56,994 bases of DNA from positions 1 to 56,994 of IMG/VR virus record IMGVR_UViG_3300042197_003393; one strand, given 5' to 3'. A program made the position numbers and the translations under genes. Positions 1-56,994 of this stretch are shown in pieces. Under the pieces are notes generated by a model. The model saw only the letters and a program-made list of their open reading frames with translations, was not told the origin of the DNA and made no database searches. The stretch's first letter is position 1; the number at the start of each line of letters is the position of its first letter. Source of the stretch: a virus.

Positions 1-1120
<1,120 letters not shown>

Positions 1121-1124
<4 letters not shown>

Positions 1125-1348
1125 ACGACATACCTCGTCACTACGAAAGAGGTAAGGCTCAATAGATTAATAAACGGGCAGATTCCAGATGGTAAGAGCC
1201 ACCAAGGAATAATTAAAAATAAAGCCAAGAACACCGCAGCGAAGACCATGTTCTTCTTAGTGAATAATGCTAAAATTATACCGCTAACGACACTGATAGT
1301 GCATGTGACCATGACAACGATTGAAGCCATCAATGCAAGACTTTCCAT
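1121..1348 (-). CDS. Small membrane protein with two transmembrane segments
   Basis: 75 residues with two long hydrophobic stretches, about residues 5-30 and 34-53, separated by a short basic turn (FTKKN). The tail is short and moderately polar. ATG start at 1346-1348 with an AAAGGA ribosome-binding site. It sits between the nuclease gene and the GTG-started unknown gene, with stop/start overlap downstream. Size and topology fit a holin-like or other small inner-membrane phage protein, but no lysin gene is adjacent, so the holin idea is only a possibility. Confidence 0.6.
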
Positions 1349-1350
1349 AA

Positions 1351-2235
1351 CTATCCTTTCATATATTCTTTACCGCGCCTCACGAGATCTGAAGCCTTAC
1401 TTAGCAAAATCTTGCGCGTCTCCGGTGATAACATCGCCAAAGCGTGCTCATTAAACCCATCTAATGGCTTAGCTGCCTTTATAGCTAACTTCTCAAGATC
1501 TGGATCGCCGAATTTACCATTCTTTCGTGCGCTCAGTAACCAATCCTCTAATCTATCAGAGAGGTCAGATGTCTTATAAAAATGATATGTTGAGTCTGCT
1601 GGCAGATGTAAGATTATCCCTCTTGGTATGTTAATATCGCTGTTTCGCCTGATGATGAGGCGGTATAGACTGACTTGCATACTATACTTCACTTCCTCGC
1701 AGCATGGCAAATCATCAAATGGTGGCAGCATCATCTCTCGTGCATTCTTCCTCACCATAAACTTACCTGTCTTCCAATCGAACATGCAATATTCGGACCC
1801 ATTCATTTGCAAAATAGCATCGCAACGACCCGCTATACCTAATTCCATATCGCCTATAGTCCATTCCTGTTTATAGACGGAGACTTTAAAAAGCTGTTTT
1901 AGCTTCTCCCACGCTAGATCAAACTGCTGCATCTCATGCATGTGTTCATTTAATGCCTTGAACAGATCTAATGCATCACCATTCAACACCATCTCGGCGT
2001 AGGCATGGACTTTTGTTCCCTTGCTTAATCCTTGATCCCGCTTAGCATCCCATTCGATTTGTATTTCGGCCTTCGATCTGCCGGTTTCAAATGACTTCGC
2101 TGCTAGAGCTGATTCAGCATCAAATTGAGGGGTAATCCATTTCAACACTGACGTGACGGGCATCAAGCTTGTGCCCTCACATCTATATGTATGGGACTTT
2201 GGATCAAAGACGATTTTATTAAAGTCGGTAGACAC
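1351..2235 (-). CDS. PD-(D/E)XK superfamily nuclease (RecB/Cas4-like)
   Basis: 294 residues. Visible signature of the PD-(D/E)XK exonuclease fold: GTKVHAYAE with H77, an E124 on the preceding strand, D139 in GRCD, D153-x-K155 in FDWKTGK, and a Q187-x3-Y191 helix (MQVSLYR). These match the metal-binding and catalytic positions of RecB/Cas4-type nucleases. Likely role is DNA end processing, host DNA degradation or recombination in the infected cell. GTG start at 2233-2235 with GAGGT 8 nt upstream. No Cas4-type four-cysteine cluster is seen, so it is not Cas4 itself. Family call is firm; the biological role is inferred. Confidence 0.8.
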   Translation of the reverse strand: MSTDFNKIVFDPKSHTYRCEGTSLMPVTSVLKWITPQFDAESALAAKSFETGRSKAEIQIEWDAKRDQGLSKGTKVHAYAEMVLNGDALDLFKALNEHMHEMQQFDLAWEKLKQLFKVSVYKQEWTIGDMELGIAGRCDAILQMNGSEYCMFDWKTGKFMVRKNAREMMLPPFDDLPCCEEVKYSMQVSLYRLIIRRNSDINIPRGIILHLPADSTYHFYKTSDLSDRLEDWLLSARKNGKFGDPDLEKLAIKAAKPLDGFNEHALAMLSPETRKILLSKASDLVRRGKEYMKG

Positions 2236-2240
2236 GTTCG

Positions 2241-2266
2241 TTGACCTCGGACTATATTTTTATAAT
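2241..2266 (+). promoter_or_regulatory. Possible promoter for the plus-strand gene at 2307
   Basis: A TTGACC hexamer at 2241-2246 and a perfect TATAAT at 2261-2266 lie 40-65 nt upstream of the ATG at 2307, between two divergent genes. The spacer is 14 nt, shorter than the 16-18 nt preferred by sigma-70, so it may use only the -10 box or be a phage early variant. Weak call. Confidence 0.35.
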
Positions 2267-2306
2267 ACCATTCTCAATATACAAAGATACCAAAAGGAGA
2301 CTTGCC

Positions 2307-2840
2307 ATGTTTAAAGCTCATCTCATTAGTCTTTCGCGTGGTCAGTCCTATAGTGACGTGGAAGTATTAGAATATAAACACGGTGATTTCGAACGACTCA
2401 CGATACCATCTCCATTTGGCTCTCGTACGGTCGCATTCTTCCACCGTGGTGAATTGATTCTCGCACACCCATGGGGAGTAAGACTTATACACTTGGATCA
2501 CAAGCCCCGAGGTAGTGGGCCCAAATGCTTCGAGTTTGATCGTATTATTCTAGATGGTGATATAAGCTACGCAGACGGTGTCTATATAGATGACGATTAC
2601 TTCGCCGAATATAGCATACCCGACTTGTTCGAAGACCCTGGGGAAGTTATAGATCAAGTATCCTTTTCATGCAATCAAGGCGTATTCATTACTCATGACG
2701 CCAATGTAGTCAGTATAATTAAAAAGCATCCGAGAAAGACTAGAGGAGTGACAAAGTCTGAAAATCCCAATACTGCATACATTAACAGATTCACCGCAGA
2801 TGAAGGACTTAAACACAAGAAGATCAATCGTCGTAACTAG
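2307..2840 (+). CDS. Hypothetical protein, 177 aa
   Basis: Unrecognised soluble protein. An open frame extends upstream to 2241, but the ATG at 2307 has a strong AAGGAGA ribosome-binding site 6 nt before it and is taken as the start. The sequence has an N-terminal stretch with positive charge, a middle rich in Asp and aromatic residues (around DGVYIDDDYF), and a basic C-terminus ending in KHKKINRRN. It is one of the isolated plus-strand genes and overlaps the convergent metallopeptidase gene by 17 nt. No family suggestion can be made. Confidence 0.65.
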   Translation: MFKAHLISLSRGQSYSDVEVLEYKHGDFERLTIPSPFGSRTVAFFHRGELILAHPWGVRLIHLDHKPRGSGPKCFEFDRIILDGDISYADGVYIDDDYFAEYSIPDLFEDPGEVIDQVSFSCNQGVFITHDANVVSIIKKHPRKTRGVTKSENPNTAYINRFTADEGLKHKKINRRN

Positions 2841-3396
2841 TCATTGCCTGCGCTGCCATACTTTCAGCATTCTTAATGTTTAAATATTCGACCGCATTTT
2901 TACCGTGGCGGGCCACCACGTCAGCAAAGCCATCTCCTACATTCCAATCTGCACGCTTGAGTGTCAACACTGGCCTGCCGTGGTCGTCCGTCACTATTAC
3001 CTCCTCGTCTCCCTTCTTGTCTTCATTATCGTCGTTGACCTCCTCCTTCTTATTCTTCTTTATTTTCTTCTTCTTAATAGCCACATGCGCCAGTTCATGA
3101 TCCACCACCGCTAACTTCGACTCTGATGATAAGGAACGCCAGGCGCCAGCGTCTACCAGCATCTCTACATCAAAATCCTTAGAGACACGATCCTTACCTT
3201 TTACACACCTGACAGTCGCCACTACGGGATATCCACTACTTTTAACAGCAGGTTTATCGACATTGTCACTATATGCAAATATTACCCCGATTTTTACCTT
3301 ATAATCATATAGTTCTTTATGCCATGACTGCATAGCCTTATCCATAAGCAACCAAATATCGGCACTAGGTACAGCTTTCCAATAAGTAGTAGGCAT
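2824..3396 (-). CDS. Putative phage metallopeptidase (HExxH)
   Basis: 190 residues with a zinc-protease motif H100-E101-L-A-H104 preceded by a helix (SKLAVVD), as in the phage metallopeptidase family often annotated in virion or early regions. A C-terminal segment (GFADVVARHG) resembles the end of that family. Directly after HExxH there is a very charged insertion (about residues 107-130, Lys tract then Glu/Asp tract), most likely a disordered loop. ATG start with AAGGAG 9 nt upstream. Substrate is unknown. The HExxH motif is clear; the family name is moderately sure. Confidence 0.7.
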   Translation of the reverse strand: MPTTYWKAVPSADIWLLMDKAMQSWHKELYDYKVKIGVIFAYSDNVDKPAVKSSGYPVVATVRCVKGKDRVSKDFDVEMLVDAGAWRSLSSESKLAVVDHELAHVAIKKKKIKKNKKEEVNDDNEDKKGDEEVIVTDDHGRPVLTLKRADWNVGDGFADVVARHGKNAVEYLNIKNAESMAAQAMTSYDD

Positions 3397-3407
3397 GAAA
3401 TGACTCC

Positions 3408-4007
3408 TTACGACGGCAAGTAACCTCTGTTTCTGTTATGTTCGTAAACTAGACGACCGATCTCAGCCCAAAAATACTTCTCCAACATTCTATTAGACAC
3501 CGAATGAGTTCTTTTAATCTCCTCGTTAACCAAAACACGTTCAGCTTTTACCGGGTATTGGTGAGAGAATCGTTCTATATATTGTTCGGCTAAAGCCTTC
3601 AAAAGATGCGCTGAAGTATTCTCCAGCGCTTCGCTTGTCATCGGCAATTTAATGTTCACTGTCTCGGATACCGCCATCGCTCTGTTTATCTCCACTCGTT
3701 CCTTCACGGTCGGGTCGGTAGGCAAAATCATACGTCGATTTTCGCGTCTTGAGCTCAAATTAGCATAGCATTGCTCTAAAGTCAACACGGTCTTAATTAC
3801 ATGATTTCCATTGTCATCGACAACTACCGGAAAAACCATTCGTTGCGCATCATTGTACAACAGATACTCGTTATTTAGCTGTCCACCAAACACAATCGCA
3901 TCACATAAATACGTTTCCAAAGAATCTGACACATGTATAAATCTCTCCCTAAGCCGCATGCGCGCATGATCGGTAATTAAATATATAGATGAGTCACCTT
4001 GGCTCAT
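3408..4007 (-). CDS. Hypothetical protein, 199 aa (possible DUF4258/RelE-like N-terminus)
   Basis: The first 85 residues (ITDHARMRLRERF, then YLLYNDAQRMVFPVV and KTVLTLEQC) have the layout of small RelE/DUF4258-like domains, with an N-terminal His-Arg helix followed by beta strands. The remainder is helical and basic. This similarity is weak. ATG start at 4005-4007 without a clear Shine-Dalgarno; it lies 11 nt upstream of the metallopeptidase gene and is divergent from the glycosyltransferase operon. Function unknown. Confidence 0.6.
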   Translation of the reverse strand: MSQGDSSIYLITDHARMRLRERFIHVSDSLETYLCDAIVFGGQLNNEYLLYNDAQRMVFPVVVDDNGNHVIKTVLTLEQCYANLSSRRENRRMILPTDPTVKERVEINRAMAVSETVNIKLPMTSEALENTSAHLLKALAEQYIERFSHQYPVKAERVLVNEEIKRTHSVSNRMLEKYFWAEIGRLVYEHNRNRGYLPS

Positions 4008-4032
4008 AATTATTCACGATTCTAAAAATACT

Positions 4033-4707
4033 TTGACACAATCTTTGTGTGCTATTATTAGTCTTTTCCGAGACAACGTTAAAGACGTAATAAGGCTGAC
4101 GAATGAACGGATGGCTTGGACAGTAAACCAAGATCATTTACTACATATCTGCGTTGAGGGTGATAGCGTCGATGACACCTATTCTAAATTGATGCGCATT
4201 AAAGGGATAAACACTAGGATCATTAAAAAGGACCTAGGTAACATAAGATATGGAAGCTATGCAATACCTGAACGCTTGCAAGTTCTCGCCACTTTATGGA
4301 ACGCAGGACTAGAAGCCGCGATAGATGCTAAAGCCAACTATGTGCTGATCCTAGATTCTGATATAAAAGTGGGACCGCATGCATTAGCTAGACTCTTAGG
4401 TCGACAAAAAGACGTAGTGGCTCCCATGTTAATGTGGGAAAAACGCCCCACTTATTTTCGCGATACTTGGGGATATTTCAAAGGGAGTCGTGATTTCCAA
4501 AGCCGTCCACCATACCACAAAGCTTATGATCAGAATAATTTGTTTGAAGTGGATGGAGCCGGCGTGCTACTCATTCGTGCTGAAGTATTAAACAAGGGAG
4601 CACGCTTCGACAATATGGAAGTCAGAGGCTTTTGCGGACAAATACGAAAATTAGGATTTAAGATTTACGTAGATCCTAAGACTCATGTGCACCATCCGGA
4701 GATATAA
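4033..4707 (+). CDS. Glycosyltransferase, GT-A fold (family 2-like)
   Basis: 224 residues. An N-terminal beta strand (LCAIISLF) is followed by a helix, then VLILDSDIKV with the metal/nucleotide-binding D108-S-D110, and a later strand around EVDGAGVLLIRAEVL, the usual acceptor-side region of GT-A enzymes. It should transfer a sugar from a nucleotide donor to an unknown acceptor. No ATG is available upstream of the core fold; the frame starts at TTG 4033 (or TTG 4045) with no good ribosome-binding site. First gene of a three-gene plus-strand operon with 1-nt overlaps, followed by cupin and sugar aminotransferase genes. GT-A assignment is good, exact family moderate. Confidence 0.75.
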   Translation: MTQSLCAIISLFRDNVKDVIRLTNERMAWTVNQDHLLHICVEGDSVDDTYSKLMRIKGINTRIIKKDLGNIRYGSYAIPERLQVLATLWNAGLEAAIDAKANYVLILDSDIKVGPHALARLLGRQKDVVAPMLMWEKRPTYFRDTWGYFKGSRDFQSRPPYHKAYDQNNLFEVDGAGVLLIRAEVLNKGARFDNMEVRGFCGQIRKLGFKIYVDPKTHVHHPEI

Positions 4708-5087
4708 TGAAAATTATTAGCCATGCTAATGAAGTATACGCCTTAATTATTAATATCCACGTTCATAATGGATTCATGACGCCTAACGACTGTACCCTTC
4801 AAGTTGGCGTCATTGAATGCGACACATCATATGAGGTCAAGAGACATGCACACACACCATTGTCTCGAAGGTTTATAGGCACTTCTGAAGTCATACAAAT
4901 CATAAGTGGACATTGCTCCTTGTCCATCTTTTGTGGGGATGAATTGCTCGAGTCCGTGGACTTACTATCGGGAGATATTGCAGTCATCTTGGCCGGTGGC
5001 CATAGCATTAAATTTTACCAAAAAACGAAGTTTGTAGAAATAAAACATGGGCCTTATTTAGGACCCAAGGAAAAGGTCCTTTACTGA
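4707..5087 (+). CDS. Cupin-fold protein of polysaccharide clusters
   Basis: 126 residues with a single cupin barrel: metal-ligand candidates in KRHAHTP, then SEVIQIISGHCSL, a GD turn (LLSGDIAVILAGGH) and the C-terminal signature EIKHGPYLG. This form, with GGH and a KxGPYxG end, is familiar next to sugar aminotransferases in O-antigen and capsule clusters, where its role is not settled. The ATG overlaps the upstream stop by 1 nt, and its own stop overlaps the next ATG, so it is translationally coupled between a glycosyltransferase and a DegT aminotransferase. A role in sugar modification is inference. Confidence 0.75.
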   Translation: MKIISHANEVYALIINIHVHNGFMTPNDCTLQVGVIECDTSYEVKRHAHTPLSRRFIGTSEVIQIISGHCSLSIFCGDELLESVDLLSGDIAVILAGGHSIKFYQKTKFVEIKHGPYLGPKEKVLY

Positions 5088-6169
5088 TGATACCCGTATG
5101 TAATCCAATATTAGACGATATAGAAGCAGAAGCCGCACTTAAGACCGTGCAATCTGGTTGGATCGGCGGCATTGGGCCTAACATCGAAGCCTTCGAAAAA
5201 GCATGGGCTGACTACTGCGGCCGTAAGCACGGCGTAGCCGTTAACAACGGTACCTCGGCACTCATCGCCGCTGTGCACGCACTCGATCTGCCATCTGGTA
5301 GCGAAATTTTAATTCCGTCCTTTACGATCATCTCTTGTGCATTAGCCGCTATTTACAATGGATGTAAGCCAATTTTCGTAGACGTCGATCCTGAATACTG
5401 GAATATCGACCAATATCAAATCATAAATCATCTTACTGATAAGACTAAGGCGATAATGCCGGTTCATATGTACGGTCATCCTGCTAATATGGATCATATT
5501 ATTTCACTGGCTAATACGTTTAAACTGCACATCATAGAGGACGCTGCGCAAGCTCATGGTGCATCTTACAATCAGCTCGGCATGAGACGCATGGCTGGCA
5601 GTCAAGGCAGCGTATCCTGCTTCAGTTTTTATAGCAATAAACTTATATCGACCGGCGAAGGCGGCATGATACTCACTGACAATGAAGAATATGCGGAGAG
5701 AATGCGTAATTATCGTAACTTGTGCTTTGGTAAAGGGAATAAGAGATTCGAGCATGTCGGTCTGGGCAACAATTTACGCATGACCAACATCCAGGCTGCC
5801 ATTGGACTTGCACAGATGACCAAGCTGACTTGGCAACTCGACAAAAAACGACACCTTAAGACCAGATATAAAGAAGGCCTAAAGAAGCTACCGATAAGAT
5901 TTCAAAAAGATAGACACGGCTATGAGTCATCTCATTGGATGACCGGCATATTAATAGACGGGAATGCATCTGAATTAATCGATTTTCTAAGATCTAATAA
6001 TATAGAGGCCAGACCATTCTTTAGTGATTTAAATAATCATTTCTATGGCAAGCGTTTACCTACTAGCTCACTACTCGCTCATAAAGGCCTCTATCTACCG
6101 TCATCTTCAGACATTTCTGAAGACTCTCTCGACAAAGTCATTTCTGCCATATACGACTTTTACAATTGA
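5087..6169 (+). CDS. DegT/DnrJ/EryC1/StrS sugar aminotransferase (perosamine synthetase-like)
   Basis: PLP-dependent aminotransferase of 360 residues, full length for the family. It has the N-terminal GWIGGIGPNIEAFEKAW segment, the VNNGTSAL phosphate/PLP motif, D152 in EDAAQAHGA, and the Schiff-base lysine K185 in SFYSNKLISTGEGG. With a lysine rather than histidine here it is an aminotransferase, not a ColD-type 3-dehydratase. Members acting on GDP-4-keto-6-deoxymannose make GDP-perosamine using glutamate; the nearby gmd gene makes that substrate fit. Other 4-keto sugars are possible. Last gene of a coupled operon; it overlaps the convergent methyltransferase gene by 10 nt. Confidence 0.9.
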   Translation: MIPVCNPILDDIEAEAALKTVQSGWIGGIGPNIEAFEKAWADYCGRKHGVAVNNGTSALIAAVHALDLPSGSEILIPSFTIISCALAAIYNGCKPIFVDVDPEYWNIDQYQIINHLTDKTKAIMPVHMYGHPANMDHIISLANTFKLHIIEDAAQAHGASYNQLGMRRMAGSQGSVSCFSFYSNKLISTGEGGMILTDNEEYAERMRNYRNLCFGKGNKRFEHVGLGNNLRMTNIQAAIGLAQMTKLTWQLDKKRHLKTRYKEGLKKLPIRFQKDRHGYESSHWMTGILIDGNASELIDFLRSNNIEARPFFSDLNNHFYGKRLPTSSLLAHKGLYLPSSSDISEDSLDKVISAIYDFYN

Positions 6170-6900
6170 GCCACATATAATTTATGCCACGCCAATGGTG
6201 CATTAATGCATCTTTGAGGTTTTCGCGCCTCAAGCACTTTATAACCATGGTATGCCAAATGCGCTTCTAATTCAAGATTAAAGAAGTACCTCACTCTATG
6301 ATTCTCGCTTCTTATCGTCAACGAATCGGAAGTATGCGTATACCACGTATATTCGCAAGTGCAAAGATTTTTATCGAGTGCCAACCTTGGCCGCACGACT
6401 CTAACTATAGACGCATTGCCGACTGAATATTGCTTGACCCGCTCAGTTGGCCTTTCTTGCAAAACGCTATGGCCATTCCATACATCGAAAATAAATAATC
6501 CGCCTGGCAACAAATGCTGTTTAATATTAGCAATCGTCGATTTAACATCATCATTAGTACTTTGATATCCAAGCACGGCATTCATCATGATTATGACATT
6601 AAATTTTCTATCTATGTTAAAGCCCTTAGCATCTCCTTGGTACAATGGTACCTGCAACTTATTACGGCAAATTGACAACATTGCGTCTGATAAGTCCACT
6701 CCACTTACGTTATAATCGTTTTGCAATTTAGACAAGTGCACCCCTGTACCGCAGCCGACATCTAGCAGTGACCTCTTGACAACCGAAAAATCCATATATT
6801 TGGCAATGCTATCAGTAACGTCTTTTATATCCCCATCAAAGTCATGGTCGTAATAAAGATCATCGTAAATAGCCGCATAGTCCTGCCCAAATACTGTCAT
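6160..6900 (-). CDS. SAM-dependent methyltransferase, amino-sugar N-methyltransferase-like
   Basis: 246 residues of class I methyltransferase fold. Motif I is LLDVGCGTG (D47-G53), the acidic strand-2 residue is D69 (GVDLSDAML), and motif IV/post I regions follow. The N-terminal YAAIYDDLYYDHDF, the HLSKL helix and the NAVLGYQ strand resemble TylM1/DesVI-type enzymes that N-methylate nucleotide-linked amino sugars. With the convergent DegT aminotransferase next door, N-methylation of a 4-amino sugar such as GDP-perosamine is a reasonable hypothesis. ATG with GGAGGT 6 nt upstream. Class I methyltransferase is certain, substrate is inferred. Confidence 0.8.
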   Translation of the reverse strand: MTVFGQDYAAIYDDLYYDHDFDGDIKDVTDSIAKYMDFSVVKRSLLDVGCGTGVHLSKLQNDYNVSGVDLSDAMLSICRNKLQVPLYQGDAKGFNIDRKFNVIIMMNAVLGYQSTNDDVKSTIANIKQHLLPGGLFIFDVWNGHSVLQERPTERVKQYSVGNASIVRVVRPRLALDKNLCTCEYTWYTHTSDSLTIRSENHRVRYFFNLELEAHLAYHGYKVLEARKPQRCINAPLAWHKLYVAQL

Positions 6901-6925
6901 AACTACCTCCAGATATACATATAGA

Positions 6926-7861
6926 ATGGCACTTCGTAACTGTTTACTATTCGCAGTATGGGTACCGCCTGGTAAGATTCATAGGCTTTATGATTATATT
7001 TCATTATTTAATACATACCTTCATAATTTCGATATTTACGTGGGAATAAACCATGGCACTGATAAATATGTGCCAGTAATATTAAAAGAGCTTAAAAATG
7101 TGGTCTACATAGGTCATGTAAAACCCGAATTAACCGTCGACTCCGACGCATCAGCCTTCATTAACATCATTGACCACTTAAAACGTAGTGAAGCATCCTA
7201 TAATCATGCATATTTTATGCACACCAAGGGGATGAGTTATGGTGATGATCCTAGTCAGAATTTCAACTATCGTAAAAACTTTTACCAGCATACCGTTAAT
7301 CTGGTTAAATCCATAGATAATATATCAAAATTGTTTGCTCTTAATAGCGAAATTGGCGGCTGGTGCCAATATGGCGGTATACATAAAGGCGACGCCGACT
7401 ATGAGCACAATATCAGTGTCGACCCGTTCCCTTGGCCACATACCTATTTTGAACCTTCTCATGGCTATTCAGGCGTATTATGGTTATTCACTAACTATGT
7501 CATAAGATTCGATATCTTAAAACGGTTCATTAAAAAATTACCGCAAACATTTTTCACCACTAACATCGGATATAGGTATTATTTCGAATTCATCTTTCCA
7601 CTCATAATTGATCTGATGGGATACATTAAGCATGTCGAAGAATGGTGTCCATATACGTGGAGAACTGATGTCGGTTGGCATGTGCGTGAATTTAATAGTC
7701 GGCATGAATTCATGTTACACCGTTGGCGCAATAAGATGACTAAATTTGTCCATAATTGTGCTGATCATAAAATTCATACTATAAATAGCATAACTTATTG
7801 TCTAAATTGCGGACATCATTTGCACAATGGTATTTGGTATCCATTCGATAAAGAGCCATAA
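6926..7861 (+). CDS. Putative glycosyltransferase (rhamnan-synthesis-F-like), 311 aa
   Basis: The sequence opens with a hydrophobic strand (CLLFAVWV), followed by helices and an HAYFMHTKGMS segment (H99-T-K101-G). This HxKGxS form is typical of RgpF-like glycan-synthesis proteins. Tryptophan- and tyrosine-rich regions such as GYSGVLWLF and the acidic EEWCPYTW also fit a glycosyltransferase. The C-terminus has a CLNCGHH motif (C292, C295) that could bind metal, an unusual add-on. The ATG lacks a Shine-Dalgarno; a TATACAT sequence sits just before it, so the message may be nearly leaderless. Context with other sugar genes supports the call; family is tentative. Confidence 0.5.
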   Translation: MALRNCLLFAVWVPPGKIHRLYDYISLFNTYLHNFDIYVGINHGTDKYVPVILKELKNVVYIGHVKPELTVDSDASAFINIIDHLKRSEASYNHAYFMHTKGMSYGDDPSQNFNYRKNFYQHTVNLVKSIDNISKLFALNSEIGGWCQYGGIHKGDADYEHNISVDPFPWPHTYFEPSHGYSGVLWLFTNYVIRFDILKRFIKKLPQTFFTTNIGYRYYFEFIFPLIIDLMGYIKHVEEWCPYTWRTDVGWHVREFNSRHEFMLHRWRNKMTKFVHNCADHKIHTINSITYCLNCGHHLHNGIWYPFDKEP

Positions 7862-7886
7862 CAGTTATGATAATCATCTAATATAC

Positions 7887-7918
7887 AAAAAAAAGGGCCT
7901 AGGTTATTACCTAGGCCC
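7887..7918 (-). terminator. Rho-independent terminator after the major capsid gene
   Basis: A perfect 9-bp stem (GGGCCTAGG at 7895-7903 with CCTAGGCCC at 7910-7918), a 6-nt loop, and on the minus strand a run of eight T (A8 at 7887-7894 on plus). It lies 28 nt beyond the end of the capsid gene and ends the head-gene transcript. There is no T run for the plus-strand direction. Confidence 0.95.
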
Positions 7919-7945
7919 CTTATGCGTAACCCTTGAGTTTATTAC

Positions 7946-9547
7946 TTACAGATTGCTAACGTTGATGGTGGCGTAGTACAGACCACCGTCCTCAATCAGC
8001 TTTTTACCGTATCGGGTCATGATGCCCTTATTCGGCGTGAAGCTGTTCGGGTCGAGGACCGTCGGGGTGCTGAGCAGCGGAATGTACGGAGCATAGAAGT
8101 AGCCCGCATCCAGCACGCTATTACCCTTAAAGCCCAAGAGGATCTTGCAATTCGGGAAGAGAGGATCCTTGTAGATCCGCAGCTTGCCCTGAATCGTGCC
8201 GACATTCATGATTCCCACATCAACGCCTTCCGTCGTGAAGGCATCGGATGCGCGGAAGTCATTCAGCTGCTCAAACTTCGAGCAGATGTCAGCCGACATC
8301 ACCATCCAGTTAGCAGGGCCACGGAGGGTGGTCCTATGGATGATATTTGCGACCTCGAGGGTCTTGTACATCAGCGCAATGTTACGGTCGGTGAAGTTCA
8401 CCGAGGCACCAGCCGCCGTAGCGAAGTTATGATCAGCGCGAATTGCTGCCGCAATGATCAAGTCGTTGATGATTTCACGGTCGATTTCGGCGACCATCTC
8501 ATCGGCCATCAAGTCCGTCAAGGTGGACTCAGCGTCGATGTTGTGCACCGACTTGAGATCCTGAGCAGCTTCTAAGGACCACGAGGTCTTGAGCTTGCGG
8601 GTGATCGCAGCGACTGAATCGCTATCGATGCTCAAGGTCACTTCAGGCTGGAAGGGATTAGCTTCGAGATCATACTCGTAATTAACCCTAGCCACAGCAC
8701 CAGCCGGGAAGCTACCGGCGCTGAGGGTCACCTGAACCGCACCTGTGGTGTGATTGAAGGTGGTGGCGCCAGTCGTGGTGGTATCGACAGCAAGGGTGGT
8801 GGTGAATTCTGTGCAGTCACCCACAAGCACCGTGTCAGGCGAGCCGTCGGAGTCAAAGCTGACCCTGAGGCAAGGAACGGCGTCATCGCAGTTCGGGCTT
8901 GCATCAGCTTCGGTAGCGAACACTTCAACTACCACCGTGCCGGCAAGGACCGGACGGTGCGCAAGAGTAGCGCTGACAACGGTGTCGCCAGAAATCGTGG
9001 CGTCCTCACCCTTGACCTCTTGCGAAGAATAATAAGGGTCAAGAGCCCAACCATTCTGACGGGCGTAGCTCTGCGCCGTGTTTTGGCGCATGATTTGCGT
9101 TCCGGCGACCGTCTGGCCCTTTGAGAGAGCATAACGATAGCGGATGTAGAAAATCAAGCTAGCGGGTTGGCTCATCGGTTGAACGCCGACAAGATTATCA
9201 GCAATCAGCTTCGGGTAGCTCTTGCGAATCAGAGGAAGAGCAAAACGGGTGAAGTCAGCGATATTGGCAGTGGTCGTCTGATCTTCGAAAATCACCGAGC
9301 GATTCTCGGGATTATTGTGCTTGAACTGATTCTCAAGAATCGAAGCCATGAGGCCGAATTTCTGCTGAGGCACCTCACGGCACTTCTGCAAAACTGGCGT
9401 CCACTTCTTCACTAAGCCGTTCTTCTTAGCTTCATGAAGGACCTGAGCCTTATGAAGGTCAGTTTCTTCAGTAATCGGTCTGCGACCAGCGCCGGCACCT
9501 TCGACCAAATGGCGGCGTTGCTGGTTGTTGCTGCGTGAAGGTAACAT
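7946..9547 (-). CDS. 23: Major capsid protein, T4 gp23-like
   Basis: 533 residues. Hallmarks of the T4 gp23 family: the segment NLVGVQPMSQPASLIFYIRYRY, the FTRFALPLIRKSYP helix before it, and the C-terminal capsid core ending in YYATINVSNL. A beta-rich, Thr/Val-rich insertion occupies about residues 175-310, probably a surface (insertion-type) domain. HLVE at residues 13-16 fits the L-x-E cleavage preference of the gp21 protease, so N-terminal maturation is likely. The ATG at 9545-9547 has AGGAG 5 nt upstream; an in-frame GTG at 9553 is too close to it. Base composition is noticeably more GC-rich than neighbours, as expected for a very highly expressed gene. Confidence 0.95.
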   Translation of the reverse strand: MLPSRSNNQQRRHLVEGAGAGRRPITEETDLHKAQVLHEAKKNGLVKKWTPVLQKCREVPQQKFGLMASILENQFKHNNPENRSVIFEDQTTTANIADFTRFALPLIRKSYPKLIADNLVGVQPMSQPASLIFYIRYRYALSKGQTVAGTQIMRQNTAQSYARQNGWALDPYYSSQEVKGEDATISGDTVVSATLAHRPVLAGTVVVEVFATEADASPNCDDAVPCLRVSFDSDGSPDTVLVGDCTEFTTTLAVDTTTTGATTFNHTTGAVQVTLSAGSFPAGAVARVNYEYDLEANPFQPEVTLSIDSDSVAAITRKLKTSWSLEAAQDLKSVHNIDAESTLTDLMADEMVAEIDREIINDLIIAAAIRADHNFATAAGASVNFTDRNIALMYKTLEVANIIHRTTLRGPANWMVMSADICSKFEQLNDFRASDAFTTEGVDVGIMNVGTIQGKLRIYKDPLFPNCKILLGFKGNSVLDAGYFYAPYIPLLSTPTVLDPNSFTPNKGIMTRYGKKLIEDGGLYYATINVSNL

Positions 9548-9590
9548 GTGCACTCCTATCGTGGAAAAAGTAAATCTATAAACAACAGGC

Positions 9591-10331
9591 TTAGATCAAG
9601 TCATCGTCCATGTTAGCGGCAATGTCGTTAACACCGAATCCAAAACGACCGGCCGGGACATCCGACCTAACATTAGTCGTGTTGGAACGCGGCGGGCGAC
9701 GATCTTGATTCTCGAGGATCGTAGGCCTAGAGGTAACCGGTGCGCTGACGCTTCTCTGCGCATCGATCCTTTTAGGCTGAGCAACGGGAGCTTTACCTTC
9801 AGCTACTACTGAAGTGCCTTCCTGAATGCTCTTCTTAAGTTTGGCATTCTCAGTAGCGAGTTTCCTATTCTGCTTCAGCACCTTTTCGGCGATGGCAGTT
9901 TGGCGGTTCGCAACTTCGATAGCCTTTAACTTATCCTCGTTGGCCTGCTGCATTTTGCGTCTTGCTTTTTCCACGACGGCGGTAGATTGTCCATTTTGTG
10001 CAGCACTGGGCTCTATGCCTTCGAGGAGATTCACGATCCCCTTGAGCCTTACCGCAGCTTCGGACTCTCTCAAAGCCGACTGCTTAGCAAGCTGTGCTTC
10101 AATCGCAGCAGCCTTCGTCTCACAGAAGATTTGAACCCTACGAGCGAGTTCTCTCTTATGTGACTCGGTTTCGTCGATGCAGACCTTTTTGGCCTTCTCG
10201 ACGCGGTTCTTATACTCCGTATCATACATGGAGCGTAAAGAACTCTTATATGTTTCAAGGGCCTCGCAGATACCGCCCACCAACTCGGGGCTGCAGCCAG
10301 CCTTTTCTAACAATGCCTTAATCTTGTTCAT
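9591..10331 (-). CDS. 22: Prohead core scaffold protein, T4 gp22-like
   Basis: 246 residues, rich in Ala, Lys, Glu and Gln with long coiled-coil stretches (about residues 30-170), then a basic low-complexity region and a short acidic tail (ANMDDDLI). It lies directly between the protease and capsid genes, the gp22 position, and has the composition of a scaffold that is degraded during head maturation. ATG with GGGGGAT 8 nt upstream. A conserved promoter-like element precedes it, which would let scaffold and capsid be made at high level independently of upstream genes. The call rests on composition and position. Confidence 0.8.
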   Translation of the reverse strand: MNKIKALLEKAGCSPELVGGICEALETYKSSLRSMYDTEYKNRVEKAKKVCIDETESHKRELARRVQIFCETKAAAIEAQLAKQSALRESEAAVRLKGIVNLLEGIEPSAAQNGQSTAVVEKARRKMQQANEDKLKAIEVANRQTAIAEKVLKQNRKLATENAKLKKSIQEGTSVVAEGKAPVAQPKRIDAQRSVSAPVTSRPTILENQDRRPPRSNTTNVRSDVPAGRFGFGVNDIAANMDDDLI

Positions 10332-10356
10332 CGTTACAATCCCCCGATCACTGAAG

Positions 10357-10382
10357 TTATGTTTGCACAGGAATTATAATTA
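10357..10382 (-). promoter_or_regulatory. Candidate late promoter upstream of the scaffold and capsid genes
   Basis: Minus-strand sequence TAATTATAATTCC followed by TGTGCAAACATAA. It is identical at 24 of 26 positions to the element at 56722-56747, also upstream of a minus-strand gene. TATAAT can serve as the -10 box; no -35 hexamer is seen in either copy. The scaffold ATG is 25 nt downstream of the element. Late promoters of T4-type phages likewise need only a -10 region and a gp55-type sigma, which this window seems to encode. Confidence 0.6.
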
Positions 10383-11168
10383 CTACCTGCCCAGACGACG
10401 TGGATTGGTTACACGCACTGGCTTCTTATCTAAATCGAAATATTTTTCGATCTCTTCGACCAATAATTTTTGGTATGCCTTAGGACTAAATTTATGCCTT
10501 GATTCCTTAATAGGCCTAAGCTTTTTATTAAGTCCTTCTTGTATATTGAGAATAGCACCAGATACGGATGGTTCCGCTACCGTATCCCAAGTGACGAATG
10601 AGTAGCCCGGCATTACTCTGTAGACCTGCTGTCCTTTGCGCTCCATCACTTCCATGTCGCCAACGCCTCTTGATGATATGCCCACTCTTACTTTATGCTC
10701 AAACAGCCCACGAAGGCAAGCGCCACAGGGTAACTTATGCAGCACCTCGGCTTCACCGTAAACCTTACGTCCATCCATCCACACCTTAGTCATCAAGTGA
10801 CTGACACGGTCTAAGTGGATCTTAGCGTCGGCTGGGTGATCAAATTCGCCCATCACTGCCCGCTTAGAAACATCCTCTTGAATATTCTTAACGGCAGGGG
10901 CCAATACAGAATCAGTACAATAATACCTCGAATTAGCATTCTCGGTGTCGCCCATTTGGATGAGCCCAGTGACTCTCATCACTGGCACTTCTCTTCCATT
11001 AATATCTTCTACGACTGTTTTCTTTTGGTCGATTACCTCAAAGGCATATGTGTCCTGGATCAACTGAAGACCGGTTGGAATCACACCGGTCTCAGCGATC
11101 AGGCTACGATTTATCTTAATCCCGCGTTGCTCGTTCACTATATCTACCGACCGTCTACTTGGTATCAT
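10383..11168 (-). CDS. 21: Prohead core protease, T4 gp21-like
   Basis: Serine protease of the T4 gp21 (U9/S80) family, 261 residues. The catalytic set can be placed: H111 in GEFDHP, serine S165 or S166 in RVGISSRG, and D195 in VTWDTVAEPS. It cleaves scaffold and capsid proteins inside the prohead. Start ATG with AGGAGA about 8 nt upstream. Gene order acidic core protein, protease, scaffold, capsid reproduces the T4 order 67/68-21-22-23. Confidence 0.92.
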   Translation of the reverse strand: MIPSRRSVDIVNEQRGIKINRSLIAETGVIPTGLQLIQDTYAFEVIDQKKTVVEDINGREVPVMRVTGLIQMGDTENANSRYYCTDSVLAPAVKNIQEDVSKRAVMGEFDHPADAKIHLDRVSHLMTKVWMDGRKVYGEAEVLHKLPCGACLRGLFEHKVRVGISSRGVGDMEVMERKGQQVYRVMPGYSFVTWDTVAEPSVSGAILNIQEGLNKKLRPIKESRHKFSPKAYQKLLVEEIEKYFDLDKKPVRVTNPRRLGR

Positions 11169-11182
11169 TGGGGATTCTCCTA

Positions 11183-14100
11183 TTAAGATCGTCTAGCGGT
11201 CGGAGGATTGGTACCAGACCCATCATCTTCTTCAACATCGGGTCCGATGTCTTCTAATTCGTCACTTGATTCATCGGTCATCTTGGGCTTGGGCATTTCA
11301 CGATAATTGTCGTGAACATGCTTAGTATATTTTGACGATGTAGGATCGGTTATGTCGTGGTCTTCGGCTAGACCGTCTTCATCATCCTCATCATGTTCTT
11401 CCTCATCTTCGTCTTCTTCCTCGTGCTCTTCCTCCCCAGATTCTTCCTCTTCCTCTTCCTCTTCCTCTTCCTCTTCCTCTTCCTCTTCTTCCTCGTGCTC
11501 TTCCTCTTCCTCTTCTCCCTCGTGCTCTTCCTCTTCCCCTTCTTCTTCGTCTTCACCGTCCTTATGGCTGTCTATATCGATATGTATATCGCCATCCTCA
11601 TCGCCTTCGTCATCTGACTCCTCGTCATCATCATGATCAGAATCACCAGAATCGTGTAAAGATTCCTTTTTGAACGGATTCTCAGACTCAAAATCCGGCA
11701 TCACATCATCGTCGGATGCTTCGTCGCTTTCACCGACCTTGCCGCCAACGCTCAATGAATCGACCGGAGCCATCTCCGTCGTATCTTGATCTTCATCACC
11801 GAGCCCACCAGTGATTACCTCATCGCTGGGGCCGCCATCGCTAACATCAGATATATTGACGTCCCCATCAACTGACACTTCGATCTCGCCATCGGCACCT
11901 GTCTTAATGGTAGCCATTGCCTCATTTAGAGCGGCGTCCTCGCTATCAGAGATAGGGCGCAACTGCTCGATGGAACCATTCAACCACTTCATGAAAGGCA
12001 AAGCATCAGCTTTAACAAGCTTGGCAGAAGCCAAAGCGCTCTCATGCAAGTGATCTGGTATAGGTATTTCAACGGAGCCATCTTCACTCAGAATGATCGG
12101 ATGTAAGTTTCTGTCGGTGCCACCATGATCAAGTATGAAGTTTATCCCTCTATACTCACCAAGCACCGCATCATCTTGCGATTTCTTCCAAGTGATAGAC
12201 TCGTTTACCCTGCCCTTCTTTCGAGGATTTAAACGAGAACGGGCTAATCCCCTCTCCCTAATCCTAGGAGATTTGTATTGCTCCTCAGCTATATCATCTT
12301 CTGCATCGGACAATTCGTCCACTAATTTAACATTCTCTTTATCAAAATACTCGACGATTTGCTCAATGGCTGTACCAAGCCGACTTTCCGGAATTCTTAA
12401 TCCTACTGCCTTTATACTAGCCTTAGCCATAGCTGGCAAATTACGCTCTAAAGACCTACCTTGGAGACGATTCTCGACAGCTAATCGATGCATAATCTGA
12501 ATAATGCGGTCGATATCACCTTCATCGGTTATAACGGGCGCTCCATATTCAGTGATATGAATCCCTTCTCGCATAGTCGGCCGATACTCATAAGGATCGT
12601 TAGATTCATTAGTGGCAAAATGCTTATAAGCGCCGGCATGATCGGCTTCCGGTGGCTGGGCCCGATTCGCCCGTGACTTGGGTGGCCGCTTACTCTGGCC
12701 CGGCACCGGTCGAGACTCGTTTAGAGCCCTACCACTACGCTCTCTGCTTTGCATTAAAGGAGCACCGGGTACCGGCGCACCGGGTGCGGGGGCGCCTGGC
12801 GCTGAAGCACCAGCTCTTGGTGCTCCAGGCGCTCCGCCGGGTTGACCACCTGGAGGAGGACCGCCAGCAGGAGGACCACCGGGAGGAGGACCACCGGCAC
12901 CACCACCTAACAGCGCATCTAAATCCTCATCGCCACCAGCCGGAGGAGGCTCCGGTGGAGCTTCTGGCATTTCAGGCTTCTCTTCACCCGCACTGCTAGT
13001 ACCGCCGATTTGAATCAATGGTGAATTTATATTAATGACGGGTGCGCCCTTCCCACCCGCTTCTCCGCCAATGCCAATGGGTCCACCTGGGGCATCGCCG
13101 CCATTCGGTGAAGGCATCTGATCGAAATTCTGCAATGAGTCAGCTGCAGCAAGCTCCTCTTGGATCGTAGCGATTAAATCCTCGGCTTCGTATATTGCGG
13201 CATCATCTGGATTTTTACCCTTTAACCTCACGATGAGATTATTCAGCTTACTAGACAGATCATGCGACTCTTTAATTTTCGGCGTCTTTTCCTTAAGTGC
13301 GCCAAGAGTAGTGGCTAGCGCATCTGCTGCCACATCTCTGTTAGAAATAGTTTCGAAAATCATAGTCAAGAACTTCTGATATGCGCCTTCAAAGTTCGTG
13401 GCGCTTTCCAAAATATAAACATTCTCGACCATGACGGGGTGCTCTGACTTCCGAGCAATACCACGCCATTCGTCAATAATCTTACTACGACTGATCTTCA
13501 TGTTTGTTCTGAATATCAGCGTGGCGGTATCTTCACATAACTGTTGATTGAACACTGCCTTAGCGGCCAGCGCATTCTCGACCAATGTCTTAACCTGAGG
13601 CCTCGTCAGCAGCGTAAATTCTTCCATCTCCTCGAGGAAGGGGACCACTGACTTAACCGCACCTTCGATCTTATTATCCGAGATCATCTTAGCCAGATCT
13701 AAAATGCGATTTTGAAATCCTTCTGAAAAATATGCATTCTTAGCGGCTTCCAGCATCCGCTTGGCTACCAGCTTTCTGCTAGCCCACTTATTCACTGGCA
13801 ACGTCACCGGCTGGCCATCATCGAAGCGGCCACTCACGACACTTCCGTTTTCCACTATGACTCTATCTTTTAGACTCTCTACGATAACCGCCACTAGACG
13901 ATTCTTAATATCGCTCTCTATGGTGACATTGCCTTCGTTCACATTAACGTAGCGTAAAACACCATCGCGGCACTTGACCATGCCTGAAGATGGCACAGCT
14001 CTAGATGAGAATCTCTGAGCCTTCATTCTGTCGAAGGCGATTTGCATGCCTTTTTGGTCATTCTCTTCAATGGCACCGACCAGCTTAAAGCATGTCTCAC

Positions 14101-14395
14101 TAAAAATAGACTTCTTCTCTTCTTCGACTATCTCAATTGGTCTGATGTTAGTGATCGTTACACGACCATGCGGTTCTTTAATATGGTCAGCTTGATAGTA
14201 CTTATGAGCTTGCACATCCTCGATGAATAATGTGCGAGCATGCAACGCAGCTAGTCGCCATACCTGCCCGGCAGCGGTGCCTAATTGTTTGACCCTCTCC
14301 TCAAACACTGTCACTTTGGCTTGCGCAGAATCGTTTAATGCGCTCAAAAACTTACGGCTATCCATTTTAACAGATTCTTTTCTTGACCGTTCCAT
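11183..14395 (-). CDS. Large acidic head-associated protein, 1070 aa (gp67/gp68 position)
   Basis: Unrecognised as a whole. Residues 1-430 look like a folded, mixed-charge helical domain; about 490-545 is a Pro/Gly/Ala-rich linker; a middle folded part follows; about 880-1045 is extremely acidic with a poly-Glu core and Asp/His-rich flanks. The ATG at 14393-14395 has AGGAG 6 nt upstream and is preferred over an in-frame GTG 27 nt earlier. It stands between portal and protease, where T4 has the small core proteins gp67 and gp68, so a giant prohead-core or internal head protein is likely. T4 gp67 is also acidic. This is positional inference. Confidence 0.65.
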   Translation of the reverse strand: MERSRKESVKMDSRKFLSALNDSAQAKVTVFEERVKQLGTAAGQVWRLAALHARTLFIEDVQAHKYYQADHIKEPHGRVTITNIRPIEIVEEEKKSIFSETCFKLVGAIEENDQKGMQIAFDRMKAQRFSSRAVPSSGMVKCRDGVLRYVNVNEGNVTIESDIKNRLVAVIVESLKDRVIVENGSVVSGRFDDGQPVTLPVNKWASRKLVAKRMLEAAKNAYFSEGFQNRILDLAKMISDNKIEGAVKSVVPFLEEMEEFTLLTRPQVKTLVENALAAKAVFNQQLCEDTATLIFRTNMKISRSKIIDEWRGIARKSEHPVMVENVYILESATNFEGAYQKFLTMIFETISNRDVAADALATTLGALKEKTPKIKESHDLSSKLNNLIVRLKGKNPDDAAIYEAEDLIATIQEELAAADSLQNFDQMPSPNGGDAPGGPIGIGGEAGGKGAPVININSPLIQIGGTSSAGEEKPEMPEAPPEPPPAGGDEDLDALLGGGAGGPPPGGPPAGGPPPGGQPGGAPGAPRAGASAPGAPAPGAPVPGAPLMQSRERSGRALNESRPVPGQSKRPPKSRANRAQPPEADHAGAYKHFATNESNDPYEYRPTMREGIHITEYGAPVITDEGDIDRIIQIMHRLAVENRLQGRSLERNLPAMAKASIKAVGLRIPESRLGTAIEQIVEYFDKENVKLVDELSDAEDDIAEEQYKSPRIRERGLARSRLNPRKKGRVNESITWKKSQDDAVLGEYRGINFILDHGGTDRNLHPIILSEDGSVEIPIPDHLHESALASAKLVKADALPFMKWLNGSIEQLRPISDSEDAALNEAMATIKTGADGEIEVSVDGDVNISDVSDGGPSDEVITGGLGDEDQDTTEMAPVDSLSVGGKVGESDEASDDDVMPDFESENPFKKESLHDSGDSDHDDDEESDDEGDEDGDIHIDIDSHKDGEDEEEGEEEEHEGEEEEEEHEEEEEEEEEEEEEEEEEESGEEEHEEEDEDEEEHDEDDEDGLAEDHDITDPTSSKYTKHVHDNYREMPKPKMTDESSDELEDIGPDVEEDDGSGTNPPTARRS
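11444..11485. repeat. Hexanucleotide microsatellite inside the acidic gene
   Basis: About seven tandem copies of TTCCTC (GAGGAA on the coding minus strand, encoding Glu-Glu), within a wider imperfect tract from about 11390 to 11560. On the coding strand it is a long purine run containing many Shine-Dalgarno-like AGGA cores. Such tracts vary in length by slippage in multiples of six without breaking the frame. Confidence 0.9.
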
Positions 14396-14434
14396 TCTAC
14401 GCTCCTGCAAAAGCCACAACACTCATAGGGGCAG

Positions 14435-14443
14435 ATTTATGTC
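14435..14443 (-). promoter_or_regulatory. T4-late-like promoter box before the acidic head gene
   Basis: The 110-nt gap between the portal gene and the acidic head gene contains GACATAAAT on the minus strand, close to the T4 late consensus TATAAATA and about 40 nt before the ATG at 14395. The same nine bases occur upstream of the gp26-like gene (47552-47560). No other feature is seen in the gap. Nine bases are weak evidence. Confidence 0.3.
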
Positions 14444-14505
14444 CACCAATGTGGTATTGTTTATAACTACGACTAATTTTGAACGAATATGTACTACTCT
14501 AAGTA

Positions 14506-16500
14506 TTACTTAATCACTGAAGCAGCATTCGGTATATCATCAGCTGTTATACCTTCATCGGCATTAGCCGTCGTAGTATAACGCTCCTCGGCGACAAGCA
14601 CGTCATACACTTCCTTTATAGCGTCATCCCGATCTTTCGCTGAAACCGACCATTCGACCAACAACCCAGCGTCGCTATTTGGGTCATAAATGCCTTCGAT
14701 CATTCCCTTTTTACCATTCATATCGTGATTAGATGTCGGCTTAGATGAAGATAATCCATCTAATTCCTTCGTCGAAATCATATGATCAAATCCGCTATTA
14801 AACGATTTACTAGTCTCAGTCTTACCTAGGCCTTCTGCCCAAGATTCGAGTATCGCCTTAGTCTGTTTAGCATTTCCGTTCTTTTTAAGTTCTCTTAATA
14901 GGCGACGTTGCGCCTCAGTATCTAGCCCTTCCATTGGTGGTGGCTGAGCGCCACCCTCCGGTGGTGCCGCACCACCCGCTTCCGGTGGTGCCGCTCCGGC
15001 CTCTTCACCCGGCGGTGCTGGCGGCGCTCCCTCTGGTCCCTCTGCACCCAAGTCGCCACTAGGGGGTGGTCCGCCACCCATTCCAAGTCCACCTGGTATT
15101 CCACCTTCCTCGCCGCCTTGATCAGCGGTCATCTCCATCTCTTTTAATTCTTGGATCTCATCGGGCGTTAAATCTGTGAAATGAGTGACAATCCACTCCT
15201 TAGGAAACCATCCTAGCTCCTTTAGGTCAGACATTACTCTAACTCTCGTTGACCACGTCTCTATGCGATACAATTCTTCCATCGCTGACGTCGCCGTAAG
15301 AGCTACCTCAAATCCTCTAAGGTCTTCGACACGATATCCACGCAATGCCAAGTGCACAATGGCTATCTTGGTCAATCCTGTTGAAATTTCACGCTGAATC
15401 CATTGGACCGACTTTGCAAATTCTGAATGCGACTGAGATAGTGACTTTTCACTCGCCTCCCCTCCACTCTCACCAATGCCGACCCTAGCAAACGGAATCT
15501 TCATTGGAGCGATCATCTTCTTCTTGAAGTATTCTATATCCTTAATTTGGTCAAGATTCTCTGCTCCAGGGAGCGTTTCTACCTCTGGCCCCGTACCATC
15601 CGGCCTTTTTGGCAGGAAAAAATCGTCCTCTTGAATTAACGGCGAATATCGCTCGTCAAAAGTGCCAGTTGATGGGTTATAAAAACGCTGCCGTTTAAAA
15701 TTACGCGCAATCATAGCCATATATTCCGGTACTTCTTTTGGCGGAATTAGGCCGACTGGAATGGTAAACTTGCGCTTCTCGGGAGCTCTAGTGATACGGT
15801 ATATTAAGGCTGCGTCCTCCATCAGCCGCAATTGTTTAAATGCCTTTCGTCCACCATCCAAGATAGCCCTGCCATACGGATGGTAGATATTTTCAAAACT
15901 GGTCAGTCGTAAATGCATCACTTGCCATGGATGCAGGAACTGAGGCTTCGGCCACATCGCATCCATGTAGAAAAAACCAATTAAATCTCCATAGCGTGTC
16001 TCTATTCTAGTAAAGTTATAGACATTCATAAACTTCAATGCCGATACGCCAGTTCTATCAGCATTTAATATAATCTCAAAAGGAGAATCGCCATACTTAC
16101 AAAGGTACCTAACACTCGGTCGGCAATATGTGTCCCACCTTAAGGTATTAAAAAATAAATCCTCGAGTTCTCTCTTTAATCTCCGATTACGCGCTCTAAT
16201 AACTAGGGTGTGCTTCCGCTCTGGATCTACTAAGCTTGCTTCATCGGCATAAAGGTCTAGAGCAAGACTCACTTCGCCAGTCTGATCCATCTGCTCATAA
16301 TCTTTATACCTTTCGAGCCGATTGATTTGCAAATTAGTCTGATCAAGAATCGCCGCTTGTTGATTGTAATCTAGAAATTCACCGCCGGCGGTTAGCTTAT
16401 CAAGATGTGGTTGATCTTGATATACCCGCTCCGCTTGAAATATACGATGGGTCTTTGTTAACGCACGAATGCGATCAAAGACTAGCCAATTACTCGGCAT
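14506..16500 (-). CDS. 20: Portal vertex protein, T4 gp20-like, with long C-terminal extension
   Basis: 664 residues. The motif LPGAENLDQIKDIEYFKKKM (about residues 333-352) is a hallmark of T4-type portals, and the N-terminal GEVSLALDLYADEA and wing/stem regions also fit. It forms the dodecameric DNA gate at the unique vertex. T4 gp20 is 524 residues; here the core is followed by a Gly/Pro-rich linker (about 460-523) and an extra C-terminal segment to 664 that could be a small folded domain (VEWSVSAKDRDDAIKEVYD). ATG with GGGAGAG 6 nt upstream; a TGTAAATA box lies 25 nt before the start. Confidence 0.93.
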   Translation of the reverse strand: MPSNWLVFDRIRALTKTHRIFQAERVYQDQPHLDKLTAGGEFLDYNQQAAILDQTNLQINRLERYKDYEQMDQTGEVSLALDLYADEASLVDPERKHTLVIRARNRRLKRELEDLFFNTLRWDTYCRPSVRYLCKYGDSPFEIILNADRTGVSALKFMNVYNFTRIETRYGDLIGFFYMDAMWPKPQFLHPWQVMHLRLTSFENIYHPYGRAILDGGRKAFKQLRLMEDAALIYRITRAPEKRKFTIPVGLIPPKEVPEYMAMIARNFKRQRFYNPSTGTFDERYSPLIQEDDFFLPKRPDGTGPEVETLPGAENLDQIKDIEYFKKKMIAPMKIPFARVGIGESGGEASEKSLSQSHSEFAKSVQWIQREISTGLTKIAIVHLALRGYRVEDLRGFEVALTATSAMEELYRIETWSTRVRVMSDLKELGWFPKEWIVTHFTDLTPDEIQELKEMEMTADQGGEEGGIPGGLGMGGGPPPSGDLGAEGPEGAPPAPPGEEAGAAPPEAGGAAPPEGGAQPPPMEGLDTEAQRRLLRELKKNGNAKQTKAILESWAEGLGKTETSKSFNSGFDHMISTKELDGLSSSKPTSNHDMNGKKGMIEGIYDPNSDAGLLVEWSVSAKDRDDAIKEVYDVLVAEERYTTTANADEGITADDIPNAASVIK

Positions 16501-16524
16501 AAAGCTCTCCCGACTGATAGAGTA

Positions 16525-16532
16525 TATTTACA
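16525..16532 (-). promoter_or_regulatory. T4-late-like box before the portal gene
   Basis: TGTAAATA on the minus strand matches the T4 late -10 consensus TATAAATA at 7 of 8 bases and lies 25 nt upstream of the portal ATG, in the divergent gap with the CAP-domain gene. Single short match; suggestive only. Confidence 0.3.
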
Positions 16533-16565
16533 AAAGAGGACATCATAATTCTAGCGGAGCATAAA

Positions 16566-17090
16566 ATGAACTCAATCATATCCTTCTTTAAATTCATCCT
16601 AAGTATATTCCGTAACGACAAGCCATACACGCCAACAGTGCCGGAAATTACCACAGACTTGGATGACTTATTCCAATTACATAATAAAGCACGCCTACAA
16701 AGAGGCCTTAGTGAATTAGTGTTTGATATTAGATTATCCAACGCAGCCGCTAAGCATGCGACTTGGATGAATAACCAGCGTAAGATGAGCCACACTGGTG
16801 TCGGCGGCAGTAACCACGCAGAAAGAATAAAATGGGAAGGCTATAAAGCCTCATTCAGCGGAGAAAACGTAGCTTGGGGATATAAAGACTGTCAATCTGT
16901 GTTCAACGGCTGGTTAAATTCGAGCGGTCATCGAGCTAACATCCTCTCATCGAAGTATATGCACGTCGGCCTAGGCATATCTGGAGTTTATTGGTGCGTC
17001 GTGTTCGCCACGCCGGGGTCATTTGCAGTAGCTGAAGTAGCTCCATTTGATGCCGTCTATGAGCCTGAACCACTTTCGTGTCCTAATTAA
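16566..17090 (+). CDS. CAP-domain (SCP/PR-1-like) protein
   Basis: 174 residues with a complete CAP domain from about residue 33: LHNKARLQRG, KHATWM (H64), KMSHTG (H76), SGENVAWGY (E100) and WLNSSGHRANIL (H122). These His/Glu residues line the CAP cavity and may bind metal. CAP proteins are usually secreted; the first 15 residues are hydrophobic with a basic residue inside, a poor but possible signal or membrane anchor. ATG with a GCGGAGC ribosome-binding site. A lone plus-strand gene between portal and terminase, so cargo rather than core virion gene. Function in phages is unknown; extracellular or wall-acting roles are guesses. Confidence 0.85.
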   Translation: MNSIISFFKFILSIFRNDKPYTPTVPEITTDLDDLFQLHNKARLQRGLSELVFDIRLSNAAAKHATWMNNQRKMSHTGVGGSNHAERIKWEGYKASFSGENVAWGYKDCQSVFNGWLNSSGHRANILSSKYMHVGLGISGVYWCVVFATPGSFAVAEVAPFDAVYEPEPLSCPN

Positions 17091-17094
17091 AAAA

Positions 17095-20000
17095 TCATTT
17101 CTGCTTCTCATAGAAATATTTAGGCGGCGTCACTAAAGGCTTGCCTTGGCTAATAGGTATACCTCCTAGTTGTACAGTGTAGGCATCCAATATTCTCTGG
17201 GCAGCGACCTCAGGAAAATCATCAATTGCCCTAGACATAGGCATCAGCAAGTGAGCACCACCGACACCAGTGTATTCTTGCTGGGCCTTCACGCTTTGGT
17301 CATCGCTTAATAATGTGGGACCTGTCTGACTCTTAAAACCCGCACCATTAACATTAGGGCCGAAAGGCGTTAAATTACCAGCATCAACGATGAAAGCATC
17401 GGCAGTGCCTAACAATGCTAAAGCAGAAGCGATCACTAAGTCGTCATGGTTTCCTGATCCCTCTTCAGCCTCCGTCCTTGAGGTATCATGACCTAGCCTA
17501 TCTCTCTTCCTAACATAAGTATGGAATTGTTTTAGTAACCTGTCGCTATAGATCGTATACCCTTCATCTGGATTATCTCTCATGCAGTTTATCAAAAACT
17601 GATTAAGCGTCGGCTTACTAGCCATAGTGGTAGCAAAGCCATAAGCAGCCACCTTCATCGCCCGAGCACGCCTACGACCGCGTCCTCCTGGCTGTGGCTT
17701 ATCGTTTATCTCCTTTTTTCTCCATATCCGCGGATACATCACATTATATCTCAACTCGTCGATAATTATATCACCACCGTTGTTCCTTTCGATTATCGCT
17801 AATGCACAATTGTACCAGCGTCCAATTCTGTCGATATAATATACCAGATCCCGAGGCAGGCATCTGGCCATAAATTCAGCTACTTGTTCTCTCGTATAGA
17901 CATCGAATACCTCGATGGCATGGAAATCCTTTCCTTTGCCGGTGGCGATGTCGATACCCATCACATAGGGGTGAGCGGGTGTGCCAGTCTCTATTATTTC
18001 AGCACCACGCCTTTTCTCTGGCTTGGCAATAACTGGCCTCCGCCATACCCAAAATCCCTCTGACTCATCATTAAACTCAAAAACAAGTTCTCTAGTTTCG
18101 CCAGAAACGGGATGAACATAGGGCTGAGAGCCTTTAACACGCTGATTCGGCTCACAGACAGTAGTCGCCATATAAGATAGCACTTCTTTGGATAGTACTG
18201 TATTACCAGAACCTATGAATGATGCCAATATCTCTTGTTCAAATTTCCATGCCTCTCCCTTGGCTTGCAATGCTCTATATTGCTGTTCTAGCCAAGGCGA
18301 CGTATATGGTCCATATCTTAGAATATCTTCCTTAGTGGTGCACTTTCGAATATTATCTCTCGGCGCTATTCTCTTATGCTGCTTCGAGATAGGATCATCG
18401 TACTCTATCTCCCAATCCATGTCATACCAATTTATTACGATAGGATTAAATTGGTTGACTCCGGCTTCAGCCTCCGTCATCGTCGCCCAATACCAGTTAC
18501 CAACACCATTGGTGGTTGATATAACGATCACGTTGCCACCGTGCTGAAGTGTATTATGGCTCACTAAGCCATTGGCTAAATATGTATTATTATGCGGTAC
18601 TGATAAATCAAAAGTATCAGCTTTGTCCGCACTGCATAATTGTACTTTATCGAAGAAAAGGCCCATGTCGACAAATGATTGTAAGCGGCAGTTTATACCA
18701 AATTCAATAACCAGTGATCTTATTAAACTAATTCGTATTCTTCCCAAACGCTTGATACGCAAAATGTTCCATTTCCTTGCGTCTTTGCATTCCCTAAATG
18801 TACCTCCGTTCTTCATCCGATCCAAGACCAGATTGGTAAATTCGCCCACTAAAACTGGGTGGTCTATTTCTGATGCCGTATTCTCAAATCGATAAGCGTC
18901 GATAATATCTTGTTTTCGCTTAGTAATAAAGCCAATCTTATCCCTAAATGCGATTTTACTCTCCGCATCCCAAACATCAACGCGCCAATATGGCTTATCA
19001 CTATAACGCAAGTCATTTCTGTCTGGTGTTCTCTCTGTTTCTACCATATATCTTCTTGCCATAATCCCAAGTGCATGGAGTATCACTTGCACTTCCTGAG
19101 CTAGCCTCTCGCTAACTGTGCTAAATCCTAGTTTAAGGGATGTTGATGACTTATAGCACCACCCGTCTGAATCAAATAATCCTCGCAAAAACGCACATAC
19201 GACCTTCTCGTCACTCCTTAGAACAAGAGCTGGAATCCTAGCGTCATGAGCAGATGACTTTGAGTTTAAATCATTGTCTGACATTATGTCGATAAACTTG
19301 CTAGAGTTTAATCGAAAGTTTTCAGTATCATATTCCGTCTCAGCATATGCCTTTGAATCAAGCGCCAATTCTAAGTTATTGAATTTTTTAATCATCAAAT
19401 CTCTCGTAGCCACATCTTGTGGGTCAAAGGCAATTCGTAATCTTTTTGGTCTATTGATGCTCAGATACCCATCACCAATGTATAATCCTAATATCTCTGC
19501 CAGCTCAGGTGATAATTCAATCCCATTTTTTAAAAACTGTCGCTTGCCGGTGAATTCACCGGGTTTAGATATGATAATATCATCCGGCCTCAATTCGGAC
19601 ATTGCTCTCCATACGTAAAACCCTTCTTGATCAATTATTCTTACTTTATGATGTTCAGCAGCTCTGATCGTATATCCTAAGTTAGTAGTCATTTCGACTA
19701 TCTGTTGATACCCAGATACATATGCCTTATCGCTATACTGATATCCTTCATCGGTCGCTACGCTAATACTATGCGCCTTCCAAGGATTTCCCCCTCTGCA
19801 AAGTTCATCTAGCCTGACTAGACCTTGGTCCGTCTGAATTAGCGTTTCACCAGTAGCGCATGGCCAGCCTCCCGCCCACATCGCATCCATACCTTGTATG
19901 AATGCCGCCTCATCGATAATGTTCAATGATGAAGCATTAGATCGCAGAACATCCGGATGCGATGTAAGACTAGCAATTCTGGATCCGTTAGGGAATAGTA

Positions 20001-20388
20001 GCTCATGTTCATTTTGCTTCACTGGCTTCCATACGTCCTTCATCCACTTCGGTAAATTATCGTAAAGAAATACTATCTGCTCACGCAAGAATGACATCGC
20101 ATCCTCATCGCGCCTCGACACGATAAGAATAGTCTTATGACTATGAAACATAGCGAACCATAAAGCAAATGCGCCAGCTATCTTAGACGCACCGGCTTGG
20201 CGGCATTTTCTGAAAATATTTAATCTATACTTCCTAAATGCTTCTATAGCCCGCACTTGATAGGAAAATGGCGTAAATGGTATGATGCCTGCTGATGGAT
20301 GCTTTAATTTACCAAAGTTCTTTAAAAACCACACCACGGATGCCTGACACCGCTTTATCACTTCCTTCTGCTTCGGTGAGATATTCAT
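17095..20388 (-). CDS. 17: Terminase large subunit, T4 gp17-like, interrupted by an intein
   Basis: DNA-packaging ATPase and nuclease. The 1097-residue precursor contains an N-terminal ATPase with a Walker A variant RKCRQAGASK (residues 60-69), Walker B NIIDEAAF (D159, E160), and, after the intein, the coupling motif region VISTTNG. The RuvC-type nuclease has GIDIATGKG (Asp near 811), AIIERNN (near 863) and GNHDD (near 981). Removing the 436-residue intein leaves 661 residues, close to T4 gp17 (610). The start ATG overlaps the small-terminase stop in ATGA. The 3' end lies 4 nt from the convergent CAP gene. Confidence 0.95.
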   Translation of the reverse strand: MNISPKQKEVIKRCQASVVWFLKNFGKLKHPSAGIIPFTPFSYQVRAIEAFRKYRLNIFRKCRQAGASKIAGAFALWFAMFHSHKTILIVSRRDEDAMSFLREQIVFLYDNLPKWMKDVWKPVKQNEHELLFPNGSRIASLTSHPDVLRSNASSLNIIDEAAFIQGMDAMWAGGWPCATGETLIQTDQGLVRLDELCRGGNPWKAHSISVATDEGYQYSDKAYVSGYQQIVEMTTNLGYTIRAAEHHKVRIIDQEGFYVWRAMSELRPDDIIISKPGEFTGKRQFLKNGIELSPELAEILGLYIGDGYLSINRPKRLRIAFDPQDVATRDLMIKKFNNLELALDSKAYAETEYDTENFRLNSSKFIDIMSDNDLNSKSSAHDARIPALVLRSDEKVVCAFLRGLFDSDGWCYKSSTSLKLGFSTVSERLAQEVQVILHALGIMARRYMVETERTPDRNDLRYSDKPYWRVDVWDAESKIAFRDKIGFITKRKQDIIDAYRFENTASEIDHPVLVGEFTNLVLDRMKNGGTFRECKDARKWNILRIKRLGRIRISLIRSLVIEFGINCRLQSFVDMGLFFDKVQLCSADKADTFDLSVPHNNTYLANGLVSHNTLQHGGNVIVISTTNGVGNWYWATMTEAEAGVNQFNPIVINWYDMDWEIEYDDPISKQHKRIAPRDNIRKCTTKEDILRYGPYTSPWLEQQYRALQAKGEAWKFEQEILASFIGSGNTVLSKEVLSYMATTVCEPNQRVKGSQPYVHPVSGETRELVFEFNDESEGFWVWRRPVIAKPEKRRGAEIIETGTPAHPYVMGIDIATGKGKDFHAIEVFDVYTREQVAEFMARCLPRDLVYYIDRIGRWYNCALAIIERNNGGDIIIDELRYNVMYPRIWRKKEINDKPQPGGRGRRRARAMKVAAYGFATTMASKPTLNQFLINCMRDNPDEGYTIYSDRLLKQFHTYVRKRDRLGHDTSRTEAEEGSGNHDDLVIASALALLGTADAFIVDAGNLTPFGPNVNGAGFKSQTGPTLLSDDQSVKAQQEYTGVGGAHLLMPMSRAIDDFPEVAAQRILDAYTVQLGGIPISQGKPLVTPPKYFYEKQK
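18553..19860 (-). other. Intein with LAGLIDADG endonuclease in the terminase gene
   Basis: Residues 177-612 of the terminase precursor. It starts with Cys177 (CATGETLIQTDQGLV, block A) and ends with LVSHN, where His611-Asn612 is followed by Thr613 as the first C-extein residue. Block B is near AAEHHKVR. Two LAGLIDADG motifs, LGLYIGDGY (about 300-308) and LRGLFDSDGW (about 401-410), keep their acidic residues, so the homing endonuclease looks intact. Insertion lies between Walker B and the coupling motif of the ATPase, a typical choice of a critical site. All splice-junction residues expected for activity are present. Confidence 0.95.
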
Positions 20389-20897
20389 ATTTCATCCATC
20401 TTCGTCAACGGCTCTTCAAGAATCTTCACTAAATCGCTGTCGTTATTACCAACGCTTACATTTTGGTTTACCATGACATTACTAACGGCTGCCTTTGTGG
20501 CGGCCAACATTTTAGCGTTAGCCTCCAATATCTTTACTGCTGTCATGTTTATATTGGCTTTTACCTCCACTGCCGCCACGAGACCATCGACATACATTCT
20601 CGATGGCAGTTGACTTCTCGTCAGTGACTGTTCTATCTGACCACGTAATAGGTTTATTACATCTTGCGCTTCTTGACGATCTGACCTACAAGCTTCTAGC
20701 ACTTCATCGGTAACATCGTCTAACTTTCCAAGATATTTATGGACATCAACGCCACTAGGCGGCACGGCCATGTCTGTCAAATTAGCAACGGCGGTAGTGC
20801 TGACTGCGCCTATGTTCTTTATCTCACCTACATCGACCTTCTTGGTCGGCTCCTCTCCAAGTTGCTGTAATAGATCTTGTAATTCCTCCTCAGCCAT
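20385..20897 (-). CDS. 16: Terminase small subunit, T4 gp16-like
   Basis: 170 residues, almost the length of T4 gp16 (164). Predominantly helical, with a central region (about 58-140) that could form the coiled-coil oligomerisation core, and an acidic N-terminus. It would bind packaging DNA and stimulate the large subunit. The assignment leans on position: its stop overlaps the large-terminase start (ATGA), the classic 16-17 arrangement. ATG with GGGGAAA upstream. Sequence similarity alone would not be enough. Confidence 0.7.
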   Translation of the reverse strand: MAEEELQDLLQQLGEEPTKKVDVGEIKNIGAVSTTAVANLTDMAVPPSGVDVHKYLGKLDDVTDEVLEACRSDRQEAQDVINLLRGQIEQSLTRSQLPSRMYVDGLVAAVEVKANINMTAVKILEANAKMLAATKAAVSNVMVNQNVSVGNNDSDLVKILEEPLTKMDEI

Positions 20898-21249
20898 TTG
20901 GTTTCCCCATTATTCTAACTGGCCGCATGCCTTGCGCCTTTTTACGTTGCGTTTTACGTTGCGTTTTCGTGCTTCGTTTATGAGCGGCATCAGCATCTCC
21001 GTGCCCCATCTGACCATTGGGTTTAAGCTTGGGATGCGTCCGCTCCGCAACGCTAAACTTGCCAGATGAGAAGGGTGACTTACCAGTAGGATTATCTATA
21101 TGCCTTTCAAGAGGATTTCTACTCATCTTTCGGTGGACTCGCGCCCTAATTGATTTCTCATTCGATTCGCTTATAAGTCGATTGAAGTCAGTAGTATTAA
21201 CTGACCCCTCATCGATTTTTGACATTATCTCAGTTAAGATGTCGTCCAT
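20890..21249 (-). CDS. Hypothetical basic protein, 119 aa
   Basis: Unrecognised. A short acidic N-terminal helix (MDDILTEIMSKIDEG) is followed by a strongly basic, low-complexity C-terminal half with KRSTKTQRKTQRKK, suggesting nucleic-acid binding or disorder. ATG with AAGGAT upstream. It overlaps the small-terminase start by 8 nt and follows the sigma-like gene after 3 nt, so it belongs to the same transcript. No function proposed. Confidence 0.65.
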   Translation of the reverse strand: MDDILTEIMSKIDEGSVNTTDFNRLISESNEKSIRARVHRKMSRNPLERHIDNPTGKSPFSSGKFSVAERTHPKLKPNGQMGHGDADAAHKRSTKTQRKTQRKKAQGMRPVRIMGKPNG

Positions 21250-21252
21250 ATT

Positions 21253-22230
21253 CTAATCCTTATCTATGTCGTCGTCTCTACCCTTCTTATTTTCATATCG
21301 CTGCTCTATTCCAGCGCGGTTCAATAGTGAGTCGGATATCTCGTAGCTTCTTAATTTAACCATTTTGAGGAACATAGACACCGTTGGCCTAGGCAACTTA
21401 GATTTATCTATAAGCTTGCCTATTAACCCTTCGTGAGGACGATCGTCATTAAGTGCCAGATATTCAAGCGCTTCTATTACCTTTTGGCCATCCTCATCAT
21501 ATCTATATAGTTCCTTTAATTCGCCTATGAGTCTTGTAATTATGCCGCTCACAGGCTTCTTCTTATTACCGAGGTGGTTAATGTATGAACCTGAATTCTT
21601 CTTGTCTCGCCCCTCTTTCTTTATGTGTGCTAAGATTACTGTCCTTGCTATCTGAGACCACATATTAAAGACTTTTGACATGCCACGATACAAAATGGTC
21701 TCTGACCCGGCATATCGACCTTGAACTGGTTCGACCATCGGCCCCATAAATAACCTTGACTTGCATTTTGGGCAGTGACGCCTCATCTTAACCACTTCAT
21801 CCAAGGTTTTTATTCCATATTCTAACGTGCCAGGTGAATATAAGAGTGATTCACCCGGTCTTTCTAAGTTAAAGCACCTCCTGCAGTGAGGTCTGGCCCT
21901 GTATTTGTATAATGTCCGCTCGATCTGAACCCAAGCCGTCTGTAACAAGTCACCAAATGATGATTCGTCCTGACCTGGATATATGGTGTGAAGTCCTTGC
22001 TTCCTTATAATCTGTCTTATCAATTCAGACGCGTGCGACATTATGTCATCGCGATACTGGACGTTAGTACAGCCTGTCCATATATATTTTGTCAGTTGCC
22101 ATTCTACTATTTCATTTATGAAGTAGAGCCGCTTTGAAACAATCTCAGGCGCCGGTGTTAGATCCGGCGCTGGTATTGAAGAGTCTTTTTTCGACTCTAA
22201 ATTTTCGCTTTTCGACGAGTTCTTTGCCAT
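21253..22230 (-). CDS. Late sigma factor, T4 gp55-like, with zinc-ribbon insert
   Basis: 325 residues. Residues 35-110 and 183-215 form a sigma region-2-like pair of helices; KVFNMWSQIARTVILAHIKKEGRDKK matches the gp55 pattern of an aromatic helix ending in IKKE-basic. Between them are two CxxC pairs, C116/C119 and C153/C156, a likely zinc ribbon absent from T4 gp55 (185 residues). The C-terminus has a helix-turn-helix-like segment (LIDKSKLPRPTVSMFLKMV). It would direct host RNA polymerase to phage late promoters. ATG with AGGTGG upstream; its first 86 nt overlap the end of the helicase gene in another frame. The family call is by eye and moderate. Confidence 0.6.
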   Translation of the reverse strand: MAKNSSKSENLESKKDSSIPAPDLTPAPEIVSKRLYFINEIVEWQLTKYIWTGCTNVQYRDDIMSHASELIRQIIRKQGLHTIYPGQDESSFGDLLQTAWVQIERTLYKYRARPHCRRCFNLERPGESLLYSPGTLEYGIKTLDEVVKMRRHCPKCKSRLFMGPMVEPVQGRYAGSETILYRGMSKVFNMWSQIARTVILAHIKKEGRDKKNSGSYINHLGNKKKPVSGIITRLIGELKELYRYDEDGQKVIEALEYLALNDDRPHEGLIGKLIDKSKLPRPTVSMFLKMVKLRSYEISDSLLNRAGIEQRYENKKGRDDDIDKD

Positions 22231-23758
22231 CTATGACACCACCTGGGAATATCACTTTCGTGTCGAACCCGGCAGCTACCATAGCTTTTAAACGAGATTT
22301 TGAGTGATTATAAAGATAGCGGTTGCATCTAAAGTAAAAGTCAAATATCCGACTGTATCCTTGTTGGTTTCGGCGAAGAGCACGACCTACTTTTTGGATC
22401 AAGTCAGATTGCAGCTTAAAGCTGCCCGCTATAATCAAATTCTCACATCCTCCCGCCAAATCCAAGCCACGGTTAATAATCTTGCCACCTATAAGTACAT
22501 TAAATTCGCGCCGTTCAAATTTATGCAATATTTCGTCTCGCTTACGCTTAACCGTCTCCCCATATATGAAGTGAGCTTCGATTCCGGCTGCATTAATTGA
22601 CTTCTCTAACGCGAACCCTAAATCCTTACGATCAACAAGTATTAACGTACCCACATCTGTATATTTTAAACATATGTTGGTAACTAATTTATGAAACTTG
22701 TCATTATTAACTAACCAATCGACATAAGCATTGTCAAATGTCTCGGCATCGTCCTTGTTACCATCAATACCAAATGCTAACATCTTATACTGACATGGCA
22801 CAATGCGACCTAACCTCAACACTTCATCCCGCGATTCCTTTACTATTATTCCACCCAAATGCTCTTGCAGCACCAATGCTTCAACCGGTTTGTCGGGATC
22901 AGTCGGTGTGGCGGATAAACCATACCTGCGTCTGCCCTTAAACCAATGCCTGAACAATGTCTTATAGGATTCTGAAGTCGCTTTATCACATTCATCAACA
23001 ATAAGCAGTTCAGCCTTCTTTAAATATTCATGTAAAAACTTAACGTTCTTCAATCGGGTCTTGTACGCTTGCTCCATTTGATCGTATTTATTAAGTCGCT
23101 TCCTATATGAAGCTTCTGTCTCCTCAGGCTTACGATCTGGAACCGGCGGTGGTTTTTTAGGAGGCGACAATGATTGAATCAATCCTACTACTATCAATTC
23201 CCCGCTCGGCTTCCTTCCAGCATAAAACAAGCCTACTTGTTCTACCACCGTCCTTAATTCTAATCGTTTCTTCAACTGATCTACCACCACTCTCTGATCA
23301 GCTAAGATCATTGTACTACATTTAATCGCCTTACATATTCCACATATTATCTCTCCCTTGCCGCTTCCTGTCGGCATATCAATAATACCACACTCCTCCT
23401 CGGCGCACTTGCGGATTGCTCTTAATTGATATTCTTCTAATGTTATATCCGGTAAAAAATCTGGCCCAATCTCACCGACTGGCACTACGGTCCCAGTCCA
23501 AGGGGGCCTGCGATCCTGCACCTCCAGAGGTATACCTCTGCGGGCGCACACCTTCTGCAGCATATCGAGCAGAGGCCTTGCTAATCTCTTCTTAGCTCGA
23601 TTATATTTCCTATAAATGCCGTCCCAATTGCCCCTGACTGAAGGATCAATATATGCATTCGGCTTACTGATGCTGAATGCTTCCCAAATCATCTGATCTT
23701 CGGGATCAGTAATATGAGAAAGATAAATCCATTGGTTATCAACTATGTTCGCTATCAT
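22145..23758 (-). CDS. SF2 DNA helicase, UvsW-like
   Basis: 537 residues. Motif I is MPTGSGKGE (K134), motif II VDECDKA (D255-E256), motif III GLSATPT (282-284), and the second RecA domain carries the VGRALRR arginine-finger motif. The N-terminal 100 residues include a Trp-rich part like the UvsW DNA-recognition domain. T4 UvsW unwinds branched DNA and R-loops and switches replication from origin to recombination mode. A long charged linker (about 200-245) splits the first RecA domain. ATG at 23756-23758 with no obvious ribosome-binding site. SF2 helicase is certain; UvsW orthology is likely. Confidence 0.85.
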   Translation of the reverse strand: MIANIVDNQWIYLSHITDPEDQMIWEAFSISKPNAYIDPSVRGNWDGIYRKYNRAKKRLARPLLDMLQKVCARRGIPLEVQDRRPPWTGTVVPVGEIGPDFLPDITLEEYQLRAIRKCAEEECGIIDMPTGSGKGEIICGICKAIKCSTMILADQRVVVDQLKKRLELRTVVEQVGLFYAGRKPSGELIVVGLIQSLSPPKKPPPVPDRKPEETEASYRKRLNKYDQMEQAYKTRLKNVKFLHEYLKKAELLIVDECDKATSESYKTLFRHWFKGRRRYGLSATPTDPDKPVEALVLQEHLGGIIVKESRDEVLRLGRIVPCQYKMLAFGIDGNKDDAETFDNAYVDWLVNNDKFHKLVTNICLKYTDVGTLILVDRKDLGFALEKSINAAGIEAHFIYGETVKRKRDEILHKFERREFNVLIGGKIINRGLDLAGGCENLIIAGSFKLQSDLIQKVGRALRRNQQGYSRIFDFYFRCNRYLYNHSKSRLKAMVAAGFDTKVIFPGGVIDGKELVEKRKFRVEKRLFNTSAGSNTGA

Positions 23759-23802
23759 AATTGTTAAATACTAATAATCAGCTAGCTTGGTGGAGATGGC
23801 CC

Positions 23803-24540
23803 ATGTTGGGATACGCACAAGACAAGATTAAATACTGCTTTTTCGGAATAGATAATAATTATCCCTTTGAGTTATTGACCGTTGCAATAAAGACAGTCCG
23901 TGATAATACTAAATTAATCCCAATCTGCATGCATACTGGGCTCGATTTCAATAAGCTACATTATTTGGACAAGCATAACGTCCAACATCATAAATTACTT
24001 CCTGACATCCAAATAGCACACTCTCAGTACTATGGAGCACTCCTACGGCTTTATATTCCATTACTAGCCAGCACACTTAATATTAACGGAATCGTGATCT
24101 ATACTGATTGTGACGTCATGTTCATTGAACAGCCTCCATTAATACTAGTTAAACATGTGGGTGGCGTAGGACGTAATCCCTGGATGCCGATGAGTACTAC
24201 AAATGTGGTTAACTCAGGTGTTCTTTATCTTAATGTAGATGCGCTTAAAAAATCGCAGCAAGAATTCATTCAGTATGCAGTCGATCATCCGGAAGCTCAT
24301 AACGCAGCGGCTGAAAGCATCTACAATCACTTTTATAATGTAGAAACTATCCCGCACACATTAAACTATTTCGCATATTGGGATGCTAATAATTCAGCCA
24401 AGATACTTCACTTCCACGGACCTAAACCTTGCCACGACTTTATCCATCCAGAATACCCATCGGCATATTATAATGATCATCATCATGTCCATAAAAGGCG
24501 GTGGCGAGACATTAGGGCGATAACACCTAGTCACACGTAG
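23803..24540 (+). CDS. Glycosyltransferase family 8-like
   Basis: 245 residues from the ATG at 23803, which has GGTGGAGA 6 nt upstream; the frame is open from 23761 but that earlier TTG has no ribosome-binding site. GT8 signs: IYTDCDVMF with D102-C-D104, NSGVLYLNVDALK, and ILHFHGPKP near the C-terminus (the HxGxxKP motif). A retaining enzyme using a UDP- or GDP-sugar is expected. It is a single plus-strand gene between helicase and reductase genes, overlapping the convergent fucosyltransferase-like gene by 10 nt. Confidence 0.85.
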   Translation: MLGYAQDKIKYCFFGIDNNYPFELLTVAIKTVRDNTKLIPICMHTGLDFNKLHYLDKHNVQHHKLLPDIQIAHSQYYGALLRLYIPLLASTLNINGIVIYTDCDVMFIEQPPLILVKHVGGVGRNPWMPMSTTNVVNSGVLYLNVDALKKSQQEFIQYAVDHPEAHNAAAESIYNHFYNVETIPHTLNYFAYWDANNSAKILHFHGPKPCHDFIHPEYPSAYYNDHHHVHKRRWRDIRAITPSHT

Positions 24541-25274
24541 TATGACCACGTAGCGTCTGTTCTACTGAACAGCAAGGCAGCTTCTGCGTAACAAGAACGC
24601 CCCATGAAAATATGGTCACAGCGAGTTAATGAAACTAAATCGATCATTGATTCGCTAAAATGTTCAGCTAACTTTCGATGATGCATACCGAGATCGCCAG
24701 TCCTTGCTCGCCCATGCGTATGATATACTATATTGGGATAAGCTCTAGTCAAGACATTGAATGCTTCTTCATCATCCGTCGATAAAAACACGGAGTCATA
24801 TCCCATTGGCACTAATTCAACCAAATTCTCCGGCGGCATTAGCTCATAATCCGTACATTTATCAGTTCCACGATAATGTATACCTAACGTCTTTCCAGTA
24901 AAAATTGGCTTGTGCCAGTTATTAGCGAATCTTAACCTCTTCGCATATGATCTTATCTTGCGGACGGTCTCTGTGTCGTACCTCTCCAATATCGGCATTG
25001 GAGTATCCTTCACTTCCTCGTTTACCATAAAAGTCCTATCATATGCCGCAGACTCATTATCGCCATACTGAGCCGTCGTAAACTCATCAAATATGCTTGA
25101 GAAAAGATTATCATAATTATATGGCATCTCGATCCTAAATCTAGGATGATAGCCATCCTTGATGCATCTCACTAAATTCCATGCTACGTTGCAAAGGTGT
25201 GCGCCAATACCCCAATGCCTCGGACTTGATATGACCAAGGCTTGAGGGAATTCAGTAAATTCGTGACAGATCAT
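24531..25274 (-). CDS. Fucosyltransferase-like GT-B enzyme (NodZ/GT23-type)
   Basis: 247 residues. LGIHYRGTDK (H133, R135, D138, K139) matches the donor-binding H-x-R-x-T-D-K motif of alpha-1,6-fucosyltransferases and related O-fucosyltransferases. DLVSLTRCDHIFMGRSCYAEAALLF near the C-terminus fits their second motif with a conserved serine. GDP-fucose is the usual donor; GMD at the left edge makes its precursor, though no GDP-fucose synthase is in this window. ATG directly abuts the reductase stop codon (0 nt gap), so it is likely cotranscribed with the reductase. Confidence 0.75.
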   Translation of the reverse strand: MICHEFTEFPQALVISSPRHWGIGAHLCNVAWNLVRCIKDGYHPRFRIEMPYNYDNLFSSIFDEFTTAQYGDNESAAYDRTFMVNEEVKDTPMPILERYDTETVRKIRSYAKRLRFANNWHKPIFTGKTLGIHYRGTDKCTDYELMPPENLVELVPMGYDSVFLSTDDEEAFNVLTRAYPNIVYHTHGRARTGDLGMHHRKLAEHFSESMIDLVSLTRCDHIFMGRSCYAEAALLFSRTDATWSYYV

Positions 25275-28200
25275 TTATCCGCCATTTTGCAATACGCAAC
25301 TATCGTTGTCACAGTAGGTACTGCCGACAGCTTCCATGATATATGCACTATAGTCAGCTGGCTTTATCTTCGAGTTATAAGCCTCGACTTCTTCTGGCTT
25401 ACAAGGTTCGTAGGGGGCTTGAGCGTACCCGTGACCCATATGGGGCAGGAAGCTGATGCCTTTTAACTGATCCTCGTAGGCCTCTAATACCCTGCAAATT
25501 TCGGAACGTTCTGTATACTTAAATTTAACAGTACACGAGACTTGGTTATCTGCCCAATATCTTTGGTAATCAGCGGCATTCGCCATCTGCTCCCAAATAG
25601 TCACATCTTCCACCGGCCTGACACGCTCATCATTTACTGCGAATTTGACGACAATTGTTCGATCCGGATCACTGATCGTCGGTTCAATGTGGTATCCGGC
25701 ATCGCTGAGGATTTTTACTAAGATGCTATCCTTCGCTATTCTGACCCGCCTCCAATATGTCGATGCCTCGGGATGATGAATTCCTGGAGTAGCTCCGGCT
25801 ACGAGTGATACTGTCCCACTCGGCTTGACGGATGTTACCTTGATAGACTTTTGGATACATAACCATTCCGAGTATATCTCATCCCAACGCCTAATTTCAT
25901 TGTATCCAGCGTCGCAAAAGTCTTTAATGACCACACGGCGACCAAATTTGGAGAATGCTTGCACTATGCCACTCTGCGATAATCCTATGCGTCTGTTGCG
26001 CAACGTTACTTGGTTAGTTCTTGGATTATGGGTCGGCAATAATGTCACCGTCTTTGCATAAAGATATGCGAATTTCAACGTCCTCATGTAATCTTCAGCA
26101 TCTTCGTGATTAGCTGGAAACGTCTCCACCAAATTGCATAACTCATATGATTCTAGGCTCTGTTCCACACAAGGATTCGATCCCATGACACGCCCATCAA
26201 TCCCAGGTTGGCGACCATCGGTAAGCCTTCCATAATCGCGCATATTGCATAGCCAAATAAGGCCAGGCTCACCATTGACAGCTATCTGCTCGGAAATCTC
26301 TTTATAATCCATACCGACATTAGCGAATATAGAGTTATTTGATGCCCAGCGATGATGATTCATGGCGTTCCATGTCTCAATTGCTGGTGCAAGTCTATCG
26401 TTTGGTATGCCGGTGGATTCAAAATCGGATAATCGTGCTTTGGGACATGCGTCTTTTGAAGTCTTTAAAGCCTCAGCCCATATATTGCCAGTAACATTCT
26501 CAAACGCCGCTACTTCAGATGCTAATAATGTCTTCTTATAATTCTTCATGGATGCATATTTAATGTCGTCAGCATCACCAAAGGCAATTTCAGCTGTATT
26601 ATGGACCAATAGTCCTTCTGCCACGAATTCATTGCGGTCCGGGACAGATAAATCATACGTCTCGACTTCAACACCTTCATCTACAACCGAATCTACACGA
26701 ACCGGTATTAAGTTAGAGGTTTTAACTTCACAAAGCAACGCTCTATTATATGTCATTTGCCGCTGCTGAGGCGACCAAGAACGTCCATAGTCTACATTTC
26801 CCTTTACCCATTCTGAAGGATATCCAAAATCGTGCCCGCTGGCATGTTCCATCTGACGAATCTTCTTAACCGCATACGGTTGGATTAGGTCGATGAATCT
26901 TACTATTGCAAAATCGCCGGCCATTGATAACACCCATTTAGCTTGGGCTTTTTCGGTAGCAACAGCTTGTAACTTCATTTTAGTCGGAATACCGAGGCTG
27001 GAATACACTGCTTGGACTTGTCTGACAAAATCCCGATAAACACTCACTAATAATGTAGTTGGTCGATTCTTTGTAGAGCCATCGGTGTCCATTAACCCAG
27101 CTACATATGCAGCTCTAATAGCGGGCTTTGCCATCCTTATAAATTCAGGAACGTTAAGTGGCGCCTTGGACTGCTTTACATTAGTATGCAAATATTCAGC
27201 TAGCTTTCTAGACACGACTCGATATTTGACGCAATTATCATCAGAAGGCTGGACTTTAATGTTCTCATATCCAAAAGCAGCAAACCCGGCATTCACTTTA
27301 TCCACGAGAGCATCATGGTATTCATCCTTATTAATAGGGATCATTACTGACGCACCGTGATGTTTACGGCCTTTATATTTTCTGCCATTGTATACATAAC
27401 CATCGCCGTGAATGGCGCCAATGAACCAACCAACATCGGTGGTCAAAGAAGGCACTACGAACGATTCATCGCTTACTCCATACCCGGGCAGTACGGTGTC
27501 AGTGCCTTGAATAACAGCATCTACGAATACCAAACGGTCATCAGTCTGTAATTGGTAGGCTCTCTTCCACTCGTATTGGCCGATACCTGTCATGACGGCG
27601 ACGCGATGCCTATCCGTGCATCTGAAAGATCCTAATTGACTGTTAATGGTAATGACACGTTGCACACCTTGTTTAACGTTTTCTGATACAGAATGATAGC
27701 CATCAGCAGTCAATACCAGATCACCTACCACTACTTGTTCAATCGGTACCAATCCACGCTTTAAATGGACCAGAGTACCCTTAGGCAAGCAACGGCGGAC
27801 ATTGCCAGCCACCACGCACCTGCCAATGTAGTTCATTAAATCAGTAATATCGACACTATCAAGCGACTTGCCACAACGCGCATCAAGATGATTGCGAATT
27901 AAACCATGCAATTCGATTAGGATCTTGGATCCGGACGCTTTTCCACCAAATCCCTTAATCGTCTCTCCATCCTTACGTATAGCAGAATAATCGAAATCTA
28001 ATTCGCCTTCCGATACCTTATTGGTATAAGACTGAATCAACTGCCTAACTGAATCAACCCATCCCTCTCTCGAATCAGCTATTATATACTTCTTCTTGAT
28101 ATTAGCCGGCCGATGAATAGTGATTTTACCTGCGCCTTTAGTATCAAAACCGACGCCTACGCCAAGCATAGACATGTCCATCAAGAAGCAAAAGGGCTCT

Positions 28201-28721
28201 GCGGGATCCGATTCCATCAGATCATGGGTGCTCACAAAGCCACAATTGTTCAATGCGGCACTACCTCGGTCCCACATAAACTGAGTACCCATCATCCATA
28301 GGCCGCGACCCGGAGGTAAGAATTTGAAACTCCACATTCTTTCGAACATCTCATGCGCCGATGTCAATGCCTTTTGGTAATCCCAAGGGATGTGTAATCT
28401 CAGACAGTGCTGCCTTTGAATTTCATAGCAACCTTCTACTACTCTTGTCAATGTGTCTAAAAACGTCTCTTTCGTATTATCAGCGGCGAGACGGGAGTAA
28501 GTGCGATAATAAACTAACTCACCCAACCCATTAAATCCAAAGTTAGGCTTCTTACCATTGTACTGATTTAAAAAACCAGCGTCGAGTCTAAAATGGTCAC
28601 CGTGGATTTCATTGTGCATACGGCCGAAATATTGTTCGGAGATATTTGGCACATGTTCCAAATTATTCTTGGCTCCCACGCCGTTAACCTTCGTCCCATT
28701 TTTCACAATCGTAACGCTCAT
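25275..28721 (-). CDS. nrdJ: Adenosylcobalamin-dependent (class II) ribonucleotide reductase with intein
   Basis: Reduces ribonucleotides (triphosphates in this monomeric type) to deoxyribonucleotides. The 1148-residue precursor minus a 398-residue intein gives 750 residues, the size of Lactobacillus RTPR (739). Landmarks: LNNCGFVST (C160), SNPCVEQSLESYELCNLVE with the radical-site cysteine, PSGTVSLVAGATPGIHHP, and the C-terminal redox pair CDNDSC. No radical-subunit gene is needed because B12 generates the radical. The ATG at 28719-28721 has GGAGAAG 3 nt upstream; an in-frame TTG at 28733 overlaps that site. Start overlaps the upstream stop (ATGA). Confidence 0.95.
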   Translation of the reverse strand: MSVTIVKNGTKVNGVGAKNNLEHVPNISEQYFGRMHNEIHGDHFRLDAGFLNQYNGKKPNFGFNGLGELVYYRTYSRLAADNTKETFLDTLTRVVEGCYEIQRQHCLRLHIPWDYQKALTSAHEMFERMWSFKFLPPGRGLWMMGTQFMWDRGSAALNNCGFVSTHDLMESDPAEPFCFLMDMSMLGVGVGFDTKGAGKITIHRPANIKKKYIIADSREGWVDSVRQLIQSYTNKVSEGELDFDYSAIRKDGETIKGFGGKASGSKILIELHGLIRNHLDARCGKSLDSVDITDLMNYIGRCVVAGNVRRCLPKGTLVHLKRGLVPIEQVVVGDLVLTADGYHSVSENVKQGVQRVITINSQLGSFRCTDRHRVAVMTGIGQYEWKRAYQLQTDDRLVFVDAVIQGTDTVLPGYGVSDESFVVPSLTTDVGWFIGAIHGDGYVYNGRKYKGRKHHGASVMIPINKDEYHDALVDKVNAGFAAFGYENIKVQPSDDNCVKYRVVSRKLAEYLHTNVKQSKAPLNVPEFIRMAKPAIRAAYVAGLMDTDGSTKNRPTTLLVSVYRDFVRQVQAVYSSLGIPTKMKLQAVATEKAQAKWVLSMAGDFAIVRFIDLIQPYAVKKIRQMEHASGHDFGYPSEWVKGNVDYGRSWSPQQRQMTYNRALLCEVKTSNLIPVRVDSVVDEGVEVETYDLSVPDRNEFVAEGLLVHNTAEIAFGDADDIKYASMKNYKKTLLASEVAAFENVTGNIWAEALKTSKDACPKARLSDFESTGIPNDRLAPAIETWNAMNHHRWASNNSIFANVGMDYKEISEQIAVNGEPGLIWLCNMRDYGRLTDGRQPGIDGRVMGSNPCVEQSLESYELCNLVETFPANHEDAEDYMRTLKFAYLYAKTVTLLPTHNPRTNQVTLRNRRIGLSQSGIVQAFSKFGRRVVIKDFCDAGYNEIRRWDEIYSEWLCIQKSIKVTSVKPSGTVSLVAGATPGIHHPEASTYWRRVRIAKDSILVKILSDAGYHIEPTISDPDRTIVVKFAVNDERVRPVEDVTIWEQMANAADYQRYWADNQVSCTVKFKYTERSEICRVLEAYEDQLKGISFLPHMGHGYAQAPYEPCKPEEVEAYNSKIKPADYSAYIMEAVGSTYCDNDSCVLQNGG
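26598..27791 (-). other. Intein with LAGLIDADG endonuclease in the reductase gene
   Basis: Residues 311-708 of the reductase precursor. It begins with Cys after GNVRR (CLPKGTLVHLKRGLVPIEQV), has a block B-type DRHRVAV, and ends LLVHN before Thr of TAEIAFG. Endonuclease motifs VGWFIGAIHGDGYV and YVAGLMDTDGS retain their acidic residues. The site, in the conserved active-site barrel, is one used by other reductase inteins. It is clearly different in sequence from the terminase intein, so the two were probably acquired separately. Confidence 0.95.
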
Positions 28722-29368
28722 GGTCTTCTCCAATCGTCACCAAAGATACTCTGCGAAACACACACATTGTTAGTGTCAGAGAAAAATGTATTCCTTAATA
28801 AGTATAATGACGTAGGCGCAGGAAGCATACGCGATTCCATCACATCGCCTTGTAATCTCAATAATGCCTTATAACATGGCCTAGATAAAGCTATAAAGTG
28901 ATCTGAGATCCTTGACGCTTGATACCAAATAATTAGTGTCGGAAGAGCACCATGTCCTGACCGATGGAGCAATGTAGCCAACGGATCATTACCTATATGA
29001 TTATCATACCACGTCTTTTGCATGTTCAATGATGCTATGATGTTATCATTCTCATTTTTTTCATTATTCAATATATCATAGCATATGTTGAGCATGTTAG
29101 TCTGATGCAACGCCGCTAAGCCCTTTTTGAGTACGCCCCTCAGTTTTGCTTGGGCTACTGCGATACGTATAAATCTGATTGCGGTATCATCGTCAAAATT
29201 CCATTCATTAAACTTCTCAGCAATAGCCTTGACGAATCGCCATTGATAAGTCTTGCGAATGTCATTGGCTTGCGGTAGCTTTATTTTAAATCCGTGCTGT
29301 AAATACGCATCTGAACACCAATCCCAGATAACTCTAATTCGTGTATCTGATAAGAATGCGATGTTCAT
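28718..29368 (-). CDS. Hypothetical protein, 216 aa
   Basis: Unrecognised, mostly helical protein. The ATG at 29366-29368 is preferred to an upstream in-frame TTG at 29401 that would overlap the divergent gene. It contains a Lys/Arg-rich helical part (about 60-85) and an Asn-rich stretch (NNEKNENDN). The stop overlaps the reductase ATG in ATGA, so it is translationally coupled to nucleotide metabolism, but no motif links it to that process. Confidence 0.6.
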   Translation of the reverse strand: MNIAFLSDTRIRVIWDWCSDAYLQHGFKIKLPQANDIRKTYQWRFVKAIAEKFNEWNFDDDTAIRFIRIAVAQAKLRGVLKKGLAALHQTNMLNICYDILNNEKNENDNIIASLNMQKTWYDNHIGNDPLATLLHRSGHGALPTLIIWYQASRISDHFIALSRPCYKALLRLQGDVMESRMLPAPTSLYLLRNTFFSDTNNVCVSQSIFGDDWRRP

Positions 29369-29392
29369 GGTACCATCAATACGGGGACGAAA

Positions 29393-29674
29393 ATGACGCA
29401 AGATTCTAAACCCACTAGCAATGATGACAACGCAAGATTTGAACAGCTCTTCGAAGAGTTAACCAGCGATTTCGGAGCTGCGTGTGAAAAACATAACGTC
29501 AACACAGCAATCGCAATAGCCGTACACCCAGAGAGCAAACACCCGATCGTATTGACCCGTGGTCATAAGTATGATGTGGCGATAGTATTAGCAAGAATGT
29601 TAAAATCGCTTAAAATGGATATGGCAGAAGAATTAAATACTGACTATGAGATGGATTATTCTAATACTGATTAA
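29393..29674 (+). CDS. Small hypothetical protein, 93 aa
   Basis: Acidic soluble protein with an N-terminal polar region (first 15 residues), a helix-strand core (AIAIAVHPESKHPIVLTRG, then a helix VAIVLARMLKSLKM) and an acidic tail. ATG with GGGGAC about 6 nt upstream. A lone plus-strand gene filling the gap between two minus-strand genes; its end is 2 nt from the convergent stop. Looks real by spacing and composition; no known function. Confidence 0.6.
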   Translation: MTQDSKPTSNDDNARFEQLFEELTSDFGAACEKHNVNTAIAIAVHPESKHPIVLTRGHKYDVAIVLARMLKSLKMDMAEELNTDYEMDYSNTD

Positions 29675-29676
29675 TA

Positions 29677-30039
29677 TTAAACGTTCACAGTGGCATTATA
29701 CAGCCACTTGATCCTAGACTTTAATGACTCATCATGCACTTCATTAAAGCAATCAGATAGCACTTGATGTATAGTGGTAGTATAATCCAATGCCCATCGG
29801 AATATTATGAGATTCAAATTACCAAAATTGATGGGAATACATCCGTCAGCTCTATGTTTATCAACATAATCAATAACGTACTCTACCGCTCCGTCTAGCT
29901 CAGTGTCATCGTCTATATAGCAACGCAAGGAACCATCTATAGACTTAATCATCTTGTCGTATTCACTGAAATGATACATTCTGTTTTGATCGTTATCGTA
30001 AACGATGGTCCAGACAGTGACAGTTAGATCTTTAAACAT
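29677..30039 (-). CDS. Hypothetical protein, 120 aa
   Basis: Unrecognised acidic protein with beta strands at the start (VTVWTIVYDN) and helices afterwards. It lies 6 nt downstream of the gp6-like gene in the same direction and is the last gene of the baseplate run. ATG at 30037-30039 with no strong ribosome-binding site, suggesting coupling to the upstream gene. Confidence 0.55.
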   Translation of the reverse strand: MFKDLTVTVWTIVYDNDQNRMYHFSEYDKMIKSIDGSLRCYIDDDTELDGAVEYVIDYVDKHRADGCIPINFGNLNLIIFRWALDYTTTIHQVLSDCFNEVHDESLKSRIKWLYNATVNV

Positions 30040-30045
30040 GTTATA

Positions 30046-31665
30046 TCATAAGCCTGTTCTGATACCACCAGGTGCCGGCGTCTTCTCATAGTAATATGCA
30101 GTCTTCCTTGTCCCTTCTATTATCATTTCATTGAAACCAATACCAGCAGACATTGGGTCGGCTATCTTGCCAGTAGGAATAATATTGTCAGATGGTGAGA
30201 ATAAATCGACATATGATATGCCGTCAATACTTTCAACCGCTTCGACTAAATTTGATATGTATAGAGCTTCCCCCAGATCCCAGTAATTGGGATCGAAGTA
30301 GGCTGTGATCGCAGCCTCGACCCTTGACTTAATAACTGAAGCATCGGCATTCTTATCAATTACTATATTCATGTCTACATCGATTGGCTTAACAGCCCCA
30401 TCGAGCACCACCACATCATCTGTTAATACATTAATATCGTTTATATATGTCTCTAATCCTACCTTTAATCCTTTAGAAGGCGCAGTCGGTATCAGATCAG
30501 TACCTTCTGCCAAGATGTATAATTCCACTATGTTGGCGTTTAATCCTGACCTCAGCGTGGCTACAGCCTTTGACACCTTCCCATAAATCGGATGATTGAA
30601 CATCGTGGATGCTTGCGCATAATCCTCAGCCGTGACTATATTTCCTTGTAAAGCGTAGTCACGAGGCGCCCTTCTTTTAGCTTCAGCTATAGTCTCTTTA
30701 TCAGTGCCGCCTATCGATGGGGTCACATTTCTAAAGCGCACGAGGACGGCAGCGTTTGAAGGAGGGACGGGTGTCAATATTCTAGTCGCATCGATAACGT
30801 CGACACCTATTTTACCGCGTCGGCCGCCTCCGACGCGATATCTGAACGTAATATCTGACCCGCTAATAGGTGCCTTACCATTCACATCATTGCCAAATCT
30901 GAACGTTACCCTCTCAGATGTGAATAAAACCTCAACCACCTTATCATTAGCGCCATACTTCTCTAATGGCGAAGTAGTAGCCAGCCAAGTCTCGCTTATA
31001 TTATTATTAACCACCGTTACTATTAAAGGAGATTCCAATACGTCCGGCTCATCAAGGGTAAACCGTTGGTTAGGCCCGCCGGGACTAGTTACGGTTATAT
31101 CTGGTCCAAAGATTCCTTCTATACCATATGCTATTACAGCTCTCTTGCCAGCTGGTAATATGATATTGCTTGACCAATCATTCGGCGCGCGATAGACTTC
31201 GTAATTTACTATCGTGTTATCTGGCCCGCTGACACTGAACGAAGACCCAGGTTCGACAGCGATATCAGAGGAAACTGGAGCGTCAACGCTAATTTCTATA
31301 TCGACCGAAGCTGGCGTTTGCCTCTTCATTCGCTGATCTATTAACGCCAGATGATTCTGAACAGCTTGTTCAGTAGTGGCCGTCGGTAGTGTCGATTCAT
31401 TAGCCAATATATCTGCTCTTAATGATAACTTGGCAACCACAGATGCTACTATTTCCACCAGCATTACGATGCCATTGCTGGCTACGAAATCATTAAATTC
31501 ATTAGGAAAGTATGTTCTAATATATTCAAATATCGCCCTTCTGGACGTGTCGAAGTCTAATCCGCTATAATCTATCTGCCGTAAGTTAGATGGTGGTAAT
31601 ACCACACCAAATTCGTTGGGTACGAGCGGTAGTTCAAACAATGTAGGATCAGTGGACATTATCAT
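30046..31665 (-). CDS. 6: Baseplate wedge protein, T4 gp6-like (baseplate J family)
   Basis: 539 residues. The N-terminal DYSGLDFDTSRRAIFEYIR and FVASNGIVMLVEIVA and the central GGTDKETIAEAKRRAPRDY are typical of baseplate J/gp6 wedge proteins, which form the inner ring that dilates on contraction. Ends with a C-terminal domain carrying a helix and strands (ISYVDLFSPS). Two in-frame ATGs (31665 and 31659) are possible; a GGGGGC sequence favours the second by 7-nt spacing. The gene follows gp25-like with a 4-nt overlap. Confidence 0.9.
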   Translation of the reverse strand: MIMSTDPTLFELPLVPNEFGVVLPPSNLRQIDYSGLDFDTSRRAIFEYIRTYFPNEFNDFVASNGIVMLVEIVASVVAKLSLRADILANESTLPTATTEQAVQNHLALIDQRMKRQTPASVDIEISVDAPVSSDIAVEPGSSFSVSGPDNTIVNYEVYRAPNDWSSNIILPAGKRAVIAYGIEGIFGPDITVTSPGGPNQRFTLDEPDVLESPLIVTVVNNNISETWLATTSPLEKYGANDKVVEVLFTSERVTFRFGNDVNGKAPISGSDITFRYRVGGGRRGKIGVDVIDATRILTPVPPSNAAVLVRFRNVTPSIGGTDKETIAEAKRRAPRDYALQGNIVTAEDYAQASTMFNHPIYGKVSKAVATLRSGLNANIVELYILAEGTDLIPTAPSKGLKVGLETYINDINVLTDDVVVLDGAVKPIDVDMNIVIDKNADASVIKSRVEAAITAYFDPNYWDLGEALYISNLVEAVESIDGISYVDLFSPSDNIIPTGKIADPMSAGIGFNEMIIEGTRKTAYYYEKTPAPGGIRTGL

Positions 31666-32051
31666 CGCCCCCGCAATAGTGTCTCTATCGATATGTCTAC
31701 CTTAGGATTAATCTTTAATGACACAATGACACGCACAGATATGGCATTGCGATCTAAGTCATTCTTAATAATGACATCTCTTACTAGCACACGACTATCA
31801 TTATTTATTATTCCGGTGCTGATTCTCTCTTTCATGCTCTCAGTGTCATCCTCACTACCCGGATCAAACACCATACTCCGCAATCCGATACCAAAACTCG
31901 GCCTCATTACTCTATCGCCGGGATTTGTGAGTAGCAATTGTAATATATCGTTCTTAATCAAACGTTCATCCTCTTGGCGAGATAAAATCTTCTCCGCACC
32001 GCCAAGAAAAGGAGGATTAAAACCATAAAAGATGGCCTTAGGTCTAGTCAT
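31662..32051 (-). CDS. 25: Baseplate wedge protein, T4 gp25-like
   Basis: 129 residues, the size of T4 gp25 (132). The gp25/GPW fold is seen in ILQLLLTNPGDRVMRPSFGIGLRSMVF and the Y-G-F start (IFYGFNPPF). gp25-like proteins nucleate the sheath in all contractile tails. ATG start overlapping the upstream stop by 4 nt (32048-32051). Order 25-6 is preserved relative to many contractile systems. Confidence 0.92.
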   Translation of the reverse strand: MTRPKAIFYGFNPPFLGGAEKILSRQEDERLIKNDILQLLLTNPGDRVMRPSFGIGLRSMVFDPGSEDDTESMKERISTGIINNDSRVLVRDVIIKNDLDRNAISVRVIVSLKINPKVDISIETLLRGR

Positions 32052-32797
32052 TTCACCATAGATCCAACTGTTCTAAATTGATTAGCTATCGCCGTTGCCT
32101 GCGATGCTAAGTCGTTCGCATTCTTGATTGCGGCATCTCTGGCTGTAAATGCAGAATTGCGCTTAATCACTAACTTTGCGATTATAGACTCGATGACATC
32201 AGCTTCTGTGCCAAGTGTGCCCGTAACAGCATTGTTATTTAATGTGACAGTTAATCCGTCTATCGTTCGTGTCACATCATTTATGACCTTTTGTTGCACG
32301 TCTGCCTCTTGTTCAGCGTTCGCCCGTAATTGCCTTACATTGTTTAACTGGTTCGCCAAGTCCGCTTGCGCAGCAAAAGATGCGCTAGCCATGGCATCTT
32401 GCTCTTCTTTGGTTAAACCTAAGGCCGCATAATCTATCAGATTAGTATCATGCCTTATCTCAGTATCCATCGATACTAGCATCGGCTCTATTTCTCTGCC
32501 GGTAAAGACTTCGAATTCGAACACCTGCCCTAACTCATATTGGCGATTTGCGTTTCCCTCGTTTGACTTACTAGATCTAGTAATGGTGAAGATTAAATTT
32601 CCAAGCGTCTGTCTACGATCGTAACTAGTCACTGGCGGTCTTGTGCGCCGCTTGTTGACTATAGCTACTGGTATCTTGATAAATGATAAGACACTACGTG
32701 GAGGCTCGTTGTTGCTAATGGTATATGTTACATTCCCCTTAGCAGTACCCTTCGGCAACACCGATGAATATAGACCAGTCGGATACTTTATTATCAT
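32048..32797 (-). CDS. Probable baseplate protein, 249 aa
   Basis: Unrecognised. The N-terminal half is beta-rich (YTISNNEPPRSVLSF, NLIFTITRSS), while residues 125-249 are Ala/Gln/Asn-rich and strongly helical, probably a coiled coil. Set between the spike-like genes and gp25-like with a 4-nt overlap downstream and 3 nt upstream, so it is almost certainly a structural or assembly protein of the baseplate. ATG without clear Shine-Dalgarno, implying coupling. Confidence 0.6.
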   Translation of the reverse strand: MIIKYPTGLYSSVLPKGTAKGNVTYTISNNEPPRSVLSFIKIPVAIVNKRRTRPPVTSYDRRQTLGNLIFTITRSSKSNEGNANRQYELGQVFEFEVFTGREIEPMLVSMDTEIRHDTNLIDYAALGLTKEEQDAMASASFAAQADLANQLNNVRQLRANAEQEADVQQKVINDVTRTIDGLTVTLNNNAVTGTLGTEADVIESIIAKLVIKRNSAFTARDAAIKNANDLASQATAIANQFRTVGSMVK

Positions 32798-32800
32798 AAA

Positions 32801-33706
32801 TCAATTATCCGGATCATAAGCATAATGCTCTACTTCTTCCTTAGGGCATTCTTCAAACGGTTCATTGTAGGTTTTAGCCCGATCTTTAGGCTCTAAAACC
32901 TTCGGTAAAATAGGACGCTCTTGGAACCCGAACCTTAGACCGCCAGCGGCAGAAGCGCCTGCACCATCCCCGGGCTTCGCATTTGTCAGTATGGCGTTTA
33001 CCCTCTCCGCATTGACAACCCCGGATGTGTATAATCCATTAGACAATGTCATCGCAGCATCGTCCGTCTGAAACGCTATGATCTTCTTAGCTCTAAAGGT
33101 CATACTGCTGCCAGAGTCAATCATCAACTCTGAATCTGTCTTGATACGCACGTTCCCTTTTGCGTAAATGACTACTTCGCCAGCTTTATCGCCATTGAAG
33201 ATCACGATGCGTCTCTTCGCTTCCTCCATGAACATATACATCTTACGCTTCTTCTTAGCCCGCATGATAGACAATTGATACTTTTTAGAAAACCACACGC
33301 CTCTATGTTCAGCATCAACGACCTCTACCCATGGGCCGCTTCCCTTCCTACCATCTCGCATTTCAATGCCTTGATTTAAGGCCTTCTTACCAAGACCTGA
33401 TCGATTGGTCACAGATGTTAAAGGATTTAGCTCTTCCACTGTCTTATTCAATGCATTTATAACATCATTAAGTGCCTTATTTAACTCGTCACCAGGATTA
33501 TCAGAAACCGACGAGTTTAAGACTTTGTTCTTTGCGTCGTCTATGGCCGATATAATTGCCGCTAGCTGATCCTCTTTTCCTTTCAGCTCAGGATTGTTCA
33601 TCGCATCGACCAACTTTTGTGTCGCTTGGTCAAGCAGATCGGTAACCACCCTTACACCGTCACGGCGGTCCTCGACATTGCCACTCGGGCCATCTTTCCA
33701 ATTCAT
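32801..33706 (-). CDS. Spike C-terminal (gp5C-like) protein encoded separately
   Basis: 301 residues. Residues 18-100 are a helical module (LLDQATQKLVDAMN, IISAIDDAKN, INALNKTVEEL) that recurs in the upstream gp5-like protein. Residues 120-235 show repeated short strands typical of spike beta-helices (KAGEVVIYAKGNVRIKTDSELMIDSGSSMTFRAKK). T4 gp5 is cut after assembly into a lysozyme part and a beta-helix part (gp5C); here the second part seems to be its own gene. ATG with GGAG 7 nt upstream, overlapping the previous stop in ATGA. Role inferred from structure-like repeats and position. Confidence 0.6.
   Translation of the reverse strand: MNWKDGPSGNVEDRRDGVRVVTDLLDQATQKLVDAMNNPELKGKEDQLAAIISAIDDAKNKVLNSSVSDNPGDELNKALNDVINALNKTVEELNPLTSVTNRSGLGKKALNQGIEMRDGRKGSGPWVEVVDAEHRGVWFSKKYQLSIMRAKKKRKMYMFMEEAKRRIVIFNGDKAGEVVIYAKGNVRIKTDSELMIDSGSSMTFRAKKIIAFQTDDAAMTLSNGLYTSGVVNAERVNAILTNAKPGDGAGASAAGGLRFGFQERPILPKVLEPKDRAKTYNEPFEECPKEEVEHYAYDPDN
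33520..33651 (-). repeat. Helical module copy 2 (in the gp5C-like gene)
   Basis: Encodes LLDQATQKLVDAMN followed by AAIISAIDDAKN. The same two segments occur in the gp5-like gene at 34278-34600 in cyclically shifted order, with obvious DNA similarity (for example ACTTTTGTGTCGCTTGGTCAA against AGTTTTTGTGTTGCTTGATCAA, shown on plus). Confidence 0.8.
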
Positions 33707-35766
33707 TGCCGCTCTCCCAAAATCTTACTAACTTCTTCTAGTATCAACTTCACTTGAATTAGTTCGCCCTTTGCCCCAACTGGCCCTGACTCCGGCTTAG
33801 GCCCCTTACCAGCTCGTGTCTTAAGGCGAATATATTCATTGTCATGATCTAGCTTTAGGTGATGTGAATTTCGCTCCGGATTTCTTATCATGGTAGGCTT
33901 GCGTATGAATTCGTTCTCCTTTAAACCCTTATGTTTCGGCGTCCATTTCTTTCCCATCGAAGCACATAAGATCGCATATTGATATCTGTCATTCATTTCT
34001 AATGACAGACCCATCGGCGTTCCGACAGATAAATGATTAGCCTCATCATTCTCATTAAATTCGAAGTAAAACCCCCGCTGATCTTTATGGGCTCGCCTTT
34101 TCTTAGCTGCTGGCGCTCGCCTGCCCTTTATCAATATGCCATTAGCCCTTCTGTAGGCAGACTTATGAGCTCTGACTCTATCACTGCCTCTATCGTCGAG
34201 CACTATCTTAAGTCCATATCGTGTGACTATTCTGATCCAACGCGCATCCTTAACCTTGGACACGGCACCGATCTTGTTCATGGCTTCGACAAGTTTTTGT
34301 GTTGCTTGATCAAGGAGATCGCTTACCTTCTTGGCCACATCCTCAGGGTTCTTTCCTTCACGTTCTTCCAAAATCTTGCTGGCCTCCTCAAGTAGCCGTC
34401 TTACCCCCTCTAATTCAACTTTTATGCCCGCTGGTTCTGATAATAAAAAGGCTATCTCTTCATTGGTCTTTTCTATGGCAACTATCACACTATCATAGGC
34501 CTCGTTAAAATCATTATATGGTAATCCAGATATTCGCTTCGCATCATCTATGGTCGATATGATAGCCACCAGCTTATCTTCTCGAGCGATCCAGTTTGGA
34601 TTAGCATTCTCATTCTGACCCCAGTATTTGTTTTCCTGCTCACTGCCGGCACCTTGCTCCGCCACCAATTTTCGCCGAATGAATGTGTCTCTAGTCGGAT
34701 CATATCCCTTATCATATGCTTGGATTAACATGCCTGCCTTAGTGCGAATCTTAATCCAACGATAGTCATTCTTCACTTCTGATGATATCGTAGTCGGCTT
34801 CGCATACTCATTAGGTCTAGTATAAGAGCGGACTGGCCCCATTTGCGCCCATCCGACATCACGGCATTCAAAGCGATGTCCATATCTTGTCAACGTCGTA
34901 ATTCTGCGCTGATCAGCATTATCGGCTGGCTTATCATTTTGCATCGTGAATGGCTTATCTTCATTTATTAACCTCTGCATGTATAACCATCGACGGCGTT
35001 CAAAAGCATCATCCTTCTTGGGATCACCGCCAAACTCGCCAATATCTGGAACGGGTGTCTTGTTGTACCAATAATACCCTTGGTCGCCCATTATAATCAT
35101 ATTGCCATATTTGGTAACGCGAGCCATGTACTTTTTATCTGGCTCATTGATAGCAGGTTTATCCTTCTTTATCTTAAATCTAGCTTGTCTATATGGATCA
35201 TAATCTGCTGGAACGGGAAATGTGTCATGCGATACGGGATAAAATCCAATAGATGAGTGAATATCTAGATTACCATATCGATCTTGCCACCCATGCATCA
35301 TGGGCCGACCGTCTTTCGGGATATAGCGCGGATCGTAGCTAAGCTTCTTTGGTTTTTGCTCGCTCTTAGGGACTCTACCGAATTCGTTCAAAACAACTGA
35401 AGTTCTATTGAAGATCTGAGGGAACGTGTAGAATTTGCCTCTTGTCGGAGTTGCAAACCCTATCCAAACAGGACCATAAGGATGCTGTTTTTCAAAAGTA
35501 ATCCAGATCCAATCACCAATACATGGATGCGAAAATCGTCCGGCCCGTGTACCTCCCATGTCATGGGCTGGAACGGCCCAAGGACAATCCTCCTCATCCA
35601 TAGTAAAATCGTGAAGCTCGGGGCATTTAAATCTAACGCGATACATGTTAAGGGGATCGTTGGTCTCGACTACATATGCCCTATATAGACCTGGAAATCT
35701 TTCCCACAATATCTTACTTCGCTGCCCGAAGAATTTTCCCCAAATAATGTAATGATTATCTGACAT
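33703..35766 (-). CDS. Baseplate hub/spike protein with gp5-type OB fold
   Basis: 687 residues. The first 120 match the gp5/VgrG OB domain (GLYRAYVVETNDPLNMYRV, CIGDWIWITFE, GPVWIGF). Afterwards come several repeats of the form R-x-T-x-Y-G-x-x-I-x-x-D-x-G (YMARVTKYGNMIIMGDQG, RIVTRYGLKIVLDDRG, RWIKIRTKAGMLIQ), as in VgrG/gp5 spikes. No lysozyme domain is seen, unlike T4 gp5. About residues 389-490 hold inserted helical modules, and the end (LILEEVSKILGERQ) is the first half of another such module that seems to continue in the next gene. ATG-TGA overlap joins the two. Confidence 0.8.
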   Translation of the reverse strand: MSDNHYIIWGKFFGQRSKILWERFPGLYRAYVVETNDPLNMYRVRFKCPELHDFTMDEEDCPWAVPAHDMGGTRAGRFSHPCIGDWIWITFEKQHPYGPVWIGFATPTRGKFYTFPQIFNRTSVVLNEFGRVPKSEQKPKKLSYDPRYIPKDGRPMMHGWQDRYGNLDIHSSIGFYPVSHDTFPVPADYDPYRQARFKIKKDKPAINEPDKKYMARVTKYGNMIIMGDQGYYWYNKTPVPDIGEFGGDPKKDDAFERRRWLYMQRLINEDKPFTMQNDKPADNADQRRITTLTRYGHRFECRDVGWAQMGPVRSYTRPNEYAKPTTISSEVKNDYRWIKIRTKAGMLIQAYDKGYDPTRDTFIRRKLVAEQGAGSEQENKYWGQNENANPNWIAREDKLVAIISTIDDAKRISGLPYNDFNEAYDSVIVAIEKTNEEIAFLLSEPAGIKVELEGVRRLLEEASKILEEREGKNPEDVAKKVSDLLDQATQKLVEAMNKIGAVSKVKDARWIRIVTRYGLKIVLDDRGSDRVRAHKSAYRRANGILIKGRRAPAAKKRRAHKDQRGFYFEFNENDEANHLSVGTPMGLSLEMNDRYQYAILCASMGKKWTPKHKGLKENEFIRKPTMIRNPERNSHHLKLDHDNEYIRLKTRAGKGPKPESGPVGAKGELIQVKLILEEVSKILGERQ
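34278..34600 (-). repeat. Helical module copy 1 (in the gp5-like gene)
   Basis: Encodes, in order, AIISTIDDAKR, VIVAIEKTNEEIAFLL, LLEEASKILEER and LLDQATQKLVEAMN. All four segments have counterparts around the junction of the two spike genes (SKILGERQ, LLDQATQKLVDAMN, AIISAIDDAKN, VINALNKTVEEL), so the module is duplicated with a different starting point. Confidence 0.8.
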
Positions 35767-36083
35767 TAACCAATAACCTCTGGAATAACCACTGACTCGA
35801 TCGGATATTTAATCGTCTCTCCCGCAGCTGGCCAATTTAATACTTCACGAGCGTTATTATAGGCTATCAGCACCCAAAATAATTTAGAGTCAGAATATAC
35901 TTCGGCCGCTATTAAATCCGGTCTACCAGCCCTAGCAGAAGTGACTTGATATCTGCCTATCTGCGACTCAGGCAATTCGGTCACCAAAAAATCTTGCCGT
36001 ACCCATTGCCCATAAGTCTCATATCCTGACATGGTGACCAGGTCAGTTTTAGTAAATCTAGATGATTCTGATTTCACCACCAT
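35766..36083 (-). CDS. Baseplate wedge protein, T4 gp53-like
   Basis: 105 residues from the ATG at 36081-36083, which has GGGAG 8 nt upstream; a GTG at 36092 is less likely. RPDLIAAEVYSDSKLFWVLIAYNN followed by NWPAAGETIKYP is the gp53/LysM-like pattern of short wedge or tail proteins. It overlaps the previous gene by 1 nt and the next by 1 nt. Role: bridging wedges around the hub. Confidence 0.7.
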   Translation of the reverse strand: MVVKSESSRFTKTDLVTMSGYETYGQWVRQDFLVTELPESQIGRYQVTSARAGRPDLIAAEVYSDSKLFWVLIAYNNAREVLNWPAAGETIKYPIESVVIPEVIG

Positions 36084-36802
36084 TAATACCACTCCCTAGT
36101 CAGACCCTCTTCTAAAAATCTTAAATCATTGATGCCGGTATTACGTATTGGGTTATCATCCCCATCAAGGGCAAAACCCCTCGTCCAATGCGCTATCGTC
36201 ATGGTAACATCGGTCTTAAATGGAAAGGCAGTTTTAGTCCGCGCCCTTGGCAGCTGCGGGATGGTAACGGGATTTAATCCTAAAATAGACGGAGCATCGT
36301 TAATTCTGACGTTATTAGCTTCGATAATCATAGTCTCGCTGTACTTAATATCTAAATTGACCATTCGAAATGTCATCCATTTTTTTTGACCGCCAATCGC
36401 CCATAATTTAACCCATATCGCTAAATCTCTCTGACTCTTGTTGGTAACAATGGTGACCCTATGAAAGTATCCTCTCAACAATCGTAAATTGGCAGATATT
36501 CTAGCATGATCCCATATGCCTCCGCCTGCCCATGGCAATTTATTATTTATATAGCTGAAAGCTAACGTAATCTCCCTAGGCCCAGAGCTCGAGTACTGCG
36601 TTATTGGTTCGTTAGAGCCTGGGACATTATCAACAGTCTTCCAGTTAATCTTTCTACTATCAGACGTTACGCGCGGTGGATATTGAAATTGTAACCAAAT
36701 ATAATCAGCACCAGCACCATCTATGTTCGTAAATGCTACATAACATGAGTCGCCATCGTTACCTAGTCCTGATAATGCTAAATCACTATTTATAAAACCC
36801 AT
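36083..36802 (-). CDS. Tail/baseplate protein in gp48/gp54 position
   Basis: 239 residues from the ATG at 36800-36802 (GGAG 6 nt upstream, TGATG overlap with the tape-measure stop). Beta-rich with FQYPPRVTSDSRKINW and GPREITLAFSYIN, a layout seen in proteins at the tube-baseplate junction of contractile tails. In T4 the order 29-48-54 puts tube-initiator proteins right after the tape measure, so such a role is plausible. No direct motif match was recognised. Confidence 0.55.
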   Translation of the reverse strand: MGFINSDLALSGLGNDGDSCYVAFTNIDGAGADYIWLQFQYPPRVTSDSRKINWKTVDNVPGSNEPITQYSSSGPREITLAFSYINNKLPWAGGGIWDHARISANLRLLRGYFHRVTIVTNKSQRDLAIWVKLWAIGGQKKWMTFRMVNLDIKYSETMIIEANNVRINDAPSILGLNPVTIPQLPRARTKTAFPFKTDVTMTIAHWTRGFALDGDDNPIRNTGINDLRFLEEGLTREWY

Positions 36803-39800
36803 CACTTACTCCACGCTGAAAACTCATGTAATCCATCTGTCTTTCTTGCTATCTTTGGAAGGTAAGTCATTAGCGCCGACAAGATATTAGCGATGGTAAC
36901 CTCGTCCGGGCCTTTTATGTTCTCGATTATCGTCTTTAATTCAGTTAGGACATTTACTATAGCGGCTGGCGAATTAGCATCGGCAGTGACCACATTAATG
37001 TTATCATCCTTCATGACCCTCACAGTTGAAATCGCTTCCGATTTTACAGCTTCGGCTAGTCCATTTTTCTCAGCTATCTTCATGGCCTCTGCGGCTTTAG
37101 TATCGATGGCTACCCATATCCTGTCCGATAACACTTCAATGCGCTCTACGTAGGCCTCGAGCTGATCTCCAATTTTATTTAAGGCATCACCTATGTCGAT
37201 GGATTTAAACTTTTCTGCCATCTCTGCGATTTTATCAGATATAGTGTCAATAGACGGCAGTAACGTTAGAATTTTATCAGTGATGCCAGCCGTCTTGATG
37301 GTCATATCATCATACATCTTACTTAACGTTGCTCCAACATTCGTCGACTGCAAAGCAATCTTATCGCTCGCAGATGCTAACTTATCTGCTAATGCCATGA
37401 TCGCTGGCGCAACATCCATGCTCTTCTTAACATTATCATAAATCTTCGCAACATCAATACGTTCCAATATATATAAGGCGCTCGCTATGTCCCTAATAGA
37501 CGAAGCGATAACGGACATATCGGCTTTATATTTCACCATAATCTTAATAGAATCTACGAAAGCGACCAATTCATCTCGCGCATATGATAATGCATAAGCA
37601 AACCGATAGACTGATGCAGTTAACAAGTATAAAGTAGCCGAAAATATAATCACCACTGATAATGACGCATATTTTTCTATTATCTTGAATAAATCCGAAA
37701 GCGCTACGTCTAATTGCGGCACGCACTCCATAAGTATAGTAACACCAGCACATAATTCAGTAGCTGCTGCTTGCATCATCAATCCAAGGTTATAAATCGA
37801 ATCGACAGCACCAAACAATAGCGCTAAACTCAAATCAATACTGACAGCAGCATCTGCGAGCTTAAAACTAGATAGGTAAAAATAATCGACCGATAAATAG
37901 AAAATCTGACCACTCTCTAACATCGTCAAGGCCAACGATTTTAAAATAGGAGCCTCGATATCAAACTCTCTCGCTACATTTCCAAGCTCAAGCATCGCCA
38001 TAACCAAAGAAGGAGTCGTCTCTACCAATTTACTGGTCGCCATACCTAATATGCTTACCGCCGTATGTAGAGTGATCGCACCGATAAGCATCATACTAGA
38101 CGATGCGACTAATATACCGCTTGATGCCGCTAATTTAGAGACTATTGAATCCATTATGTTTAATGTAATGTCTAATATAGCAGCCCCAGCATTTAACTGA
38201 ATAGCGCCGTCCTTCAATATAGGTCCGGCCATGCCAAGTCTACCGCCAACAACCGTTAACTGCTGAAATTGTGGTTCTAGGCCATCCAATACTTTGCCAA
38301 GTTTAAACATTGACGCTTCTAACAATTCCGCCGCAGTACCAAGCCATTCTCCAGCATAATAAAGCCCGTCAGCGCCAATCTTAAATCCTTCACCAGCAAC
38401 GCGGAATTTTTCTCCGTATTCCTTCATATATCCAGCTACGGGCTTAATTGCCCATGTCGCAAGGTATAATGCAGCAACACCAGCTGTTAATGTTGCAGCA
38501 GCTAGTAAAAAAATAATGCCAGCGATGAATAAGGCCACAGCTCCGATAAGCATGCCAAGGCCACCAAGTAATATCGATGTGCCGGCCATTAGGATACTGT
38601 CTGCGACATATAATAGCTGTGGCATATCCTTTGATATTTCTTCTACTAATTGAGTTAATAATGGCGATACTTCTTTAAAGATATTAACTGCAAGGCGTAA
38701 AAGATATGCACCTAGTAATAAGAACAAAGAGCCAATAATTAAAAAAAATCCTGCTATGATTAGTAATATACCAGATACGATCATTATAGCCGCCCCAAAG
38801 CCTACGGCTATTCCGGCCGCTATGACTTCGATACCTAAACCTATGAGGAATCCGAGTCCGACTTTTTCTTTATACTTTATTATGGAGTCTGCGGCCAGCG
38901 TAAAGGCATAAGCGAAAATAACAAATGCCACAGCTATTATAAAGACCGCTAAGGCTAGAACGAGTACAGCTACAAGTACAGCGCCACCACTTGCGACCAT
39001 AATTATCCCAGCTATCACCAATGCAGCTATCAACCCTACTACGGCAACCGTTAATAATATAATCGCCGCCGCACCGCCTTGGCCCATGGTAGCCGCAACA
39101 CGCTCTATAGCGTAGGATAAAATATAAGCAGCAACCGCAACAGCTATTAGTGCGACCGCTAATACTATTACTCCTAAGGCATTCCTCGCAAATGGCCTTA
39201 GGAGGCTATCCAATGCTGTTCCGATCGTACGCGCCATATACACAATGCCTTGAGCTATAGTTCTAAACATACCCGAAATGATGGATCCTAGTGACCCACT
39301 TGTTCTCCCTAAGCCGGTGAGCCAAGTGATAAGACCGGAAATGGAACCACCGGCAAGGAAAGTCGCACCTCGAACCAATGCCATAGTGCCTATGTATAAT
39401 ATAAACGCTCCAATAACGGCACGTATTAAGAATTTGATGGTGGGCAAATATGGGCCAAGGTATTGACTTAGGACCTTATATACTTTATAAAAAGCTTGCG
39501 CAAATTCACGAAGAACCGGCGTTGATTCGATAAATTCTTTAATCGCATTTTTTACGTATTCCGCAAACTGGGCTATCTTCTCTCCGCAAATTATGATAAA
39601 GTCGATTATCCTGATAAGGACGATAATTGTATCTCTTATACAATCGGCAAAGAATTGCAAAATGACGCCTAAGAACGCAAATTTTGACTGTAATTCAATC
39701 AATGCACCAGTTAGAGTATTCATCGATTCGTCTTTTAATTGTTTCATCGTCTCCTTTTGTATTTCTAATATATCATTAATATTATTCATATCTCTGCCAG

Positions 39801-41103
39801 CGGCTGCTGCTGCTTTCTGTAAATCCCTAAAACGATTGCCTAACATGAGACCCTGCGTAGCATTTATCCCCATCGACTCTTGCAATGCCTTCATTCTGAA
39901 TGTTAGCGCGAGGCTTGACTCGCCAGTATCTCTAATATGTTGTTCTTGTGCTTCCATCACTTCTGCAAACTTCTGTCCCGCCTTATTCATAGCCACATTC
40001 ATGTCTTCAACGTTATTAATAATCTGCCCAGCGCCAGCACCAAATCTAATCGACGCTTCAGGATCTGAAAGTTTATCGAATAATTGCGTAGCCGCAGATA
40101 CAGGTATACCAGCCTTCTTGGCCATTGCCATCATAGAAGCTTCAAAATCCGTTAAGGTACGTATAGCATCTGGTCCAAACCTATTAGCGAATTGAGTCAT
40201 CACTTCATCACTTTTACCCAATAGCGCATTTACGTCTTGTGTGTTCAGCCCAAACTGCTTCATCCTATTTGCAAATAATTCAATAGTCTGTGATGCCATA
40301 TCAGATGACTGTCCAACCATGCGTAATTTACGCGTATAATCAGCTAACGTAGTCGCAGACGCTCCTGTTACTCTTTGGGCCATACCGATAGATCGACTCA
40401 GTTTCGCCATATCCTCAATTGGTGTAGCTGCGTCCGCAAGGCTCTTTATAGTGGCAATCGCTTGTTCACTCGTAATGCCCAGTTCCTGACTAAGCATTCT
40501 TGTGCTGTTTAAAAGCTCTTGCTGGCTACCATATAATCTATAATTAGCCGTGACGAAGTTTTCCGTGCCTTTGTCAATGTTTGCGAAATACCTTACTACC
40601 GTTAAGACGGCATTGGCGATATCTCCCCATGTCTTTGTTTCTTTCTTTAACTTATCGTTTTCCGCATCATGTTTTTTATTCTTCTCATCAAGCATCTCGT
40701 TAAAGCCAGTTAATGACTTGGTGAATTCACCCCAGGTCTTCTTTTCGAGCACGCCTTGCTTATTTGTCTCTTCATAGTGCTTCGATGCCTTTTTATAACC
40801 TTCGATTAGCTGTTTCTGGCTTTCGACCTGCGAGAGCAAATGCTTTGAGATTTGATCGTTCGAATCATTGAATACTCTAGCATAATCATTTAATAAGTTA
40901 AAATCAGCGTTAGTCTCGTCTAACGTGGCGGCTATCGATTGCGTAACTGTTACGATGGAACCAAGAGCGGAATTAGCTATGGCGGAGACCGACTGCTCTA
41001 GGGATTGGAATTTGACAATAACATCATCTAATTGCTTGTCTGCTGCGGCAGAGTCAAGGGCTAAGGTTACTTGTAATGCATAAACATTAGGATCGATAGC
41101 CAT
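36802..41103 (-). CDS. Tail tape measure protein (gp29 functional analogue)
   Basis: 1433 residues, the longest virion gene here. Predicted helical throughout: a coiled-coil N-terminal third, a region (about 170-360) with the globular tape-measure pattern SLADAATPIEDMAKLSRSIGMAQ and GASATTLADYTRKL, a long hydrophobic central part (about 550-900) with repeated membrane-like helices (IAGIIMVASGGAVLVAVLVLALAV is part of it), and an amphipathic C-terminus. The length sets tail length; hydrophobic helices may enter the host membrane during DNA ejection. ATG preceded by GGGG, with a stable hairpin just upstream. At 1.5 angstrom per residue it implies a tail of about 200 nm. Confidence 0.9.
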   Translation of the reverse strand: MAIDPNVYALQVTLALDSAAADKQLDDVIVKFQSLEQSVSAIANSALGSIVTVTQSIAATLDETNADFNLLNDYARVFNDSNDQISKHLLSQVESQKQLIEGYKKASKHYEETNKQGVLEKKTWGEFTKSLTGFNEMLDEKNKKHDAENDKLKKETKTWGDIANAVLTVVRYFANIDKGTENFVTANYRLYGSQQELLNSTRMLSQELGITSEQAIATIKSLADAATPIEDMAKLSRSIGMAQRVTGASATTLADYTRKLRMVGQSSDMASQTIELFANRMKQFGLNTQDVNALLGKSDEVMTQFANRFGPDAIRTLTDFEASMMAMAKKAGIPVSAATQLFDKLSDPEASIRFGAGAGQIINNVEDMNVAMNKAGQKFAEVMEAQEQHIRDTGESSLALTFRMKALQESMGINATQGLMLGNRFRDLQKAAAAAGRDMNNINDILEIQKETMKQLKDESMNTLTGALIELQSKFAFLGVILQFFADCIRDTIIVLIRIIDFIIICGEKIAQFAEYVKNAIKEFIESTPVLREFAQAFYKVYKVLSQYLGPYLPTIKFLIRAVIGAFILYIGTMALVRGATFLAGGSISGLITWLTGLGRTSGSLGSIISGMFRTIAQGIVYMARTIGTALDSLLRPFARNALGVIVLAVALIAVAVAAYILSYAIERVAATMGQGGAAAIILLTVAVVGLIAALVIAGIIMVASGGAVLVAVLVLALAVFIIAVAFVIFAYAFTLAADSIIKYKEKVGLGFLIGLGIEVIAAGIAVGFGAAIMIVSGILLIIAGFFLIIGSLFLLLGAYLLRLAVNIFKEVSPLLTQLVEEISKDMPQLLYVADSILMAGTSILLGGLGMLIGAVALFIAGIIFLLAAATLTAGVAALYLATWAIKPVAGYMKEYGEKFRVAGEGFKIGADGLYYAGEWLGTAAELLEASMFKLGKVLDGLEPQFQQLTVVGGRLGMAGPILKDGAIQLNAGAAILDITLNIMDSIVSKLAASSGILVASSSMMLIGAITLHTAVSILGMATSKLVETTPSLVMAMLELGNVAREFDIEAPILKSLALTMLESGQIFYLSVDYFYLSSFKLADAAVSIDLSLALLFGAVDSIYNLGLMMQAAATELCAGVTILMECVPQLDVALSDLFKIIEKYASLSVVIIFSATLYLLTASVYRFAYALSYARDELVAFVDSIKIMVKYKADMSVIASSIRDIASALYILERIDVAKIYDNVKKSMDVAPAIMALADKLASASDKIALQSTNVGATLSKMYDDMTIKTAGITDKILTLLPSIDTISDKIAEMAEKFKSIDIGDALNKIGDQLEAYVERIEVLSDRIWVAIDTKAAEAMKIAEKNGLAEAVKSEAISTVRVMKDDNINVVTADANSPAAIVNVLTELKTIIENIKGPDEVTIANILSALMTYLPKIARKTDGLHEFSAWSK

Positions 41104-41112
41104 TTTTTACCC

Positions 41113-41152
41113 CACGCAACTATAACGTATGTTTTCTACTTATAGTTGCGTG
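41113..41152. other. 13-bp perfect inverted repeat upstream of the tape-measure gene
   Basis: CACGCAACTATAA at 41113-41125 pairs perfectly with TTATAGTTGCGTG at 41140-41152, loop 14 nt. It fills the gap between two minus-strand genes and ends 9 nt before the tape-measure ATG, right against the GGGG ribosome-binding site. No T run follows in either direction, so it is not a standard terminator; translational control or RNA processing is more likely. Confidence 0.85.
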
Positions 41153-41158
41153 AGATGT

Positions 41159-41632
41159 CTATGGACCTGTAAAAAAGCTCGCCCAACCGTCAGCAGCTGC
41201 CATAGCCAATTGATTCTTGACATACCAGACGGATAGAGAGTCGCCAAGAGATCCCTTTGGAAAAGGTCTGATCTCATCTATGGGAGATTGTTCTCTAAAT
41301 CCAAATCGCGTTTCCGGCGTCCCATAAGCGATTGCCATCTCTGGCGGATACCATTTTCCAGTCGGCAGGTCAATACCGTCGTCATTTGAGTCGATGGGTT
41401 TAACTTCGGGAGGCCTTAACGTCTTCTCCTTCAAATCCAATGCTTTTATTGCTATTCGATAATAGGTGGTATGGACAAGGTCAGGTCTTTTCTGTACATT
41501 CTCGATGTATTTCTTCTTGACGTGCTTTATCAAATCAGGCGTGCCATTCATTATCGCTTGATACAAGTCCTCTTGCGCTCGACTCGTAATATACTCGTTA
41601 ACGTGCTCATTTAAATATCGCTGGAAACTCAT
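41159..41632 (-). CDS. Hypothetical tail/baseplate protein, 157 aa
   Basis: Unrecognised. Helical N-terminus (about 1-70) with many charged residues, then a Pro-rich part (LRPPEVKPI, TGKWYPPE) and a short globular end with Trp residues. ATG with a very strong AAGGAGGA ribosome-binding site. It lies between the hub protein and the tape measure, the place of T4 gene 28, so a hub or tape-measure assembly role is possible, by position only. Confidence 0.6.
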   Translation of the reverse strand: MSFQRYLNEHVNEYITSRAQEDLYQAIMNGTPDLIKHVKKKYIENVQKRPDLVHTTYYRIAIKALDLKEKTLRPPEVKPIDSNDDGIDLPTGKWYPPEMAIAYGTPETRFGFREQSPIDEIRPFPKGSLGDSLSVWYVKNQLAMAAADGWASFFTGP

Positions 41633-41675
41633 TGTAGGTCCTCCTTGTGCACTGTGTCCACTGACGCATCGCTCG

Positions 41676-43085
41676 TTAATCTCTATCTGAACCGGATAGT
41701 GGTCGTCCTCCTACTTTCTTACCACTTGCATTAGCATCATATCGACACAAGTATAAATCAGTAGTCCATTGACCTCGATCTATCTTATGCTTGAATCCGT
41801 AAATAATCCAGTTTCCAGTAATCCAATGATGCTTCTCTTGTGCTTCCGCCGCCGCCGCGCCGGGATCACGACCCTTTTCTCCTTTGACATATCTTACATA
41901 AACCGTATCCACTCCTAATCCTTTACAGCTTCTATAGATAGCGTGTCCTAATACTTCGAGTCTTATTTTTATCAATCCTTGAGTCATATTCAAATACATT
42001 CCACGAGCTCTGCCATCTAAATAGTCGATATAACTTAAGCCCAATTCTCCAGCGGAATAGACTTCAGGGATCCCGATAATGGATGTCGATCCGGCTGCGC
42101 CTGCAGTAAAAGCAATATCATCTTGCTTTTTAAATGCGACTTCTTTAGCATCTGCTATTTGCTTACCTTTAGTCGCTTTATCATTCACTATTGTCTTAAA
42201 GGGCTTATATAATGTGGTGGAATCGAAATAATTCCCAGTAGTCGCTGATGCTCCTTGTGTTGTCAACACTGTATTCGTCAAAGATTGTGAATTATCCATT
42301 AATATCTCATATCCTAAAATCGTAGAATTAGCCTTATCAGCAAATGCCCGATAATATGCGCGTGGTACTGACTTTAATTGCGCCTGCTCTACTATTTCCA
42401 ACTTATATCCATCAGAAGATACCATCCACTGCGTCTTCTTTGGCGTCAAGGAACAAGACCAGTCCAAAAGTGAAGATATGAATGTCTTTGGATCCTGCCT
42501 CATCATATACCATTTGTTCTCACTTGAATCTATGGTCGGTGTTACCTCTACTTTATAATCAGCTTGACCCAAACGTGCAGCCTTCACTGAATCCTTGGGG
42601 AAATAATATCTAACGCATTGCTCAATCGCCTGAGAGACAGATCCTCTGAAGGCTCCCCCTGCCGATTGCCCACAATTCAAGTAATATGTGGGCGGATCAA
42701 TGGCTGTCATCTCTATGTGAGTAAGGTCAAGACCTTCAACATATGCCTTTATCGAAGTGACTATAGCATATTGCATGCGAGTCGAATTTTCGCCCGCCGC
42801 TATATCTTCCTCCTCTTTTAAAGTAACGTCCGCTGTTCTTATACTAAACTTTACCACTAATGGTTGCCTGCGCCCTCGCTCGAAATATCCTTTCCTTATA
42901 AAATCGTCAAACAAGTTAGAGTGAGCGTCTGCAAATAAGGCATTTATGCTATATCCGCCATTGACCATAGCAGTAAATACACATGATCGGAACAAATACC
43001 CAATGTTTGTGTTGGGAACATTCTGCTCATCTATTACTTCGAAGTACAGTGACGGGCGACCGTTTAGCTGAGGCATAATAGCCAT
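41676..43085 (-). CDS. Baseplate hub protein, gp27/gpD-like
   Basis: 469 residues. The C-terminal segment ITGNWIIYGFKHKIDRGQWTTDLYLCR has the pattern of gp27 and P2 gpD hub proteins (a strand, conserved H, then W-T-T/S-x-L), and the SLYFEVIDEQN start and TFISSLLDW region fit the tube-like domains of hubs. It would form the trimeric hub holding the gp5-like spike. Two starts are possible, ATG at 43085 or 43076; neither has a good Shine-Dalgarno. The first ATG overlaps the divergent gene's ATG within CCATGG. Confidence 0.65.
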   Translation of the reverse strand: MAIMPQLNGRPSLYFEVIDEQNVPNTNIGYLFRSCVFTAMVNGGYSINALFADAHSNLFDDFIRKGYFERGRRQPLVVKFSIRTADVTLKEEEDIAAGENSTRMQYAIVTSIKAYVEGLDLTHIEMTAIDPPTYYLNCGQSAGGAFRGSVSQAIEQCVRYYFPKDSVKAARLGQADYKVEVTPTIDSSENKWYMMRQDPKTFISSLLDWSCSLTPKKTQWMVSSDGYKLEIVEQAQLKSVPRAYYRAFADKANSTILGYEILMDNSQSLTNTVLTTQGASATTGNYFDSTTLYKPFKTIVNDKATKGKQIADAKEVAFKKQDDIAFTAGAAGSTSIIGIPEVYSAGELGLSYIDYLDGRARGMYLNMTQGLIKIRLEVLGHAIYRSCKGLGVDTVYVRYVKGEKGRDPGAAAAEAQEKHHWITGNWIIYGFKHKIDRGQWTTDLYLCRYDANASGKKVGGRPLSGSDRD

Positions 43086-43368
43086 GGAAATATTATCTCT
43101 AAATTATGGCGGTAGCAAGGTACTCTATCTATTATCTTTGGGTGCTCATAATGGAAAGATGTATGGAATCGAATTAACTTCGATTCCTACTACGGAAAGA
43201 AATGAGATTATTAACAATCTAGCTGCGCTATCGAGCTTTGACCTTAAAAAGAAGGCCAGTTGGTTCAAGACTAAATGTCCAATAAGTTATAAGCAAGGGT
43301 TCAGGAGCTTAAACCAATCTCTCATTACGATCATAGCCAAGTATCCTATTTCAAAGCTGAAATCTTAG
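43084..43368 (+). CDS. Small hypothetical protein, 94 aa
   Basis: Basic protein with an N-terminal beta hairpin-like part (MEILSLNYGGSKVLYLLSLG) and a helical, lysine-rich rest. ATG at 43084-43086, with GAGG 10 nt upstream, overlaps the start of the divergent hub gene. The last 23 nt overlap the convergent primase gene. Plausible lone plus-strand gene; function unknown and the call itself is moderate. Confidence 0.5.
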   Translation: MEILSLNYGGSKVLYLLSLGAHNGKMYGIELTSIPTTERNEIINNLAALSSFDLKKKASWFKTKCPISYKQGFRSLNQSLITIIAKYPISKLKS

Positions 43369-44413
43369 CGTGCAATCTGACCGTTTCCGCCATGCTTAAT
43401 GGTTTTATCGCGGTATCGTGTGCTTTTCTTATGTCTGCGTGTCCCATATTTCCCTTTGTGTGGCATTCATTCCAATCCTTTATGCCCAAACCATAATCAC
43501 CTGGTAAGCTATAAAAGAGCTTAAAACCATGAGGCTCTAAAAGCTCCTTATTCGACAAAATGCTCTTAAGTCCAGCCTTATCGTTATCAGGTGATAAAAT
43601 CACACCTGATTTTGGTCCGATTATTTTTAACTTATTAATCTGCTTTTCCGTTAGCACTGCGCCCCCTGATGCAACCGTTTGCGCACCGAGCGTGTGCATG
43701 TCAAATATCGCTTCGGTAATAATCACATAACTAGCGCATTCTACCTCATCGAAGCCATATAAAAAATCACCCTTCGTCCCTTCTGTGATCGCCACGATAT
43801 GGCCATTATCATCACGAATTTCGATTGATGGGAAGTTAAATCGCTTATTAAGTCTTGATCTACTCTGCCAATACACTAAGGTATCAAATTCATAATAAGG
43901 CCAATATACATCCATTCCTAAGTAGTGTAAATCGGCCTTAGCTATCGATTCATCATCATAACCCCTAGATTTCAACCATTTTTTCAAAGCTAATGCTTGT
44001 GTGTCATCGGCTGTGATCAGAGCGCTTACGCCACTAGGCAACGTCACCTCTGCTTTTGATTTTGATCTAACATCCGTCTGCCTATTGTCTGATTTCAGAT
44101 AATCGCGTAAATCAGCACCATCACCTAATATTTCTCTCACCGCCGCCGCATAACTGCATTTCTTATACAGACGAATAAACTTTATGAACGAGCAATTGCG
44201 TTTGTTAGTCTCTGGATTTACCGGGCCAGCCCATTCGTCACCTCGCCAGTCGTGACAGACGCCCTTGCTGGGATTTATGTTAAAATGAAAACCGATATCG
44301 TTATTAAGCGGATTATTGATGACAATTTCTTCACCGTTCTTACGAATCTTATGGTCAAAATGTTTGGTAATGTAAGACGTTATTTTATCAGCCGGTATTC
44401 TCAAAGCGCTCAT
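43346..44413 (-). CDS. DNA primase with TOPRIM domain
   Basis: 355 residues. The TOPRIM core is clear: YVIITEAIFDMHTLG (E234, D238) followed by GVILSPDNDKAG (D276, D278). The N-terminal part (FHFNINPSKGVCHDWRGDEWAG, then SFIKFIRLYKKCSYAAAVREI) resembles a primase zinc-binding domain but lacks a full set of Cys/His ligands. It would synthesise lagging-strand primers with the phage helicase. Unexpected location inside a structural region. ATG start; ends overlapping the small plus-strand gene. Confidence 0.85.
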   Translation of the reverse strand: MSALRIPADKITSYITKHFDHKIRKNGEEIVINNPLNNDIGFHFNINPSKGVCHDWRGDEWAGPVNPETNKRNCSFIKFIRLYKKCSYAAAVREILGDGADLRDYLKSDNRQTDVRSKSKAEVTLPSGVSALITADDTQALALKKWLKSRGYDDESIAKADLHYLGMDVYWPYYEFDTLVYWQSRSRLNKRFNFPSIEIRDDNGHIVAITEGTKGDFLYGFDEVECASYVIITEAIFDMHTLGAQTVASGGAVLTEKQINKLKIIGPKSGVILSPDNDKAGLKSILSNKELLEPHGFKLFYSLPGDYGLGIKDWNECHTKGNMGHADIRKAHDTAIKPLSMAETVRLHAKISALK

Positions 44414-44425
44414 ATAGTTACAATA

Positions 44426-44851
44426 CTATCGACTCCACATCACTTGTGCTATTATAGACACGACTGCTACCACTAATCCAGAAATGAATCCTAACAAGGC
44501 TGCCTTTCCTTTAAGGACTTGTACCTCTAACTGCACCTTAGTAAGCTTTTTATCGATCTCGCCTATACAGTTCTCTAATTGAGAGTCCTCACGTTGTTGT
44601 CTTTTTAATAACTCTGACCTAATGTCGGTGATCATTGCACGCACCTTATCGACAGTTTCGTCTTTATGTGTCTGGATCTTCGTTAATAAATCATTTTTTA
44701 GTGCATTGCTATCTTCGATGAGGTCTTTTTCGTGGTCAAGACTTACTTGCGTTAATTTATTGACAGCGGTATCTAACCGTTCAAGTTCGGCAAGAACCAA
44801 TCTGCGGTATTCCGCCCAACTGTCAGACTGATTCTTGGGCGTTGGAGACAT
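44426..44851 (-). CDS. Coiled-coil protein with C-terminal membrane anchor
   Basis: 141 residues. About residues 15-110 are heptad-rich and highly charged, followed by a single hydrophobic helix (LLGFISGLVVAVVSIIAQVMW, about 117-138) and SR at the end. This tail-anchored layout is seen in XhlA-like phage lysis-associated proteins and in some tape-measure or virion accessory proteins. Encoded 12 nt upstream of primase. Lysis role is only a possibility. Confidence 0.6.
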   Translation of the reverse strand: MSPTPKNQSDSWAEYRRLVLAELERLDTAVNKLTQVSLDHEKDLIEDSNALKNDLLTKIQTHKDETVDKVRAMITDIRSELLKRQQREDSQLENCIGEIDKKLTKVQLEVQVLKGKAALLGFISGLVVAVVSIIAQVMWSR

Positions 44852-44859
44852 AGTACTCT

Positions 44860-45288
44860 CTACATCATTCTACAGATGGCATATCGCCGGTCTGTCCGTC
44901 GGACTGATAGAGCGATTTCGCATGCCACTATATCGCCTAATTTATTCTTTATCTGACAAATTATCTTGGATGGTTTGTCATTATTATCTAAGCAGCGCTT
45001 TACTCTCATCCTATCTGCCTCACCGATTAAGTTAAGCAAATGAGTATCATGTAAATCATTTTTATCATATCCTATGACACAGCAAGCGTTGTTAACATGA
45101 ATTATCTTGCCTTCTTGAATTATCATCATCATATCGGACGATAAATCCCACATGGCCATTAAATCGTCTAGCATTACACCTTGGTCAAGAGTCTCGTTTA
45201 ATTTCTTTATCTTACCTAGATATCCACTGGAGTCTTTCATATGGACTAAGTTCGCCAAAGCTGATGAGCGTAATATCTCTACAGCCAT
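44860..45288 (-). CDS. Stand-alone PAS-domain protein
   Basis: 142 residues. From about residue 42 it follows the PAS pattern closely: MWDLSSDMMMIIQEGKIIHVNN, then GYDKNDLHDTHLLNLIGEADRMRVKRCL, then a C-terminal sheet (GDIVACEIALSVRR, YAICRMM). The first 40 residues form an amphipathic helix suitable for dimerisation. No kinase, cyclase or DNA-binding domain is attached, so it could sense a ligand or partner and act by protein contacts, perhaps by mimicking or blocking a host PAS regulator. ATG with GGGGAC upstream. PAS assignment is confident; role unknown. Confidence 0.85.
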   Translation of the reverse strand: MAVEILRSSALANLVHMKDSSGYLGKIKKLNETLDQGVMLDDLMAMWDLSSDMMMIIQEGKIIHVNNACCVIGYDKNDLHDTHLLNLIGEADRMRVKRCLDNNDKPSKIICQIKNKLGDIVACEIALSVRRTDRRYAICRMM

Positions 45289-45300
45289 ACTAAGTCCCCA

Positions 45301-46170
45301 TCAAGAAATAGTGAATATAAATTTACGGCTAACTCTTGTCTGACCATTCGGTAAGGTTAATTTTATACTGTATCTATATGTTCCCTTCAGAAATGTCGAG
45401 GTATCAAGATCGTATTGGACTACATACGGATTAGATCTATACGATCCTTGACGAATTCCCATCCTACACGGGGCGTTATCGACGATAAGTTCACAATTTT
45501 GAGTATCGATTGTAATTGATGGCTTTAAATACGGCATCATTGGATTAACTAAGTTAAAATTATAATCATACAGAGGCAGTGGCATTATGCCGATTTCTAG
45601 CGGCCTCACTTCTGGAGAATAAAACTTAATGTCTAACGGCTCAAATCCGAATCTGATAGTCTGTAACTTATCATCACAAAACCAATCATCAGAATATAAC
45701 CAGAAGCGATGGCAGCATTTTAATAACTGATCAGCATATCGTGGATCGTCTATGTCACAACATTCGGTCAGATCAGTGCCTAGCGAACCGCATGGATTCT
45801 CTGAAAAATAATACCACACATCGAAGTATACATCAGGTACTGTAAAATCCTTCGGTACCTCATACACTAAGTGATATCTTCCAGGAAGTGCGACAGTATC
45901 TGCTGTCGGCTCAGTGCAGCACGGACCGGCTTCCGCTGGCGTGCTCTCTCTACATAACGGTGAAGGATAAATGTCGCTGCAAGGGTCACTAACTGGTAAT
46001 GTAGCTACTAAATTGTGTGGTAATACTTGAGTCTTATATATCTCGACATATCTTACTGCATATGGGTCAGTCGCAACACCATTCCTTAAGAAATCGACGT
46101 TTAAATCAATTAATTGACCGCGCCGCCCAGCGATCCTAGGATTAGCCGTAGACAGCATGTCACAATTCAT
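45301..46170 (-). CDS. Cys-rich probable virion protein, 289 aa
   Basis: Beta-rich protein with repeated Ig-like features: LIDLNVDFLRNG at the start, YHLVYEVPKDFTVPDVYFDVWYYF in the middle and GTYRYSIKLTLPNGQTRVSRKFIFTI at the end. It contains many cysteines in pairs (GPCCTEP, ECCDIDD, KCCHRFW), unusual for a cytoplasmic phage protein and suggestive of metal binding or disulfides in the particle. Position near baseplate hub genes supports a structural role. ATG with CGGAGA upstream. No family recognised. Confidence 0.6.
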   Translation of the reverse strand: MNCDMLSTANPRIAGRRGQLIDLNVDFLRNGVATDPYAVRYVEIYKTQVLPHNLVATLPVSDPCSDIYPSPLCRESTPAEAGPCCTEPTADTVALPGRYHLVYEVPKDFTVPDVYFDVWYYFSENPCGSLGTDLTECCDIDDPRYADQLLKCCHRFWLYSDDWFCDDKLQTIRFGFEPLDIKFYSPEVRPLEIGIMPLPLYDYNFNLVNPMMPYLKPSITIDTQNCELIVDNAPCRMGIRQGSYRSNPYVVQYDLDTSTFLKGTYRYSIKLTLPNGQTRVSRKFIFTIS

Positions 46171-46189
46171 ATCTGGTCTCCGACTTAAA

Positions 46190-46200
46190 TTATGTTTGTA
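46190..46200 (-). promoter_or_regulatory. Partial copy of the candidate late element
   Basis: The plus-strand TTATGTTTGTA matches the downstream half of the 10357-10382 element (TTATGTTTGCA) at 10 of 11 bases and lies 19 nt before the ATG at 46170. The TATAAT half is missing, so it may instead reflect a shared transcript-leader sequence. The rest of the 67-nt gap shows nothing else. Confidence 0.3.
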
Positions 46201-46237
46201 TAAACTTAGATGGATACGACGCTAAGATAACCTAGTA

Positions 46238-46468
46238 TCAACGTCTAGGAACTGACGGCATAGAAGGCATTGAAGGCCTTGGCACAGATGGCATTGATGG
46301 CATTGATGGCATCGAAGATCCGGCTTGTGCTTTTTCTCTCTCAGCACGTTCTTTAAATTCACGCTCCAACCGTTTCATATACCATATACGATCTTCAGCT
46401 GACATAGCAGCTTGTTCGAATATTGATAGGTTCCCATGGTGCTTGAGTAAAAACATCTGCTCAAGCAA
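46238..46468 (-). CDS. Small tail/baseplate assembly protein next to gp26-like, 76 aa
   Basis: LEQMFLLKHHGNLSIFEQAAMSAEDRIWYMKRLEREF resembles the short helical proteins found beside gp26-type hub genes in T4-related phages (pattern FFLKYHG, then W-F/Y-x-x-RL). The C-terminal 25 residues are a Met-Pro-Ser/Val-Pro-Arg repeat. The frame starts at TTG 46468, with an alternative ATG at 46456; neither has an ideal ribosome-binding site. Function presumed in tail or baseplate assembly. Confidence 0.6.
   Translation of the reverse strand: MLEQMFLLKHHGNLSIFEQAAMSAEDRIWYMKRLEREFKERAEREKAQAGSSMPSMPSMPSVPRPSMPSMPSVPRR
46245..46320. repeat. 9-nt tandem repeats encoding Met-Pro-Ser units
   Basis: Plus-strand GGCATTGAT/GGCATTGAA/GGCATAGAA units, interrupted by GGCCTTGGCACAGAT, encode alternating PSM and PSVPR segments, with the block PSMPSMPSVPR present twice. 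A short coding minisatellite prone to length change in steps of three residues. Confidence 0.8.
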
Positions 46469-46493
46469 TGAATTATAAGCCTTATCGTATTCC

Positions 46494-47531
46494 TCAACGC
46501 TTAGACGGGCGAAAAAAGTTTTCCGTGATCGGTAACTCCACTGTAAATTCTGTTGAGCATTCGGGGCAGGTAACAGTGACAGTAGTATCGATACCAGGAG
46601 TGTTATCCTTTAACCAATCTCGCACCGTCGCAGTGTCTTGCGCATGCATCTTATCGACGAATTGTCTGATAGTTAATTGATCAGTGACACCAAAAACGCT
46701 GACAATAATCTTGCTCATATTGTCAGTGATAGAATCATCAATCGCCTGAGATTCAGCCTGTCTCTGTTTCCTTGCTTCGAAAGGCGACGCGCCTTTAGTC
46801 TTAACGCCACCACCCGGCTTGGCTGTCATCTTCTGCTTCATCTTACGCTTAGCCAAGATATCGTTAGCATCGTATCCTCTTAAAAATCTCACGCCCACCC
46901 AGAATTCACGTCCTACTGCCTTGCTCATATAAGGCAAGACGATCCTAAACGGTTCACCACCTGCCTCCGGCTTGCTCCACGTGATAGTACGGGCTAAATC
47001 ATTTAAATCATAAGTATGCGTCGAAACCGCACCACATGAAGTATTAGGGCATGTCACAGCAAATTCGTAAAAATTACCATGAGTGATGCCTCTAATATAA
47101 TAAAGAAGAAAAACTCGATCGCCCAACAATAAGTCTACCGGATCAAATCCGTTCGGGAATTTGCAACATTCACGGAATAAATAATCAATCGATTGACCAG
47201 ATTGTGCTAATCTTTGCGTCGCCAACACCTTTTCTGCGGCTTGACCCATGGCCCGAACCATTACCATCCCATCTGGCCAACCGTAATATAATCCCTTGCT
47301 TGGTAAATGGCATTCTTCCCATGGAATTAACTGATCTTCAGACGCTCCAATTAATCTCGTCACTAACTCTTCGTTAGACATACCCGGCGTGATTATACCA
47401 GACAAATCGCTGACCGACACATCCATGTGATTTATATCGTCGTCCTTGGTGTCCTTGGGCTGCTCTTCCTTCCTAGGTGTCTTATTAATCGGAGCGCCAG
47501 AATTTAAATCAATCTCTTCATTACTAGCCAT
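46494..47531 (-). CDS. Baseplate hub subunit, T4 gp26-like
   Basis: 345 residues. LPSKGLYYGWPDGMVMVRAMGQAAEKVL and DRVFLLYYIRGITHGNFYEFAVTCPNTSCGAV follow the gp26-type pattern, with a start LPSxG, then an R-x-x-x-x-G-x-x-Y strand and two CxxC-type pairs (CPNTSC and CPEC near the C-terminus), likely a zinc site. Residues 1-60 are polar and disordered-looking, and about 225-265 form a basic linker. gp26-like proteins assist hub assembly. ATG at 47529-47531. Confidence 0.65.
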   Translation of the reverse strand: MASNEEIDLNSGAPINKTPRKEEQPKDTKDDDINHMDVSVSDLSGIITPGMSNEELVTRLIGASEDQLIPWEECHLPSKGLYYGWPDGMVMVRAMGQAAEKVLATQRLAQSGQSIDYLFRECCKFPNGFDPVDLLLGDRVFLLYYIRGITHGNFYEFAVTCPNTSCGAVSTHTYDLNDLARTITWSKPEAGGEPFRIVLPYMSKAVGREFWVGVRFLRGYDANDILAKRKMKQKMTAKPGGGVKTKGASPFEARKQRQAESQAIDDSITDNMSKIIVSVFGVTDQLTIRQFVDKMHAQDTATVRDWLKDNTPGIDTTVTVTCPECSTEFTVELPITENFFRPSKR

Positions 47532-47551
47532 TTATATTGCCCATCTAGCCA

Positions 47552-47560
47552 ATTTATGTC
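47552..47560 (-). promoter_or_regulatory. T4-late-like box before the gp26-like gene
   Basis: GACATAAAT on the minus strand, identical to the box at 14435-14443, about 20 nt before the ATG at 47531 in a 55-nt gap after the tube-like gene. Close to TATAAATA, the T4 late -10. Short match, low confidence. Confidence 0.3.
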
Positions 47561-47586
47561 TCTCTAATTACTCTTATCAATATGCA

Positions 47587-48162
47587 TCACGGTCTTAACC
47601 CAAAGACGTCAAAGAAAACGTTTTTTAATTCTTTTAATCCAACAAATTCAGCTGCATAGTCATATGCCAGTGTGATCTCAACAGCCTTTATGTCACTAGA
47701 TGAATAGGTTAAATCGCCATATTTAATAGACGACGGCCAGCTTGATTCTAGCCTCCAGCCTTGTTCGCCGCCGCCATTTGGAAGATACGATACCAAATCC
47801 GTAGTAAATTGGTACTCAGCTGCAGGACGCAGACCATATTGACTCGACCAAACACTTTCGCGCCACCGGCGTACATACTGCAATAAGCCTTCCGTATCAT
47901 ACCATGATAATTTTATATCATCCCATGAAACACTCTTAGCGTATTTATACTCCATCGATCCACCAACATACTTTTCGACATTTACCGTGAATGAAGGCAA
48001 CGTAGCTTCTTTTAAGTGTATTAATGATGTATTTCTTTCGTTAACATTAGTCAAGATTGAAGGAACATACCAAGTATAATTATAATAATAATTCGCACGA
48101 CTAGTGGCTTGAGAATTAGCCTTCATCCTATCTGTAAATTCAGCAACCGCAAATCCAGGCAT
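47587..48162 (-). CDS. Tail tube protein paralogue (gp19-like), 191 aa
   Basis: Starts MPGF like its two upstream neighbours and ends in the tube pattern SSIKYGDLTYSSSDIKAVEITLAYDYA. LPSFTVNVEKYVGGSMEYKYAKSVSWDDIKLSWYD gives the central gp19 fold with a conserved W. ATG with AGGTG upstream, overlapping the previous stop by 1 nt. It may be a minor tube, tube-initiator or terminator protein made from the same fold (T4 gp48, gp54 and gp3 are in the wider tube family). Confidence 0.75.
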   Translation of the reverse strand: MPGFAVAEFTDRMKANSQATSRANYYYNYTWYVPSILTNVNERNTSLIHLKEATLPSFTVNVEKYVGGSMEYKYAKSVSWDDIKLSWYDTEGLLQYVRRWRESVWSSQYGLRPAAEYQFTTDLVSYLPNGGGEQGWRLESSWPSSIKYGDLTYSSSDIKAVEITLAYDYAAEFVGLKELKNVFFDVFGLRP

Positions 48163-48842
48163 TACTGCACCTCGACTGCTAAATCATAGTTTAAAGTAAT
48201 CTCGATCTCGCAGACTTCATTAGAACTATAATCAAGATCCGATGGCGTTATCTTCGATATCCAGCAATTATATAGATTATATGAATACACTATATCACCT
48301 ACACCATTTCCCATTGTCAATACGGCATCTTTCAGATAATCAGATATATTGCCATGCAGATTAGTGCGATGATCGTAAATCGTGTTTGCCCACCACTGAT
48401 ATAATCTACTAGCTATAGAGTCTCGATGCTGAGGCCTTCTTATCCCATCACTCGTGTCTGAAAACGCTTCGTAAAAAGACATTGTGATGGGTGACCAGCT
48501 AATCTTACCAGGTCTCGATATTACACTCTGCGCATGGTGCGCTTTGACTATTTCGAATTCAGGCGTCGGCCTACTGCACTTCTTTAAATGTATTAAAATA
48601 CCAGTATCACGAGTTTCCCGGTCAAATCTTCCACCGATAGCACCACCTACTGGACCGACCCCACCGGGCGCGAGCGGGCCACCGATTATCTCTAGTGACC
48701 ACCGGTACTTCCTAGCATACTCGGTTTTAGGATCAGGTCCTTCGTATCGATTAGCCTCAGAATAGATTCCATCTGCAAATGAGCCAATATCCTCGTTGCA
48801 TTGTAAAAATGTCAAATCTACCGGACCTTGGAATCCTGGCAC
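48162..48842 (-). CDS. Tail tube protein paralogue (gp19-like), 226 aa
   Basis: GTG at 48840-48842 is taken as start: GGAG lies 8 nt upstream and the protein then begins MPGF like its paralogues; a GTG at 48872 is inside a hairpin. ITPSDLDYSSNEVCEIEITLNYDLAVEV is the C-terminal tube strand motif, and ISWSPITMSFYEA the central one. A Gly/Pro-rich loop (about 40-60) is an insertion relative to the other two. Likely a minor tube-related protein. Confidence 0.75.
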   Translation of the reverse strand: MPGFQGPVDLTFLQCNEDIGSFADGIYSEANRYEGPDPKTEYARKYRWSLEIIGGPLAPGGVGPVGGAIGGRFDRETRDTGILIHLKKCSRPTPEFEIVKAHHAQSVISRPGKISWSPITMSFYEAFSDTSDGIRRPQHRDSIASRLYQWWANTIYDHRTNLHGNISDYLKDAVLTMGNGVGDIVYSYNLYNCWISKITPSDLDYSSNEVCEIEITLNYDLAVEVQ

Positions 48843-48865
48843 TGTATAATCTCCATATAATACTT

Positions 48866-48888
48866 GGGCCACAGGTAAACTGTGGCCC
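48866..48888. other. GC-rich hairpin after the main tube gene
   Basis: GGGCCACAG at 48866-48874 pairs with CTGTGGCCC at 48880-48888, a perfect 9-bp stem and 5-nt loop. It lies 24 nt after the stop of the main tube gene and before the next tube-like gene. No T run follows, so it may be a weak terminator or a 3' stabiliser that raises the yield of tube and sheath messages. Confidence 0.85.
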
Positions 48889-48912
48889 TCATGGTCAGTA
48901 ATTTAATTACAA

Positions 48913-49491
48913 TCACGGGCAGCTAGGACGAGTCGGAATCGGACCCGGAACCGGCAAGCATGCTCTAACTGCCCTATCGTATCTCATCGAGCACTCGATT
49001 TCGAGTAACTCATTTCCGCTATAGTCAAGATCTGACCATTTGACTTCAGTAGGCCAGCAACCATACATTACCCAACGTTCGGTTGTCTGCCCAACGCCGT
49101 CGACCATGTCAAGCACGCCTTCCTTCTTGTAAAAGCGAGGGTGCGCAACGGCTATAGTATTCATATTCACCACTGTCTCTAGCCAGTGGTAACAGCCACG
49201 AGACACATCGGGATTCTGTTCAGAGTCGTACCACTTTAGGCTTACCGCTTCCCATTCCGACTTACCAGCGAGGTACACCTTCTCCTGATTATGGTGTACT
49301 TCCGTGGTCTCGACCTTGAATGAAGGTCTAGACGCAGACTTAAGCAACAGCAATTCTGCCGGAGACCAAGCGCTTGAGCCACGACCGAGGGCTTGGAAAA
49401 CCCATCGGTGGCGCCGCCTAATCTCTACGGTATTGGAAGGCGCATTGGCGCTATATCCGCCACCGATCGCACCGACATTAAATCCAGGCAT
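48913..49491 (-). CDS. 19: Tail tube protein, T4 gp19-like
   Basis: 192 residues; T4 gp19 has 163. Starts MPGFNVGAIGGGYSANAP, has HRWVFQALG, RPSFKVETTEVHHNQEKVYLAGKSEWEAVSLKWYD and the C-terminal EVKWSDLDYSGNELLEIECSMRYDRA, all classic tube-family strands. Placed 11 nt after the sheath gene (18-19 order of T4), with richer GC and a GGGGGAT ribosome-binding site, so it is the main tube subunit. Ends in a short Pro-rich tail with CP. Confidence 0.9.
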   Translation of the reverse strand: MPGFNVGAIGGGYSANAPSNTVEIRRRHRWVFQALGRGSSAWSPAELLLLKSASRPSFKVETTEVHHNQEKVYLAGKSEWEAVSLKWYDSEQNPDVSRGCYHWLETVVNMNTIAVAHPRFYKKEGVLDMVDGVGQTTERWVMYGCWPTEVKWSDLDYSGNELLEIECSMRYDRAVRACLPVPGPIPTRPSCP

Positions 49492-49502
49492 TTCTATCCC
49501 CC

Positions 49503-52349
49503 TTAGACAGCAGTTGCGCCAGCCACCACGCCACCGGCTGCCAGCACTTCTTCAGCAGAAAAGCTAGCGCCAGTACGAAGCACCACAAGGTTCAGAGCGA
49601 TAAATTCGACGGCCCGAGTGGGCTTCAAGAAGACCGACACCCAGAGCTCGTTACGATCAATACGCTCAGGAGTGTTGTTAGTCTCATCGCAAACCACACT
49701 GAAGGCAGTCAAACCCCTTCTGGACTGAATATCAGACAAGAAGGGCGAGACAGTAGCTCGGACTTGACGCCACAGAGCATTATCATTAGGCTCGAAGACG
49801 AAGTTTCTCAGCAACGTCACTAAGTTCTTCTTCACGTACAACATCAACATTCTTACGTTTACCCGATCAAGAGCGGTTGCGCTGCGGCGCAAGGTTCGCT
49901 GACCCCAGACAATTATACCGTCTTGCGGGAACTTAACGATCGGATTCACTGCGTTCCCAGACCCGTAAAGTAGGTCTCGCTCACCTTGGGTCGGCGAGTA
50001 TTCCACATCAAGAGCCGTCAGCAACCTACCACGTCTTAGACCGGCGGGAGCAAACCACTGTTCCGCATCCCGAGCAGTTCTTGAATAGACGGCAGCAACG
50101 TGTCCAGAGGGAGGAACCCAGATTTCTTCATTCCTGAATTGATCAAAAACTCTAAGCCAACCCCAGTAGAGAGCTCCGTAGCTGCTATTGATAGCGGAAC
50201 TGAGATCCGACAACAGCATACCATTATGCCAGTCAATCACTTGTTGAGGCCTTAACCCAAACGGAGGATCGACGAGATAAAGAACATCACCGCGGCTCTC
50301 ACACATCTGAAGTGCGGTCCCGATCACTGATCCTGTTGAAAATCCGGGAGTAAGCAGCAAGTTAATATCATACGACTCGGGATTTTGGAACGCATAAAGA
50401 CCGGTGTTAAGAGCCGGACTGCCGATCACAGCTGCATCCAAGCTGCTCGAATAAGCCGGATCAAGCGGAATTCCATTCTCCTGACCATTGAACGACTTAT
50501 TGTTTATCTGCGATGGCAATCTAACTTCAAAAGTCGTGAGACTCGTGTTGTTATCAAGATACGAGGGACGCTCTTCCCAGTTGATGAACTGATTACCGGC
50601 CGTACCACCGTATTTTGAACCGGGATTTAATATGTTCGCAATGTAACGATCGTCGCGCTTGTCAAAACTGACGTCTTCTACCAAGTCAGCGACTGCACCA
50701 AACGAATCCTTCACGCTGATGCGGTAACGACCTGCGGCGTCGCCTACGGCATCCGTAAAGATATCAAGACTAACAGTGTAACCGTTGATCCAAGTACCAG
50801 CACTTGGCGCTACTAAAAATCCGACTATGTTGCTAAAGTAGGCCGAATCAGCCAAGCATGATGAGCTAGAAGGATCCAATTCGCAAGTATAAGGAGTAGA
50901 AGCATCGTTCTCACCTGAAGCTGGTAGCGTTAATCGGTTATCGCTAAATCCCCTATAAGCTCTCTTGTAAGGATAAGCGATGTTTAACGTCTCAGCGAAA
51001 CGCAAAGAACGCAGATTTGAATAGTTAGCTAATAATAACAATGTAGCGAGCTGATGATCAACATGTGCAACTATTACCACGTGATCAGTACCGCCCGGTA
51101 CCGTCAGCACAAATGAATCCCAGTAGGTCTGACCAGCGGATATACCGGCTGCATCGATGCTCGCCGCAACCGCACTTGCAGATTGGTCATTTCCGATCGC
51201 AATATTAAACTCAAGCGTGACCGTCGCCGCAGACTCAATCACATTCATCTTGATCCGATTATTGGCCGTTGTGATGTCATAAGGACCAACATCGGTGCCA
51301 ATCAAGAACGATCGTGGGATGTCATACGCATAACGGCTGGTTCCAACGGCGATAGCGAAAGCCGAAGTGCCGGTTAACTGTATGCGCTCTCCAGCGGTAG
51401 TGGTGATTATCTGAGGAATAGTCGTATCATCTTCTAACGTGTACTCGATGAATGAGTAATCTTCTCCTGAAATCGCAGCGTTTAACGCAGCCACCAAGGA
51501 AGTCACATCCGTATAAGTAGCAGCCGTCAGCGTATATGTGCCACCGTCCACGCCTTCAACAGCGATCGTAAAAGTCCGATTATCTGGTTTAACAGTGAAT
51601 GTGAACGTGTCGTTTTCGTCTAAGACACCAGCCGACACATTCACTCTGACTGATAATCCATTACCCAAAGAGATGTAATTGCTCACCCCGTCGTCATTGT
51701 CATCGACTAAAGTGCCTTCGGCCAACACTTCGCCGTCCGAATTACGGATGATTTCAAAACCAGCACCGTCAACAGAAGCCGCTGCGGATACAGTCGGCGG
51801 CGAGGTTATGACCATCACAAATGAATCGTCAATGTCGCCAGTGTATGTGCCAGTAGTGTTAAGCGTGGCGGTGGTTGCACCAAAAGTATTCGAGGCATCC
51901 ACATCATTATATGTGATGTTATCGACCGATGCGGCTTGGAAAGTGATGGGATTGTCTGCAGACACAGCACGGAGATTAATGCGACCGTAGTCAATACCGG
52001 TGAAGAGTGGTATCCTTCCCCAACCGTTGCTGCGCGTACCAGAAGTATCAATGCAAATGTCGGCCAAGGATTCTGCTTGACCTGTCTCGCATTCCACGCC
52101 GACGCGCAGTATATAGCATGCGTTACCTTCCTCAAGATAGGAAAGCACGGCATACATCAAGTAACTCTCGGGGAAAGGACTTCCAAATGTGTCAATCGCT
52201 TGCTGAGCAGTAGATATTAACGTCGGGACGTTCATCGGCCCCTTTTTGGCAGCTCCGATGAATGCCGGACGCAATGGTCCGACTGAAGACGGAAGAACAC
52301 TCAGATCGATCTCACGGGGGAAAACCCCTGGGCTCAAGTACACTGGCAT
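49503..52349 (-). CDS. 18: Tail sheath protein, T4 gp18-like
   Basis: 948 residues; T4 gp18 has 659. The start YLSPGVFPREIDLSVLPSS and the C-terminal FEPNDNALWRQVRATVSPFLSDI with ELWVSVFLKPTRAVEFIALNLVV are standard for contractile sheaths. The extra length comes from a beta-rich, Thr/Ala/Asp-rich insertion at about residues 130-440, likely protruding outside the sheath. GC-richer than its neighbours, as expected for an abundant protein. ATG at 52347-52349. The 61-nt gap upstream shows no clear promoter. Confidence 0.95.
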   Translation of the reverse strand: MPVYLSPGVFPREIDLSVLPSSVGPLRPAFIGAAKKGPMNVPTLISTAQQAIDTFGSPFPESYLMYAVLSYLEEGNACYILRVGVECETGQAESLADICIDTSGTRSNGWGRIPLFTGIDYGRINLRAVSADNPITFQAASVDNITYNDVDASNTFGATTATLNTTGTYTGDIDDSFVMVITSPPTVSAAASVDGAGFEIIRNSDGEVLAEGTLVDDNDDGVSNYISLGNGLSVRVNVSAGVLDENDTFTFTVKPDNRTFTIAVEGVDGGTYTLTAATYTDVTSLVAALNAAISGEDYSFIEYTLEDDTTIPQIITTTAGERIQLTGTSAFAIAVGTSRYAYDIPRSFLIGTDVGPYDITTANNRIKMNVIESAATVTLEFNIAIGNDQSASAVAASIDAAGISAGQTYWDSFVLTVPGGTDHVVIVAHVDHQLATLLLLANYSNLRSLRFAETLNIAYPYKRAYRGFSDNRLTLPASGENDASTPYTCELDPSSSSCLADSAYFSNIVGFLVAPSAGTWINGYTVSLDIFTDAVGDAAGRYRISVKDSFGAVADLVEDVSFDKRDDRYIANILNPGSKYGGTAGNQFINWEERPSYLDNNTSLTTFEVRLPSQINNKSFNGQENGIPLDPAYSSSLDAAVIGSPALNTGLYAFQNPESYDINLLLTPGFSTGSVIGTALQMCESRGDVLYLVDPPFGLRPQQVIDWHNGMLLSDLSSAINSSYGALYWGWLRVFDQFRNEEIWVPPSGHVAAVYSRTARDAEQWFAPAGLRRGRLLTALDVEYSPTQGERDLLYGSGNAVNPIVKFPQDGIIVWGQRTLRRSATALDRVNVRMLMLYVKKNLVTLLRNFVFEPNDNALWRQVRATVSPFLSDIQSRRGLTAFSVVCDETNNTPERIDRNELWVSVFLKPTRAVEFIALNLVVLRTGASFSAEEVLAAGGVVAGATAV

Positions 52350-52410
52350 ATTTGTTGCTCCCGTCTAGACCCTAACCCATGACATATTTTTTCCCAAAGA
52401 ATCGGACGAT

Positions 52411-52635
52411 TCACGCATCTTCGCTATCGTACACGACTCTGACTAAACCCTTCTTAGTCAAATTCTCGATCTGATCTGATCTCAAATGGCTCTTTAACAG
52501 CAAGACGTCCCGGCCGGGCATGATACGCACTTGTTGTTCGCTAGTAAAAAAGTCACCGCCCGGTGTACGGACTTGAAGCGGGATCATCTGCTTAGAATTA
52601 TTATAGATCCTAACCACATGAGTCTTCTTAGCCAT
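52411..52635 (-). CDS. Small protein upstream of the sheath gene, 74 aa
   Basis: Short, basic, beta-rich protein (HVVRIYNNSKQMIPLQVRTPGGDFF, then VRIMPGRDVLLLKSHL and an end helix-strand). ATG with AGGAG 6 nt upstream. The compact form, with a PGGDF turn, suggests a small virion or connector protein. It lies between the gp15-like and sheath genes; no family recognised. Confidence 0.65.
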   Translation of the reverse strand: MAKKTHVVRIYNNSKQMIPLQVRTPGGDFFTSEQQVRIMPGRDVLLLKSHLRSDQIENLTKKGLVRVVYDSEDA

Positions 52636-52644
52636 TAGTCACTC

Positions 52645-53454
52645 CTAGTCCTTCAAATCGGCAATCAAAAGATTACCGACTCGTTCCTTAAACCCTACCA
52701 CACGCCCTAAAACCATCGGCACTATCTTTTCCGGCAATGGCAACCACGCTTCTGCCGTCGTAGTTAATTCATATCTTACATTTGCATGCTGGTCATGGCC
52801 TAACTCCTTGTCGCTCGCATCATTACACCCACCAAATTTCAACTGTACATTCCCAGCAATCTTTCCATCCGACATCCTGAATTCAGCCAAAGGCGAATAA
52901 CGTAGTAGTAGTTGGTGAACCACATATTCTGCATCACGTTTTCTCTCAGTCCAAATCGTTATCTTATAATTGACATTAAACGGCATTGGCCTATAAACCT
53001 TGGCCACTAGGTTACCTCTAGTTGAAAGAAACCGAGTTGACAATGGGTGATACCTAGGACTAAACTTTTCAGGATTAAATTCATGACCTTCTCGACTAAT
53101 AGCAGCAAGTGGCAACCTAGCGCGTCCCTCCTTGAGATCGTCTGCCCAAATTAATAAACTCTTGTCACCACCCGCAATCTTTACACGCATGAACCGATAT
53201 GAATCCTTAGTCGGCACTCTGATGCCACTAAAATATTGCTTCATAGCAGAATCTAGTGACCAAAACCCCGGCTGTAAAAATTCTTCCAAGTAACTCGGAT
53301 ATGATTGATAGTCACTACCATCCAGAGGTATTCGACCGCCTTCGGCATGGCTTGATTGCCTTGCCGCCGGTAATTCATTTATTCCAAAAGGTGGTAGAGC
53401 AACAGTACCAGGTTGCTTAACTGAAAAGTCACTATTAAAATTATGAATAGTCAT
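52645..53454 (-). CDS. 15: Tail completion/sheath-stabilising protein, T4 gp15-like
   Basis: 269 residues (T4 gp15, 272). VYRPMPFNVNYKITIWTERKRDAEYVVHQLLLRYSP is the gp15 core pattern, a strand with R-P-M-P-F/Y-N followed by a helix that packs in the terminator ring. gp15 closes the tail at its head-proximal end. ATG overlapping the upstream stop by 4 nt. Order 13-14-15-18-19 is kept with small genes in between. Confidence 0.8.
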   Translation of the reverse strand: MTIHNFNSDFSVKQPGTVALPPFGINELPAARQSSHAEGGRIPLDGSDYQSYPSYLEEFLQPGFWSLDSAMKQYFSGIRVPTKDSYRFMRVKIAGGDKSLLIWADDLKEGRARLPLAAISREGHEFNPEKFSPRYHPLSTRFLSTRGNLVAKVYRPMPFNVNYKITIWTERKRDAEYVVHQLLLRYSPLAEFRMSDGKIAGNVQLKFGGCNDASDKELGHDQHANVRYELTTTAEAWLPLPEKIVPMVLGRVVGFKERVGNLLIADLKD

Positions 53455-53726
53455 CGCAATTTGCTAATTAACTCCCCCTCATCTTTTAACAGAGTCATAT
53501 ATCCATCAACCACGCGCTTCATTTCAGATAATTCTACTTCGTCATTTATATTCTTATTAGCGATCAATTTTAACGATATTGTATCTTGGGCTTCAGTGCG
53601 GTCAGCAGCACGAATAGGCACATTTATCTGTTCGGCAAGTTCGACACCTATATTCTTAGCTATTCTTGATACCACCATATTATGTTGCAAACTAAAGACT
53701 TTGCGTAGATTATCTGCGCCTTCCAT
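53451..53726 (-). CDS. Small helical protein, 91 aa
   Basis: Unrecognised helical protein (FSLQHNMVVSRIAKNIGVELAEQI, then a second long helix near ELSEMKRVVDGYMTLLKDEGELI). Overlaps gp14-like by 1 nt and gp15-like by 4 nt, so it is tightly coupled in the neck operon. Possibly a connector or chaperone-like component; not identified. Confidence 0.6.
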   Translation of the reverse strand: MEGADNLRKVFSLQHNMVVSRIAKNIGVELAEQINVPIRAADRTEAQDTISLKLIANKNINDEVELSEMKRVVDGYMTLLKDEGELISKLR

Positions 53727-54340
53727 TATACTGACTCCATATATCGACCACCAGACATATCAGGCTCGTCACCTTGCATGTCTTGCTCTGGTCTAACCGT
53801 AACATCCGCAGTAAGAGATTCGCACTGACACGTCATATAAAGCCAGATATAACGGTACATGCCAGACGGAGTAGCGTTAACTACCCTAAAATTCTTGGGA
53901 GCGATCGGCGTAGAATTATAAGGGACTTGTATGACATCACCCGTCCTAAGCATACGCGGACCTAGGAGGTTATATATTTGTAGATGACTAAAGCTAATCT
54001 CCATACGATTAACCGAATCAGCACCCCAAGCCTTTAATTCGATTTCTATCTTGTTTGGCTTGAATGTGCCTTTTATATTATAGGGAGTCCAATATGTTGG
54101 GTCCGGATCTTCGTCCCACACGGCATCATAGTCAGCATTATCAGTCCTAGCAAATATCTTCAACTCTGCGCCGCTAATGGCTATCATCTCATCGGCTCTA
54201 GCTCTGGCCATTCTGATAATCGCAGCATCCGGATTCCAGATTGCCAATTTATTATTAGCTAAGTCAGCCTCGGTGCGATAGCTTTCTTGTGTCTCAGTAA
54301 AATCAGTGTACCCGTTAGGAACACCAAAATCATATATCAT
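53726..54340 (-). CDS. Neck protein, gp14-like
   Basis: 204 residues. The segment PNKIEIELKAWGADSVNRMEISFSHLQIYNLLGPRMLRTGDVIQVPYN has the gp14-like arrangement of strands ending in a GDxI-x-P motif, and the gene stands between gp13-like and gp15-like genes. gp14 binds the portal-gp13 connector. ATG with AGGAG 7 nt upstream. Sequence similarity is moderate, position strong. Confidence 0.55.
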   Translation of the reverse strand: MIYDFGVPNGYTDFTETQESYRTEADLANNKLAIWNPDAAIIRMARARADEMIAISGAELKIFARTDNADYDAVWDEDPDPTYWTPYNIKGTFKPNKIEIELKAWGADSVNRMEISFSHLQIYNLLGPRMLRTGDVIQVPYNSTPIAPKNFRVVNATPSGMYRYIWLYMTCQCESLTADVTVRPEQDMQGDEPDMSGGRYMESV

Positions 54341-54349
54341 ATAACACTC

Positions 54350-54838
54350 CTAGCCAAGAGACCAAGGAGGAACCGGACCCAATACGCCCCCACCGGCTGG
54401 AAAAGTCCCTTCAGCTACATATGGGTCAGGTGGGGGTGGTATATTTTCTCTAAAATCTGGCGATGGGCAATATCCCATTCCTATAATATCACACTTATCA
54501 TACTTTTCCTCGATAGGCAGTTCCGATCCGGGTAAATTCCTAAGCATCTCATAATAGTTAGGATATAGTTCACAAGGGCAATTAATAGGTATAGGAGGCA
54601 ATACAAACCACTTCTGTCTAACACCCTTATTAAAATTATCGCCATACTTCACATATGACCCAGGTATCGCCGCCAAAGCCTCTGTTAAATCGACAAGAGC
54701 ATTCTTGCATGCCTTACCAGCTGCCATATAAGCAGATAATGTCCTTGAAGTTAAGGCTGATGTAGGTTCACATCCCGGCACTAAAACCTTGTTACGGCCT
54801 CTTACCTCTAATTGATATGAAAATGTGGGCGTACTCAT
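54350..54838 (-). CDS. Hypothetical neck-region protein, 162 aa
   Basis: The ATG at 54836-54838 directly follows the upstream stop (2 nt); a GTG at 54847 inside the previous gene is less likely. N-terminal strand-helix part (FSYQLEVRGRNKVLVPG), a Cys-containing middle (PINCPCELYPNYYEM, KCDIIGMGYC) and a Pro/Gly-rich tail. Probably a minor structural protein. Not recognised. Confidence 0.6.
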   Translation of the reverse strand: MSTPTFSYQLEVRGRNKVLVPGCEPTSALTSRTLSAYMAAGKACKNALVDLTEALAAIPGSYVKYGDNFNKGVRQKWFVLPPIPINCPCELYPNYYEMLRNLPGSELPIEEKYDKCDIIGMGYCPSPDFRENIPPPPDPYVAEGTFPAGGGVLGPVPPWSLG

Positions 54839-54840
54839 AA

Positions 54841-55623
54841 TCACCACATCACCGGTCCAATTGGTTCACCCAATTGAATAGCTCTGTTAAGTATTTCTTC
54901 CTTTACTTTCTCGCCTTCGGAGATTAAATCACCACCATCAAAATTCAGCGTTCCACCATCAGGAGTTGGCATGCCATTTATCTTGCGTCTTGCGGTTCCC
55001 ACAGCAATCTTGGCCTCAGCCAGCATCATATCATATGCCAGCATTCTGGCTTGAGGGCTTCTAAAATGAGTAATGACCGGCGTGTATAAAACAACCACCG
55101 GAAATGCTCCCTTTGGTGTCGGATATAATCTTATGAGTTGATCCTTAGCAGACAATGCGTCTCCCTCTACGGTACTGTTGCCCTCATTTAAGACCTCCCA
55201 GTGACCTTCCGTTCCTAAGACTTTCTGGCTAAACTTTCGATAAGCTTGTAATAAATGATAATCGGTCAATATGTTTTGAATGCCTGAAATATTCCCGATA
55301 TTAAATAAAAAACTCTCAGCGCCAAACACATCGTCTATGCGAGTCGTCACTGGGTCCCAATTCACCGATTGTATCCAATAAGCATCAGCGGGCATTGGAT
55401 ACGTAGATTGTAGAGGAGTAGTGTAGAACATCGATAATTTCTGTTCTCGAGGAAAATAGCCGGCGATGAAATCACCAGCAACCTTCCATATAGTCTCCCA
55501 CTGATCCTCGGTAATTTCTACATCAACATTTGGATAGCCTAGCTTGCTTAAGACATATTTCTTCATCGGCTCACTACGTAACTTGAGAACCGATGGAAGA
55601 TCAGTGGGTGCCAAGATAGCCAT
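54841..55623 (-). CDS. 13: Neck protein, T4 gp13-like
   Basis: 260 residues (T4 gp13, 309). The head-tail connector start YVLSKLGYPNVDVEITEDQWETIWKVAGDFIAGYF matches the pattern LxxLG-P-V-x-I-E-I-x-x-x-Q. A later helix RMLAYDMMLAEAKIAVGTARRK is the usual C-terminal helix of such adaptors. It would sit on the portal and receive the tail. ATG with GAGGTG 5 nt upstream. Confidence 0.75.
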   Translation of the reverse strand: MAILAPTDLPSVLKLRSEPMKKYVLSKLGYPNVDVEITEDQWETIWKVAGDFIAGYFPREQKLSMFYTTPLQSTYPMPADAYWIQSVNWDPVTTRIDDVFGAESFLFNIGNISGIQNILTDYHLLQAYRKFSQKVLGTEGHWEVLNEGNSTVEGDALSAKDQLIRLYPTPKGAFPVVVLYTPVITHFRSPQARMLAYDMMLAEAKIAVGTARRKINGMPTPDGGTLNFDGGDLISEGEKVKEEILNRAIQLGEPIGPVMW

Positions 55624-55631
55624 CTAACACC

Positions 55632-56201
55632 TCACTGCGGAAAGTGAAACCCTCTATCTCCGTACGTGACACCAGCATAGTCTAATCTGAATATTTTAAA
55701 ATCATACGCTGCGGGCAATGATGCACCTATAGCAGATGTCATAGCTGTTTTAAGCGATTTGACCTGATTGTCAGTCGCTGACAATGTGGTGACTTCATAG
55801 GAATGCTGATTCATTCCTTCGATGACTTCTCCAGCGTGCAATACCATCTTATCGCTATATGTGTAAGCGTTGGCAGTCGCTGAATTATAAAATCCAGTAA
55901 TCATAGCCAGTGCCGGTTTTTCGCCAAATTGCGGAACTGTGGCTGTGCCATACACTAGTCCACTCATGCCAGCATGGTCGGTACCAGTATATGATCTATG
56001 CTGTCCGCCACCGGGTGCCGCAATGCTCAATGTTGATGGCACTAAAGTCTCTAAGCCCTCATAAATATACTGAGATATCTTTTGCATGTCTCGCCATATG
56101 GCAAATCGTTTTCTCGGTTTATGATAATCGGGTGAGCCGACCCCAGACCAAGCACCAGGAAAAATCTTTATGTGAGCGGTGAATGGTACCCATCTGCTCA
56201 T
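55632..56201 (-). CDS. Hypothetical virion protein, 189 aa
   Basis: Unrecognised. Beta-rich with several Tyr/Gly-rich strands (AWSGVGSPDYHKP, PGGGQHRSYTGTDHAGMSGLVYG, YAGVTYGDRGFHF). ATG with AGGAG 6 nt upstream. First gene after a strong hairpin; followed by gp13-like after 8 nt. Position suggests head-tail joining or head decoration. Confidence 0.6.
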   Translation of the reverse strand: MSRWVPFTAHIKIFPGAWSGVGSPDYHKPRKRFAIWRDMQKISQYIYEGLETLVPSTLSIAAPGGGQHRSYTGTDHAGMSGLVYGTATVPQFGEKPALAMITGFYNSATANAYTYSDKMVLHAGEVIEGMNQHSYEVTTLSATDNQVKSLKTAMTSAIGASLPAAYDFKIFRLDYAGVTYGDRGFHFPQ

Positions 56202-56242
56202 GGCGGTCTCCTTCAGTCTAACTTTGATCTCATGGACATGGA

Positions 56243-56271
56243 TTGGGCCGCACCATAATAGTGCGGCCCAA
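56243..56271. other. Strong GC-rich hairpin after the small gene at 56.3 kb
   Basis: TTGGGCCGCAC at 56243-56253 pairs with GTGCGGCCCAA at 56261-56271: 11 perfect pairs, 7-nt loop. It follows the stop of the minus-strand gene by 20 nt in a 90-nt gap. There is no T run, so a partial terminator or RNA 3' stabiliser is more likely than full termination. Confidence 0.9.
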
Positions 56272-56291
56272 CTTCTGATCCTAATTAATGA

Positions 56292-56678
56292 TCAGACCGA
56301 GCGGAGTTCGTCGTGCAGGTCACCAGTCAAACCGACGGCGGTGTTGCTGATGAACTTGTCCTGACCGATCTGGAACGCAAAATCCACATCCGCCATGCTA
56401 GTCTGGGCATCGGCAAAAGTGGTAACCGCATTCAGGCCGACCACGATCGGGAAGCCACGGCCTGCGCCGTGTCGGGCTTCACCCATGTAGGGCGACATGT
56501 CGGAAACGGTCGTATCGCGAGAAAGGACGGACACTAAGATCTCTTCGGCAGGGACGCTCATGACCAGTGGCCTGAGTCGCTTGATTAAAGCGGCTACAGA
56601 GTCCTGCCTCAGAGCCTGCCGATAGGACCGCACTGTCCGGTACACCTTGATATCGGTGTTAGCTGGCTGAGCTGACAT
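56292..56678 (-). CDS. Probably abundant small virion protein, 128 aa
   Basis: The ATG at 56676-56678 (MSAQPANTDIK) has GGGAG 8 nt upstream; an earlier in-frame start at 56714 lacks one. Sequence is mixed alpha/beta without a known motif. GC-rich, optimised-looking codons like those of capsid, sheath and tube genes, its own conserved promoter-like element, and a strong 3' hairpin all suggest a highly expressed protein, for example a head or neck decoration protein. Function not recognised. Confidence 0.7.
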   Translation of the reverse strand: MSAQPANTDIKVYRTVRSYRQALRQDSVAALIKRLRPLVMSVPAEEILVSVLSRDTTVSDMSPYMGEARHGAGRGFPIVVGLNAVTTFADAQTSMADVDFAFQIGQDKFISNTAVGLTGDLHDELRSV

Positions 56679-56721
56679 GCGTCTATCTCCCAAAGAAATT
56701 GAAACACTATCCACGGACTAA

Positions 56722-56747
56722 TTATTTTTGCACAAGAATTATAATTA
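56722..56747 (-). promoter_or_regulatory. Candidate late promoter, copy 2
   Basis: Minus-strand TAATTATAATTCT then TGTGCAAAAATAA, matching 24 of 26 bases with the element before the scaffold gene. 43 nt lie between it and the ATG at 56678. AATTATAATT is a palindrome, but the asymmetric TGTGCAAA part, shared by both copies, gives the leftward direction. No -35 box seen. Confidence 0.6.
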
Positions 56748-56767
56748 TTCATGCTCAAAATTAATCT

Positions 56768-56994
56768 ATGAAACTGCGCGCAATAGCCGAATCGACGAAT
56801 AAACCAATGTCGCAAGGTGCAAAATATTTTGAAAGTCTGATATCATACCTAAAAGACAATAAAGATAAACATTTGATAGAATGGCAGAAACTCAATAAAT
56901 ATTTCAAAAAACCGGTCACTAAAACATGGCAGACGACTAAGCACATAATTACCGATCTCATTAAAAAGACAACTAACGAACAAGAGCTGGCAAC
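56768..56994 (+). CDS. Start of a plus-strand hypothetical gene (cut by right edge)
   Basis: Open frame of 75 complete codons from ATG 56768, running off the window. Very basic and helical (KYFESLISYLKDNKDKHLIEWQKLNKYFKKP), resembling a small nucleic-acid-associated or recombination-mediator protein, but no motif is decisive. Divergent from the small gene at 56.3 kb. No clear ribosome-binding site. The overlapping minus-strand frame has poor protein character and is not called. Confidence 0.55.
   Translation, partial: MKLRAIAESTNKPMSQGAKYFESLISYLKDNKDKHLIEWQKLNKYFKKPVTKTWQTTKHIITDLIKKTTNEQELA

Follow-up and report, generated by a model that had tools for sequence, protein, structure and literature searches.

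Two spike genes and their fused relatives

The stretch of DNA analysed here (the window), from a T4-related myophage, is 56,994 bases long and makes up one virus record. T4-type genes for the portal (gp20), the capsid (gp23), the tail sheath and the baseplate are present in it. The baseplate genes form a cluster on the minus strand in which the order of transcription is a gp53-like gene, g1, g2, a gene for a 249-aa protein, a gp25-like gene and a gp6-like gene. The ORF named g1 (33703-35766, minus strand) encodes a gp5-like spike N-terminal protein of 687 aa, recognized by its Pfam and PHROG matches and by its AF2 model. Its layout is an OB domain (aa 28-104), a beta-rich region holding a four-helix module, and a single C-terminal helix. 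The OB domain matches the Pfam family Phage_base_V (PF04717) above the cut-off (2.3e-11), and the protein also matches phrog_430 (baseplate hub subunit and tail lysozyme) at 6e-7. The second ORF, g2 (32801-33706, minus strand), encodes a spike C-terminal protein of 301 aa, identified through its relatives, its AF2 model and the PHROG matches of fused relatives, whose segment homologous to g2 matches gp5-type PHROGs. In g2, three predicted helices (aa 11-93) are followed by a beta-rich region homologous to the C-terminal ~200 aa of the fused relatives; aa 113-227 are beta strands in the AF2 model, with a weak fold match to spikes, and may correspond to the triple-stranded beta-helix of the gp5/Phage_base_V spike family. 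A Pfam scan detected no lysozyme family in g1 or g2.

A preliminary description of this DNA had proposed that the gp5-like gene ends within a helical module, that the next segment of this module opens the following gene, and that an intact copy lies internally in the first gene. Both ORFs are exactly as described: g1 terminates in ...LILEEVSKILGERQ, g2 starts with MNWKDGPSGNVEDRRDGVRVVTDLLDQATQKLVDAMN, and the intact copy, LLEEASKILEER...DLLDQATQKLVEAMN, lies within g1.

We searched virus contigs for relatives using g1, g2 and family alignments. The search was carried out from both ends, with N-terminal and C-terminal motifs, so that split versions would have surfaced; the searched set may lack the records that are closest to the window. 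Complete homologues were found in ~74 virus records, many of them near-duplicates (54 plus about 20 further), and in all of them one ORF, mostly of about 700-780 aa (e.g. L004, L008, L013, L031, L048, L067), runs across both halves. The OB part and the beta-rich part, which occupy two ORFs in the window, are therefore a single chain in all complete relatives. The closest of these, L004, is identical to g1 at 62% of positions and to the C-terminal part of g2 at 47%. The gene order around the homologous spike is the same (gp53-like, spike, 249-aa protein, gp25-like, gp6-like). The relatives differ from the window in having one spike gene and in lacking the helical modules, absent from all ~74 complete homologue records. 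Among 44 relatives examined, representing 37 distinct proteins, pairwise alignment revealed no insertion longer than 36 aa in the protein body.

In a protein tree, the window is nested among the fused relatives (support for its exact sister is not firm, 80/92), which indicates that the split is derived. Comparison with fused-gene relatives had been suggested as a check, and its outcome, one ORF in every complete relative, fits the split of a once-single gp5-type gene. Together with the location of the break inside a duplicated helical linker, this gives the genetic split good support.

Some of the relatives and neighbouring genes show differences of their own. L123 and L124 (ORF 2042-4558) encode a fused spike of 839 aa with an unrelated, beta-rich-looking insertion of ~70 aa after the KGRR motif. 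More distant fused spikes, in L070, L073, L076, L077 and L080, have ORFs of 858-1062 aa, longer than in the rest of the family, and the extra length appears to be C-terminal. In the window's own baseplate cluster, a 240-aa protein (36083-36805, minus strand) aligned with a 210-aa L004 ORF (query 38-240, subject 53-210) has ~45 additional residues within the alignment.

Two permuted copies of a helical module

Alignment with the fused relatives places two insertions in two different loops of the window's spike, and among the relatives found only the window has them. Insertion 1 (34252-34620, minus strand; g1 aa 383-505), delimited by the alignment, the AF2 model and bundle matches, follows ...ENKYW and is an intact module of 123 aa with helices h1-h2-h3-h4. 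Insertion 2 (~125 aa in total) follows ...GPKPES and is divided between the two genes. Its first part, helix h3' (33706-33786, minus strand), forms the C-terminus of g1 (aa 661-687) and was assigned by alignment and homology to h3; its second part, helices h4', h1' and h2' (33413-33703, minus strand), forms the N-terminus of g2 (aa 2-98) and was assigned by alignment and AF2. The edges of both insertions are sharp in the alignment, where the relatives run from KYW straight into KDARWIRI and from GPKPERP straight into ANPSG.

The repeat is visible already in the DNA (54 nt at 81% and 42 nt at 74% identity). At the protein level, none of 2000 shuffles reached the score for A1-A2 or B1-B2, and the pairs h3-h3' and h4-h4' are each significant separately, again with 0/2000 shuffles reaching the score. 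The two copies are circularly permuted with respect to each other, h1h2-h3h4 in one and h3'h4'-h1'h2' in the other, the alignment score being 214 when rotated and 123 when colinear. The duplicated helical module of the preliminary description is thus real, but its size had been understated: it measures ~125 aa, comprises four helices, and its copies are permuted. We do not claim internal homology between hairpin A and hairpin B, as a single comparison out of four was notable (A2-B1, 1/2000).

Between the module copies, pS is 0.71 and pN 0.24 over 81 codons, and third positions account for 44 of the 83 differences. This is similar to the divergence between the window and the L004 core (pS 0.84, pN 0.23). 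With silent sites near saturation and pN low, the duplication is old and both copies have been maintained as protein. In base composition the inserts resemble the core. Searches for the origin of the module, which used short motifs or BLAST and which a diverged source could escape, found no relatives in phage records, virus contigs, bacterial and archaeal genomes or the contigs of twenty relatives. PDB sequences gave only weak matches to unrelated helical proteins, and Pfam none above the cut-off.

The AF2 models place the helices of insertion 1 at aa 390-413, 417-442, 449-467 and 474-501, and those of the g2 head at aa 11-36, 45-67 and 71-93, with mean pLDDT mostly 65-88. In the models, insertion 1 evidently drives the four-helix-bundle matches of g1, the best of which, 7ah0 (TMt 0.70), is statistically weak (E about 0.2). 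The C-terminal tail of g1 has low AF2 confidence and was modelled as non-helical, the assignment of h3' being made by homology to h3; its helical hydrophobic moment is not above that of shuffles, so it is not clearly amphipathic. A split intein was also considered and rejected, since no Hint or intein match was obtained in g1, g2 or the inserts, and the inserts are modelled as helices.

The junction between g1 and g2

In the second copy, the loop joining h3' to h4' is where the gene breaks, so that the OB protein keeps one helix and the beta protein the other three. By eye, this loop is ~20 nt longer than the intact loop, a difference that is not a multiple of three. An ancient frameshift in a duplicated linker, as proposed in the preliminary description, is a possible origin that agrees with this anatomy (a loop altered by a non-multiple of three inside an old duplication).

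At the break, the stop codon of g1 (33703-33705) overlaps the ATG of g2 (33704-33706) in an ATGA (33703-33706, minus strand). Overlaps of 4 nt are the usual form of junction in this operon, and occur also at 32048/32051, 31662/31665 and 36802/36805. A Shine-Dalgarno site, GGGAG (33714-33718, minus strand), lies 7 nt upstream of the g2 ATG; its duplex energy of -7.3 kcal/mol ranks second among 13 genes and in the top 2% when compared with 336 other ATGs. The site exists because GGA GAG (in SKILGER) replaces the GAA GAA of the intact copy (in SKILEER). Further, a stable local RNA structure of 97 nt (33626-33722, minus strand; MFE -35.7, z -3.17) spans the junction; in it, the beginning of the h4' codons is paired with nucleotides that overlap or adjoin the Shine-Dalgarno site. 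When 216 segments of the cluster were folded, none was as stable and one had a z as low. The intact paralogous stretch lacks a fold of this kind (z about +1).

Two ORFs would also result if an otherwise fused gene had suffered a recent inactivating indel or contained an error of sequencing or assembly. A change of one base in the loop, whose length difference from the intact copy is not a multiple of three, would bring the two frames into register, and the split was seen in one contig only, a degenerate DNA pattern search having found the junction in no other contigs. Such an accident would nevertheless seldom produce what is found at the break: among 47,184 simulated single-base indels in the window's genes, an ATGA at the first ATG arose in 3.9%, a site this good in 0.6%, and both together in only 0.036%, a value that serves as a guide rather than a strict probability because the features were picked after viewing the junction. 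In addition, a long homopolymer is absent at the junction and the insertions themselves are inexplicable by error. We consider error, or a recent inactivating indel, unlikely as the cause of the split. From the ATGA overlap, the Shine-Dalgarno site and the RNA fold, we infer instead that the break is a working gene junction.

Programmed -1 ribosomal frameshifting shortly before g1 ends, which the strong RNA structure at the junction (z -3.17) would also suit, would yield a fused spike, alone or alongside the short g1 product. An in-frame X XXY YYZ heptamer, TTTGGGA (33715-33721, minus strand), a possible but not favoured frameshift site, falls within the six-codon region where a -1 shift reaches the g2 frame, a coincidence expected at ~4% by chance, given that the cluster has 25 such heptamers among its 4292 codon positions. 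However, the shift-prone heptamers named in the passages of PMC5009743 consulted include neither one with GGG as second codon nor TTTGGGA. A stimulatory structure would be expected 5-9 nt downstream of the heptamer; the 40-60 nt that come after the usual spacer fold no better than shuffles, and segments of 40-70 nt after a 6-nt spacer have z values of +0.6 to -1.9. Moreover, the bases of TTTGGGA double as the g2 Shine-Dalgarno site, which is a simpler account of them. Frameshifting seems to us improbable here. A ribosomal bypass like that of T4 gene 60 was dropped upon inspection by eye, as the CAA-to-CAA (28 nt) and GGA-to-GGA jumps reach frames that stop.

Proposed assembly of the spike and comparison with known systems

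T4 gp5, in its gp27-gp5*-gp5C complex, resembles the window's spike in having an OB domain followed by a beta-structured spike. Cleavage falls between Ser351 and Ala352, and the C-terminal beta-helix is retained in the mature T4 particle as a chain of its own, in one trimeric complex with the N-terminal part (PMC3004832). In T4 these chains arise by proteolysis of one product, whereas in the window the corresponding parts are encoded by two genes. T4 gp5 also bears, between the OB domain and the beta-helix, a lysozyme domain of which none was detected in the window's spike. The analogy with T4 drawn in the preliminary description would hold only for the outcome, an OB part and a beta-helix part as separate chains, and fails for the lysozyme domain and for the proteolytic nature of the T4 break.

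The best matches of g1 among solved structures, by sequence profile and fold, are P1 Gp5, the R-pyocin spike, VgrG and eCIS spike structures. In VgrG the hub is fused to the spike. To our knowledge, none of the matched structures is a spike made from two genes and joined through a helical module, and we know of no helical module at the break of T4 gp5, nor of a helical clamp holding its pieces. No published report of a two-gene gp5 spike was found in the journal literature covered.

We propose, with a probability of roughly 60%, that the window encodes a gp5-type central puncturing spike split in two genes with coupled translation, assembled as a trimer of 3+3 chains whose halves are probably held by a rebuilt four-helix bundle. 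The ancestor would have had a single spike gene. Two copies of the ~125-aa four-helix module, mutually permuted, would have entered two spike loops in the window's lineage, and the second copy would then have been the site of the gene break, in the loop that connects two of its helices. The break point would subsequently have turned into an ordinary gene junction with its ATGA, Shine-Dalgarno site and structured RNA. As these signals suggest, ribosomes that end the OB protein may start the beta protein, so that both chains are co-produced; by homology to gp5, both would assemble into the trimeric spike, three of each. On structural reasoning, h3' of the OB protein and h4'h1'h2' of the beta protein could then rebuild a four-helix bundle and clamp the halves. 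Taking these steps together, the split is probably derived and genuine, with two chains made through coupled translation and rejoined in the trimer; the re-docking of the chains by the broken bundle is plausible, and perhaps occurs, as one plus three helices of a predicted bundle.

It could be argued that the two genes are functional but the modules mere decoration or spacers, the beta-structure of the trimer joining the chains as it does gp5* and gp5C in T4. The modules are not needed for assembly in the relatives, and the cleaved pieces of T4 gp5 remain together in the particle (PMC3004832). Likewise, the L123/L124 insertion occupies a third loop, unused by the window's modules, which indicates that the spike loops tolerate added domains. 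Against this, the break falls exactly between two module helices and both flanks are retained, as expected if the bundle is rebuilt but otherwise unremarkable; we regard mere decoration as doubtful. Building on the rebuilt bundle, a more specific arrangement can be put forward tentatively, in which three split, circularly permuted four-helix bundles staple the separate OB and beta-helix products together round the trimer, the copy in the neighbouring loop being unbroken and unpermuted. This would be a natural split-protein joint, and could in principle free the spike tip.

In T4, gp5 is cut once assembly has taken place, which makes proteolysis part of how the spike halves become separate. If the halves are indeed separately encoded in the window, the covalent link between them would be dispensable, and the phage would be a simple model in which to study how a trimeric puncturing spike stays together while it pierces. 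The permuted module pair, with one copy intact and one split, would moreover represent a natural gene fission inside a duplicated domain, in which the fission point became a proper gene start.

Three further features were observed elsewhere on the minus strand of the window. A B12-type ribonucleotide reductase gene (25275-28733) is split by an intein that contains a LAGLIDADG homing endonuclease (~aa 315-712), and the terminase large subunit gene (17095-20388) carries a second intein, also with a LAGLIDADG domain (~aa 208-612). Finally, a strongly folding RNA (~41069-41165, z -5.8), perhaps a terminator or a regulatory hairpin, lies around the gap between a 157-aa gene and a 1433-aa gene, the latter possibly the tape measure.
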